Below are positions 1-64,000 of a stretch of 64,000 nucleotides of DNA, piece by piece. The notes under the pieces were generated by a model. The model was not told the origin of the DNA, searched no databases, and was given only the letters and a program-made list of their open reading frames with translations. The stretch spans positions 11,434,575-11,498,574 of the forward strand of contig OX393576.1 of assembly GCA_947652605.1 (NCBI GenBank), read 5' to 3'. The position numbers were made by a program, and so were the translations under genes. How positions within the stretch are numbered: position 1 is the stretch's first letter; each line of letters starts with the position of its first letter. The stretch comes from Elmis aenea. Its lineage: Eukaryota; Arthropoda; Insecta; Coleoptera; Elmidae.

Positions 1-122
1 TTTTCCTGGATATTTTTCTTACATACAAGCCATATCATGCAGTGATAATACCGTCAGAAAATGACTTACCAAAAGCTCTTTATTCGCTTCATTTAATAAC
101 ACAAGATTACAACTGCAAAATA

Positions 123-980
123 CAGGGTGTCCCACAAGGTATGCCTTCGTTACTTTTTGCATAAATCGAATGTTTAGGACATAAATAAAATCGTTTCAAG
201 CAAAAAAAAATAATTTAATGTGTCCCTTCATATACAGGGTGTCCCAGTTAAAGTGAACAGCATGGGAATCTCGTAAACGTTAAGAGATGCAGAATTGGTT
301 AAATGGATCAAAAATGTAGGAGTATAATTTAAGAGTGACTGTTTTATGAAAATAAAATCATCAAAAAAATAATAGTTTTTGCTCTATTGATAAAAAACAA
401 AACACGAGGTCTTTGATTTTTGCTTATAACTTGCTTAATTAATGTCACATTCAAAATATTTTTCGACATTATTGGGGCACATTTTGGCGTGGTTTTTAAA
501 TTTGTCAACAAATTTTACCTAAGTATATACCTTTGTTTTTGTTTTTTTAACATCAACTTTCTTATTTTAAATATGGCTGATATTAAAATAACAAAAACAA
601 ATGAAGATATGGAAAATTTATTGACACATTTCAGAACTGCGCAGAAAGTGCTTCAATAATGTCGAAAAACATTTTAAGTGTGATTTTAATAAGCAAGTTA
701 TAAGCAAAAAACAAAAACTTGATGTGTTTTGTGTTTATCAATAGCGCAAAAACTATTGATTTTATTTTTAAGTTTTTTTTTAATATATCATTTGCTCTTA
801 AATTATAGATCATTTTGACCAATTTAACCAACTCTGTATCTCTTACCGTTTATGTGATCCTCATGCTGCTCACTTTAACTGGGACACAGAAATTATTTTT
901 TTTTGCTAAAAATGTTTAATCTAGGTCCTAAACATTAGATTTATGCAAAAAGTAGCGAAGGCATACCTTGTGGGACACCA
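123..980. mobile_element. Outer foldback MITE, split by a second foldback
   Basis: The left end reads CAGGGTGTCCCACAAGG after a TA. The complementary arm lies at about 893-980 and ends in CCTTGTGGGACACC. The arms are about 90 bp and nearly complementary throughout. The interior is occupied by another foldback at 235-888. The right terminus is slightly decayed (CACCATGGG instead of CACCCTGTA). No coding capacity is seen. A TA flank with CAGGGTG ends fits non-autonomous Tc1/mariner/IS630-type elements. Confidence 0.8.
235..888. mobile_element. Inner foldback MITE nested in the previous one
   Basis: It starts CAGGGTGTCCCAGTTAAAG after TA at 233-234 and ends with the complementary CTTTAACTGGGACAC. 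The arms run about 235-480 and 645-888, leaving a loop of about 165 bp. Small open frames inside, such as 420-659, are by-products of the inverted repeat. A transcript through it would fold into a long hairpin. Confidence 0.8.
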
Positions 981-988
981 TGGGCGTC

Positions 989-2078
989 CGTAGGAGGGGA
1001 GAAAACGGGGCACTCCCCCCCCCCCATTGGGATTGAGTTAAAATGAAATATGAAAAAGACGTGTATAAACAAATCATAAAAATTAACAAACTAAATTAAA
1101 ATGTATATACACCTGTATATTATTATTTGTCTCTATGCGTTCGCCCATGTGGCTGTATCTACGAAGAAAACAAAAATAATGACCTTAAAAAAAAACACCA
1201 TGAGATCAAAAATAATCCCAGACAATCAGTGCCTGAAACACACTTTAGATACTTGGGATGCGACATCATACGATCAGGATGTCTTTGTTTAAAGAAGTTT
1301 ATAAATAAAATTTTGGTGTTAGATACCTTTAAATAAAGCACATTTCTTATACTAAACGTTCAATTTATCTTCGGTATTAGCGCCTAAGTAATTTATACCG
1401 CAGTGTTTCTTTGCTCTAAAAACTATTTGTTCACAATAAATTTTGAAATTATAACCCCATAAACGCTAACAAATTAGTTGTGTCCGTTTTGGCAGTAGCG
1501 GTTGCTCAATATGCGCTGGGCGAATATGTGATTTAAATACTCGGTTTCATAAAGTCGGTCTTTATCTTGTCATCACGTTTTCTACTACTTTTTGTGACAT
1601 ACCATAGCCTGCTTAATTTTGTAAATTTATTCAGGAACGTCTTTTTGCAATAACGTCGTTCAGAATTAATGAATTATGTTTGTATGGAGTAAGAAGAACG
1701 CGGGAATGGGCGATCAATTACTATAATTATTGTTTAATTCCCGACTCTTTTTATTTCACACGATGTTTTTGGCGTGGCGGTTTGTTAAAGGTGTCGGGAT
1801 AATGAAACATAATACACCGTTTATAATTTTTTTCTTAATACCGATAAAACGGTGTCCCATTAGTTATGTCGTTTTAAAAGATTAAATATATTGATTTAAA
1901 TGCAAATAACACATAAATTATTATTTTCAATACATTTAATGGGTCTTAATAAAAAATGGTTTAAATAAGCAAAATTGCTCAGAAAATCCAAATAATTTAA
2001 AAGATGTTTAACAGATTAACCAATTATTTATTGATTTTACGTAGATTGTGGTAAAGAACCAAGTTTTTTTTGCGTTGA
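989..2078. other. Stretch without recognisable gene
   Basis: AT-rich non-coding sequence with a run of C at about 1013-1025. Short open frames at 1101-1341 overlap on both strands and show no recognisable domain. Nothing else is supported. Confidence 0.5.
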
Positions 2079-2700
2079 TGGGAATTAAACTCCAGTATCG
2101 AAGTGTAATAAAATATCTCACAAAAGTGGGCAAGAAGGTCAAAAGTTCTTCATCAAAGAATGACCGAGGTGTCTGGAAATAAAGCCCCATCTTTATTCCA
2201 AGTAAAATTTTTGTCTAAGCAGTTTCGCTGGGATGAGGACTCTACACAGGATGATCCAAAATTAGGTCGACCGGTTGAGGCAAGAACTGAAGACGTGGTT
2301 TAAGAAAATTGAAGATTTGGTGCTGACAGATCGGCGGATGGAGTTGTTTTTTATTGCCAGAGAAGTCCGAAACAACGGTTTGGAAAGTTTTGCACGACGA
2401 TTTGTGTATGAAGAAAGTGTCTGCGCGTTGACTTCCAAGGCTCCTTACGCCGGAGCTAATAACCTGTCAGGAAAGAAATTTCCTAAGAAATGTTATCGCT
2501 TCACAAAGCTTTTTTCACGAATTGTTGCAGGGGTTGAGACTTGGGGGTATCAAAAGATCCTCCTACTAAACAAGAATCTATGCAGTGGGTTCACAAAGGT
2601 TCGTCTCTCCCAAAAAAAAAACACGATCTTTGGCCGGAAAACTACTTGCAACCATTTTTTGGGTGAGGAAGGAGTTTTGCTTAGTGGATAGAGTTGATGT
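2079..2700 (+). pseudogene. Mariner transposase relic
   Basis: Translating across frames gives the N-terminal helix-turn-helix of a mariner transposase (YRSVIKYLTKVGKK at about 2097), then FRWDEDSTQDDPKLGRP at about 2226-2270. Next come the first catalytic region, with GVETW where active mariners have DETW, and ATIFW...LVD at about 2650-2690. The reading frame is broken by several frameshifts and stops, and the catalytic Asp is changed to Val, so it cannot be active. The C-terminal third with the remaining catalytic acids is missing; a different element's sequence follows. No terminal inverted repeats were found. Confidence 0.75.
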
Positions 2701-2940
2701 GGAGCAATTTATTACACATTCACTACCAGACGCTACTATCAAATGCGAACAGTTACAAGCGAGAAGTCCAACGTACGCCTCTTTTAAGGTAGAAATAGTT
2801 AAGAATTTGGCTGCGACCCTCCTGAAGCCCGATTTTTGCCCTATTGGTGTTGGTGTACGCCATTATAAAATCTCTTTTTTTTTCGGGAATCGTCAGCACG
2901 GATGTAATACATCACAAAATCAAACCTTTTGGGGAAAATA
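2701..2940 (+). pseudogene. Non-LTR retrotransposon ORF1/Gag-like fragment
   Basis: An open stretch directly abutting the mariner relic contains KCEQLQARSPTYASFKVEI and LLKPDFCPIGVGV. It resembles the conserved segment of insect non-LTR ORF1 (Gag-like RNA-binding) proteins, which have a YASFKV...W/CP-GV-VR pattern. It ends at a stop near 2941 with no zinc knuckle downstream. The abrupt change of family at about 2700 implies one element inserted into, or recombined with, the other. The assignment rests on motif memory. Confidence 0.5.
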
Positions 2941-3210
2941 AGAAAGGACGTCAATTCGCTGTCTGTTATATGGTCAAGTGAGCTGCGGCCGAATTTATTG
3001 TTAAAAATGTTGAGCTGTTAATAATTGTTGTTCTTTTGAGGCTGCCACTGGACATAGTATTGATGTGTTCTTTTAAAAAAATGAATATTTTATTGGACAT
3101 AGCATATAGTGAGCAAAAACGTCAATTATTGCTGGGATTTTAACATACATTTCTTGCAAAAAAAAAAAATACTGATAGTGTTGACAGATTTGTGTAGCTG
3201 TTGAACTGTT

Positions 3211-3850
3211 TTAATATGAGATATACCAATTTAAAATGGTGTTCTTCTTATGGGTTCCTCTTGCACCTTTTGGTGTCGAGGTAATGGACAATGTGCCTCC
3301 TTGTCTTAGCCCCACTGTTGTTTTAAATTCCTGGGAACTGCTGTTATGCGTTCGCACATAATTTCTGCTACCCTTATATAAACTCTTAATGGCGTTTAAT
3401 AATCCTTCTCCCACTCCACTTTGTTTCAATATCTTCCAGATCTTTTCCCTTGGCACTCTATCAAAGGCTTTAGACAGATCGATAAAGCACAAGTACACCA
3501 TTTTTGAATGTTCCATTGTTTTTCCACTTAACTGTCTTAACGTAAAAGTTAGATCCTGCGTGCTTCTACCCGGTCTAAAGCCACATTGCGCCTGTTTCAA
3601 ACTTCTTTCGAAATATTCCTTAATCTCTCCTCCAAAATTCTTTCATATAATTGTTCTGCTACACTAAGTAGAGATATGCCTCTATATTTTTCGCGGGAGA
3701 TACCTTCCAGTCCTTTGGAATACCCTTTTCCTGACTTGCTTTATTTACTATTCTTAGCAGCATTTTCTTTCCATTTACTCCCATGTATTTAATAATTTCA
3801 GGTAAAACGCCATTATAGCCTGCTGCTTTTCCAATTTTCATTTTATGTAC
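3211..3850 (-). pseudogene. Non-LTR reverse transcriptase fragment
   Basis: On the minus strand, an N-terminal RT piece (KIGKAAGYNGVLPEIIKY, about 3841-3780) is followed by QCGFRPGRSTQDLTF, FIDLSKAFDRVPREKIW (RT motif A region) and GLRQGGTLS (motif B, normally LRQG-PLS). Frames shift between the two parts at about 3600-3660, and the YADD/FADD catalytic box that should follow is absent because the similarity stops at about 3211. It is a truncated, dead retrotransposon copy of a different family from the jockey-like copies at 9.3, 39.8 and 42.7 kb. Confidence 0.8.
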
Positions 3851-4072
3851 CTACCTATTGTTCTATCCAACTCATCTTCCGTTATTTCTTGTTCATATTC
3901 TTGTTCTATTGTTTCGTATTCCTCATGCCCTTGCTCTTCTTCCTCGTCATTCATTATGTTTAAATTTGTTTAAGAATAAATTGGAATTTTATCTAATACA
4001 CCGCGAGTTTTATTTGATTGAAGAGTTTCTTCTAGAAAACGAGGGTTTTGTTGTATCTCAATGTATTATCTA

Positions 4073-4104
4073 ATTGTATTTGTATTTGTATTTGTATATT
4101 GCAT
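4073..4104. repeat. (ATTTGT)n microsatellite
   Basis: Roughly five tandem TGTATT units, continuing as degenerate copies to about 4137. Confidence 0.8.
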
Positions 4105-4137
4105 TTGTATCTTTTATTCTGTATTTTTGTATTTGCG

Positions 4138-5805
4138 ACTTTTCATAAACTATTGTACAAATGTATGTACCTAGTCAATGTGAATAAATTACTATTAATT
4201 TTTGTTATTATTATTATTATACAAAAAAAGACAATACACTTTGGCAACACCATTATACATTTTTGTAATTTTGTCCCAGTTTGCGTATGGGTAATTAACT
4301 GACTCTGAGTTATATTTTTACAGAGTTGCACTTGTAATACGGTAGATTATTGTCACCCGGTATAAAATAATATTTAATAAACATCAGCAACCAAGAAAAA
4401 TAAATATTATCGGATCGGTCTTCTAAAACGTGTTCTGTGACAATAATAAAATAATGATACCAATAACTCATAAAATACATCATTGTGTGTACTGCAAGAC
4501 TGTAAACGTCACCTCACTATGTATTTAGCCCTTACAAAAGCAATTTTAAACCAAAATAACCGATGCTTATTTAAAAGCATTGTAATATACACAACAAATC
4601 TCTTAAACGCTATAAAGTTATGGGACAACCATTCACTGTTACTTATTGCATACCACTTTATCAAGGCCGAGATAAATGTTCTCTGTATGTGCAACTTGCC
4701 AACAGAACAACCGACGGGTGGTAGGTGGTTCACATCAGAAACATATTTATTACAAACTGTACTTTTACATTTTATACCAATATTTGCACTAAGAGCGATA
4801 AATATTATTTTAATGGTCGTTTATTTCGCGTTTTAAAGGCCACATTTCATATTTACGCCAATGGATGCTAGCACTTAATCCCTGTCATCGTTTTTCACAG
4901 AACAAATTGAGAATTGCAAGGAAGTCCTGGCAATTATCGTTACATTCCTGAGCGATTGTATGAGGTGCGTATGAGCATGTGCAAATAAGTTTATTTAAAC
5001 ATTGTTTTGGAAAGTATTTGCTCAGTAAAAATTCAATTTTGCTAGTTGCCACGTTAGGTACACCTGAATAATAATTAAGAAAATAATTTACTCACACAGA
5101 GACAACTTACGCCTATAAAATTATTTGAAAAAACGATAGTTGCCAGAAATAAGATAAGGGATTTTTTAGATTAAGTTTTTATACATTGTTTCTAGTTCAC
5201 ATTAAAATAATATGGCTTTCAAATTATGATTAATGGTTAGATTCAAACATTTATAACAAAGCAGGCTTGCTGTAGTTACAACTCACTTAGGTTAGCCCAC
5301 TTTGATGTAAGTCTCAAAAAAAATCATCAGTTCGCAAATCAATTTAAAACCGCGTATCTCCTCTAAAACCTCTTCAAAAAAGTTATTTATAATTACGTTT
5401 TTCCACCACGAACAGAAGTATCGGCTTGTTGTTAACACAAATTAGTTTTTATGTATCTCCTACTGTTCTGGATACAGTTACACGAAACTTAATTTCAACA
5501 TAACATTAAATAACGTCAGGTTAAAAAAGGTTAATGTGATTTTTTAATTAATTTTAGTGTAACTATAATCGGGAAACAGTGGGAAACACATAAAAATTAA
5601 TTTGTAACAGTTACTAACAAACACGTTTTATTTTTGTGAAAAAACAGCCAACTGTGGAGTTTCATACTATAAAAATTCTTCACCTCAACTATTATTGATT
5701 TATTAGCATACCGACCACGTTCAGATTATAATTATATCGGGAAATAATTTTTAACAGACTAACTTAAGTTCCTTTTAATATTTTTTGCGTTAAATGTTTG
5801 ATATA
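4138..5805. other. Stretch without recognisable gene
   Basis: AT-rich. Open frames of 74-117 codons at 4483-4836 and on the opposite strand overlap and have no domain I recognise. No inverted repeats or element ends were noticed. Confidence 0.5.
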
Positions 5806-6149
5806 AGAACAAATACCTGGGCGTAGAAATAACGGACAATGTAAAAAGCAACTAAGAAATTAGAAATCGAATAGGACAAGGAAAGACGATAATTAGACAA
5901 CTGCATGGACTATCATGGGACCGAAAAATAGCTAAAAATAGGAAAATTAAAATCTACAAAACAATACTAGAAAGTGTCAGTACATGCGGATCAGAATTAT
6001 AAATCCGCCAGTAGGAGAAGTCAAGGATTCATTCGCCTTGCGAAGGAGATGAGCTACTGGCGACGATGCTGAGGCTGTACAAGAACAGACAAGAAGAGAA
6101 ACAAAGATGAAATAAGTGTAGATGTAGACATAGAACTCAAAAGAGTAAG
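5806..6149 (+). pseudogene. Non-LTR reverse transcriptase C-terminal fragment, interrupted by a hAT element
   Basis: Translation gives NKYLGVEITDN, then QLHGLSWDRKIAKNRKIKIYKTILE, the classic post-YADD region of non-LTR reverse transcriptases (K-YLGV...K--IYK-I). Several stops are present. It ends with KRVRWY at 6139-6156, exactly where the hAT element begins. The expected GHV-RM-like tail seems to resume after the element at about 7569-7615 (ERMKTDGLKK). Confidence 0.7.
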
Positions 6150-6157
6150 ATGGTATG

Positions 6158-7560
6158 CAGGGCCGGCCTTAAGCACATTGCACCGATTCCATCGCCTGGG
6201 GCCCCGCACTTAAAGGGGGCACCGCGCTCAAAAAAATAAAACATATAAATACAATGCTTATTAATAGCATAGAAACAAACAGCAATTCTCTATCATATTA
6301 CTTAAAAAAGATATTGTTCAATAGTGAAATACTAAACTTAATAAATAAACTATATCACAGTAATATAATAGATTATTTATCAAATATTATCATCAAATCA
6401 TCAAAGCTTTCGTGAAATAATTGCAGTTGAAACGTTTACGAAACGCAAAAAGTGAAGCAAAATCTTTGGCTACTCAAATGAAAGATTACCAGTTCTTGGT
6501 ATTTTTAGTTTTCTGGCATAATTTGCTTTTCCAAGTGAACTTAGTAAGCAAAGAATTACAAGGTGAAACCTCAGATCTGTCTTCGGGAATACTCACTTCT
6601 GAAAAATTGTGCAAATGGCTAGAGTGTACCGAAAAAAACGTTTTAAAGATGTATTAATCGGTGCAAATGATTTTGCAAGCGATTTAGATTTTCCTCCAAA
6701 ATTCAAGTTAAACTATTACGGAAACGCAAGAGGCAATTTGCAGACGAGTCCTCAGACGACCCTGTTGTTGATCCAAAGGAAGCATACAAAATAAACTGTT
6801 TTAATCAAGTGTTAGATAAAACACTGCAGTCTCTTCAACCTCGATTTAAACAATCAAAAGACAACATAGATTTATAAAGTGTTTTATGGACATTTCACAA
6901 TCAATCCAAAGAGACTACATTAAAATGTGCTGCTGATTTACAAATTGCTTTAAAATACGGCGAATCGGTGGACTTAAATGGAGGCGGAAGAAATAGAAGC
7001 TTTAAAAGTAACTATTCCACAAAGTTGTTGCAATCCTTTAAATATACTTAAATATTTGGTTTGTAATAATCGTCCAATCTCGTTTCCAAATTTATTTATT
7101 GCACCAAGGATCTTTCTTACTATACCGGTAACAGTCACTGCGGGGGAAAGAAGTTTTTCAAAATTAAAATTAATTAAAACGTATTTACGATCCACTATTT
7201 CTGAAGAACATTTAAATTCACTCGCAATTATGCCAATTAAAAGTGAAGTCATGAGGCAGATGACTTCGACAACCTATTAACAGATTTTGCGGAAGCAAAA
7301 TCTAGAAAGATTAATTTTAATTGAGTTTCTATTTCGTTTATAAAAATATGAGTTCTTTTTCTTTGGTTCATAGTGAATTTGTCTAATTTTATGTTTTGCT
7401 ATGTTTGTTACAATACTATTTTAGCAATTGTTGGTTCAAAATTTTATTTAAAAAATAAATTATTTACCTACATAAGAATGCGTAAATAATTTTTTTGTTG
7501 GGAGATGGGGCCCGCAGCTTGTCCTTGCATCGGGCCCCGCGCTTACTAGGGCCGGCCCTG
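6158..7560 (+). mobile_element. Decayed hAT element (ZMYM1-like group)
   Basis: The ends are inverted: CAGGGCCGGCC at 6158 and GGCCGGCCCTG at 7560. GC-rich subterminal GGGGCCCCGC blocks occur at both ends. The flanks ATGGTATG (6150-6157) and ATGATGTG (7561-7568) agree at 6 of 8 positions, consistent with a decayed 8-bp hAT target duplication. Length is 1403 bp. Internal coding remnants match the hAT family often annotated as zinc finger MYM-type protein 1. It is inserted in the tail of an older reverse transcriptase relic. Confidence 0.85.
6421..7290 (+). pseudogene. hAT transposase remnants
   Basis: An N-terminal/middle piece (SLATQMKDYQFLVFLVFWHN, then LFQVNLVSKELQ at about 6466-6560) is typical of ZMYM1-like hAT transposases. 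A C-terminal piece (6978-7280) contains IPVTVTAGERSFSKLKLIK and LRSTISEEHLNSLAI, the hAT dimerisation domain. Multiple stops and a large internal deletion separate them, so no functional transposase is encoded. Confidence 0.85.
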
Positions 7561-7614
7561 ATGATGTGGTTACATACAAAGAACGAATGAAAACAGATGG
7601 CTTAAAAAAATATG

Positions 7615-8503
7615 GGTGCAGCAATATACAAGAGGACAAAGACACACTATTCGTAAATAAAATGGCGAAATATTTCAATCCAACTGTACTGCAACTACAG
7701 AATTTTTTGGGCCACCTATGTTATTTGGCGAATATTGATTTAATACTTTTACACTCATTAATTTTACATTACGACAACATTATTAAGATCCAAAATTGGA
7801 ATTAACACAAACTTATCTTCTGCACCATTCTCCTCCTTAACACGTACATCTAAAATTTTCGCGATTACGAGCGATTGTCGTTCTCCAATCAACTGTTAAG
7901 TGCTGATACCAACTCGGAACTTTTTTAAACGGAAGTACTTTGCAAAAAATAGCTTGTCTATCACTTTTCCTTAATAAATGAGACCATTACTTCCGCGCCA
8001 TGAAGTTTTCTCCAACAAACAAGCATCGTTGGAGTTTTTCGTACGCCGTACGTTCGCTAATTAAATTTATGGCATCCTTCGAAGTAAAATGTACGTTAAT
8101 TTTTAACGTGAAATACTAGAATCGGCTGCCAATTTAAACTACCACTTCGAAAACTGTTATGTGTCGAACGACTGGGAATTGCAGCTGGAATCCACTATTG
8201 GAACAGGATCGTACGAACGCTGGCTTTATTATATGTGGTTTTCAACACAGAAGTGCATGTGGAGACGACGGTTTAAACTTTATGATCCATTATACGTCGC
8301 TAATGCAGATAGATTTATTGAATATTTGTAGTTAACGATTTATTTGTTCGGAATATACGAGCCCATCAGTGACTTCAGCGATTGAAGTTAATGTGTGTTA
8401 GCAAAAAAACTAGTAGATTTACAGTAGTACTAAAGGATTAAAAACTAGACCAAGTCTTGTCAAATTCAAAGATTGTTAGCATTTTGTAAATACAGCAAAT
8501 AGT
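7615..8503. other. Stretch without recognisable gene
   Basis: The first 50 bp may be the tail of the reverse transcriptase relic interrupted by the hAT element. The rest is AT-rich with no coding signal I can support. Confidence 0.4.
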
Positions 8504-8736
8504 TAGGGTTTCTTTCCGGGATACCGGGATCCCGATCTATTTTAAGCTATTTTATACAGAGTGTACAAAAAGTAACGTAACGGATTAATATCTCGTCTTG
8601 TGGCAATTTTACAAAAATAAGTTTCGAATAAACGTTGTTTGTGGTAATTTACAACATAACCTGAAATTATTTTCAACTATACACAATGTTTTGTTTTTGC
8701 GCACCGATACGTCACTTTAAACAGAACACCCTGTAT
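8504..8736. mobile_element. Fragments of transposon ends
   Basis: TAGGGTTTC followed by CCGGGATACCGGGATCCCG at about 8504-8540 resembles the end of hAT-like elements such as the one at 15225-16444. At 8557 a TA-flanked CAGAGTGTAC begins, and at about 8726-8736 an inverted ACACCCTG followed by TATA occurs; both look like CAGGGTG-type MITE ends. The two are not clear inverted copies of each other, so these are fragments. Confidence 0.4.
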
Positions 8737-9118
8737 ATTTTGCACTTTTTAGATGCAAAATTAAATTGTCTTTCAAAATGTATAGGGTTTTATATGTCTA
8801 AAATCAATCGTTTTTGAGTTATTTAAGTTTTTTCAAAGGTTGCTTTTCTCGAAGTTGCTTTTATCAAGTATTTACTGTATCTATTAATAAATAATTTTTC
8901 TCAAAAAATTTCCTATGTTTGTTTTTTTATGCATGATCTCGTTTAGAATTTAATTCACTATCAAAAAAGGGGATGAAGGATTAATAGCCACAATTAACAG
9001 AATTATGTGCGAACTCACAACAATAGTTCTCAGGAATTTAAGACGGGAGGGGAGGGGGGCACTTTAAGTCCTGTGCTTTTTATATTTCTAACTAGCACTT
9101 AGCCCGTCCTAGGACGGG

Positions 9119-9240
9119 ATTGTCAAGTATGATATACGTCAACCCGCGTTACAAATTACTATAATAACATTACAGATTACTATACTATAATAACATAACC
9201 TCATGATGATTGTCAAGTATGACATAAGTCAACCCGTAGC
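9119..9240. repeat. Two direct copies of a ~28-bp segment
   Basis: ATTGTCAAGTATGATATACG... (from about 9119) recurs as ATTGTCAAGTATGACATAAG... at about 9210, both followed by TCAACCCG. A TATAATAACAT motif is also repeated between them. Function unknown; probably a decayed tandem repeat upstream of the retrotransposon relic. Confidence 0.6.
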
Positions 9241-9310
9241 TATATTCATGCGTTATAGATAGTCACAGATAGAGTCACAGACAGAGTCAGGCTGGACTTT
9301 TATATTTCTA

Positions 9311-10362
9311 ATGCTAGAAAAACTATTATAAAAACGACTTAAGCCAACATTGGAAGAAAGAGAATTAATACCCAGCCATCAGTTTGGATTTCGTAATCAG
9401 CATAGTATAATAGAACAAGTACACAGAATTGTGAAAGAAATAAGTAACAACTTAGAATCTAAAAAGTATTGTTCTGCTGTGTTTTTAGAAGTCAAACAAG
9501 CGTTTGATAAAGTATGGCATCAAGGCCTATGCCACAAACTTAAAAAAGTACTGCCGCACCATTTTTACGAAATCCTTTCTTCTTATTTGAAACATAGATG
9601 GTTTCTAATCAAGCAGCGAGATGAGTTATTAGATTTCCACACCATTGCATCTGGAGTACCTCAGGGCAGCGTGTTAGGGCCAGTACTCCACACTACCCTC
9701 TATTTACAGCCGACATACCTACAACTAATTTAACAACTGTAGCCACATTTGCTGATAATACAGCCATATTAGCATCAGATACCAACCCTGCCAATGCATC
9801 CGCAAAACTGCAGAACAATCTACACATGGTCGAAAAAAGGCTAAGAAAATGGAAACTACAGGTTAACAATCTAAAATCAGCACATGTGACGTTCACCATG
9901 AGAAGAGGGGCATGCCCATCAGTGACACTAAACAATACTCCAATACTACAAGCTGAAGACGTGAAAGAGGCTCACACGGTGAAAACATAGTTTTACTAAG
10001 AGAAAGCAGCTGGGACTCAAATTAAGCTAACTGGAAAAAAATCACAACTGAAAATTGAAAACAAGCTCTTGCTTCACAAAACCATAGTAAAACCTATATG
10101 GTCATACGGCATCCAACTTTGGGGTACTGCCAGCATTTCTAATACAGAAATCCTCCAACGATCCCAGAACAAAGCGCTAAGAAGCATTGTGGATGCACCA
10201 TGGTATGTACCTAATCACATAATTCAAAGTGATTTTAAAATTAAAACAGTGCGTGAAGAAATTAAAAGCTTATATGTGAAATACCAAGACAGACTTATTG
10301 TGCATCCAAACAACCTAACCACACAACTCTTAAAAAACAACGATGAAATCAGAAGACTCTAA
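9311..10362 (+). pseudogene. Jockey-type reverse transcriptase relic, copy 1
   Basis: RT motifs appear in order: LIPSHQFGFRNQHS, SAVFLEVKQAFDKVWHQGL (motif A), SGVPQGSVLGPVL (motif B). After a frameshift near 9690 comes TTVATFADNTAIL, where the catalytic FADD box has become FADN. The C-terminal part includes KTIVKPIWSYGIQLWG and ends with an EIKSLYVKYQDRL tail at 10362. Several frameshifts and stops are present, so it is dead. It is the same family as the copies at 39.8 and 42.7 kb. Confidence 0.85.
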
Positions 10363-10611
10363 CGTTTTAAAACATCGGACTTATCTACCACGTTTGATTA
10401 GTTGTACACTTTGATACGCAAATATGAATATAGTTCTACACTGTAATTAAATAATTAGGTAGATAATCGTACAAGAGAGAGAACCGTCAATTGACTGCTC
10501 AGAAAGTTTAGTTTAGGATAAATTTTAAGTTTAGTTTAAGCTAACATAACATTTACTTATTGTTTACAGGCAACAGATTGTAAATAACCACGGATTTCTT
10601 TAAAAAAAAAT

Positions 10612-10970
10612 CTAATGCAAAGAAAATACAAAGAAGTTCCACTGGGGATGGTATAAGCTGGAACCAATGAAATTAACAGAACTCACCTTTGCATATGATG
10701 TGGTGTTATTTGCTAAAAATAAAAGGATTTCCAACATAATCTGGCCGTATTGAAGCGAAATATTATTTAATTGGTGTTCTTTAAATATTTTTACCACATT
10801 TGGCTTTAAAGTAATGCATTCATATTGTGCCTGGTGCATCAGCATGCGAATACTTTTCAATAATACGTATTTGAACGCGAAAACTAAATTCCTTTATTGG
10901 CTTTGTATGTGACAAATGCCCTATATAAAGAAGTCATAAAACTATCTAGCTATAAGCAGGATCGTGCTGG
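10612..10970 (+). pseudogene. Probable second reverse transcriptase fragment
   Basis: A short open segment reads KLTELTFAYDVVLFAKN, which looks like the (L)-FADD-VLFA catalytic box of a non-LTR reverse transcriptase with the first catalytic Asp changed to Tyr. Similarity fades downstream through stops. Confidence 0.5.
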
Positions 10971-11783
10971 AATGAAGTTTGCCACGTGAAATTAAAGTTG
11001 TAAACTAATATTGTTCGATACCGGAAGAAAATAAAAACGCTCCAAGTTTGTATCTTCGAACTTGGAAGGTGTTAAAAAATTTAATTAAATAAAGAACAGG
11101 AGTCAAGTCAGCCCCGTTGACAAGATCGAAGCTATAATCAATCTTCTGCTCGCAGTGTGATGGCTCCTTTCGTCAATGAAATATTATACGGTAAAGACCC
11201 GCTTAGCTCGATTCTTCGTGGGTAATTATCATCGAGTTAATTATTACATAGAAGATCTTTGGTTTCGTGTTTCGCTGAACAATGATAGCGTACTTAAATA
11301 AACAGATGGTTGAAGTTAATTGCTATTATCTCAATAAATTAAAGATAATATGGCGCGTTAAAATACATCGAGATTTAACAAAAGCCAAAAAAGAATGCAG
11401 TACTTATTTTTTATGAACTACATTTTTTTGAAATATTTGGTAACAATACCACTCTATTACTAGACGCAGAACTCGATAAGAAGTTGGTACAAATTCACAA
11501 AACTTTGCTAAAATGAACTCTTATATAGATCGCGGTGGAAATTTGCGACAAAGAAAAGGAAAGTTTTTTAGTGCTGTGAGTTTTTAGACAAAGTTTTGCC
11601 ACTAGAAAATGCATTACTTAAAGATAAGAAGTTTCGGGCTTAATTAAAATGAATTTGGCGACAAAGATGTTATAATATATTATTGTAATGCTTAATTTAC
11701 CATAGATAAACTTATTATTAAATCGTCAAAATTTAACCAGGATCTCCATTTAAATGAGGCCAAAAGAATAAAATTATCACGTA
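10971..11783. other. Stretch without recognisable gene
   Basis: AT-rich; nothing recognised on either strand. Confidence 0.5.
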
Positions 11784-12491
11784 CAGTGTGTCTAAAAGGT
11801 ATGAAATATGCTATATATCTCAGTAAATATCTACTTTAGGAAATTTTTTTTTGAATAAAACTTATTTTGTACTTAGTTTTCCACCATAAGACAAAATTTA
11901 AATCTTTTTTTTCGAATAACAAAAGCGCATTGAAAAACATTGAATTATTTTAAATGGCTATATTATACTCATTTGATTGAAAAAAAAAAACTCTTTTCAA
12001 TGATCGGTCACCTTAAAAGTTAAGTTTATGTTAAGAGGCCGGAGAATTTAAATTTAAAAGATCGTATTAGAGAAATTACACCTGAAATGGTTGGGAATGT
12101 TATAAACGGGTTTAAAAACCGAGTTTATCATTGCCAAGATGTAAATGGTTCTCACAGTTTGAACACTTATTGTAGATTTCGTCAAAAAAATTTAGTTCTT
12201 ATGATGTTTTTGTTAGAAATAAATACTATTCAATTACAATAATTTTTGCGTTTTTCTCAAAAAATTGCTTAAGTAAGGGTACTTAAGTTTTGCATCATTG
12301 AAAAGAGAAAAAAAATCTTTATGGAATGAGTATAATATAGGGGTATTGTTTTTCATTGCGCTTTTGTTATTTGAAAAAAAAATTCTTATGGTGGAAAACT
12401 AAATACCAAACAACTTTTATTTAAATTATTTTTCCCTAAAGTGGATATTTACTGAGATATATAGCATATTCCATACCTTTTGGACACACTG
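11784..12491 (+). mobile_element. Foldback element carrying a transposase C-terminal remnant
   Basis: It starts after a TA with CAGTGTGTCTAAAAGG and ends with the complementary CCTTTTGGACACACTG followed by TA. Arms of about 200 bp share the ATATATCTCAGTAAATATC segment and its complement. The core encodes the C-terminal transposase piece listed next, so this is an internally deleted copy of a once-autonomous element. Confidence 0.85.
12039..12203 (+). pseudogene. C-terminal fragment of a Tc/IS630-type transposase
   Basis: An uninterrupted frame reads PENLNLKDRIREITPEM, then VINGFKNRVYHCQDVNGSH. This matches the usual C-terminus of insect IS630/Tc3-like transposases (P--DL--RI...I---V-NRL-YC-E-NG-HF). 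There is no start codon and the catalytic DDE region is absent. The frame is limited to the core between the foldback arms. Confidence 0.65.
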
Positions 12492-12493
12492 TA

Positions 12494-13689
12494 TACGTTT
12501 ATTAATCAATAAGCTTAATTAAAAATCGCATGTAGGCTTCATTAGAAAAACTGTACACTAAATTAAGGGATTCTATTTAATTCATAATTATGTAACAAAA
12601 TACTTAAAAAACATTTGGATAAATCATATAGAAATTAAGATTTTTAGCCAGAGAACCCGTGTATAGAATTGTTTATGGAACAAACGGTAGCACAATGCAA
12701 AATTATGTGATATATTTTGGCAACCACAACTTTTAACTATGCAAAATTATTCTGAATACCATCAAAGAAATGCGTAGTAAAAATCACAAAGATGAAACAA
12801 ATAAAAAACCTCATACATTTCCACCGCTAAGGGATTGTTAGATAAAATATTAAAACTTGTATACGCTACCAGTCGATGTTAATTTATAAATAAATATCTG
12901 AATGTAATGTTCGAATCAGAATGTTTTTGGAAAACGAGCATTCAGCAAAATTAGAGTATGCTTGTAAATAACAAAAAACGAAACAAATGCTATCTTCTAC
13001 TCAAATAAAAAACTAAAGCTAGTTTTTTTTTCAGAAACCAAACGAATTTATTGATTCTTGTTTTACGATCTAGCATGGGCATTACACGCTTGCCGTTTGT
13101 TTTATTATGCCTAAGCATTTTCGTTGAATACAAGTTGTTCAAGTAACCTTACTTTTAACATGTTACGGAAAGACGGAATGCCAAATTAGAGCAAGCTCAT
13201 ATTTTTTGGGCCAGAGAACGAATATCTGAATTTAAATTTGATGGAATATTGCAAGTGACTGTGAATAAAATGTAATTTATCATCTTCTACGGACATTTAT
13301 TCGAAGAAACTTCCAATCTGATACTGAATATGGTGTGAATATTTCCGCATCTCGAACTTCATTAATCTTTTCAGGAAGCCCAATGCCCTAATGCGATTAA
13401 CTACTCAGTCTGTCTTAATCAGCGTAAAGTGTAAAATGTTAGATAACCCTGTTGTTAATATGAGGATCCTATTCGGAGTAAATTATCCAGAAATATTATA
13501 TTCACTAATGTGTACATTCATACTCTATTACCAGTGGTTTGCAAACTTTTAGTCCTTGCAGCCACCTCTTTTCACCAAAATGTTATACGGACTTCTTAAA
13601 TATATAGTCCAAAGTCTGTTTTAATCCAATACCAAGATGTTTAATTACCTAGTTAGTAGGAAAATGAGGGCGAATAATAGTATATTACA
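12494..13689. other. Stretch without recognisable gene
   Basis: AT-rich; no coding, RNA or repeat structure I can support. Confidence 0.5.
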
Positions 13690-13899
13690 TAACAAGAGTT
13701 GTAAGAAGCATATTACGCACGAGTTGAAAAGTTGCGCACGGAGCCGCGTAGCGGCGATGGCGTAATTGCTTTAAAACTCGTGTTATGTAGCATACTTTTT
13801 CTACGATCACATAATACGTACGATTTTAACGGCTTTTTGGCTAATACACACGTGTAATTACGTTGTGTTGTCAATTTTGACGTAAGCCTACTTTGGTCT
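13690..13899. repeat. Possible dispersed repeat with GC-rich palindromic core
   Basis: It contains GAGCCGCGTAGCGGCG within otherwise AT-rich DNA, with ACTCGTG and GCACGAGT-like pieces around it. The 77-codon minus-strand frame across it shows no domain. Its GAGCCG..GGCGA style recalls the repeat at about 53.7 kb. Identity unknown. Confidence 0.35.
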
Positions 13900-14271
13900 A
13901 AAAAAATTTTTACGCTCGCCGTTAAAAAGTTATGACACAAACTCACCTTTTTTTAAATGAAAGCTATAGTTGGCTATGACCTATTTAAATTCCTTATTTT
14001 TTCCCTTTCCAAATATATAAAGGTTAATGTATTTATTTTCAATAATAAGCAAGTTACAAAGATTGTTTTATTTTTTTTTAAAGATGGGAAACAAACAGAA
14101 GGCTGTGAAAACAAAAAAAAAAAACAAGAAAAACCTGAAATGGTAAAATATATTTGAGAACTGTTCTGAGTTTGTCTCAAAAAACTGCACATTTTCAGTA
14201 ATTTAACCGTTTTTCTATCTTGACTATTAAGCGAGATACCCATCTAAGCCCATGGAATTTGGACCACCCTG
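13900..14271. mobile_element. Truncated foldback MITE
   Basis: The right end is GGACCACCCTG followed by TA at 14272. The interior includes ATAGTTGGCTATG at 13966-13978, also found in the arms of the foldback at 32308-33857 and that at about 60757-61348. The matching left terminus is not found, so it is a partial copy. Confidence 0.6.
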
Positions 14272-14285
14272 TACGTAACAATTCT

Positions 14286-14730
14286 TACTTATAGTTAAGA
14301 AAATTGGGCACATAAGAAAACCAAAAAACAAAGGATACAGACGCAGAAGATAAGATTTTTGAGAAGAATAGAAGTATGCAGACTAATTGGTAAGATTAGC
14401 AAAGATGAAATCAGAAAAAGCCCAAAAGTGAAAGACATAAATAAAGATATGAGATGGCTGGGACATCTACCACGCATGCCAGAAAGCAGATACGGAAAAA
14501 TGGAATACATGGAATACAAAGTTTGAGGAAATAACAAGTAGAGGAAGATCAAGAACAAAATGTGAAAACAAAGTGACAAACGGACTAAAAGAAAAAGGAT
14601 TTTTCTGGAGAGATTTGCCACCCACAGTGAGCCAATGATAAAAAGAAACGGAGAACCAATCAAGAACTAGGCAACATATTTCGACACCGAAAGGTATAAG
14701 AGGAATCGTTGTTGAAGCAATAAAAGGCAA
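14286..14730 (+). pseudogene. Non-LTR reverse transcriptase C-terminal tail
   Basis: A frame with MRWLGHLPRMPESRYGK (about 14449-14500), then SRGRSRTKCENKV and GFFWRDLP, matches the W-GH--RM...RGRPR--W tail of non-LTR reverse transcriptases. It is frameshifted and incomplete. Confidence 0.6.
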
Positions 14731-15216
14731 ATAATTGTTGTTTAGTAAATTAATAAAAAGTTTTCCGACAAAACCATATTTTGCGTCTCATCACATTTTC
14801 ATTTAAGATCATCCTGTAGAGACCACTATAAAAATGGAACCCATTGTAGCAAGGTATAAAACGATATTAAAAACATTAAGTAATTTTAAATCTTCCTTCG
14901 CGGCTGTATCATGTAATTATTCATGTTTTCTTACCGCAATTGTTTTACGACAGGTATTTGATTAACTTCTGTGATGTAGCAACCAAACTAATTATATTAT
15001 CCCAACCAACATTCTAATTTAATTGTAAATGCTTTTACCTCGTAAATAAATAATGTAGCTGCTACCTCACCTTTTTTTATGTACTTTGTACTTGTATATC
15101 AATCTTTCTTTGACCGTTATTATTTTTTAATTCTTTATTAATAATGAACCTACATTTATTTCTATATTAGAGTTCATTTGCTAAGTTAGCAGATTTATTT
15201 CACATTGTGTGATAAA
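14731..15216. other. Stretch without recognisable gene
   Basis: AT-rich; nothing recognised. Confidence 0.5.
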
Positions 15217-15224
15217 GGTAAGTG

Positions 15225-16444
15225 TAGGGTTTTTCGGATCCGGGTACCCGGATTCGGATTCGCCGAATCCTACAGCAAATATTCGGATTCGATATTCGGT
15301 CTAAGATTCGACGAATCTCGTATTAGGTCTCATTAATGCTAACACAACTTCAGAGAAAATACTTAATTTTGCAACAAATATTACGAAACGATTGTTTGAC
15401 GGAGAAGACAAAAATGAAGAAACTGAGCATTCAACAGAGGGTGATTGCGGAATATTGCAGATGACGTTCAGTTGTTAACGATGGAAGAAGAGCTTAATCA
15501 TATATTGGAAACGGTAAAATGCCTTATATTACCAAAGTCTCAAGATAAATTTACCTACTTAAAAAAAAAATGCATTATTTTCAAATGCCAAAATTAGAAC
15601 GAACTATTTAGAAAAAGTATATCGAGCAATCATAACAATTAAACCAAGGTCAACCAATTCAGAGAGAACTTCTCTGAAGATGAAGCAAAAAAATAACCCT
15701 GATTTTTATCTTAAGATTTTGCATTTTTTTAGGTTATTTCGCTTATTTTTGAAAATAGACATACAAAATATTATATCATTGTAAAGAGAAAAAAATAATC
15801 TTTAAATCAGTCATCACCTACTACGATTGCCATTCAAAAAAAAGTTGTTTTGTCAAATATCTCGCACGGTAATTCATTAAAAAAAATCTGACTGTTGCCA
15901 TCTTATAGCAAACCAAATCTACAAAACTTTTTTCCTTTGGCGTTTTTGTGTATTCGCAACAATAGCCGAGATATTTAAGTTTAAAAATTTTGATCGATTT
16001 CGGTTTTTTCGTTATATCACGCAAGCCATGGATTTTTTAAACAAAACAAGATCTGGTTATACACCCCTAAATAGCTAACTTTTGTCCCATTTGATCAACC
16101 TTGTATTTTCATTATTTACGGAGATAGTAATAGTGTCCCATGGAAAAGTGAAACACCCTGTATACTAATATACTTGTTATTTTACTTCATACTTTAAGAC
16201 TTTAACAATGAAATACAGTGCCATTTTAACTAATTGAAGGCCGTGTTAGTAAAACCCATTGATGCGCTACTGACAAAACTGACAACCGCTGACAAATATT
16301 GTAAATATTGTACAATAATTTTTATGGCACTACAATTCATTTAATTTTAGAACTGGATTCGGATCCGGATTCGGATTCGTAAAATAATCGTGGATTCGAT
16401 TCGGATTCGTCGAATCCAAAAAGACCGAATCTTCCCAAACCCTA
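15225..16444. mobile_element. hAT-like non-autonomous element with perfect 8-bp target duplication
   Basis: The element begins TAGGGTTTTTCGG and ends AAACCCTA. It is flanked on both sides by the identical octamer GGTAAGTG (15217-15224 and 16445-16452). Subterminal regions are rich in GGATTCGGATTCG in opposite orientation at the two ends. An 8-bp duplication is diagnostic of hAT transposition. The interior has only short frames (for example MEEELNHILETVK at about 15481) and also contains a CACCCTG-type MITE end at 16160. The length of 1220 bp is too short for a full hAT transposase. Confidence 0.9.
15990..16160. mobile_element. MITE right-end fragment inside the hAT-like element
   Basis: GTGTCCCATGG...AAACACCCTG followed by TATA is the right terminus of a CAGGGTG-type element. 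No matching left end is seen within the host element. Confidence 0.5.
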
Positions 16445-16489
16445 GGTAAGTGGTAATGTATAAAAAAATCTCTTTGGATATTGACTATA

Positions 16490-17103
16490 CAAGGTGTGTA
16501 TAAATTGGCGGAAGCGCTACACGTGACGATGTTCTTCGTAAAATTCTAAGTCGAAAATCTTGATACAAAAATGTTGTAACATGCTTCCTAAGGCCTTAAG
16601 AACCATGTAAAGAAACAAACATTTGGCAAAATTGCATCCATTGATTTGCGCTTGGACATTTTTAATCAGAAATGTTTTCTTAGGTATTTATAATATTTTT
16701 TCGAACTAAAAGCCTTCGGTTCGTAAACATAGCTGCAAACTTTTAGGTAACGTCTAACACAAACTAGAAATAATTACGAGAAAAACAGAGATGACGGCTA
16801 ATGACAATGTTGCCATGTGTATTATTTTCATTTAAATCAGTGATTAACATATTTTCAACAACGATTTTTGAAAGGAAAAACAATATCTAGGAAAAAATAT
16901 TATTCGAAATTTATTTTTATTTCAAATCGCAGATTTTTCATTAAAAAATATTAAATAATAACGCTTATTAAAGGACTGAATGTGAAAACTTTGAGGACCT
17001 CTTGCAGACATGGTACAACATTTTTGTATTAAGATTTTCGACTTAGTTTTACGAAGAACATCGCCACGACGTGTAGCGCTTCCGCCCATTTATACACACC
17101 CTG
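16490..17103. mobile_element. TA-flanked MITE, family A copy 1
   Basis: The ends are CAAGGTGTGTATAAATTGG and its complement CCATTTATACACACCCTG, with TA on both sides. Terminal inverted repeats are about 100 bp and include GGCGGAAGCGCTACACGTG. A second complete copy lies at 51363-51987. No coding capacity. Confidence 0.9.
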
Positions 17104-17105
17104 TA

Positions 17106-18016
17106 TACACACGTTTATTAAGTACCAAATATCTATGTAAATTTAGTTACATGAAGAAAGCAAAGACAAAAAGTTGGGCGTAAGTCTGCAACAAACCCAC
17201 ATTACGCAAAAGAATGAGTATTATAACGAATAAAATTAGATTAAATTTTTCTTACCTAATTTCATCCTGATTAAAAAATGAAATTAACTCTTTTAATTGG
17301 TTTAATAATGCAAACACCATAACAATTGTGCCGCAGTAATAAAATTCATTTTTATATTCAATTAAAACACCTGTGTAAGACGTTTAATCTCCAAAGACAA
17401 TAACTCTAAAGAGAGAAATTAAGACAATAACACCCACTTCTTAGTTTGATGTTTATATTTCGATCTTTGAGGCACAAATAACTACGCTTTCTTCTGTTAT
17501 GTCACCACTAAACAACATACTTCTGCATAATCCCGAAGGTCAACATCCTTGGAACGTTTTATTTTGTAATTCCTGAGTTACAAAAGGAAATCGTAAGCTT
17601 TATGGTCCTTTGTCATTGTCTAGTTTTCTATTATGGAGTCATCTTTATGGGACCGTGTGGTAAATATGCGCCAAACTGCCTTTAAAGTGAGACTTCCAAC
17701 CTAACGATTAACATTTATTATCAAAGACAATGGACACATTAGTGTGTTCTGAATGAGTTGAGCTTTACTCGGGCGATTAATTTGTGATAAAAGATATAAA
17801 TGACGTTTATGTTCATGCTCAAGTTAAAATTGTTTATCTAGGGCGTGCGAGAATGTTTGAAAAAAGGTTTTGCGCGTATTTAAACAGTAAAAAACGCTTT
17901 GATGTAAAGTATAGCTCCATTTTAATTCTTTTTTGATTGTTAACAAAATTGGAACGACGGATAAAGGATGAATCACATTAAATGGTCTCTAATTTTTGTT
18001 TTGTATATAAGCACAA
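17106..18016. other. Stretch without recognisable gene
   Basis: AT-rich; nothing recognised on either strand. Confidence 0.5.
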
Positions 18017-18232
18017 CGATTAAGATACATCATGAGAAGGAAACCCACTGAAATGATAACACAATCGATCCCTATTTGGCCCAGGAACAAGGGAAGACCA
18101 AGGAAAATATGGAGAGACGCCCTGGATGAAGACACAAAAGCAGTGGGAATAAATGACTGGAAATCCAAATGCAAAGACAGGAAAGACTGGAAAAAAATAA
18201 CGGAGGCAGCCAGAACCAACAATAAGCTTTAA
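18017..18232 (+). pseudogene. Non-LTR reverse transcriptase C-terminal end
   Basis: The frame contains RNKGRPRKIWRDALDEDTKA, then NDWKSKCKDRKDWKKITEAA before a stop. This is the signature end of L1/CR1-like reverse transcriptases (RGRP-K-W-D-V--D......DR--W). Only the last 66 codons remain. Confidence 0.75.
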
Positions 18233-18269
18233 AAATTAGAGAAAGAGAACCGATCCACCTCAATAAATG

Positions 18270-18710
18270 GATTTAAAAAACGCCGCGGCGTCAGCCATAA
18301 TCCTAACGATTATACAGCTCAACGAAAGAATGAATATAAGCCGTGTGAATGCAGCAGCAATGAGATTTCTTAGAAAAATACAAGAAAAATCCAAGGAAAA
18401 ACAAAAAAAGTTGGAATCAAAAATAAGACATATAGAGAACAATTAAAGATAAAATCGGTTAAAACAAAAATACTAGAAAGACGGATGGTTGGGTCACATT
18501 TATAGGATGAAAGAAGAAAGGTTAACCAGAAAGGTCTATGAAGCAAGACCACAGGGGAAAAAAACAAAAGAGGTAGACCGAGAAACCTGGCAATACGGTA
18601 AAAAACGCAGCAACAGATAGAAACATCAAATGGAAAAGAGCTAGCACAAGAAAAAATATGGAAAAAAGTTAGCACAACACAACTCAACAGTCCTACAACC
18701 TACACCTACA
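18270..18710 (+). pseudogene. Second reverse transcriptase C-terminal tail, different family
   Basis: Pieces read ERMNISRVNAAAMRFLRKI, then GWLGHIYRMKEERLTRKVYE and ARPQGKKTKEVDRETW, broken by stops. This is the R-N--N--EMR-LR-I ... W-GH--RM arrangement of non-LTR reverse transcriptase tails. It lies head-to-tail behind the previous relic. Confidence 0.75.
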
Positions 18711-20299
18711 ACAATAGAAGGACTAATGACTAAATAAAAAATACTCTATAAGCTTAGGTATTAAATATTATGTACTACTTATAGAAATTCTCTACTACTG
18801 TTTTTAAGAAACTTTTGGCAAATGGAGCTAAGAAATAGTATTTTATAAATATCAGATTACCACTACTGCTGAATTTTTATTTTAATAAATGATTTGATAG
18901 TTTTATTTATTATTTTTTCATAGAGGTCGCCAAATTGTGCCACAAACAATACTAATTACTCGATTATTAATATTAGTACAATGTACAAATATATTAAAGT
19001 TTAATGATAAAAATGATTTTTACTGTATTTGTTCAATCGACTTTCATTAAATGTTTTTCTGTTCGTAACAATTTTTATAAACGATATGCTACTGTAAGCC
19101 AATAAAAAAAAGCTATTAAAAATATTGCATAACTTTATTCCTTAATTTTCAACTGTTTGGATTCGTTACAAAGATCAAAGAAATTCAGGCAGAACTTTTA
19201 TCTCCACCTATCATCACACTTGGCAAACAAATGCGTCTAGTACAGAACAGAACCTTCAAAATTCACTGTCTCTTGAAAACTTGCTGGTGTTATCCATGAG
19301 TTTATACACCGCCATCTAAAGTTCGTTAGCTAACTCAGAGAAGTTGTGTTGCTGCTGCATAAAAAGCTTAATAAAGAGGACAAACTATTTTAAATACGTT
19401 TGGACAGCCCATAAAAATATATATGCAGTTTTGGGGTACAATTTTTTATTTTAACCTGATTGAAAAACCAGAAAAAAATAATTTATTGCATCATAAATTA
19501 ATTTTTAGACAACTAGCTTTAAGTATTATTGTATTTGTTATTTGTATTTGTTAAAAAGCCTCAATTAAAAGCAAGATAAATGATTGATTTATAATTATGT
19601 ATGAGCTTAATTGAATATCTCATCTTCTTAAAAGGGATCTCTTGCCAAAATGCATTTTGTGTCTTGTGTATCTTTATCAGTTGCAGAAGCGTTTCTTAAA
19701 AAAAAGCGAAGTTACTTTTATTTCAGCTTATTTATAATAAAAAAGCTAGCTTTTTAACTTTTCATACCTATGTAAGTAAATGCTTTCGTTAGAGTAGATT
19801 TTTGAAAAATTAAAAAAAAAAAAAAAACTTGTTGCTTACTGTGGTCTTATTTTAGTGTTAAGAGATTATGGCATTCGATATTTTCGAACCCTTAAACGCT
19901 ACGGGGATATTTTTGCGAACCCTCTTAAAAGACGATAAATAAACAAAAACATTGCAAATCTAATGAAGCAAAACTAAACTTGGAATTTACCATATTATCC
20001 GATCCTCGGCCAAAACGAGATACAAAACCATACTTACAATTAGATAACTGCAACTTTAATTACCAACAAATTATTGAAAGGGCGTTCGTTGTGTCGTCAT
20101 TTTTGACACGAAATCTCTCCCTTGATTTCAAGAACATTATCGAATCATTGTTCAAACATCAACTCAACGATAAGATATCTTATCAAAGTTGTGTGTGCAT
20201 CGAATTATTTCACAGCGACAACGTTCAAGATAGCGAGAAGTGATTTTTTAGTGTACCCCAAAATGTGAAAATGTTGTGATGGTAGAGTTTACGAATAGT
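18711..20299. other. Mostly featureless stretch upstream of the GTPase array
   Basis: AT-rich. One 87-codon frame (19980-20243) starts from a TTG-type position and contains DPRPKRDTKPYLQLDNCN. I do not recognise it and it lacks convincing splice context. Confidence 0.4.
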
Positions 20300-20304
20300 T
20301 TTCA

Positions 20305-20460
20305 TCAGTCGAAATTAAAAGAACTAACGCATCAGAGCAGGTAAGGGAAGCTTGGTTAAAAGCTGTCAACATTCTTAAGGAAAAGTACGACCAAATATTG
20401 AACTGTTTTAGTGCAACTAAATCTTTTGCAGCACATATAATGACTAATTGTATTTAATCG
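20305..20460 (+). other. Conserved segment at unit start: candidate upstream exon
   Basis: A segment repeated in all three units (also about 26028-26175 and 31307-31454) follows TTCATCAG and contains an in-register CAG|GTAAGG. Read through, it stays open for about 50 codons (SSVEIKR then NAS-QVR--WLK then EKY-DQ-LNCFSAT). Units 2 and 3 carry an extra 6 nt relative to unit 1, preserving the frame. It could be a 5' untranslated exon ending at GTAAGG, or part of an unrecognised peptide-coding exon. I do not recognise the protein. Confidence 0.35.
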
Positions 20461-21047
20461 TGATTTAAATTCTTTTGAAATAGAATACGTCAAGATAAAT
20501 TTGTAACGCGATATAAATAAAAATATATCGTCTTGCGTATTCAGGATAGTTTGTTAGGTATTACGTCAAAGTGTAGTGCAAAATTCATCGAACAGTTATC
20601 TATCAAAATTTATTAACCGTTCAGTTTTATTAAAAGAGCTGATAACAACCATAATGCAGGTTATATTCAAAAATTAAGTATTATGATTTAGTCGTTGTAC
20701 GTTACATTGTTAATTAAAATGTACTTAAAGTGAATACGCTGTATTTTGACGAGGAATTATACTTGGTGCAATAAATATATAACTATGTGTTAAACATTGT
20801 TGTTAAAAATAGTTTAGTTGGTAGGGGTTATCCAACGGCTTTAGTTATGCAGGTAAGTAGATTTCTACGGCATATTCTATTGGATTTGTAGCAATGTATT
20901 AATTTTTTGCGAAATCCACATGTTTATTATTATTTTTTTAAGCAAAACAGTACATTTAAGACAATTTCATTTATATAGAAGCCCATCACCAAATAGCAGT
21001 TTAATAAATAATGTGCAAAGTTAAAGACAAAAAAATTCTGGTGTATA

Positions 21048-22543
21048 CAGACAGGGTGTCCCAAATTCGAGTAAATGCATGGGGATCTCGCTTATCTTAA
21101 GAGCTACGAGGTCGGTTAAATTAGGGCAAAGTTGCGAAATTGGATGCTCATCAAATATCTGCAGAGAACATTTTCATAGCTGTCTTAGTTCAAAAGTTAT
21201 TCAAGAAAAACTGACAAAATTTATTTTTGTTTTTTTTGCCCTGTTTCCTACATTTTTTAAGATATCGACAATCTTGAAGCACTTCTCCTTGGCAACTTTT
21301 TACACTTTATATTTTGAGATAACAAAGAATTTCCAACAACGTTTCGTCTCTTCAGAACCGTCATCAACTTATTTTTTTAAACACGGCGAAAAAATTTTGA
21401 TCTCATAGTCTGATAGCATTTTGTCTTCTGATTTCAATGATATATGACACTTAATATCTAAAATGATATTTTACTACAAAAATTTGAGAAAAATTCATTT
21501 TGTCCAATTTTTGAATCAAATTATCTTATACAAAAAAAAAACAATTTTGTTGTGGTTCTGTTAAAACTGTTACTTTGACATTAATATGATTGTAATTAAT
21601 TGTATAATTTGCAACCAGCTAGAAATTCTTTGATAATTATGCTTTTGTAGGAAATTTTTATTTTCACTATGTTCTGGTAGTAAATTTTTAATTTATTTAT
21701 TTATTCGCTATCCCTTTGTGTATAGTGGAGTATTGTTAAAATAATTTTCGTCAATTATGGAAAATAAAAGGTGTTACAAATATGATATTGTAATTGATTT
21801 TAATGAAGTATTAAATAAACTGTTGAAAATTAAAAGGGATGCCATGAGAAAACAAAATGTTGTGTATATTATGACATTTCTCGAATTTCTTGTGTCGATT
21901 GTCATATTTAATAAAATGATTTTCACAAACAAAAAAAACACGTCATATCAAAGAAGTTCTAGCTGGTTGCAAATTATACAATCAATTACGATCATATTAA
22001 CGCCAAAGTGACAGTTTTAATAGAACAACAACCAAATTGTTTTGTTATTTATTTATTTATTTTTTGTATAAGATCATTTAATTAAGAAATTGGACAAAAT
22101 GAGTTTTTCTCAAATTTTTGTGATAAAATATCATTTTAGATATTAAGTGTCATATATCATTGAAATCAGAAGACAAAATGCTATCCGACTATGAGATTAA
22201 ATTTTTTTCGCCCTATTTCAAAAAAATGAAGATGATGTTTCTGAAGAGACGAAACGTTGTTGGAAATTTTATGTTATCTCAAAATAAAAAGCTTAAGAAG
22301 TTGCCATGGAGAAAAGCTTCTAGATTGTCGATATCTTAAAAAATGTAGGAAATAGGACAAAAAAATGAAAATCAATTTTTTCAGTCTTTCTTGAATAACT
22401 TTTGAACTAAGACAGCTATGAAAATTTTCGTTGCAGTTATTTGATGAGTATCCAATTTAGCAAATTTGCCCTCAACTAACCGACCTCGTAGCTCTTAAGA
22501 TAGGCGAGATACCCATGCGTTTACTCGAATTTGGGACACCCTG
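21048..22543. mobile_element. 1.5-kb foldback MITE inserted upstream of the unit 1 start exon
   Basis: Left end CAGACAGGGTGTCCCAAATTC after TA; right end GAATTTGGGACACCCTG before TA. The arms are about 590 bp each (about 21048-21640 and 21935-22543) and nearly complementary. Units 2 and 3 show the empty site (GGTGTATATAATATA) at the same position, proving a TA target duplication. The roughly 300-bp core is unrelated to the arms and has an open frame (21757-22011) starting MENKRCYKYDIVIDFNEVLN that I do not recognise. The right end is about 19 bp from the presumed 3' splice site upstream of the start codon. Confidence 0.95.
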
Positions 22544-22580
22544 TATAATATAGATTTTTGCAGGTAGCAGCAATTTTCGA

Positions 22581-25438
22581 ATGGATCCGAATAAAACTCA
22601 TTTACGTGTAACAGTTGTTGGCGATGGCACAACAGGAAAGACGTGTTTACTTATTGTGTACAAGGATAAAAAGTTTCAAGATTATTATATTCCCACAGTG
22701 TAAGTTGACAAAAAGTTAAAAAAAAAGTTTTCAATAAAAATTGATAATTTATTAAACCTTACAGTGTATTTAATAAACTCAGTTTATATTTACTCCAAGT
22801 ATATTATGTTTGTCTGTTTGATCGACAGTCTAAATTTAATAGAAATAATTTTTAAAAGACAATCAAACCATTTTATAGAAGGATGAGGTGTTCGTTTCAC
22901 TTCAAAGTTCTAAGTTCAACAAAACGGACCAAGTAAAACCAATACCCAGTGTAATATTTAAAAGTTCAACTGTCAGCAGCCACCATAAGTGTTTTGATAA
23001 CACATTCAAATTATTTTACACCGGCATTGTTAGGTTGTTAAATACATTTTGTGTCCGTTATCATTTTCAAAAAAAAAAGAAGCAAATAACCTAGAATCCG
23101 AAAATTTTTATTACAAATAAACCTTACACATTTTAAAACGACTTTAAATAGAAATTTGAAATATGATTACTTATAAATGATTCAAAAGACACGTCACAAT
23201 CTTAAGTCATATTACGATTAAATCTTGTCTTTGATAAGGTGGAGGGGGGAAAACGCTTTTTATTAATATAGACAATATAGAAATCAAATCTAGTAGTCGA
23301 TTTACGTAATCAGTACTGATTTAAAAACAAAAGAGTGCTTAATTTGTGATTTCATAAAATGTAAACTGGGTCACTTTTCTTATGACGCCATATCCCGACA
23401 CTTCATGCGATCTAGTTAAGTGATCTTACACTTTTTGTGATATGAAATTGTTAGTTTTATATTTGAATTGTAAATAAATAAAATTTCCTTAACCTTAGAT
23501 TCAAATTCGCTTTTGCAAAGGCTGACTTCCAAAACAAATCGTACATTATGCAATGAAAAATTTGCAAAACACTAATATAATTATTTAGTAAAATAAAATA
23601 GCAGGAGAGTCCTCAGATTTATAACAGAAATATTTTTGTTCATTTTAGATTTGACTCTTACTCAATGCAAATACGGATTAACGGACAAATATATACTATG
23701 ATACTACAAGATACGGCTGGCCAAGAAGAATATGATCGTTTAAGATCTTTAGCTTATCCAGAAGTGAGTATTAATATTGCACAATTGTTCAAAATAATTT
23801 AAGAAATTAAATAACGCAAAATATTACATTCGTACAAGCGTAAAGGGGCCTTTTTACAAGTTACTTATTGCTTGTAGTTAAAACGGAAGTGTTATTATTT
23901 TGATTTAATATAGAAATTACTGATTACTTGTAAATTTATAATTTGAGAAATATTTAGAATTGCTTGACTGACGATTCAGGTGTGGCTAGAGTTACTTTTA
24001 CCTCCAAAAATTGGTAAGTTAAGTAGGTACATAAAACATTGGTGAAAAATATAGGTTTATATCTGTATCAATAATTTTTTTTAAATTTTTGATTTCCTTG
24101 TTTATTACATTCTCAAAATAAAAGAAGTCTAATTTCCTCGCGCACAAAAACTATATCGGTATAATAAATGTGTCCATTTACTGTTTTTGTATAACTTAAA
24201 AGGAAATAATATTATTACATATCATGTAGATGAAAAATTGTTCCAACAACTTTTAAGCTTTAAGCTTTGATGCGCGGGATAGTTAAAATTTTTGTAGTGT
24301 TTGCAATAAAACATCAAAAACGTCCGTGAGACGATCTTTGAAGTCTTATATTTCAGTTTAAAATAGTTATGACAAAATCGTTGTTTGTTTCAGACTGATG
24401 TTTTTATAATGTGCTTTGCAGTAGACAATAGGACATCCTATCAAAATATTATGACAAAATGGAATCCTGAAGTGAGGCACCATAGGCCGAATGCAAAAAT
24501 TATATTAGTAGGTAAGTCTAAATGCAACTTATACGTCTTGACATATACTGATATGAATTAGTACTGTTCCAATTAATTTTTCATACCAAGGAAAAAGCTC
24601 CAATATTGTGCTTTTTGAGTTTGATATTCTACCAAAATTAAAATACTCACTTTTAAATACATAACAAAAAAATTATGAGTACTAATTTCACCATCAATCG
24701 TTAATATCGTCATTATTTTATGTCAGGTTGAGTCATAAGTCTCGTCAGGAGTCATAAGTCTCGTCAGTGGCTTAAAAGTAAAAAACTGACCTAAATTGGC
24801 AAGTTTTACCACATCCATTACATTCAAGAGACCTTTTTTTCAATAGACTACTATTAGTTTCGTTCCTTGTAAAATTACATTGTTAAAAACACTAATCGAA
24901 ACCATGACAAAGTAGATTTATACCTGCAGACTATTTTCAAATTCAAAAATCAAAGAATTTTACAAAAATGGGATTCAAAAATTGAGATAACGGTGGACAA
25001 CTGTCCATACAAAACAGTAGAAATTTTATACAACACTAATAAAATGAAAGTTACCTACAAATTTGAGTTTAATTTCACCCGTTCTCCACTGAAAAGACCT
25101 GAGGCTCAATCTAATATTTTATTATTTACCAAGAAAGTTAACAATGTTTTTAATTTTGACCTAAGCGCAAACACCAACGACAGTCATCGCTATGAGTCCA
25201 AAATACTTACACCAAAATATTTTTAGCAACAAAATGTGATCTAAGAACAGAGCGTCAAAATTCAGTGACAACAATAGAAGGACAAACCTTAGCACAGAGA
25301 ATCAATGCCGATGGATACGTGGAATGTTCGTCAAAGTTTTTGTACAATGTGAATAGCGTGTTTCAAGAAGCCCTACTCAGTCTTGCTGGACGACCACAGG
25401 CGGTTACAAAACCGAGGAGAATATGCGCGTTACTATAA
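22581..25438 (+). CDS. RhoL-like small GTPase, unit 1 (four exons)
   Basis: Coding exons are 22581-22699, 23649-23763, 24394-24511 and 25227-25438, giving 187 residues, with GTAAGT/GTGAGT/GTAAGT donors and TTTAG/TTTCAG/TTTTAG acceptors. Visible motifs: P-loop GDGTTGKT (14-21), switch I YIPTVFD (36-42), switch II DTAGQEEYDRLR (61-72), TKCD (119-122), ECSSK (150-154) and C-terminal CALL (184-187), a geranylgeranylation-type CAAX box. It therefore should be a membrane-anchored Rho-family GTP switch. The usual Rho insert helix is absent and a VTTIEG segment follows LR, which matches RhoL rather than Rac, Rho or Cdc42. Residue 60 is Gln where Rac has the GEF-determining Trp. No break is seen. It is the copy with canonical P-loop and switches. 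A presumed 5' untranslated exon boundary lies at 22563. Alternative: a fast-evolving Rac-like paralogue. Confidence 0.9.
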
Positions 25439-25760
25439 ATCAAACTCACATTAACTAAAACGAAAGTGAATTAGGTGCGCCTTACAACAAAGTTAATACA
25501 ACAACGTCACAGTCAACCCAAGTACGGTTTACTAATTTCATTGAATCAATGAAAATGATTCAGTTAAACTTAATCGTCAGAAGACGGCTTTGGATAACAC
25601 GTGTTGAAATGTGGCGGGGCTTTGTGCAACCGGACTTTACACTTTCAAAATCTGATCGTGAATTATTTAGCACATTGTTTAAATTAATGTATTACAAGAG
25701 TCTGCCTACAATTACGCTAACTATTAATTAAACCCATTCCATTGTAAATATATTTTATAA

Positions 25761-25766
25761 AATAAA
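25761..25766 (+). promoter_or_regulatory. Putative polyadenylation signal, unit 1
   Basis: AATAAA about 320 bp after the stop codon, conserved at the equivalent position in the other two units. Confidence 0.6.
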
Positions 25767-26667
25767 ACATTAAAAAAACTTAGTTTGAGTAAAACACGAT
25801 AAACATCAATAATATATTTTTGAAGTCGTTGAAGGGAAAACAAGTTCACCCATGTGCGATAGGATTTTTTTTGCTAAAATTGAATATAGATAAGGTATAA
25901 GGAAAAATAATAAGGAGATAATGTGGATAAATTATATGATAAGCCAATCCTGCACAAGCCAGTGTGAAAATACTGCAGGTCGGTATTAATTCTTGATTCA
26001 ATCAGTTTATGAAAAGTCTTCATCAGTCGAAATTAAAAGAATTAACGCATCACAGCAGGTAAGGAAAACTTGGTTAAAAGTTGCGAATATATTTAACGAG
26101 AAGTACGAGTACGACCAAATGTTAAACTGTTTTAGTGCAACATGTTTTACAGTAACTCTTTTGCGGCACATTTGATGACTACATATTTGTATTTAGTCGT
26201 GATTTGAATACTTTTGAAATAAAATACATCAAGATAAATTTGTAACGCGATGTAACTAAAAATACATCGTTTTACCTATTCAGGATAGTTTGTTAGGTAT
26301 TAAGTCATAGTGCACAATTCATCAAACAGTTATCTATCAAAAAGAGCTGATAAGAATCATAATGCAGGTTATATTCAAAAATTCAGAATTATGATTTAGT
26401 CGTTGTACCTTATATTGTAAATTAAAATATAATTAAAGTGAAGACGCTGTATTGAGTTAATAGGAATTACTTAGTGCAATAAATGTATAAGTAGCTGTTA
26501 CAAATTTATTATTATTATTTTTTAAACAAAACAATAGACTTAAAACTATTTTATTTATGAAAAAGCCTATCACCAAATAGCAGTTTAATAACTAATGGGC
26601 TAAGTTAAAAACAAAAAATTTGTGGTGTATATAATATAAATTTTTGCAGGTAGCAGCAATTTTTTTT

Positions 26668-29600
26668 ATGGATCCGAATAAAACTCATTTACGGGTAACA
26701 GTAGTTGGCGATGGCACAACAGGAAAGGCGTGTTTACTTAATGTGTTCAAGGATAAGAAGTTTGAGGAATATTATAGTTCCACAACGTAAGTTGATAAAA
26801 AGTAAAAAAAAAGTTTCGAATAAAAATTGATAATACTATATCTTACAGTGCATTTAATAAACTTACCTACTTTATATTATCTCTAAGTATATAATGTTTG
26901 CCAATTTGATCGACAGTCTCAATTTTATAGAAATTATTTTTAAACGACAATCAAATTATCTTATAGAAGAATGAAGTGGTCGTTTCACTTCAAAAAAAAA
27001 AACTTACTTGAGTTCGAAGTTTAAAAAAAGTAAAACAAATAACCTGTGTAATATTTAGAACTTCAACTGTCAGCAGCCACCATAAGTTTTGTTGATACAA
27101 AATTCAAACTATTTTACACCGGCGTTGTTAGGCTGTTAAATACATTCTGTGTCCGTTAACATTCTCAACAAAAACAAAACGCAAATAACTCAGAAACAGG
27201 TAATTTTAATTACAACTTAAGACTTTGATCAGAAATTTGAATTATGATTTAAAAGAGATTCAGACACACGTTACAATCTTAAGTCGTAAATATATCGTTT
27301 TACGATTAAACATCATCTTTGATAAGGTGGGAAAACAATCTTTATTAATATTAACCCAGTCAAATCTAGTAGGCGATTTACGTAATCAGTCCTGATTTAA
27401 AAACAAAAAAGTGTTTAACTTGTGATTTCATAAAATTTAAACTGGGTCATTTTCATTTTAACAGTGACACAACATGCGATTTAGTTAAGTGATCTAACAC
27501 TTTTAGTGGTATGACATTATTAATTTTATATTTGAATTGTAAATAAATTACATTTCCTTAACCTTAGCTACAAATTCGCTTTTGCAAAGTCTGACTCCAA
27601 AACAAATCGTACATCATGCAATGAAAAATTTACAAAAACCAATATAATTAATTAGTAAAAAAAAATTTGCAGGAAAGTCCTCAGATTTATAACAGAAATA
27701 TTTTTGTTCATTTTAGATTTGACTCTTACTCAATGCAAATACGGATTAACGGACAAGAATATACTATGATACTACAAGATACGGCTGGCCAAGAAGAATA
27801 TGATCGTTTAAGATCTTTAGCTTATCTAGAAGTGAGTATAAATATTGCACAATTGTTCAAAATAATTTAAGAAACTAAATAACGCAAAATATTACATTCG
27901 TACAAGCGTAAAGGGGCCTTTTTACAAGTTACTTATTGCTTGTAGTTAAAACGGAAGTGTTATTATTTTGATTTAATATAGAAATTACTGATTACTTGTA
28001 AGTTTATAATTTGAGAAATATTTAGAATTGCTTGACTGACAATTCAGGTGTGGCTAGAGTTACTTTTACCTCCAAAAATTGGTAAGTTTAGTACATAAGA
28101 CATTGGTGAAAAATATAGGTTTATATTTGTATCAATAATTTTTTTTAAATTTTTGATTTCCTTGTTTATTACAGATATGTTCATTCTCAAAATAAAAGAA
28201 GTCTAATTTCCTCGCGCACAAAAACTATATCAGTATAATAAATGTGTCCATTTACTGTTTTTGTATAACTTAAAAGGAAATAATATTATTACATATAATG
28301 TAGATGAAAAATTGTTCCAACAACTTTTAAGCTTTAAGCTTTGATGCGCGGGATAGTTAAAATTTTTGTAGTGTTTGCAATAAAACATCAAAAACGTCCG
28401 TGAGACGATCTTTGAAGTCTTATATTTCAGTTTAAAATAGTTATGACAAAATCGTTGTTTGTTTCAGACTGATGTTTTTATAATGTGCTTTGCAGTAGAC
28501 AATAGGACATCCTATCAAAATATTATGACAAAATGGAATCCTGAAGTGAGGCACCATAGGCCGAATGCAAAAATTATATTAGTAGGTAAGTCTAAATGCA
28601 ACTTATACGTCTTGACATATACTGATATGAATTAGTACTGTTCCAATTAATTTTTCATACCAAGGAAAAAGCTCCAATATTGTGCTTTTTGTGTTTGATA
28701 TTCTACCAAAATTAAAATACTCACTTTTAAATACATAACAAAAAAATGATGAGTACTAATTTCACCATCAATCGTTAATATCGTCATTATTTTATGTCAG
28801 GTTGAGTCATAAGTCTCGTCAGTGGTTTAAAAGTAAAAAACTAACCTAAATTGGCAAGTTTTACCACATCCATTACATTCAAGAGACCTTTTTTTCAATA
28901 GACTACTATTAGTTTCGTTCCTTGTAAAATTACATTGTTAAAAACCAGGGACTAAAAACGAAAAAAATTCCGTTCGTTTCTGTTCGGAACGAAAACGAAA
29001 TATATCGTTTTCGTTCTTTTCGTTCTAACCGAAAAAATTCTTTTTTCGTTTTCGTGAACCGAAATAATAGCGGTTAAAACCGGTTTTACAATATTTTTTT
29101 GTCGTCAAAAAATCAATTTTTTTTCTAGTCACCACAACCCTCTATAAATACGATAACAATATTTGCGTCTCAACTAAAATATAAACGATGACGATGGGGT
29201 TTGATGCTCACGGACAGCATATTTTAGACTGGCGAACCATCGCCATATTAAATTTACCAAATCGTTAAACACATTAACATTTAACCATTGTATTAAGTTT
29301 AACACCCGTAAGGTGCAAAAACAGAACGTGATTAGGTTAAATTAGACACACGATCTTTATCTAAAAATATGAAAATATAGCAAGTGCTGTTTTAAATTTG
29401 TTTTAGTACCTACTAAAAATCTATGCATTTGAATTAAATAAGATCCTGCTGTAATTATTTAAAAAGACAAAAGAATGAATTCAAGTCGATAATTTACTAA
29501 ATGTTATAAATAAAAAAGATATTAAAAAAAACTTATATTAACTTGAAATATACTTTAACTTTATAGTTTGTACATTACATACCATACAATATACATTTTC

Positions 29601-30706
29601 ACATTCCGTTAAATCTTACTAGCAACACATCTTCCAATAAATCTTCTTTTACATTAGTCCTTTTCGAAGTAAGAATAAATTTTACTTTTATTATGTCTAA
29701 ACGCAAATAAAACATACACATTGATAATATATATCCAATCAAGTGTATATTCTATATTGATGATCTAAAAAACAAATTAGAAATAGAGAATATCTGTACC
29801 GTTAATTGTGTTATACGAAATTGCAAGTATAAACACTAAAGTTGTTAACACATATTCACGTAAATAAATATATGGAGAAAAGTGAAGCTCACTTATTTCA
29901 AGTGAGATTTTTTACTGCCTCGTGGAGTGTCCCCAGCACAGAAGGTAAATTCGCGTTTGTGTTTAACAAATAAAATTGAAATAGCGACAAAACCGGTTAA
30001 AATCGGTTAAAACCGGTTTTGGAAAATATTTATTTCGTTTTCGTTCTTGAACGAAAAATAATAATTTCGTTTTCGGTTTCGTTTTTGTTCTCAAAAAAAT
30101 TTCGGTTAATTTCGTTTAACGTTTTCGTTTTCGTTCCGTTCTCAGTCCCTGTTAAAAAACTCTAATCGAAACCAGGACAAAGTAGATTTATACCTGCAGA
30201 CTTTACAAATTCAAAAATCAAAGAATTTTACAAAAATGGGATTCAAAAATTGAGATAACGGTGGACAACTGTCCATACAAAACAGTAGAAATTTTATACA
30301 ACACTAATAAAATGAAAGTTACCTAAAAATTTGAGTTTAATTTCACCCGTTCTCCACTGAAAAGACCTGAGGCTCAATCTAATATTTTATTATTTACCAA
30401 GAACGTTAACAATGTTTTTAAATTTGACCTAAGCGCAAACACCAACGACAGTCATCGCTATGAGTACAAAATACTTACACCAAAATATTTTTAGCAACAA
30501 AATGTGATCTAAGAACAGAGCGTCCAAATTCAGTGACAACAATAGAAGGACAAACTTTAGCACAGAGAATCAATGCCGATGGATACGTGGAATGCTCGTC
30601 AAAGTTTTTGTACAATGTGAATAGCGTATTTCAAGAAGCCCTACTCAGTCTTGCTGGACGACCACAGGCGGTTCCAAAACCAAAGAGAATATGCGCGTTA
30701 CTATAA
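26668..30706 (+). CDS. RhoL-like small GTPase, unit 2 (chimeric copy, altered P-loop)
   Basis: Exons 26668-26786, 27717-27831, 28468-28585 and 30495-30706 have the same lengths and splice phases as unit 1, giving 187 open codons with CALL at the end. The P-loop reads GDGTTGKA: the Mg-coordinating Thr21 is Ala. Switch I reads YSSTT instead of YIPTV, while exons 2-4 differ from unit 1 at only about ten bases. Exon 1 and intron 1 resemble unit 3; exon 2 onward resembles unit 1. In Ras/Rho proteins, changes at this Thr/Ser (for example N17) weaken GTP binding and give exchange-factor-trapping forms, so a non-cycling or dominant-negative product is possible, as is simple decay. Intron 3 carries a 1.2-kb hAT-like insertion. 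Confidence 0.85.
27676..27683. other. Inferred unequal-crossover junction
   Basis: The octamer AGTCCTCA is shared by all three units. The base just upstream (27675, A) matches unit 3 but not unit 1; the base just downstream (27684, G) matches unit 1 but not unit 3. Diagnostic differences are consistent for long distances on each side. Confidence 0.85.
28946..30151. mobile_element. hAT-like element in intron 3 of unit 2
   Basis: The ends are CAGGGACTAAAAACG and the inverted CGTTCTCAGTCCCTG. Flanking octamers are TTAAAAAC (28938-28945) and TTAAAAAA (30152-30159), and unit 1 shows the uninterrupted site GTTAAAAACACTAATC. Both subterminal regions are dense in CGTTTTCG repeats with ACCGGTTTT blocks. 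No transposase frame remains. The 8-bp duplication and CAGGG ends fit hAT. Confidence 0.9.
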
Positions 30707-31028
30707 ATCAAACTCACATTAACTAAAACGAAAGTGAATTAGGTGCGCCTTACAACAAAGTTAATACAACAACGTCACAGTCAACCCAAGTACAGTTTAC
30801 TAATTTCATTGAATCAATGAAAATGATTCAGTTAAACTTAATCGTCAGAAGACGGCTTTGAATAACACGTGTTGAAATGTGGCGGGGCTTTGTGCAACCG
30901 GACTTTACACTTTCAAAATCTGATCGTGAATTATTTAGCACATTGTTTAAATTAATGTATTACAAGAGTCTGCCTACAATTACGCTAACTATTAATTAAA
31001 ACCGTTCCATTGTAAATATATTTTATAA

Positions 31029-31034
31029 AATAAA
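31029..31034 (+). promoter_or_regulatory. Putative polyadenylation signal, unit 2
   Basis: AATAAA at the position equivalent to the unit 1 signal. Confidence 0.6.
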
Positions 31035-32307
31035 ACATTAAAAAAACTTAGTTTGAGTAAAACACGATAAACATCAATAATATATTTTTGATGTCGTTGA
31101 AGGGAAAACAAGTTCACCCAGCACAATTGAATGTGCGATAGGATTTTTTTTGCTATAATTGAATATAGATAAGGTATAAGGAAAAATAATAAGGAGATAA
31201 TGTGGATAAATTATATGATAAGCTAATCCTGCACAAGCCAGTGTGAAAATACTGCAGGTCGGTATTAATTCTTGATTCAATCAGTTTATGAAAAGTCTTC
31301 ATCAGTCGAAATTAAAAGAATTAACGCATCACAGCAGGTAAGGAAAACTTGGTTAAAAGTTGCGAATATATTTAACGAGAAGTACGAGTACGACCAAATG
31401 TTAAACTGTTTTAGTGCAACATGTTTTACAGTACCTCTTTTGCGGCACATTTGATGACTACATATTTGTATTTAGTCGTGATTTGAATACTTTTGAAATA
31501 AAATACATCAAGATAAATTTGTAACGCGATGTAACTAAAAATACATCGTTTTACCTATTCAGGATAGTTTGTTAGGTATTAAGTCATAGTGCACAATTCA
31601 TCAAACAGTTATCTATCAAAAAGAGCTGATAAGAATCATAATGCAGGTTATATTCAAAAATTCAGAATTATGATTTAGTCGTTGTACCTTATATTGTAAA
31701 TTAAAATATAATTAAAGTGAAGACGCTGTATTGAGTTAATAATAATAATAATAATAAGAAATCTTTATTTAGCTTTTAGCTAATTTTACATTATCTTAAT
31801 GCTGCTTATATTTATTTGTACATATTTTCTTAATTATTAAATCTTAACATTATTTTTCACATATTCGAAACATAGTTTTTTAAAATTTGATATGGAAGTT
31901 GTTTGTTTAATTTCCACAGGTAATTCATTAAAAATCTTGAGCCCTTTGTAGTACAAGGCGTTCTGTGTATTTGTTTTCGTTAGTTTTGGTAGTCTTAAGT
32001 CGTCTTTGTTCCTGGTCTGGTATTCGTGAATGTTACAGTTTTGTATTAAATTTTTAGTCATGTAACGTGGTAAAAAATTATTTATTGCCTTGTATATTAA
32101 AAAAAGGCAATTAAAAGTAATTTGTTGACGTATACTTAACCACTTTAAGGTATTAAGCATTTCGCTTATTTTAGTGTATCTCGAGCATTTTAAAATAACA
32201 CGCATTCCTCTGTTTTGTTGTTTCTGCAATTTATTTAAGTCGCATTCGTTGCATAAGAACAAAATACTCGCACAGTAATCGAAGTGTGGAGCAATTAGTG
32301 ACCTATA

Positions 32308-33857
32308 CAGGGTGCCCATCTTTCTAACCTGTTGTATGGGTAACTCCGTTAATATTAGAGATACAGAAACGTTTAAATTAGCAAATTTGTGCAGAATTTA
32401 AAGAAAAATCTGATTCCATTTTCAAATTTGACCTACGTCATCAACTTTTTGAAATATTTTGAAAAAACTGAAAAAGGTCGATTTTTTCAAACTTGAATAA
32501 TTCCGTAACCATATGAGTTAGAACCAAAATAAAAATTGGCTCTTATAGATGTTTTTACGTAGATTTCAAATATGTTAACGAAATTTTTATAGCACTCTCG
32601 ATTTCCGAGTTATAGCACAAACTTGCATTTTTTTAAATGGAAGTCATAGTTGGCTATGGTCTTATTAAAAAGGATATTTTTTTCTCGTTTCAATGATATA
32701 AGGGTTGTTATGCTTTCCTTTTGTAGTTTTTCTTTAAATAAGCAAAAATCATTTTACATGTTCACTGCCTACTAATAGATGGGAGTTATCCTGTGTTGAT
32801 GTTCTTTTCTTTTCGATGTGACATTTAAGAGTTGTCTCTTATCGTTAGTGTAGCAGTTATTAGCCAGTTACAAATTTTAAAAACAAAACCTCATAATTTG
32901 TCAAATAACTATTATTGTTTGTTATACGTATAAATCTCTCTCTTGTGTTGATCAAAATTTATGATTGACTTTATTGTCAATTTCAAAAACAATGTTTTCT
33001 AATGAAGAAAGCAACGCCATGCTTTTTTATTACTAGGCTTGTAATAGGTAGAAATAGTAGAAATTCAAGTGATATGTATTTGCAAAGATTTATGGAAAGG
33101 GGGCAACCAAGAAAGACATTATTTTCGTTATTAGAAACCAATTTAAAAAAATACAGTTCATTTACAAAATCCAAAGGTTTGAAAATTAAATTTAAGCAAG
33201 AAGATGAAGAGAGAGTTCTGGAATACGTAAATTATAAACCAACATCATCTACCCAGGAGTTGTCCCTTGAATGTGGTGTCGACTGAAAAGGCTGTAACTG
33301 CCTAATAATTGCTACACTAACGATAAGAGACAACTCTTAAATGTCACATCGAAAAAAACAAAACATCAACACAGGATAACTCCCATCTATTAGTAGGCAG
33401 TGAACATGTAAAATGATTTTTGCTTATTTAAAGAAAAACTACAAAAGTAAAGCATAACAACCCTTATATCATTGAAACGAGAAAAAAATATCCTTTTTAA
33501 TAAGACCATAGCCAACTATGACTTCCATTTAAAAAAATGCAAGTTTGTGCTAGAACTCGGAAATCGAGAGTGCTATGAAAATTTCGTTAACATATTTGAA
33601 ATCTACGTAAAAACATCTATAAGAGCCAATTTTTATTTTGGTTCTAACTCATATGGTTCCGGAATTATTTAAGTTTGAAAAAATCGACCTTTTTCAGTTT
33701 TTTCAAAATATTTCAAAAAGTTGATGACGTAGATCAAATTTGAAAATGGCATCAGATTTTCCTTTAAATTCTGCACAAATTTGCTGATTTAAACGTTTCT
33801 GTATCTCTAATATTAACGGAGTTACCCATACAACAGGTTAGAATAATGGGCACCCTG
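32308..33857. mobile_element. 1.55-kb foldback element inside the retrotransposon
   Basis: It is bounded by TA on both sides, begins CAGGGTGCCCATC and ends GATGGGCACCCTG-like (AATGGGCACCCTG). The arms are about 550 bp (about 32308-32870 and 33300-33857). The 430-bp core retains a transposase N-terminal remnant. Removing the element plus one TA restores the host reverse transcriptase frame across the conserved VYRSLIAPHFDYC motif, confirming the TA duplication. Confidence 0.95.
32997..33286 (+). pseudogene. DUF4817-like helix-turn-helix remnant of a transposase
   Basis: It begins SNEESNAMLFYY, then after one frameshift gives CNRNSRNSSDMYLQRFMER and GQPRKTLFSLLETNLKKY, ending VLEYVNYKPTSSTQELSLEC. 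This follows the N-terminal pattern of insect IS630/Tc3-like transposases (M-F-YG...GN---A---Y--RFP-R--P---TF--L, then VL--V--NP-TSTR-IA---GVS). The catalytic domain is absent. Assignment is by pattern, not by search. Confidence 0.6.
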
Positions 33858-34437
33858 TATACTGTAATTTTTGCTGAGAGGCTTAGCTTGTTTGTCAACC
33901 TACCTAGAAAACTAATTTTTTTCGCAACTTTTTTCACAATGTAATCCACATTGCTGTTAAACTTAAGTTTATTGTCTATCATAACGCCAAGATATTTAAT
34001 TTGCGAAACACATTCAAGTTCTTCATTATCTATTTTAACTTTAATGCTTACATCATTTGGTATTGGCCTGTTTCCTATTATCATAAATTTGGTTTTGTCT
34101 GTTTTTAATTTTAATTTGTTAACTTTTAACCATTCTGATACAACGTGTAGGTTATTATTTATCCTATTAATAGCCGACTCTAGGTTTCTATCAGAAGCTG
34201 TGATTAATGTGTCATCTGCAAAGAGATTTAATAGGAATTACTTAGTGCAATAAATGTATAAGTAGCTGTTACAAATTTATTATTATTATTTTTTAAACAA
34301 AACAATAGACTTAAAACAATTTTATTTATGAAAAAGCCTATCACCAAATAGCAGTTTAATAACTAATGGGCAAAGTTAAAAACAAAAAATGTGTGGTGTA
34401 TATAATATACATTTTTGCAGGTAGCAGCAATTTTTTT

Positions 34438-37192
34438 ATGGATCCGAATAAAACTCATTTATGGGTAACAGTAGTTGGCGATGGCACAACAGGAAAGACG
34501 TGTTTACTTATTGTGTTCAAGGATAACAAGTTTCAGGAATATTATAGTTCCACAGCGTAAGTTGACAAAAAGTAAAACAAAAGTTTCGAATAAAAATTGA
34601 TAATACTATATCTTACAGTGCATTTAATAAACTTACTTTATATTATCTCTAAGTATATAATGTTTGCCAATTTGATCGACAGTCTCAATTTTACAGAAAT
34701 TATTTTTAAACGACAATCAAATTATCTTATAGAAGAATGAGGTGGTCGTTTCACTTCAAAAAAAAAACTTACTTAAGTTCGAAGTTTAAAAAAAGTAAAA
34801 CAAATAACCTGTGTAATATTTAGAACTTCAACTGTCAGCAGCCACCATAAGTTTTGTTGATACAAAATTCAAACTATTTTACACCGGCGTTGATAGGTGG
34901 TTAAATACATTCTGTGTCCGTTAACATTCTCAACAAAAAAAAAAAACGCAAATAACTCAGAAACAGGTAATTTTAATTACAACTAAAGACTTTGATCAGA
35001 AATTTGAAATATGATTTAATAGAGATTCAGACACACGTTACAATCTTAAGTCGTAGATATACCGTTTTACGATTAAACATCATCTTTGATAAGGTGGGAA
35101 AACAATCTTTATTATTATTAACCCAGTCAAATCTAGTAGGCGATTTACGTAATCAGTCCTGATTTAAAAACAAAAAAGTGTTTAACTTGTGATTTCATAA
35201 AATTTAAACTGGGTCATTTTAATTTTAACAGTGACACAACATGCGATTTAGTTAAGTGATCTAACACTTTTTGTGGTATGAATTATTAATTTTATATTTG
35301 AATTGTAAATAAATTAAATTTCCTTAACCTTAGCTACAAGTTCGCTTTTGCAAAGTCTGACTCCAAAACAAATCGTACATCATGCAATGAAAATTTTACA
35401 AAAACCAATATAATTAGTTAGTAAAAAAAAATTAGCAGGAAAGTCCTCATATTTATAACAGAAATATTTTTGTTAATTTTAGATTTAACTGGGACTCAGT
35501 GCAAGTAAAGATTAACGGACAACTATATACTATGATGCTACAAGATACTGGCCAAGAAGAATATGATCATTTAAGTGCTTTAGCTTATTCAAGAGTGAGT
35601 ATAAATATTGCACAATTGTTCAAAATAATTTAAGAAACTAAATAGCGCAAATAATTACATTCGTACAAGCGCAAAGTGACCTTTTTACAACGTACTTTTT
35701 GCTTGTAATCAAAAAGGAGGTGCTATTATTCTGATTTTATATAGTAATTACTGATTACTTTTAATTTTATAACTTGAGAAACATTTATAATTGCTTGACT
35801 GAGAGTTGTGACAAGAGTTACATTTACCTGCAATTTTCTTTGCAGCTGTTCAAAAATGGAAGGTTTGGTACATAAAACATTGGTCAAAAACCAAATATGT
35901 TTACATCTGTTTCAAGAATTTTTTAAATTTGTGATTTCTTTGTTTATTACAGAAATGTTTTTTCTTTAAATCAATTAAGTATAATTTATTGTAGCACAGA
36001 GACTATATCAGTATAATAAATGTGTCCATTTACTCTTTTGTATAACTGAAAAGGATATATGTATTTCAAGCTTAAAGCTTTGATGCGCGGGATAGTTAAA
36101 AATTGTGTAGTGTTTGCAATAAAACAACGAAAACCTCTCTGAGACGATCTTTCAAATCTTATATTTCAGTTTAAAATAGTTATGACAAAATCATTGTTTG
36201 TTTCAGACTAACGTTTTTATAATGTGCTTTGCAGTAGACAATAGGGCATCCTATCAAAATATTATGACAAAATGGAATCCTGAAGTAAGGCACCATAGGC
36301 CGAATGCAAAAATTATATTAGTGGGTAAGTCTAAATGCATCGACTTGACATATACTGAGATGAATTAAGAACAGAATTAGTACCGTTCCAATTTTTCATG
36401 CCAAGGAAAAAGTTCAAATATTGAGCTTTTTGTGTTTGATATTTTACCACAATTAAAGTACTCACTTTTAAATACATAACAAAAAAATGAGGAGTACTAA
36501 TTTCACCGTCAATCGTTAATATCTTCATTATTTTATATCAGGTTGAGTCAGTGGCTTAAAAATAAAAAACTGACCTAAATTGGCAAGTTTTACCAGATCC
36601 ACAACATTCACGAGACCTTTCCCCAAAAGACTACGATTAGTTTCGTTCGTTGTTAAAAAACACTAATTGAAACCAGAACAAAGTAAATTTATACCGCCAG
36701 ACTTTTTTTAAATTCAAAATCCAAAGAGTTTCACAAAAAAGGAATTCAAAATTGAGGTAACGATGGACTACTGTCCAAACAAAACAACAGAAGATATATA
36801 CAAGACTAGTAAAATGAAAATTACGTAAAAATTTGAGTTTAAATATACCCCTTCTTCACTGACGAGACTTGGGGCTTAAATTATATTTCATTATTCAACA
36901 AGAACGTTAAAAATGTTTTTAAATTTGATCTAAGCACAAACAGCAACGACAGTTATTGCTATAAGCACAAAATACTTACACCAAAATATTTTTAGCAACA
37001 AAATGTGATCTAAGAACAGAGCTTCAAAATTCAGTGACAACAATAGAAGGACAAACCTTAGCACAAAGAATCAATGCCGATGGATACGTGGAATGTTCGT
37101 CAAAGGATTTGTACAATGTGAATAGGGTATTTCAAGAAGCCCTACTCAGTCTTGCTAGAAGATCACAGGAGAGAATATGCGCTTTACTATAA
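34438..37192 (+). CDS. RhoL-like small GTPase, unit 3 (diverged copy)
   Basis: Exons 34438-34556, 35483-35594, 36207-36324 and 36996-37192 give an open frame of 181 residues. The P-loop GDGTTGKT, TKCD, ECSSK and terminal CALL are kept. Two in-frame losses are visible. Three nucleotides are missing in exon 2, turning DTAGQ into DTGQ and shortening the switch II DxxG motif. Fifteen nucleotides are missing in exon 4, shortening the linker before the CAAX box. Switch II also changes from DRLRS to DHLSA, and switch I reads YSSTAFN. GTP hydrolysis and effector binding are likely altered. Splice sites are intact. The frame-preserving indels suggest it stayed coding for some time after splitting from unit 1; current activity is unknown. 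Its upstream flank carries the truncated retrotransposon. Confidence 0.82.
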
Positions 37193-37514
37193 ACAAACTC
37201 AGATTAACTAAAACGAAAGTGAATTAGGTGTGCCTTACAACAAAGTTTACAACATAACGTCACAGCCAATCAACCCAAGTACGGTTTCCCAATTTCATTG
37301 AATCACTGAAAATGATTCCGTTAAACTTAATCGTCAGAAGACGGCTTTGGATAATCACGTGTTGAAATATGATGGGGCTTTGTGCAACCGGACTTTACAC
37401 TTCTAAAATTTAATCGTGAATTATTTAACTCATTGTTTAAACGTATTACAAGAGTCTGCCTACAATTACGCCAACTATTAATTCAACCCATTTCGTTGTA
37501 AATATATTTTGAAA

Positions 37515-37520
37515 AATAAA
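37515..37520 (+). promoter_or_regulatory. Putative polyadenylation signal, unit 3
   Basis: AATAAA at the position equivalent to units 1 and 2. Confidence 0.55.
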
Positions 37521-37758
37521 ACATTAAAGAAACTTAGTTAATTAAAACACGATAAGCGTTAATAATTTATTTTTAACGTCGTTGAGGGAAAAAAACATGC
37601 TTATTCAGCATAAAATTGTGTGATAGGATTTTTTTGCTAAATTGAAATATAGATAAGGTAAAAGGAAAAATAATAAGTAGATAATCTGGAGAAATTATAT
37701 AATAAGATAAGCCTGCGCAACCTAGTGGGGAAACACTGTAGGTCGGTATTGATTCTTG

Positions 37759-39781
37759 AATGTTATCTTGTGGAAGCATCTCCACAATTTTGTACAGCTA
37801 ACTCGTCTGCAGATGTCGCTTTTATTATTTTATTTGTTCAGTTGTAAACAACTTTTGAAAAACATTTAAAAATAATAGGCATACATGCTAAAATCACATC
37901 AGTCTGTCTACTTTAGTTTTTTAATCATAATTCCAAATATTTTTAATACAAAAAAAGAGTTTAATTAAGCGTTTTAATATTAAACAAATCATATCTTTTA
38001 TTAACAAACATTCAATGTTTTATTAGAGTAGTTTATTTATTTATACATATATTTCATTATGAATAAAATGCAGTATTAAGAATAAGAAAAATATTATTCA
38101 AAGCATCTTTTTCAAGCATAATTTAAATTATTTAAAACTGAATGTTTTTATAATAATGACGAATATCCGAAGAAAAGTTTGTCAAAATATACAAAATACA
38201 ATAGTTCGCACTACAAAAACGCGAGATTGAGCAATTTTGAAAGATTTGCTTAAAGTAATTGCCAATTTATCAACTTCTAATAAATCTTTCCACAACAAAG
38301 TCACAGATTTTTATTTATTTATGTCGTTAAGTAAGAAATTTTGTGCGTACTTTTAAAAATACTGCTTCTTTAGCTACAAAAAAACTGACTTCCAAGAGAA
38401 AATCTTCAAAAACTGCGTTCAAAAGTGTTAAAAAATAACAAAAAACAAGTTCCTGATTTTGGTCTCGTACATTTGAAGAATTTCTACCAATTTTTAACAG
38501 AAATGTTTGAATAATTTAAGTAATTTGTTTTAAAAATAAACCTTAGGGTATAAAGAACACTGGAACTTCGAAAGTTGTTAGAGATACAAGGATGGTTAAC
38601 TTAAAAAATGTGTTTTCGCGTGCCTTGCAAGAAACTGAAAATATACGTGTTGTGATCAATAATTACTAAAACCCCCTTAACAAGTGAAAACGTTTTCCGT
38701 TAGTATTTTTTTGGTTTATCGAGCCTAAGCTTGTAATGTTTGTACTTAAACAAATTGAGCACTGAACCTTTGTACAATTAAGTTGGTTTGGGTCGCTTCA
38801 TCTTAGCATCCAATAAAATAACCATAACTAAAGTAATAAATACGTTCCAAAAATTATTTTCTGAGGTTGAGAAAGTATAAAATAACACCGTTTAAACTCT
38901 AGCATAAAACTTTGAGTCAATATTGAAATCTTAGCTGATGTATTTCGTTAATTTATTACGTAAAGACCAATAAAAAAAAAAAACTCCCACGCCAAATTGC
39001 CCGCAGTGGAGACTTGCCCGAATCATTGTTATCATATTTCAAAACCGTTCGTTCCACTATTTGTAACATGCAAATACGGTCTTGATTTATATTCCGCGGC
39101 TGTCATTTTCTGGGTCATATCATAACACAAAAATACAAAAATCTACACATCTGATAAGAGAAAAACGATGCAGCCTGCCGAACCGAATGAGGAACTATTC
39201 ATTGTTTTACACAATTTATATACCGTCCAATAAATCAGTCTGTTCTCTGGTGACAAAGTTCGTACGCTGCCCAACCCCGCGTGAGAAATTTCCTGCAATC
39301 CTTAGTCCTTCAGGTCAACGTTCTCAGCGGCAGGATGCGCTGTTTTAAATTAAAATTTCAAAGTATGCCAACTCTTATACGTGGCTTTATACATCACTGC
39401 ATGCTAATGATGTTAACAATCTCGAATGGCGAGCGCGAAATTCACCGTAGTTGCTGTTATTTTATCGCATTTAGTTCCGAAATTCAACTAAACTGCAGCA
39501 GTACACCGATTGAGTTTCACAGCTTCGGCAAATAGATCAGAAGCACCAGCACATTTTCAATTTAATTGTGTCTAGATGAAGTCATATAAATTACTAAACA
39601 GGATATGTACTTTATTTGTACCTCGTTATGCATTTAACGTTCAGTGCAGAGCGTTGCAGACATCCTGATTCTAACACAAAGCAATGAACAAAACGCGTTA
39701 TAGAACAAATATAACCTCATTTCGTAAACGCTTAAATAAATAAAGTAATTTATTTATTAATATAAGTAAGTTTCATTAAAG
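37759..39781. other. Stretch without recognisable gene
   Basis: AT-rich to about 38950. From about 39000 to 39540 base composition is more balanced and two overlapping frames (39082-39348, 39281-39535) occur, but they show no domain or splice context I can support. Confidence 0.4.
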
Positions 39782-41170
39782 TGAAGAAGAGCAAATATTT
39801 AATGATGACGCCATACAAGAAAATGAAAAAATTACACATCTCTCCTAAGGAGGTTATGAATAAAATCAAAAATATTAATTCAAAAAAGCTCCTGGCATTG
39901 AACTGATAACGAAGTGTTAAAGCAGCTTCCAAGAAAAGCACTAGTCAAGCTTATCAACCTCATCAATGCTGCATTTAGACCTAAAATACGTGCATAAACT
40001 GTGCAAAGTGGCAGAGATAGTTATGATACCGAAACCAGGTATATCCCCACACGAATCCACATCCTATAGACCAGTTTAACTGTTACCTATCATGTCTAAA
40101 CTTTTCGAGAAACTGCTTCTCAAGAGAATGCAACCCACCATTGAAAGAAAAAATTTGATCCCAAATCACCAATTTGGATTCAGACATAAACACACCACAG
40201 TTGACCAAGTCCATAGGATAACTAATATCATTGAAACAGCATTAGAAGAGAAAAGAGTTTGTTCCGCAGTATTTCTGCATGTGGCGCAAGCATTTGATAG
40301 GGTTTGGCAAAAAGAAGTGCATTATAAATTAAGACATATAACAATACACAGAAATTTTAATGTCTTATTTATCAGAGAGACATTCTGTGATCAGGCAGGA
40401 AGATGCCTACTCTAATCTCAAAGAAATTAAAGCAGGAGTGCCACAGGGTAGTGTCTTGGGTCCAGTCCTTTACCTACTGTTTACTTGTGTTCTTCCAGTA
40501 CTAGAAAACAACACAATAACTACTTTTGCTGACGATACTGCCATCCCAGCTGTCGGCAAAAGCAACGAAGAAACAGCAAACAAGCTGCAAACAGCCATTA
40601 ATCAATTTCAAAGCTGGACAAAAAGGTGGAGGATAAAACATAACGAAACCAAGTCAGTCCAAATTGATTTCACCAACAAACGAATAGAACACGCTCCGGT
40701 AACCATACATAGTCAGATAATACTATACGCCAACACAGCCAAATATCTCGGCTTAACCACTTGACACTAAACTTCGGTGGAAAGTTCATGTCAGAAAAAG
40801 AAAGAGAGGAGTTGGGCATTAGATATCGAAAAATGGCTCTTAGAAAGAAACTCCGCTCTTTCAGTACATAATAAGCTTCTACTATACAAGCAGATACTAA
40901 AACCAGTGTGGACATAAGGTATACAGCTCTGGGGTTGTACCAAAAAAAGCAGTATCAGAGTAATACAAACTTTTCAAAATAAAGTACAAAGGAACATCGT
41001 TGATGCACCCTGGTACATTAGAAACAATGATCTTCATAGGGACCTTGAAGTAGAGTTTGTGGAAAGTGAAATTCAGAAGTTTTCGAGAAACCACAAAGAA
41101 AGCTACTGCAGCACATGAATATCGAGGCTATTCAGCTTCTCGATAACACAAAATAGTCGGAAGACGCAAA
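39782..41170 (+). pseudogene. Jockey-type reverse transcriptase relic, copy 2
   Basis: It opens with SKKAPGIELITNEVLKQLPRK (about 39877), then MSKLFEKLLLKRMQP, LIPNHQFGFRHKHT, SAVFLHVAQAFDRVW (motif A), KAGVPQGSVLGPVLY (motif B), TTFADDTAI with the catalytic box intact, and NTAKYLGL. Breaks include a frameshift near 40350 and stops after 40764. The tail with AIQLLDN ends near 41150. It is the least damaged of the three related relics but not functional. Confidence 0.88.
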
Positions 41171-41429
41171 AGAAAAAACTCTTTGAGCTGGTATATTGTG
41201 ACACTATTAGTGCTTAAAAAATGTGTTAACAAGTGTTTAAAAAATAAAGTAGAGTCAGTGTTTGTGTTAGTGCACAACAAGAGAGTGTCAAATACTAGAA
41301 CAGATAAGAGACGCCAAGACTCTTAGATCTTAACTTTTTTCTTATAGTATATTGGGAATAGAACTAAGTTACTTATTAGTCTAAGCCTAGATGGTAACAT
41401 TATTTAAATTTAAAAAAAATTAAAGTAAT

Positions 41430-41720
41430 CTTAATTAGTCAGTTGTATCAACAATACAATAAAGACAACTAAAAGGGTTAGGACCGTACACAGAATGTTA
41501 GACGAAGGACTATTAAGAAATGTATGTGAAACAAGAATGAAACGGTAAAACAGAGAAAGTAGACCAAGAAAAACAGACCGAGTGTTTAAAGGAAGAAGCA
41601 GACGAAGGAAAAATATCACTGAAGAACTGCAGCCCAAGATAAAAAGACGTGAAGAGAGTTGTACAGAAGATAACAACTCAAATCAAATGGTAAAAAACGC
41701 AGGATTGATCCAAGATAAAT
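41430..41720 (+). pseudogene. Possible reverse transcriptase tail fragment
   Basis: Pieces such as RTVHRMLDEGLLRNVCETR and ESRPRKTDRVFKG are compatible with the (H--RM...RGRPR--W) tail of a non-LTR element. Short and interrupted. Confidence 0.4.
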
Positions 41721-42659
41721 ATAAGTCGCTTATCTTAATTCGAAGGATTACTTGAAGAAATTCAAAACCAGTTATTTATTTAGCAAATAAATAAGACTAT
41801 TACTGACGACACTGGAGTTTTGGATATTTTCAGTTTTCTAGGATATTCGAGATATGTTTTGAAAGTACCTACCTACTAATCGGTATATAATTTTACAACT
41901 TTGCCACATTTAAGTCGGATTAGAATCAGTCTTTATGCAGAAAATATAATTTAAAGTTTGTCGACAATTTACGCAATGATAAATCACTTCGTATTATCAA
42001 ATTAAATCGTATTATTATGCAACACGTCACGTTTTCAATAAGATGAAAAACGAGAAAGCTTCACAGTAAGATATATCTTAGAACTGGGTCACATATTGCC
42101 TGTGACCGTCATCCATTTTATATCACAAAAGAGCAGAGAGAAATGTGATAAATACATAATAATAAAAAAGGGGCCTTTGTCGAACTAAAGCAATTGGGGT
42201 TTGGTGGTGTTTGATAGTGAAAATCTAAAGTCTGAATTCATTTATCGACTATTGTCGCAAATACCCCAGGAAATACAAAAAGTGGCAAGGCGACGCGAAA
42301 GCTTTCAGCCTCAAAATTTGAGGAATCCGAAATGTGAATGACAATCAAGAAGCAAAACGTCTTTATCCATCAATCTACGAGGACCAAGATGAAGTTATTG
42401 AGAATAAGAAACACGGTTAATATTTCTCCGCCATTATTCTTACACGCACTGCTTTTTGGATTTTAAGTGTAGGTGAAAACCTATTTTTTTTAAATAATTC
42501 TATGTAATTTACAATCTGTTCTTCAAACTGAACAAGAAGAAAATGAAAAATGACAAGTAGAGAATTCTCTTTTAAAGTTAAACTGAATTTTAAAAAGATA
42601 AAAGAAGATAGAACATAAAACTACACTGTTAGTTCGTGTCATGTAAATCTTGTAAGAAA
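41721..42659. other. Stretch without recognisable gene
   Basis: Nothing recognised on either strand. Confidence 0.5.
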
Positions 42660-43445
42660 ATCTGACGGTCTATCTATAATCGTTTAAATCGTCGCACCTC
42701 GCTGGCACTCACTAGTAAATTTCTCGCTAGTTTATTTGGGTGCACTCAATTCTGTTTTGATATTTAATGTAAAGGTTTTTGATTTCTTCATGCACCGAGT
42801 TTAATTAAAGGTCACGTTGTATTACAAAATTTGGTAAATACCTGGGGGCATCAGCAATGATTTGTAAAACTTTATTTTGGAATCTCTGGTTGATTTCAAT
42901 ATTTGACGTACTAGCTAGAACTTTCCCATGGCTGGATACCATAGGTCCAGATACGTTTAAGTATGACCTTGTATATGAGGAGCTTGCTTTCTATAGACAA
43001 TAGAGATTTTCTTCCCATCATCCAGTTGAGTTGGTAAATCTTGGTGCCAAGTTGCTTCCTCTTGGCCCAAATGTGTTTGCGTCAGGTCAGTCACCTGTCA
43101 ATATGCATTCCCAGGTATTTGGCTTCGTTTGCTTGTGGAATTTGACGGTCGTTTAGAGTTACTGTCGGGCAGATCTCTCACCCAAGAGTAAATGTAACAT
43201 GTTCTGATTTAGTTTCGCAATCTTTTCAGCCAGGATTGTATTTTGTTTAGGTGATGTTGTAGATTTTTAGAGGCAGTGATAGGATCCACATGGGATGCCA
43301 AGATCGCGGTGTTATTTGCGAAGGTGGCCACTGCTGTTAGACGGGTGGTTGGCAGATCAGTAGTACATATAGGTATAACGTTGGTCCCAACACACTACCT
43401 TGTGGTACGCCGGAGTTGATAGAGTATCGGAGGCACTATAAAGGT
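42660..43445 (-). pseudogene. Jockey-type reverse transcriptase relic, copy 3
   Basis: On the minus strand: INSGVPQGSVLGPTLYLY (motif B, about 43420), then TAVATFANNTAILASHVDP, where FADD has become FANN, KNLQHHLNKIQSWLKR, and a tail KYQNRIECTQINKLARNLL near 42700. It has many frameshifts and lacks the N-terminal RT half. The TADLPTT...ATFA segment closely parallels copy 1 at 9.7 kb, so they are the same family. Confidence 0.8.
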
Positions 43446-44232
43446 ATTAATTTTACACTACCTGCGCCTCCACCAAAAATTATATATTGCTACTTCGTTT
43501 TTTTTTTACTGGTTAAAAAATTAATCACGAGTCAATACGCATCTTACTGTTAAACATACGCAAATTAGTTACCTCAATCCCATATTACTGTCAATATTTT
43601 ACAACGTAGCACCAGGTCAGCAATGGTATTTTTTGCCCTATAATATCAGCCAATCACGAGTATTAACCTACTTTACATTTGACAACACGAACGACGTCGT
43701 ATGTTTAAATAAATCTATTCCATCTGCAATCTATAAACCACTGTATAAACTGCCAAACAATCAGTCTTACAGGATTTTATATGGAGTATCTGATAAAAGG
43801 TAAATAAATTAGAAGAAGTAAGACACTGTATCTGTTGCTATCTTCGAGGAACCTAATGTTTTCAAATGACTGTAATGGCATTATATAAATGGAATTGTTA
43901 TTTGAAACTCTGCTTGGATTTATTTGCTGTCTTCGTTTTTATAAACGTTACAAACTGTGCTACTTTCAAACAACCCTGACTAATAGTACAAGTTTTTGCC
44001 GTTGTTGTTAGTGAGCATGATTTAAGCAGCTGGTGAGCTGCTTCCTTTTGAAAACATATGTAGACGCTATCAAAATAAGTTACGAGACATTCAAAATTTA
44101 ACAAACCTTTTACGCTTTATTTTAAATTGTGCCTAATGTATTTATATTTATGATTTTAGTAAAGAGATTTAGAAACAAAACTTATTACTCTTAATGTAAT
44201 TCAAAACATTCAAAATAAATAGACACTTACGC
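43446..44232. other. Stretch without recognisable gene
   Basis: Nothing recognised. Confidence 0.5.
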
Positions 44233-45345
44233 CAGTAGCACAATATTGGGCCAACATTGGCTAAAAATTGACATACAATACTGGGAAAATATAGAGATGT
44301 CGACATTTTTTAATATTGGTGAAATATTTTAAATTAATATTAATCCTATAACATTTTTTTATGAAGGATCTATATTATTAAATAATATTAGATTAATATA
44401 CCGTATCGATATTGGTGAAATGTATACTATACACAATTAAAAATATATTCAATCAATATTATTCACCCTGATTGGTACAATGTTATATATGCATATATCT
44501 GCTTCATATGTTTTTATGGTTTAGAAATGTTAATATCCAATAATAGTCCAATAAGGCTGTATAAATGGTTTATTCAAACTAAAAATATAAAAGAATTACA
44601 GAAAACCACGCATAATTTTCTTACAAGTCTGTATTTGGCCGACAATTTCTTGTCATGACTGTACTAATACTTCAAGACTAATCTGAAAGTTTTCCAACAA
44701 CAACTAGGAGCATTGTAATCTTTTCCTTCCACTTGATAAGTGTTTTTCACTATTGATATCCGGCTAAACGACATATCAATGTCCGACTCAGGACTTCCAT
44801 CGAAATTTGGTATAAAAGCCGCCACTTTTTTTGATTTCATTCTAGCATTCTAACTATCATAGCTTTTACTGTATTGGTTATTATATCATCAACCGACATG
44901 ATAATTAATGCTTTCGTGTTCACTCATTTTTAAAATTGAAACACCTGGTAAAACTTAACCTCAAAAATGTGTTTTACGTTTATAGTGCGAATGTTTAAAT
45001 ACAATAAAATAACCTGTTAATCCAACACTATAAACTATTCACTTCATCAGTTCCTGGTCCTTCTGAACACTGTGGTGATGGCTCACATAAATCCACATAA
45101 ATTATTCTAAACTTTCTAAGAGGGCAAACATAAAACGAGCGATAACAGTAACACAATAAAAATAAATTGGAAATAATTATCAAACAATATAAACATATTG
45201 GACCAATAACATATTAACATTGAGTTGTCTGATATTGGTGATTCATTAAAAAACTAGAAAAAGCCTATATTGGCTGAATGTTGCAAATATTGGGCCCGCG
45301 TAACAATATTTGGCCAATATTAGGCCAATATTATTGTGCTACTTG
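44233..45345. mobile_element. TIR element with AGTAGCACAATA ends
   Basis: The left end CTTACGCCAGTAGCACAATA (from about 44226) is inverted at the right as TATTGTGCTACTTGGGTAAG (to about 45351). Both subterminal regions are rich in ATTGGCCAATATT-type palindromic repeats. No transposase frame is recognised. I cannot settle the superfamily or the target duplication. Confidence 0.7.
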
Positions 45346-45351
45346 GGTAAG

Positions 45352-46897
45352 GTTCGAATTTTGCCTCACTTTTATATTCTATGTCCTTTAATAAGTTGAA
45401 CCTTGTGTTTGGACTTTGACAAAACAATAAGTATGTTAAAAATTAAAAGATATAAATAATTCATTGAAGAACAATTTTGATATTTTAGTTTTTATTTAAG
45501 TTTTTAGGTTCATTAACCTATTTTTTTTGTTAAAGTGACTTCTTAAAATATTTCTTTAGATTAAATTAACTCCAATATTTTATAAAACTGTTTTATAACG
45601 TTTCTTAAGAACACCTCGCAGAATTATTTTAATAAAGAGATTAGTAGTAAAAATCTTTTTAAGAGGAAACGTATTAATTACCTAACCACTAAAAAAAAGA
45701 CATTATTGTTAGTATACTCAGGCATGTTGCTAATTGGTGGCCATAAAATCCCTAAATTTATTCATTATAATGACACAGCACATTTTTATAACGGTGCCTA
45801 TCGGATATTCCTATATGAGCAAAACTTTGCCATCGATATTGTCTACAAACTAATAAAGTACAACCGATTCGAAACAAAAACTTTCGCGTAAAATTGATGA
45901 GCCTATAAATATTGGCATTCAATAATAAATTACCGTATTTTTTCTACAACCCCAAAACTTCTATTGTTTTAATTCGCTGGCGTAACGTCCTTGATCTTAG
46001 ACGGTTTGTTTTATTCTTGGACAATTTTCACGTCATTTATCATCGAAATGGTTAATATTAGTCGTACTTAAAATTCGAAACGAGAATTTTGAGTAACGCA
46101 ATGTTGGTATAATAATCATTTTCCTGTGTATTTTACTAATGTTGTTGCTAGTAGTTATAAAATGCTGTAATATTCTTCTTTTGAGTTGCAAGGTTTGCAA
46201 TTAATTTGTCGGTTTCGTGTGCTTGCAGTAATTTAGCTAAGTTTAAATTGCGACCGTAAGTTGTTGGGGAATTAGTTAAATAAGTTTGGTTTACAAGTGA
46301 AAATTCGAAGATTCTTAGGGTATCGGGGTTAAGCCAATGGGAAACTGGTTGATCTCTTGACCTTTTAGGTTGGCCCTTCTCATTTGGTTTGTAAAATTAC
46401 GTTACATCCAAGCTAGATGTAATGTATGCTTTAAGGGTGAACTAAAAGCTTAGTCGAAGTGTCAATTTTTGCAGAAGTAATAATACACTTAATGTCATAT
46501 TTACATTTCTTTCTGGTACACTAACCGAAAACAATATAGCAAAACTAATTAACCCCTCCATATTTACCCGCTATACATTCGTTCATCACTCTTTATCATA
46601 GCAGTCTATCATTGTCTATTTTCAACCATAAGTTCGTCAAGTTTTTCTAGCTGCCTATTAGATCTTAGCAGCTAAGGGCGTAAATTTTATTGCATTACTT
46701 AAAAAAAAAATTAAATACCACAAAATTAAAGTTTTTTTTAGATGTAATAATCAATATAAATTGAATGTATGAATACTTTTAATTATTTTTCATATTTCCT
46801 ATTATAAAAAGAAGAAATAAATAGAAAAAGATCTTATATTTACACAAATTTATTTAAATTTTAAGCAGTTTTTAATATTTTTTTATACTTAACATTT
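45352..46897. other. Stretch without recognisable gene
   Basis: AT-rich; a 61-codon frame at 45706-45891 has no recognisable feature. Confidence 0.45.
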
Positions 46898-46901
46898 TTA
46901 A

Positions 46902-47050
46902 CCTTTTCGGTGCTCTGAACGAGTATACTCGCCAAAATTTTACGCGGCCCAAGGTGCTCGAGACGAGTTAACTCCCCCGAAGGTTACCGCATTTGAAAGT
47001 TAGGCGCACTGCAGGCACAGAAAAACTACAAGCATTGCGCACCGAAAAGG
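46902..47050. mobile_element. 149-bp piggyBac-type MITE
   Basis: Perfect 12-bp inverted termini CCTTTTCGGTGC / GCACCGAAAAGG are flanked on both sides by TTAA (46898-46901 and 47051-47054), the piggyBac target. A subterminal palindrome CGAGTATACTCG lies about 18 bp inside the left end. Non-coding. Confidence 0.88.
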
Positions 47051-47054
47051 TTAA

Positions 47055-49489
47055 AGTTCGATCTCGTAATACAATTCTCGTACCAATGATCTGTTTACTT
47101 ACAATTTTTTAAGTAATTTAGGTAATAAGTGTAAGAAAAAAACTTGAATTACGGAAGCTCTTTTAAAGGGTGCCTTTAGTTCACCCTTAATCACGTGTTT
47201 TCAATCATAATAATACCAAACCGTCTATCCAAAGGATTTCCATGCTACCCTGCGACCGTTTCTATAATTGGCGATAAATACTAATCCTTGACAAAGTTAT
47301 TATTATCTAACGCCTTTTACAATTCATTTCTTATTTTAATTACTTTCAAAACCTTTGGTATTCCGAATAGGGAGTCACTATTTTGTTTACAAGACTCTTG
47401 GCAAATTTTATTGGGGTGCATTCACGCAGAAACTACCACCTTAACTATCGAACTGGAAGACAAACACATCTATTATTTTGTTGCAACAATGTATTTTAGC
47501 ATAGTTGAAGGGCTGACAAAAACCTAACTCGTTGGAGCCTTTCTAAATTATGAACTTATTATGCTAATTGTGTTTTATTAAAATACTACACTAAAACTTA
47601 TTAATTTTATATTGTTTCTTAAACGCATGCTTCCTAGTTTTATAATTTTAAACATTGTGATAGGAACATTGTGCTATTGTTTCTTGTTAGCTAGGCAAAG
47701 TCTTTCATATTTTGGAACAAATTTTGTATTCTATTTATGAAAGTAACTTCAGCAAATAATGCAAAGTGTTTAGTAAATTAAATGTTAGCAGTACACACTC
47801 AAGTATACAACACTCCTGACAGTTTTTAAACAAGTTAGTAATAATTCCAAGTTATAACAATATTCATCTTAGACAATCATACCAACTTTCAAAGGTAAAA
47901 ACTGGAACATCTTGTTACATCGAGGGAATACTTGATTTGCTGCATGCAATTTCACAGCAAGCTACGGTGTATTTTCTCAACTTGAAAACAATTTACAATA
48001 AATACAGGGGTTGCCAAGTTTGAAACTTCCAATTGCCACGTTCGAAGCCAGTGGCGAATCGTGGGTCGACCAAAATACGTTAAAATATTACAGGAAATGT
48101 ATGCAATTGCGAAAATTCTAGACCAGTAGGCCAATACCAATCTGATTCGCAATTGATACAATTAAATGAGGATTGTATTAGTTTTTCATGCAAAATTTCT
48201 TTTAAGCACGCACATACATTGTCATATAATATTCTGTTTCTTTGTGATGGAAAGAGATGAGAGAACTATATTGTTTGATAAATTGTTGGATTATTTAAGT
48301 GATTCAGTAAATATAATAAATAAAGTTCATTTAAATTTCAATGTACTTTTTTGTAACATCTCTTGTGAAAATGCTAGACCAGTTTGAAGACTCTTGTCTC
48401 TTCGCTAGTTGCAGTCCGATTTATTTAAATCAGCCATCGTTGTTTTAAAAGAACTCTTGTCCAAATGCAATACCAGTACTGTCTTTTTATCAAATGCAGT
48501 CTTATTTTTGAAACTGTTATTGCATTTCAAAAGGAGATCCTTCCACAAAAAGAAAAGTGATTGTTAGTTAGGCTGATTCGTTTTATTTTAACAAATAGTC
48601 CTGTTCAGTTGTGCTGTTTAACTTGACGAGTCGCCACTGCTCCATCATACACTGGGGCAAGTTTACAAAGATAGGATGCAAGCATGCACAATATTCTGTT
48701 TGCACTCTTGCTCCAGTCGCGGTGATAATGTAGTCTACAGATTCTGTTAGGAGGAAATGACTGCGATTTGCAAAGTTCACGCTTGGTCCTGGTTAGCCCA
48801 TTTATTCTATTCCCTCACGGATTAAATCACTTACATGCAGAAGCAGTTTTTGCAACCTTAACTCACAGCAATGATGTATATTAACTATAATATTTTTTTA
48901 GAGGAAATATTGCAATCTACTGAAGCCTAATGTTGTATTATTTACGTAACGTTGGTTGTTATTTAAATAAAAATTGTTTCTAAAATCACCTGCCTTGAAA
49001 CTAAAAAAAATATTTCAAGGGTACCTACTTCCTCAATAATAAAAAAAAATAACAGCTATTAAAATTATTTTTAATAGGTTTTCGAACGAATTATTAGTCG
49101 TCATGCATAGCGTAAGTGTAGCTTAACATTTCTATAAATATAATATATATAATAATAATCCAAGGGTATATACTTGGCCAATTAAAAAAATAACTGACGA
49201 ATTATAAACAATATTTTTAATCGATTTCTAAACGAACAAATAGTCGTTATGCATTTCTCAAATGTTTCTTTATACTTCTTTATACTTCTACTACGAATCG
49301 ACCTAGGAAAAATTTGTGACCACCATCCGATTTGGCTTAAAAAGTTGCTTGGGCAACTTTTTTACACATTTAAAATATTTCAAACTCCAAAGGAGTTAGA
49401 AACGATTTTCAAAAATCGTATTTTCCAGTTTTTGCTAATTTTCTCGGATACCGTTTGAGATATTTCCAATTTCTCTTTGGATTATTAAT
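47055..49489. other. Stretch without recognisable gene
   Basis: AT-rich. Short frames at 47288-47527, 47952-48161, 48166-48387 and 48583-48780 are on both strands and show no domain or splice pattern I can support. Confidence 0.45.
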
Positions 49490-49587
49490 GAGCATCGAAT
49501 TTAGCAACTTTGCCCCAATTTAACCGACCTCGTAGCTCTTAAGATAAGCGAGATCCCCATGCATTTACTCGAATTTGGGACACCCTG
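49490..49587. mobile_element. Right-end copy of the 21048-22543 foldback family
   Basis: The segment from GAGCATCGAATTTAGCAAC to GAATTTGGGACACCCTG, followed by TATA, closely matches the right arm end of the foldback at 21048-22543. The left arm is missing or diverged, so it is a partial copy or a related family. Confidence 0.8.
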
Positions 49588-49604
49588 TATATACAATTTT
49601 CAAA

Positions 49605-49860
49605 GAAGCAACCATAAACAAAGTAATAATTGCCAGAAGGATACAATGGCTAGAAAATATTGAGAAAAGGGAGGACAGCAGAATAATAAAAGAGATAGCG
49701 TGGAAAGAGCCTGCATACAAGAAAAAAAGAGGAAGATCCAGAAAAAGATAGAGAAAAGCTGTGGAGGCATAACCGAGAGAAAAAAAAACGAATTGGAGGA
49801 AGAAAGCAAAAGAGAGATGAGTGTGGAAGAACCTTACCAAGCTCTAGGCCTAAACGTCCT
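49605..49860 (+). pseudogene. Reverse transcriptase C-terminal tail fragment
   Basis: The frame with ARRIQWLENIEKREDSRIIK then AYKKKRGRSRKR resembles the (RR--WLGHVERM......RGRPRKRW) tail of non-LTR elements, followed by a frameshifted segment. No RT core is present. Confidence 0.55.
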
Positions 49861-49888
49861 GCAAATAGCTTTTATATACTTTCACTAG

Positions 49889-50782
49889 AAAAATTGTTAG
49901 AAACTTTGAAGGTTTAAAAAAATATGTTCTATCGGTTTCTGACCAAATTGGTGGCATTGCGCAAGCCCTTAAATCATTGGTATGCCAATTTTAAAATATT
50001 ATTGTAAAGAAAAATCATTTCGACTATTAGAATACATCAAGCAGTTGCCAAAAATTACATGACAAAAAAACGACGGCTATTAGTTCTACAAATACTGTTA
50101 CAGCAAACAAAGTTGACGACAGACTATAAGCAACTGGCCAGCTCCATTATGAGCCAGATAATCGTAGTAGCAATAATCTTTGAAACACCCTGTGTAAATT
50201 TAGTGGCCATTTAATAAACGTTTTAACAATTCCCGAAAGACTTTCAAATTTTGCCACGTCCGCTTCATTTACATGTAATATTAACCAATGCAACGCTAGT
50301 CAACTGCATTCAGCTCAAAGAAAAGTGTCCTTAACTCCCGCTATTTTCCGAATAAATGCTTGCGGACTTCCTACTGACCCTCTTTTAGAAATTACGTCAT
50401 AAATCCTAATGAATGTGTTAGCTCTCTACCGTTTTATGCAAAAATCCGCACATTGTCGTTCAAGCCGTGCATAATACCGAAGGAGTGGCATATGGACCTG
50501 TTTAAACGTTTTTGTACATTACCAGGAATCCTGGAATGGAATAGAAGAACGCGGGTCAGCGTTTTATTCCTGCTGCAATTGTACATAATACGGGTTATTC
50601 CTATCTGAATTTCCAATCATAATGCAAATTTGCAAAATTTACTTCGTCTTTCATAAAGAGAATCAAATACGTTAGACCGGCAAAAAATGGTTAAGTGCCG
50701 GAAAGTGTTGTACCTGTATCATCAAGAAGTTTTGCATTTTTAGGACATTTCAGGGACTGTGTACAATATACATATCTTTAGT
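49889..50782. other. Mostly featureless stretch
   Basis: Contains one orphan MITE end, GAAACACCCTG, near 50192. Otherwise nothing recognised. Confidence 0.45.
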
Positions 50783-52404
50783 TGAAGGGTGTTGGGTGAA
50801 AACAAGAAATGTCAATTTGTATTAGATCTTTTACAATTCGATTTTAAAGATTTGAAAGTCTACTATTTTTTTGTTCATAGAGCTGCATCAACCAAAATTT
50901 ATTTTACTGTGGATCATATTATTATAAATGAGTAATAATCAATGAATGTGAAAAACGATTTTTATTTAATTTTTAATAATTAGTTATTTTAAGAGTCTGT
51001 CAAATTTATGGTTCAAAATAAGAAATGTCAATGAAAAAATACAATGTGTTAACCATTTATTGTGACTTATTTGAAACAAAAAAAAACAACTTAGGATGTG
51101 ATTAAGAATTATTTACATACACTAATAAATAATTATATTATTTATTAATACAATTGGTTTAATAAGGTAGATTAAAGTAGAAATTCTTATTAGATTCAGA
51201 ATAACAAAATTTTGAAAGTGTGTAACAACTTTATATTTTTCTTCATTTAGTGGAAGCAGTTCATGGTGTGATTGTGTTGGCAATTCAAATTCTTTATTTT
51301 CTGATAGCCTTGTTTGTGCTATTACCAATTCACAGTTTTCTGTAAATCCTTTTCTGCTTATACAGGGTGTGTATAATTTGGCGGAAGCGCTACACCTGGC
51401 GATGTTCTTCGTAAAAAAAGTCGAAAATCTTTATCCAAAAATGTTGTACCATGCTTCCTATGGCCTCAGGAACCATTTAAAGAAGAAAAAAAAAATTGGC
51501 AACATTGCATACATTGATTTGCGTTTGGACATTTTTTTATCAGCAATTTTTACTTAGGTTTTTACAATTTTTGTTCGAACTGAAAGCCTTCAGTTCGTAA
51601 ACATAGCTGCAAACTTTTGGGTATCGTAAAACACAAACTAGAAATAATTACGAGAAAAACAGAGATGACAGCTAATGACAATGTTGCCATATGTATTATT
51701 TTCATTCAAATCAGTGATTTACATATTTTCAACACCAATTTTTAAAAGGAAGAACACAATATCTAGGAAAAAATACTATTCGAAATTTATTGTTATTTCA
51801 AATTGCAGCTTTTTCATTTGCAAGTATTAAATAATAACGCTTATTAAAGAACTAAATGTCAAAACTTTGAGGACCTCTTGCAGACACAGCAAGCATGGTA
51901 CAACATTTTCGTATTAAGATTTTCGACTTAGAATTTTACGAAGAACATCGCCACGTGTAGCGCTTCCGCCAATTTTTACACACCCTGTATAATTAGGGGA
52001 TATACTTATTGTCCTGTTAGTTTCAAAAGGGTTAATAGGATTTCGGTGAAATATTCTATTAACATTCTTCTGTTCATCCTTTTTGTACTTATTATAATAA
52101 ACTTTAGTACTTACTATAATAAGCTTGAGTACTAGTTTGTTTAAACAATTCAATTTTAAATTTTTCTTTTATTTTCTGTAAGAAACAGATGTGGACGAAC
52201 TGTCTAATCAAATTTGATAAAATATTTTAACACCATTGCGTATTTTTAATTTGTAATTTTTTGATAAAATTATTAATCAATTTTTTAAACATTTCTTTTG
52301 TTATGAATGTTTTAAAATACCTACAGCAAAATATCTATAAGATGGCATCAAAACCTCAAAATCGATAAAAATTTGCATTCCTTGTTTTCACCTAACACCC
52401 TTCA
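50783..52404. mobile_element. TIR element of unknown type, carrying a MITE
   Basis: TGAAGGGTGTTGGGTGAAAA at 50783 is inverted at 52404 as TTTTCACCTAACACCCTTCA. The match continues for about 35 bp with few mismatches. The complete family A MITE at 51363-51987 sits inside, leaving about 1 kb of element with no recognised transposase; a minus-strand frame at 51122-51328 is unassigned. Target duplication not resolved. Confidence 0.65.
51363..51987. mobile_element. TA-flanked MITE, family A copy 2
   Basis: The ends are CAGGGTGTGTATAATTTGG and the inverted CCAATTTTTACACACCCTG, with TA at 51361-51362 and 51988-51989. It is co-linear throughout with copy 1 at 16490-17103. Confidence 0.92.
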
Positions 52405-53665
52405 GGTTATATTTATAATAAGCTTGTACACTTCTTTGTTGGTTTAAACATCCTTCTATCACTAACGGTTTCTGAGTTCCTCAAGTTGTTTATACACGAA
52501 GTGTATATAAAAAAAAATGTTTATTTATTTTGGTAGCACTAATTTACCGCTTCTATTTAACAAAAGCAATATACAAGCAATCAATGTATAAGCAAAGTTA
52601 GTGTACATATAATGTAAAAATTACAACGTGGATATTTTTAATCGGAAATCGGAAGTAAGAGTTTAGTTTAGGCCCATGTGGCTTGTTTGCAGGATCGACT
52701 TGTGTTCAAAGGTTGGACAATAAATAAAATTCAACGGACCCTTCTCAGATCGCTATAAATTACACCGCTCTTTCAAGAGAATGCGCTATTAGAAAAATTG
52801 AACGTAACAGCCATGTGGCTCAAATACTAAGTTTACCTCTTTTATGTAATATACTTCGTACAATTTATGATATAAATGATAAGTTTATGGTTGCTTTTGA
52901 TAGCATTTCAAATATGATTTTAGCAACTCTAGATTTTTTTCAGTTAGTGAAAGGGTTGACTGTTTTAACGGTTAAACTGTTACAAATATTAAACTTGTGA
53001 ACTTTTAAAGTAAAACGTACGTTGTCAACGTAAAAACGGAAATTTAAAAAAACTGAGGCCACATAGCGTTTGTTGATGTTACTTTGCTTATTTTAACAAC
53101 ATTTAAATCAAACACAATGTTGTGTTGGTTACATATTTTAATTTAGACTAATTATTATTTTTACATGCACTATTTTATGATCATTAATTTATTTTCCGTC
53201 CATATTTGTGTTGTTTTTATGAACATGTATCAATAAAATAATATCAGTAAAACAATTTTGTTCCTCATTTCATGTTTCATTAAAATTGCGGGGGTTTAAA
53301 TACAGGTATGCTTAGAGTTCCACAATTTTTGAAAAATGATGCAAGGGTTTCGCGACAAAATGAGTTTGGGAATCGCTGTTTTAGGAATTAAATGCCACAA
53401 ATTTTTCGAAATAGCTAAAAGTGCCAAAATGTCAGATAACGCGAAGTTTAAGGTACAATAAACACCAAAATGATGTCACAGTACATCAAGCAGATTAAAG
53501 CCGATCGGTATGTAACTGTGTAGAGTTCACGCAAAACACTATTTTAGAAAATGTTTATCAACTAATTAAGCAGTCAACTGAACTCAAAATAAAAATAAAA
53601 AGTAATAATAATCCGTTAAAAATCGCCAGAGATTTGGTGAACTTCAAACTAAAATAGTTGTTTAC
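52405..53665. other. Stretch without recognisable gene
   Basis: AT-rich; a 61-codon frame at 52815-53000 is unassigned. Nothing else recognised. Confidence 0.45.
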
Positions 53666-54160
53666 GTAACATGACCGGAAAGTGGTACTTTACTGGACGA
53701 GTAGACAGTTTTTGAACGAGCCGTAGGCGAGTCCTGAAAGCATACGAGTCCAACATTGCGGGTGTGCTACGTAGGTACAACATTTTTTCCGCGTCCGCCA
53801 CTGACACCAAAATCACTATCGTCACCATCCATAATTAAACAATAACTTCACTAACGACAAGAAAAAACTCGCTTGGTGGAATAATGACGATTGGTTGACA
53901 GCGCAAATCAACAAAACAACTCATCACTATGGCAACCAGCTACTTTCCGGCCAAGGTCGGTAAAGACAACTGATTACTATGGCGACCACTTACTTTCTGG
54001 CCTAGGCCAGTAAAGATGTATTTTCCAGCCTAAAAATTGATCGGAAACAACTGATTTTCTGGACGGACGAAGAAATTAGTTATTCATGGATTAAGGCCAA
54101 AACATGTAACTTTGGTACGCTGTAGCGGCCGAAAAAACTTTTTCGGCCGTTGCTAAGGAT
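53666..54160. repeat. GC-rich complex repeat with two 50-bp tandem units and palindromes
   Basis: Two adjacent 50-bp units (53916-53965 and 53966-54015) both run from ACAACT through ACTATGGC to GGTAAAG/AGTAAAG and share a TTTC-GGCC--GG core; the second holds the palindrome GGCCTAGGCC. At 54127-54150 there is a near-perfect hairpin, CGGCCGAAAAA with its complement. GACCGGAAAGTGG-type motifs recur across the block. Class not recognised. Confidence 0.6.
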
Positions 54161-54782
54161 AGGGCCGGAAATGCAATACTTTATGGTTGCTAACGCGTCC
54201 GTCAAACAAATGTTTCTAGTACGATCGCACAAAAAATATCTTAAGAACACTTGGCCTACCTATTTGATGTCTTTAAGCTTTGAAAATGTAATGAAGAAAA
54301 TTACTAATAGGTCGATGGTAGATCGCAAACCAACCCCATTCGTCTCTCAAATAATTAAAATTTATACGGTGCTTGATATACCTACCTTAGCTCATCACCA
54401 ATTACTAATTAAATAGTCTCCTGTTGATTTACCAAATGTTTGGAACAAACTAGCGCCTTTTGTCGTTGGCGCTTAGGCCCGTTAATATTGTAAAAGACGA
54501 CGAAGACACAGTTTTGCTTATCAAAATTTGCACGTCCAGCTTTGTACCGCATTGAACTGAACAGAACCACTTGAAGTTGGTCGCCTAAGGCACTACTTTT
54601 AAAGAAACCCAATTTTTCATTAATTATTTACGCGTTTTGTTATCAAAACTTTTCAGGAAGCGAGGGGTAGTTTTTAACCCACCCGTCCTATGTCTAGAAT
54701 AATGCAGATCAGACTATGGGTCACAACCACAACCACAACGTCTATGTAGTATAAGAACTAATAATGTCAGAATGTCACCTAC
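54161..54782. other. Intronic or 3' part of the SLC16-like gene; nothing recognised
   Basis: This lies downstream of the exon ending at 54783 on the minus strand, so it should be intron. A plus-strand 88-codon frame at 54150-54416 has no recognisable feature. Confidence 0.45.
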
Positions 54783-57700
54783 CTGCAACATCAACTGGAA
54801 GCACTTTGAACTTGTCCCCGGCTGGAACGGCTAGCTGCGAGCAGGACAGTTGTAAACCGTGGTTCAGGACATGAATCAACACCGAGCACACGATGATCAC
54901 CCATCCCCATCCGCCTTCAGGGTAGTAATGTCGTCTGAGTGTGGTCGCTTTGCGAGCGTCAAGCGGTAGATCAGGTAACAAACACTCATTATGTTTGTGG
55001 CATCCCACATTCGCTTTTGTCTTGTTGCCGTTCTCAGACACAGCACTCTCATTATACCTCGTGGTAACTTTGTTTTGGTTTGCCTCGGTATAAATGAGAT
55101 CCCAATTGTCCACTTTGATACTGGGTCTCCTGCCAATAGCAACGTTACCGGCATTTTTATTCGCGTCTTCTTCTATGCGAGTCAACGCCAGGACGTGAAA
55201 TTTTTCTAGGCTCCGATTAGCGTCTTCGGTTTTATTGCTGATGTTCGCTGCAACGACCGTTACTGCAACAGAAGAGTTATAATTACAAAAAGGCAATTAG
55301 AAAAATACGGGGGTTTATCCAGTTCGCTGTCTATCGATTATATCGTCTGGGATATACTCTCTGGCACCGAAAAAGCAATTTTCAGCTTTTAAGTTTACGT
55401 TTCCAGTCGTATTAAATGTATAGTTGCCTACCGAATGGCTCTAAGTTGACGTTTCTATTGCTATGAGAGCAGATATTTTACAATATTTTATCAGCACAAG
55501 TCTAAGAAGCCAATTCTGACCTCTCAGATTGTTTCATTGTTTCCGACTAGACGTTATCTAGATGATAAAGGTATTTACTGCCAGCAATCAAGAATTAACT
55601 TCTGGAAGAATTTTATACTTTTTCTGAACTCTTAATGTACAGATTTGTCCTATCCCTTTGAGCATTAAATTACTCTTAAAAGCGAGTGGGATTTTAACAG
55701 AAAACTGTTGTTTTCATAATTAGAAACGGTGGAAATCAAGTACAAAATTTTAATTCAATTCGTTTTTATTTTTGTGCGTTAAATTACTTAACGAAATTTT
55801 AATAATTTTTTTAAAAATATTTTTAAAAATATTTTAGTATCACAATTTTTGCTATCTAAATGTAAATATTAAGATAAAAAAATATGTTTTTTGATTGGAA
55901 TAAGAAATCCCAGTCGATTATTTGAAAATCAAATCTGTTAAAAAAAAATCGAAACGCATTCAGTAAAAAATAGATAATGATAGCTTCTGATTTTAACAAG
56001 AAATAAATACAACGAGAATATGTGTTCACATTCTGGCTACAAATACAGAATACATTTCCTAAACTAACAGATAAAGCCCTAAGGTTTTTTTTTAATTTCC
56101 AAGTTCATATAATATGTGCGAAGGTAAATTGCCGGGTCTTCTACATATTAAGACAAAGAAGAAACCACATCTGATATCGAAATTAAAAACTACAGTTTTA
56201 TCCCACTTTAGCCATTTTTACTGTTCCCATTGATGATAAATTATCTAAATTAATGGTTTATCTATATATTTTGTTTTATCAAAAATTAACCTTTTTTTCC
56301 CCTGTACATTTATATCTAATTTACAATAAAATAAACTTTTTTATTATAGTTAATTTATTTATGATTAAAATTACTATTATTTTAATACTGGTGTACTCGG
56401 TTATAATAACAATTTAAAAAAGGGTACACGAAGTTTTAAAGTTTGAGAAACAAAAAACTATTTTTAAGACTAAAGAAAATTGGCTAAATGATCCAGCCAA
56501 AAAATATACTTTTAATCTCCAGATTTATTGAAAACGGTGGCAGACATACAGGGTGTTTCGTAAAGAATGCGAAAAAAATCGGAAGGTGATTCCTTCTCGA
56601 AAATTAAGGTGGGCTTTTATATAGTTTCCGCCTAAAGGGGATGAACATAAACAAACCATGGTAACCACCAAAATGAATCGTTTTATATTAGAACATTATT
56701 TAATGACGCATGTTTACTTATATAACTTTTTACTCAAAAACTGTAGGTTTTACAAGAAGTTAAAAAATATAAAAAGTTTCTAGATACATTAAGCTTTCAA
56801 ACAAAAATTTTTAAATTGCAAAATTTTAACCACCAAAAATTTAGGATAAAAAAACCAACAGGGGTCACATTTTTCAGCCCTCTGTGAAGGTGGGAGATTA
56901 TTAAAAATATTACTATGGGAAACCTTTTAATAAGTATAAAACATCTACCAAATATCATTCTCCTAGATATATCAAAATTTGAGAAATAAAATAAAAACCA
57001 AATTTTACCGCTTCCATTTAAGGAGGAGTAAGTGCGAAAGTAGACGTCTAAGGAAAAAATTTTAAATGAAAGACCCCCCTTAGTTTTCGATAAGGAATTA
57101 CCTACCGAATATTTCGCAATTTTTACGAAACACCCTGGATAAAACATGTTTTGATATTGGTAATAGGAGAAAAATTTAGCAACTGGTCCAAAAGTGAACC
57201 AATGCTCTATCGCTTATAATAAGCAAGATTTAATGATCGTCCTCGAATTTGAAAAAGTCCTGTATACATATCATGAATAAATATCACGTTAGGCTTAAAC
57301 ACCAGATGCATTTTTTATGAAGTTTATTCCTAAACTAAATTATTAAAAAAGTACGTAACGCAATATAAGAAAAGTTAAAAATTTGAAGTGAAGCTTACTA
57401 CTAACCTGCATGGCTTTCCGAAGAATCGAACTCGTCCTGTTCCAATATCGTCGAAACAGTATCAGTCCTAATCGTCGTTCTGAAGGGAGGAGCCGACATT
57501 TTCGTAAATAATTCTAAATGCTTTTTGGAGAGTGGTAAAATAACTCCATTCTCGGCTCTCCTAGAAGTGTCCTCCTTCGGGATGTGGTTCTCCAGGGAGC
57601 TCCTAGAATGATGCGATTCTTGCTCCGTCTGCTTGCGCTGTCGCAACTCTTTATCATTGTCAGTGTTAAAAGTATTATCTTGAGAAATCTCGTGCTCCAC

Positions 57701-57835
57701 AAATTCGCCGTCATTAGCGTCTTCTTGAACTTCGTGCTCCATCAACGTGCTGTAGGTACGACCGTGCGGGTCCACCCTCAACTGGACTACAGCCATCGTG
57801 CTCACGGGCCATGTTTTGCTGTGGTTGAGTGTCAT
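54783..57835 (-). CDS. SLC16/monocarboxylate-transporter-like protein, first two coding exons
   Basis: Exon 1 is 57835-57406 (143 codons plus one base, from ATG at 57835) and ends at a GTTAGT donor. Exon 2 is 55262-54783 (480 nt), with acceptor TTGCAG and donor GTAGGT. The phase-1 junction joins the frames cleanly. The protein begins with about 255 polar residues rich in Glu, Asp, Asn, Ser and Arg. Then comes YYPEGGWGWVIIVCSVLIHV at about residues 256-275: the EGGWGW signature that opens transmembrane helix 1 in the SLC16 family (proton-linked carboxylate or related solute transport at the plasma membrane). The frame continues about 27 residues past the helix. The remaining helices must lie to the left but were not found in the window. 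The cytoplasmic N-terminus is long for the family, which usually has a few tens of residues. A downstream Met (residue 14) is an alternative start. The intron of 2143 bp holds a MITE. Confidence 0.8.
56549..57137. mobile_element. TA-flanked MITE in the SLC16-like intron
   Basis: The left end CAGGGTGTTTCGTAAAGAA follows TA; the right end TTTTACGAAACACCCTG is inverted, with slight decay after it (GATA). The arms continue for about 60 bp (CGAAAATTAAGG versus CCTTAGTTTTCG). Non-coding. It would be spliced out with the intron. Confidence 0.85.
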
Positions 57836-59377
57836 CTTTGTTAATATTAATCATGTCTCTATGATTCGGACGCGCATTTATCAATGGCCGCAAAAACACA
57901 CGACAGGGAGTTGCAAGAATCAAACCGCTGCAACGTGGCGGCGATATTTTATTTCTTCAAATTATATTTTATTTGTGCCCCAGTTTAAGTTCGTTATATT
58001 GAGTGCACGGGCGCTTATAACTCCAGTATTTTATTTATACGCTCTCTTGAAGTTGTTTTATTGACATAAACTTTGGAGTCATTAAAACTTCCATAAACGC
58101 GTGATGGACCGTTTCATTAAAACACTTGAAGTTTTCGATGTACATTTATTTTTCTGTCGGCAGGGATAAGCACACGTTCGGTTAATGTTTTTTTATATTT
58201 TTATCCTGTCCTCGTAAAAGAAACTCGTTAACGTTCATCAGGTTTCCATCCATTCGTATGTCCTGCAAAGATAAAATACAAAATTATTACAGTAATTCGC
58301 GCGTTTTCACGTTATAGCTTGCATCCAATTACCGTTATGATGCAGAATGTTACATATGTAAATTTGTTTGCAGATATAAATGAGTACAAATGTTGGCAAT
58401 TTACGTATGCATGTGCCATGGAAGCAAGGACGACTGAAATGTAGGGATTTTTTTTTAGCGCTCAGGGATTGCTTTTTTTTTTGTTGAATTATGTGTTTAA
58501 CCGTTTCGTTGCGCTTTTGGAGTTGGGTTAGTAAATTGGTGCTGTTAAGCTGCAGTGATTTTAGCGGTCTGCTAAAATGAATCGAAATCAATAAGACTTC
58601 TAAGTGGAATAATTTTGAAATGGTGTAAAACGTTTGCCTTTATAACTTGTACCACAAAAATGATTTTTTGAACTTTATTTTAAGATTTATAAAATATTAA
58701 ACAAATATACCTACTTACTATACATAAGTTTAACTATAAAAATGATGTATGTTGTTGTTTTTGTTTCATTCTACATGTATTTTAGGGTTGCATTTTAGTC
58801 GATTTAAAAATTCTACTAAATTTGAGCACGTTTCTATGAATTTAAATATGTATATGTAAGTTAATGCATTAAGCAGATAATTGTTTAGTGAATTCAATAA
58901 ACCAATATTTTTGTTTTTGGGCAATATATGGACTTACACAATTTTTATAATTGAGTCGTTAATTTTGTGGCATAAGTCACTTTTATGTTATTTTAGATAT
59001 TAAATGTTTGGCATTTGAATGTGCATAAAAATGGTTAGGTACTTATATCTTTCTCAGTGTACATAATTTCGAACAGACGTTAACGAATAGCCATTTTGCA
59101 TTACTGTAAAGTAACGTAAGAGACTTTTAAAATTAATAGTTTATAAAACTAGTTTATTCAAATATTATTTCTTTACCATTAATATTCATGAAATACATAA
59201 GTAAAAAGTAAGTTTATTAGTCCATATTGGAATATAAGTTTACGTAATTTATATAACATATTTCATACAAAAGTTTATTCATCTACTGAATCATTGTCAT
59301 TAATAAAAGTGATGAAGTGTTTGGACATTTCACTTCGTTTTAAATTTTTAAAATAGCTGTGGTAAATACGAAGTATA
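57836..59377. other. Presumed upstream region of the SLC16-like gene
   Basis: It should hold the 5' untranslated exon(s) and promoter on the minus strand, but no TATA, initiator or splice arrangement is clear enough to call. CG-containing sequence is denser near 57840-58120 than in the surrounding DNA. Confidence 0.35.
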
Positions 59378-59850
59378 CAGGGTGGTGCATTTTTCGATGC
59401 TCACCATTGGTATCTTGGAAACGGCCAAAAAATTTTGTTAACACCGATGTAATCGTTACAAAATTCTATAGCATTAAATGCAGAAAACTACATGACACCA
59501 GATGGTACCGATGTTTTGTAGAACTGCAAAAATATTAACAAAAATCTCTGTTACACAAACGTCACAAATTCAGCACTTTATCGCTTAAATGTTTATTTAA
59601 AAAAATCAACATGTCGTTTTTATTTCGCAGTTTGCTGCTGCCGTTTTTCCCAGTAATCCGACAGTACTTGCAAACAAGCTGCTGAAGTGTGTTTTTCGTT
59701 CAATTTCATTTTGCATTTCAGACACCGACTATAAATTCCTAGAAGAAACTTGCAACAAAAAGTTCCTTCGAACGTGCTCTTACTCCGCACAGTTGGATAT
59801 ATTTTCACATTAGATTGCGTTATTCAGCACTTCCCACAATTTTTCTTACA
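59378..59850. mobile_element. Left-end fragment of a CAGGGTG-type element
   Basis: After TA at 59376-59377 the sequence reads CAGGGTGGTGCATTTTTCG, a typical left terminus. No matching right end was found, so the 59850 limit is a guess. It includes a minus-strand 62-codon frame (59620-59808) that I do not recognise. Confidence 0.5.
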
Positions 59851-60756
59851 GCTGCGGACGTTTAACCTTTTAAAATGTGCTTTATATGTGTGCATAATGT
59901 GATTTAAGAACTGAAATAAATGTTATTTTAAAACTATTATAAGTGTCTGTTGGAACTTTTTATGTCCTCCATTTTTTCCTACTGCTTTTAAAATATCGTC
60001 TGACTTAGTTTGAAGTAAATCTGCAGTTTATTAGAATATCTCTAAGTATTTGTAAACGTGATAGCTCTAAACTAGATTCAGATAAAACACAAAATTATTG
60101 CTCAAGACAGTAAGAAGAACCCTTACAATTTTAGGATACCTTTTGCATTAGAAATAAAATTAAAACATTCTGCTCACATGAACATTCACTCTTGCATTGA
60201 AAAGTTTTGAATTCCTCATGCAAGCGACTGAAACTTGCTTGTAACTTCGTAACAAGTTTCTCATCGCCTTTTACATTCTAGACATATAAAATTTACGATA
60301 ATCGATATTATAAATGCATTCGTAGTACATTATTTGCAGAACCAATAGCAGTAACGCGAAGATAATAAAATAATTAGATAATATTGCATTGCGGCAAAAC
60401 TAAAGAACACTGGAAACAAGGTAGTGGGTTGAAAATTTGGAAAAAAATTTGTACGTGAAATTGTTGTGCCTAAAAAACAAATGACCAATCTTAACAGACG
60501 TTTTATGCAATAATTATATCGACATTCAATTACAATTATACTAGTACCTACATGCTACACTACAATTGATTGGTGACTGTGATCCAACTATCCTAAAATT
60601 TAATTTGGAACTTTCAAACTAAGTCTATTCAAAATAAATTGAATGAAATAGCGCATGTACTAACTTGACAATATATTATTAATAAGATTTTGCTCACAGA
60701 ATATTTAATATTCTTGGTTAATATTAATACCAAGTTACACGTCCAAACGTAGTGAG
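59851..60756. other. Stretch without recognisable gene
   Basis: AT-rich; nothing recognised. Confidence 0.5.
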
Positions 60757-61348
60757 AACGTAGTCTCGATTTCTTTTTTCGAGAGAAATTTATTGCCGTA
60801 AACAGATTTTTTGCAATTTTCAAATATATCGCTTAAACGAAAAGATAGAGACAAACTTTAATAACATTTTTGGCATGGTTTTTGTCCTCAATAAAAAAGC
60901 GTTATTCAATTTTTTTTTATTCCTATAAATATCGATAATTACACCTAACTTTTTTATTTTAAATGGCAACCATAGTTGGCTTTGACATAAATCAACAGCT
61001 TACTTTTTGCGCTTTTCAAAAATATATAATTTGCTTATAGTGGCCCTTTAAAACAAGAAAGTTAGGTGTAATATATCGATATTTATATGAGTAAAAAAAT
61101 TGAAAATCGCTATCTAATTAAGGAAAAAAACCATGCCAAAAATGTCTTTAAAGTTTTTCTCTATCTTTCCGTTTAAGCAAGATATTTAACATTTTTGAAA
61201 ATTGCCAAAAATCGGTTTTTGGCTATATTTCGAAAACTGAAAAAGATATCAAAAATCTGTTTAAGACAATGAACTCCTCTCGGAAAAAAATCGAGACTAC
61301 GTAGGTACTTAGTTTTTTTTAATCTCTGATAATAACCGAGATACCCTG
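60757..61348. mobile_element. Foldback element missing its left terminus
   Basis: The right end is CGAGATACCCTG followed by TA. Complementary arms at about 60757-60960 and 61040-61290 form a long hairpin (for example CATGGTTTTTGTCCT against AAAAAAACCATG, and ACGTAGTCTCGAT on both sides). The loop region carries ATAGTTGGCTTTG at 60972-60984. The left CAGGGTA-type end is absent. Confidence 0.75.
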
Positions 61349-61523
61349 TATGGGCATTGAAAATAGAAGAATAACAAATCTTTGAAAAACCGATGTATGG
61401 AAATATGAACACATAATAAACAAAAGCGTGGGAAATAAGTTTTATAATGTTCTTAAAATAATCGATTATAAAATTTTATTTAGGTGTTAAATGGCACTCT
61501 ACATTTCAAAACACAAGATTTAA

Positions 61524-62935
61524 CCCATTTGTTCCCAGTGTACTCATTTGAGTACGGTTCATAAAATATTTTTTTTAAGTTCCATTAGTTACATATTGGT
61601 GGGAATGTTTAGTACCACTTAGAAGTACACAGAATAGGGAATAATAGATTAAAATTTTAAACCTAAATGTTGCTTCTATATAGGAAAAAACGTCACTTTA
61701 CTTTGTTTTACAACTGTGCTATTGTCACTGTGTACTTTGTTATTAATTTTTATCTTTGTTTTAAAATATAAATTAATTTCTCTGCTGAAATTTGTTACTC
61801 AGGTATGTATGTTTTACAGTTATTCATGCAAATATTAAACAAAATACATAGTGTGATTTTTTTTCATAGTTACTTACTATGGTGTAATATGAGTACACTG
61901 GGGCATTACGTTGTTAGGGCTAAATTTGCCCTTAGAATCTAAAGTTGTATTGGACTTACTAAAAGTAGTGATAAAACCGGCAGACCATATAATATTTGTC
62001 GACAACTTGTTTACAAGTCATGGTTTGATGAAAACTCTTATAGTTAATCGCACAAAACAAATCCTTTTTTTGATCAGCAACAAATGAAAAAAGAAATTCG
62101 CGGTTGTTTTCAATATAAATATGACAAAGAACATTTATTGCTTCTGGTAAAGTGGAAGGACAATGGACAATAGTATTGTGACTATAATGACAAATTATGA
62201 TAGTATACATCCTCTTTCCAAAGTGAAACGTTGGTCTAAGTAGCAAAAAGAAAAAAATTTATGTGCCCCAACCTTGTCTCTTTGCCAATTATAATACAGC
62301 TATGGGGGATGTAGACTTGCTAGACAAATCTGTAAATAATTATCAAGTGTCCATCCAAGGTAAAAAAAGGTGGTGGATTCTCTGGACCCATATGCTGAAT
62401 ATTACAACAGTGAACGCCTGAAGGATAAATTCATTAGCAGGTAGAAATATTGATTTACTAAATTTCATACGAAGTGTATTAAGACATCACTTAAGAGTCT
62501 TTGAGAAAGCTCAACTTTCCGGGCATCCACGTACGGTCCCAAAAAGTATTATACAGGATCAAGGAGGACATGTTCCTAAGAAATAATTGATAAACAGTTG
62601 CGCTGTAGCATAATATGTCATCAACGAGCAAGGTGCATTTGTATCAAACGTCATGTCACACTGTTTGGAAAGAGAATGTTTCATAAAGTTTCATAGTGAA
62701 TACCAGTTTTCGATTGTAAATTATTACAATAAATTAATAAAAAATAATATAATTTTTATTTTCTTTGCCGCCGCTATGTTCCCGTTGTACTCATATGAGT
62801 ACGTGCATTTTTTTCACTTCTTTTTGAAAATATTTTTGAAAAACTTGCATAATTTGTAGTTTGGACATATTTCTAATAATAAAAAACGTTTTATTTAAAA
62901 ATTTGAAAAAAAAAATGTTTGTGGGAACAAATGGG
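61524..62935 (+). mobile_element. Decayed piggyBac element
   Basis: It starts CCCATTTGTTCCCA and ends GGGAACAAATGGG, with TTAA exactly on both sides (61520-61523 and 62936-62939). Subterminal palindromes GTACTCATTTGAGTAC (left) and GTACTCATATGAGTAC (right) lie near the ends. Length is 1412 bp, about half or less of an autonomous element. Termini and target sites are intact, but the transposase is broken, so it could only move with help in trans. Confidence 0.93.
61935..62620 (+). pseudogene. piggyBac transposase C-terminal remnant
   Basis: The first segment reads VVIKPADHIIFVDNLFTSHG then LMKTLIVNRTK, including the D of VDN---TS that forms part of the catalytic triad. After frameshifts come GCFQYKYDKEHLLLLVKWKD, the signature MGDVDLLDKSVNNYQVSIQG (normally MGGVDLLD), and KKRWWILWTHMLN. 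The N-terminal half is deleted and several stops occur. Confidence 0.88.
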
Positions 62936-62939
62936 TTAA

Positions 62940-64000
62940 AAGCTGATAAAATTCTGTGTCTAACTTAAAAATCCTAACAAATATATTTTTTACGATAAAA
63001 GCATACATTGGATAAACGAATCCTGTAAAAAATTATGAAAATACAGAAAGTAGTAACAATGATTAAAAGTCTTAGATGAAGTATAAGCCATTTCAGTTAC
63101 TTTATTTAAGAAAGTTGTGTAGTTAAAAATAACCAAGTTTAACACACTAAATTTTGTACTTAAGCTTTCAGAATTCAAGGTCGTATCAATACGAAACTGC
63201 GGAACCAAATTAAATTTAAATTCTCAAAAAGAAGGATTCCAAGGGCTTAAAAGTGCCGTAGCGACGATTCTTAGACAAAAACCTTTTACGGTTGCGTATT
63301 TCGCAAACGAATCTGAATAAATAAGGCTAAAACAGGAACAACGTCGGCTTTACCCAAAGTAACTCAGAGTTATGCAAATTTGCAAACTCCTTATTATGGC
63401 AATACTTAAAAACTGCACCTCGGGTTCAACAACACACTATTTACACTTTACCTCAAACGCTGAACGTAACTAATTAAATAAACGGAATTTGCGAACTGCC
63501 GCGCGGGAACTTCTATCAAGTTACTTTCGGTTTCGTGTGTCAACTGGGAAATTTGTCGCATCACACCGAACCAATGAATACGAAACATTCGATGACTAGA
63601 ATAAGTTACTCGCACACGGGTTGTGCATACAAAGTACTTTGGTGTTTAGTGTACGAGGTGATGAATAAATAATTTTAATAGGTCAACGAAATATCGAACG
63701 GTATAAGAACGTTTATGTAATTATCAAATTACAACAATGAAATAAAAATGTCATCACCTATCTTTTGCTTTTTATTTTTTATTTTAACAACAAGTGATCA
63801 TTAACACTGTTTTTTTTTTATATTAGGGGTACAAATAAGTCAACATCAAACTGGTGTTTCGCGGAAAGTGAATAAGTGTTCCAAGATTTTTTTTTTAAAA
63901 CCCAAATCCAGTTTATAACAGTACAATCTGGTCTTTGAGACCAATAAGCAGTTTATTTCTAGCCTAAATTAATAATGTTCAAACTTAGTCCAAGGTTTAC
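62940..64000. other. Stretch without recognisable gene
   Basis: AT-rich with a somewhat more GC-balanced patch at about 63260-63660. It could be near a promoter, but nothing firm is visible. Confidence 0.4.

What the first reader, a model, noticed from the sequence alone, without database searches (positions are those of the whole stretch)
20300..37758. Tandem triplet of fast-evolving RhoL-like GTPase genes, all open
Three adjacent units each preserve four exons with matching splice phases and a CALL prenylation box, while functional sites differ from copy to copy. RhoL is usually a single gene in the insects I know of, so a local array with diverging switches is unexpected and could represent a lineage-specific signalling set.
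Basis: partly seen in the sequence, partly recalled or inferred. Interest (0 to 1): 0.88.

Follow-up and report, generated by a model that had tools for sequence, protein, structure and literature searches.

The report
Beetle RhoL-like gene triplet, middle hybrid
Three side-by-side copies of a beetle relative of the RhoL switch protein are really there, but the middle copy looks like a recent hybrid of its two neighbours and only the first copy keeps every residue checked that the switch needs, so this is probably one working gene with two odd or failing duplicates.

Summary
Three tandem units (20286-37759) each encode a complete Rho-type GTPase in four coding exons, phases 2/0/1, ending CALL. 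Two things change the reading. First, these are not RhoL proper. They belong to a second, RhoL-related subfamily: 38 non-window rows (26 named, all beetles by my knowledge) plus U1-U3 form one branch (100/100), and all 38 lack the tryptophan before DTAGQ (Rac1 W56). Six beetle species show both genes, so 'single RhoL' fails for them. Second, U2 is a chimera: its 5' half matches U3, its 3' half U1, with one switch point in intron 1 (206/217 and 241/257 sites), as unequal crossing-over in a two-gene array predicts. U1 keeps the catalytic residues and has a zero-length protein branch. U2 lost P-loop Thr17. U3 lost Ala59 and altered Pro34, Asp38 and Tyr40. U3's frame was probably kept by selection for much of its history; U2's openness is uninformative because it is young. 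A haplotype misjoin remains possible. No transcript data were available, and the whole-genome search did not complete in 13 attempts.

The parts
20286..26003 (+). Unit U1 (copy A); conserved copy with G1-G3 and TKxD residues intact
   Evidence: start and end of shared sequence
26004..31282 (+). Unit U2, chimera: 5' half from copy B, 3' half from copy A
31283..37759 (+). Unit U3 (copy B)
20307..20340 (+). U1 putative 5' non-coding exon: Inr-like TCAGTC around 20307, donor CAG|GTAAGG
   Evidence: read from sequence; alike in U2 (26025-26058) and U3 (31304-31337); the Inr motif is recalled; no transcript
22581..22699 (+). U1 coding exon 1 (P-loop, switch I)
23649..23763 (+). U1 coding exon 2 (switch II, DTAGQE)
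24394..24511 (+). U1 coding exon 3
25227..25438 (+). U1 coding exon 4 (TKCD, CALL end)
26668..26786 (+). U2 coding exon 1 (B-derived; against U1, in Rac1 numbering: T17A, I21N, I33S, P34S, V36T)
27675..27684 (+). U2 recombination switch point in intron 1: last U3-like site 27675, first U1-like site 27684
27717..27831 (+). U2 coding exon 2 (A-derived)
28468..28585 (+). U2 coding exon 3
28946..30151 (+). hAT-like insert (CAGGGAC...GTCCCTG ends) in U2 intron 3, absent from U1
   Evidence: class assigned by eye from its ends
30495..30706 (+). U2 coding exon 4
31741..34227 (+). Insert (ends approximate) in U3 5' intron: inverted 569-bp pair and one RVT_1 match, absent from U2
34438..34556 (+). U3 coding exon 1 (I33S, P34S, V36A)
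35483..35594 (+). U3 coding exon 2 (Ala59 codon missing; D38N, Y40D, R68S)
36207..36324 (+). U3 coding exon 3
36996..37192 (+). U3 coding exon 4 (five codons shorter, CALL end)
21051..22544 (.). Foldback insert in U1 5' intron (arms 87.6% alike)

Best explanation
A RhoL paralogue seen here only in beetles was tandemly duplicated once, giving copies A (now U1) and B (now U3). Shown: they differ by about 13% in introns. Later, at about one eighth of that divergence, B on one chromatid paired with A on the other and crossed over in intron 1, leaving A, B5'/A3', B. The single switch point and mosaic are shown; the crossover mechanism is inferred. U1 is the working switch: it keeps the catalytic residues and has a zero protein branch (shown), so it should bind GTP, hydrolyse it and be geranylgeranylated at CALL (inferred from family knowledge). 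B was kept as a coding gene for much of its history, with its scaffold half conserved while its switches changed freely, and now lacks Ala59 and has altered effector-loop residues. U2 carries B's altered switch I plus a new Thr17-to-Ala change, which in Ras and Rac affects the Mg2+ ligand (recalled), and collects replacement changes. U2 and probably U3 are therefore failing duplicates, or at most switches that cannot cycle normally (inferred).
For: Mosaic: 206/217 informative sites left and 241/257 right of one split; 0/10000 permutations as good. Exon 1 tree pairs U2 with U3 (98/95), exons 2-4 pair U2 with U1 (93/62, the second value weak). Both halves of U2 are equally old within error: 29/1587 against 28/1885, p=0.50. 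Unit junctions at 26003/26004 and 31282/31283 are alike. Thr17 is present in 37/37 non-window relatives with that column, Ala59 in 38/38. U1 protein branch 0, U2 0.043, U3 0.15. New changes in U2: exons 9/564 against non-coding 23/3472, p=0.035. U1-U3 exons 3-4 5.1% against introns 13.4%, p=6e-6; exons 1-2 11.3%, p=0.41.
Against: One-ratio omega for the three copies (0.64) is not distinguishable from 1 (p=0.16), and branch-specific omegas do not differ significantly, so U1's constraint rests on its protein branch and intact motifs, not on a dN/dS test. U3's reading frame (estimated joint neutral probability of intactness 0.004) and exons 3-4 argue that B was not junk for most of its life. New exon changes U2:partners 9:3 against 23:24 in non-coding gives only p=0.19. 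No transcript, copy-number or read data. The p values are uncorrected and come from small counts. A haplotype misjoin would give the same mosaic.
Confidence: 0.62

Rival explanations
1. Diversified signalling set: all three are expressed and the altered switches of U2 and U3 give new effector or regulator partners under positive selection.
For: Replacement divergence is concentrated in the switch half: U1-U3 N 22.5/183 in codons 1-78 against 10/244 in codons 79-187, p=0.003, while the G4/G5 half stays constrained. Plain pseudogene decay would not spare half of the gene. U2 exons changed faster than its non-coding DNA (9/564 against 23/3472, p=0.035).
Against: The rate in the switch half does not exceed the intron rate (p=0.41 all sites, 0.65 replacement sites). 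The changes remove residues near-invariant in relatives, including Thr17 and the DTAGQ spacing. omega is not above 1 in the one-ratio fits (0.93, 0.59, 0.64).
Confidence: 0.2
2. Assembly artefact: two haplotypes of a two-gene array (A-B and A'-B') were misjoined, so U2 is B of one haplotype fused to A' of the other, and only two genes exist.
For: The 1.5-1.8% divergence between U2 halves and their partners, equal on both sides within error, is within ordinary insect heterozygosity (recalled); inserts private to one partner could be polymorphisms.
Against: Exon differences between the supposed alleles (16/564; 12 replacement, 4 silent) are not lower than non-coding (57/3472; p=0.06 the other way), unexpected for alleles of a gene whose protein branch is zero. 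New exon changes fall on U2 (9) more than on its partners (3), though 9:3 against 23:24 in non-coding gives only p=0.19.
Confidence: 0.15
3. Natural dominant negatives: U2 (Thr17Ala) and/or U3 bind exchange factors without cycling and damp signalling by U1 or by RhoL.
For: Substitutions at Ras S17/Rac T17 are the classic dominant-negative position (recalled). U2 keeps Q61, the TKCD motif and CALL.
Against: U2 is young and its openness is uninformative (estimated neutral survival probability 0.33). No expression data. Further changes (I21N, I33S, P34S) may cost fold or partners.
Confidence: 0.1
4. Gene conversion rather than crossover made U2's mosaic (U1 copied over the 3' half of a U3-like copy in an older triplet).
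For: Would also give one switch point.
Against: The A-like stretch runs from intron 1 to the end of the unit and the B-like one from its start; a conversion tract ending at the unit edge is less parsimonious than one crossover that also explains the third copy.
Confidence: 0.12

Closest known systems
Beetle RhoL-like subfamily (Agrilus planipennis 'racC-like' P0001; Abscondita P0002; Tribolium castaneum P0024)
   Same: Same branch (100/100), W56 lost, KDK motif after the P-loop helix, CxxL end in 31/38 rows; U1 is 72% identical to P0001 over the full length
   Different: Each named species shows one subfamily hit in the two lists of 120 (copies over 90% identical are clustered by the database and would be hidden); no motif-defective copy like U2 or U3 among the 38 rows
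RhoL (Drosophila and other insects; beetle RhoL P0018, P0078, P0090)
   Same: Nearest wider group: subfamily plus RhoL rows (and one scorpion row) are one side of a branch, 99/90; shortened Rho-insert region, seen in P0018
   Different: RhoL keeps W56 in 25/25 rows and V14 in 25/25, and has N or H at 39 in 24/25; about 45-53% local identity to U1 in the rows listed
Rac1/RhoG/Cdc42
   Same: G-motif layout, CaaL end; best solved relatives (Rac1 5fi0, E 3e-48)
   Different: About 10 more residues in the Rho insert; W or F at 56 in the 9 outgroup rows
Tandem arrays of young recombining genes (e.g. Drosophila Sdic, PMC7475035; start of abstract seen only)
   Same: Young local gene array; shuffling of copies by recombination is recalled, not read
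   Different: A Rho-family GTPase; array made from two older copies

Membership tests
Rho-family small GTPase | Ras-superfamily G domain | tested here: met
   Pfam PF00071 E 1.4e-44, 9.1e-43, 4.6e-39; best PDB hits of U1 are Rac1, RhoA, RhoG
Rho-family small GTPase | Intact G1-G3 catalytic residues (GxxxxGKT, T35, DxAGQ) | tested here: inconclusive
   U1 all present; U2 lacks Thr17; U3 lacks Ala59
Rho-family small GTPase | W (or F) at Rac1 position 56 | tested here: not met
   Q in U1-U3; lost in 38/38 non-window subfamily rows, one of which has Y
Rho-family small GTPase | Full Rho insert | tested here: not met
   About 10 residues shorter than Rac1; the RhoL row P0018 is short there too
Rho-family small GTPase | C-terminal CaaX box | tested here: met
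   CALL in all three; prenylation itself not tested
RhoL proper (orthologue) | Groups with the RhoL rows rather than apart from them | tested here: not met
   Separate branch 100/100; the seven beetle RhoL rows are their own group 97/93. A sister relation to beetle RhoL is not rejected (p-AU 0.41)
Beetle RhoL-like subfamily | Falls on the subfamily branch and lacks W56 | tested here: met
Array expanded by unequal crossing-over | Middle copy mosaic with one switch, equal ages of both halves, repeated unit junction | tested here: met
Array expanded by unequal crossing-over | Array physically present (reads span it) | not testable with these tools
   No reads held
Processed (retro) pseudogene | No introns | tested here: not met
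   All three coding introns present in each copy

The most novel reading that the evidence does not exclude
Beetles carry an old second RhoL-type GTPase that lost the tryptophan reading exchange-factor identity and so answers to a different activator set; in this lineage it has spun off a family in which crossover shuffled a switch-altered exon onto an intact body, producing a natural non-cycling (dominant-negative or locked) partner of the active switch.
Probability: 0.12. Interest if true: 0.75.

Novelty: new variant of a known kind. Interest (0 to 1): 0.45.

Why it matters
Rho-family switches are slow-evolving proteins (recalled), so a subfamily whose named members here are beetles only, and which lacks W56 in 38 of 38 rows, is an opening into rewired Rho signalling: position 56 helps set Rac/Cdc42 choice by DOCK exchange factors (PMC10152721, passages). 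The array gives a natural experiment with ordered steps: one intact switch beside copies that lost the P-loop threonine or the DTAGQ spacing while keeping open frames. The searches listed no paper whose title or shown abstract start concerns this beetle subfamily; one search found no paper at all. The library holds open-licence papers only.

Tried and rejected
Processed or decaying copies of one RhoL: rejected for U3, since introns are kept and U3 shows past constraint. Fourth copy in the window: none found by tblastn (two further hits, E 0.39 and 0.80). RNA families at gathering score and tRNAs in the window: none. Branch-specific omega: boundary values in exon 1 and no significant difference. 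Sister relation of the subfamily to beetle RhoL: neither shown nor rejected (p-AU 0.41). The row labelled Ceratitis Rac1 (P0087) reads as RhoL at its start and Rac at its end; it was in the first tree and was dropped with P0031 and P0159 (long branches) from the second. P0031 and seven further rows were put back or added in the third. Structure prediction was not run: the spliced proteins cannot be read from the window in one frame, and a relative would add little. Papers: PMC12326831 (weevil bacteriocytes; RhoL named once, which of the two genes is not said) and PMC10152721 were read as passages only; all others were seen as search listings with the start of the abstract.
Full report
Observation. 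The window holds three tandem units of one gene on the + strand: U1 20286-26003, U2 26004-31282, U3 31283-37759. A tblastn of a draft U1 protein against the window finds its four exons three times; the only other hits have E 0.39 and 0.80. Spliced models give 187, 187 and 181 residues, no internal stop, GT-AG introns with phases 2/0/1 in all three, and the end ICALL. All match Pfam Ras far above cut-off. A putative short 5' non-coding exon with an Inr-like TCAGTC (motif recalled) and a CAG|GTAAGG donor is alike in all units; the shared sequence starts only about 20 bases upstream of it, so U2 and U3 have the 3' flank of the preceding unit, not U1's upstream DNA, in front of them.

What family. 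The best protein hits are beetles: Agrilus planipennis 72%, then Abscondita and Pyrocoelia (fireflies, recalled) at 68% and an unnamed row at 67%. Six beetle species appear twice in the hit lists, once with a protein close to the window genes and once with an ordinary RhoL: Agrilus (P0001/P0090), Abscondita (P0002/P0018), Harmonia (P0051/P0109), Henosepilachna (P0056/P0065), Tribolium castaneum (P0024/P0078) and Zophobas morio (P0136/P0055). In a 69-row tree of hand-picked rows the 34 subfamily rows including the window are one side of a branch (100/100, stem 0.99). After dropping three rows (a chimeric record and two long branches) 33 rows again form one branch (100/100), and seven beetle RhoL rows form another (97/93). 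With all 38 non-window subfamily rows the 41 rows still form one branch (100/100). Subfamily plus RhoL rows (with one scorpion ced-10-named row) stand together against Rac, Rho and Cdc42 rows (99/90). A sister relation to beetle RhoL is neither shown nor rejected (p-AU 0.41). The 26 named members are all beetles by my knowledge; the four looked up belong to four infraorders of Polyphaga; 12 rows are unnamed. Only the best 120 hits of each search were seen, so absence from other insects or from Adephaga was not tested.

Diagnostic residues. Counting 38 non-window subfamily rows, the residue before DTAGQ (Rac1 W56) is S in 23, Q in 12, C, Y and T in one each; it is W in 25/25 RhoL rows and W (8) or F (1) in the 9 outgroup rows. 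Position 56 helps decide which DOCK exchange factors activate Rac or Cdc42 (PMC10152721, passages). The subfamily otherwise keeps GKT (37/37 rows with that column), T35 (37/37), DTAGQ (38/38) and a CxxL end in 31/38, so its members should be working switches with changed partners (inference).

The mosaic. Aligned with inserts left out, U2 differs from U3 by 0.75% in the 5' region, 5.0% in exon 1 and 2.6% in intron 1, but from U1 by 13.4%, 10.9% and 14.3% there. From exon 2 on, it differs from U1 by 0-3.3% per segment and from U3 by 12-16% in exon 2, introns 2-3 and the 3' flank (4.2% in exon 3, 6.1% in exon 4). Of 474 informative sites one split explains all but 27 (206/217 left, 241/257 right), between U2 positions 27675 and 27684, just upstream of exon 2; no permutation in 10000 reached it. 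Protein trees of the two parts disagree in the same way: U2 with U3 for exon 1 (98/95), with U1 for exons 2-4 (93/62, weaker). The two halves are equally old within error (29/1587 and 28/1885, p=0.50), about one eighth of the A-B intron divergence of 13.4%. The junction between units is the same at both places. One unequal crossover in a two-gene array predicts exactly A, B5'/A3', B. Within the 5' half the 5' region is less diverged than intron 1 (p=0.007), which I cannot explain.

Are the copies functional? A and B: 51 indel events in 3337 non-coding bases, 37 not multiples of three, against two in-frame events in the exons. Neutral survival of U3's frame, stops and splice sites is estimated at 0.004; of U2's since the crossover at 0.33, assuming half of each divergence on the lineage. 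So U3 was probably kept under constraint for much of its history, and U2's open frame is uninformative. U1-U3 divergence is 11.3% in exons 1-2 (introns 13.4%, p=0.41) and 5.1% in exons 3-4 (p=6e-6), so the switch half ran free while the base-binding half was held. Overall omega is 0.64, not different from 1 (p=0.16). Since the crossover U2 gained 9 exon changes in 564 bases against 23 in 3472 non-coding (p=0.035), its partners 3 and 24 (p=1.0); the direct contrast 9:3 against 23:24 is not significant (p=0.19). Two exon sites could not be assigned. U1's protein branch is 0 on every tree, although one of its own post-crossover exon changes alters a residue.

Lesions. U2 against U1: T17A, I21N, I33S, P34S, V36T. 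U3: loss of Ala59, with I33S, P34S, V36A, D38N, Y40D and R68S. Thr17 binds Mg2+ and substitutions there are the classic dominant-negative change; D38 and Y40 are effector-loop residues (family knowledge, recalled). U1 has none of these.

Verdict. One probably working gene of a beetle RhoL-like subfamily on which my paper searches found nothing, beside an older switch-altered duplicate and a young recombinant. The strongest open alternatives are a truly diversified set and a haplotype misjoin. Neither reads, transcripts nor the rest of the genome could be consulted (genome search busy in all 13 attempts), so the presence of ordinary RhoL elsewhere in this genome is untested.

Noticed in passing
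window 54775-55296 (-): ORF with ...YYPEGGWGWVIIVCSVLIHVLNHGLQLS..., resembling the start of an SLC16 monocarboxylate transporter (motif recalled; no Pfam hit); with 57401-57850 (-) perhaps exons of one downstream gene.
   Followed up: partly
window 21051-22544 and 49468-49600: Foldback element ending in ACAGGGTGTCCCAAATTCGA inside U1's 5' intron; a related piece lies at 49.5 kb.
   Followed up: partly
window 31741-34227: Insert in U3 with a 569-bp inverted pair 97% alike (32304-32872/33293-33861) and a reverse-transcriptase match at 33767-34237 (-); the ORF at 31840-32397 (-) has no Pfam hit.
   Followed up: no
window 3214-3642 (-), 9332-9730 (+), 40080-40412 (+), 6978-7277 (+): Three fragments matching reverse transcriptase (RVT_1) and one hAT dimerisation domain: a transposon-rich region.
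   Followed up: no
protein P0087 (record named Rac1, Ceratitis capitata): The public record reads as RhoL in its first part and Rac1 in its second: a likely chimeric transcript model (seen; compared by eye).
   Followed up: partly
proteins P0071 and P0074 (Nilaparvata lugens): Two RhoL-named proteins in one planthopper, another case of more than one RhoL-type gene in an insect.
   Followed up: no
protein P0031 (unnamed source): A divergent subfamily member with HHSSTVFD in switch I, the same Pro34-to-Ser change as U2 and U3.
   Followed up: no
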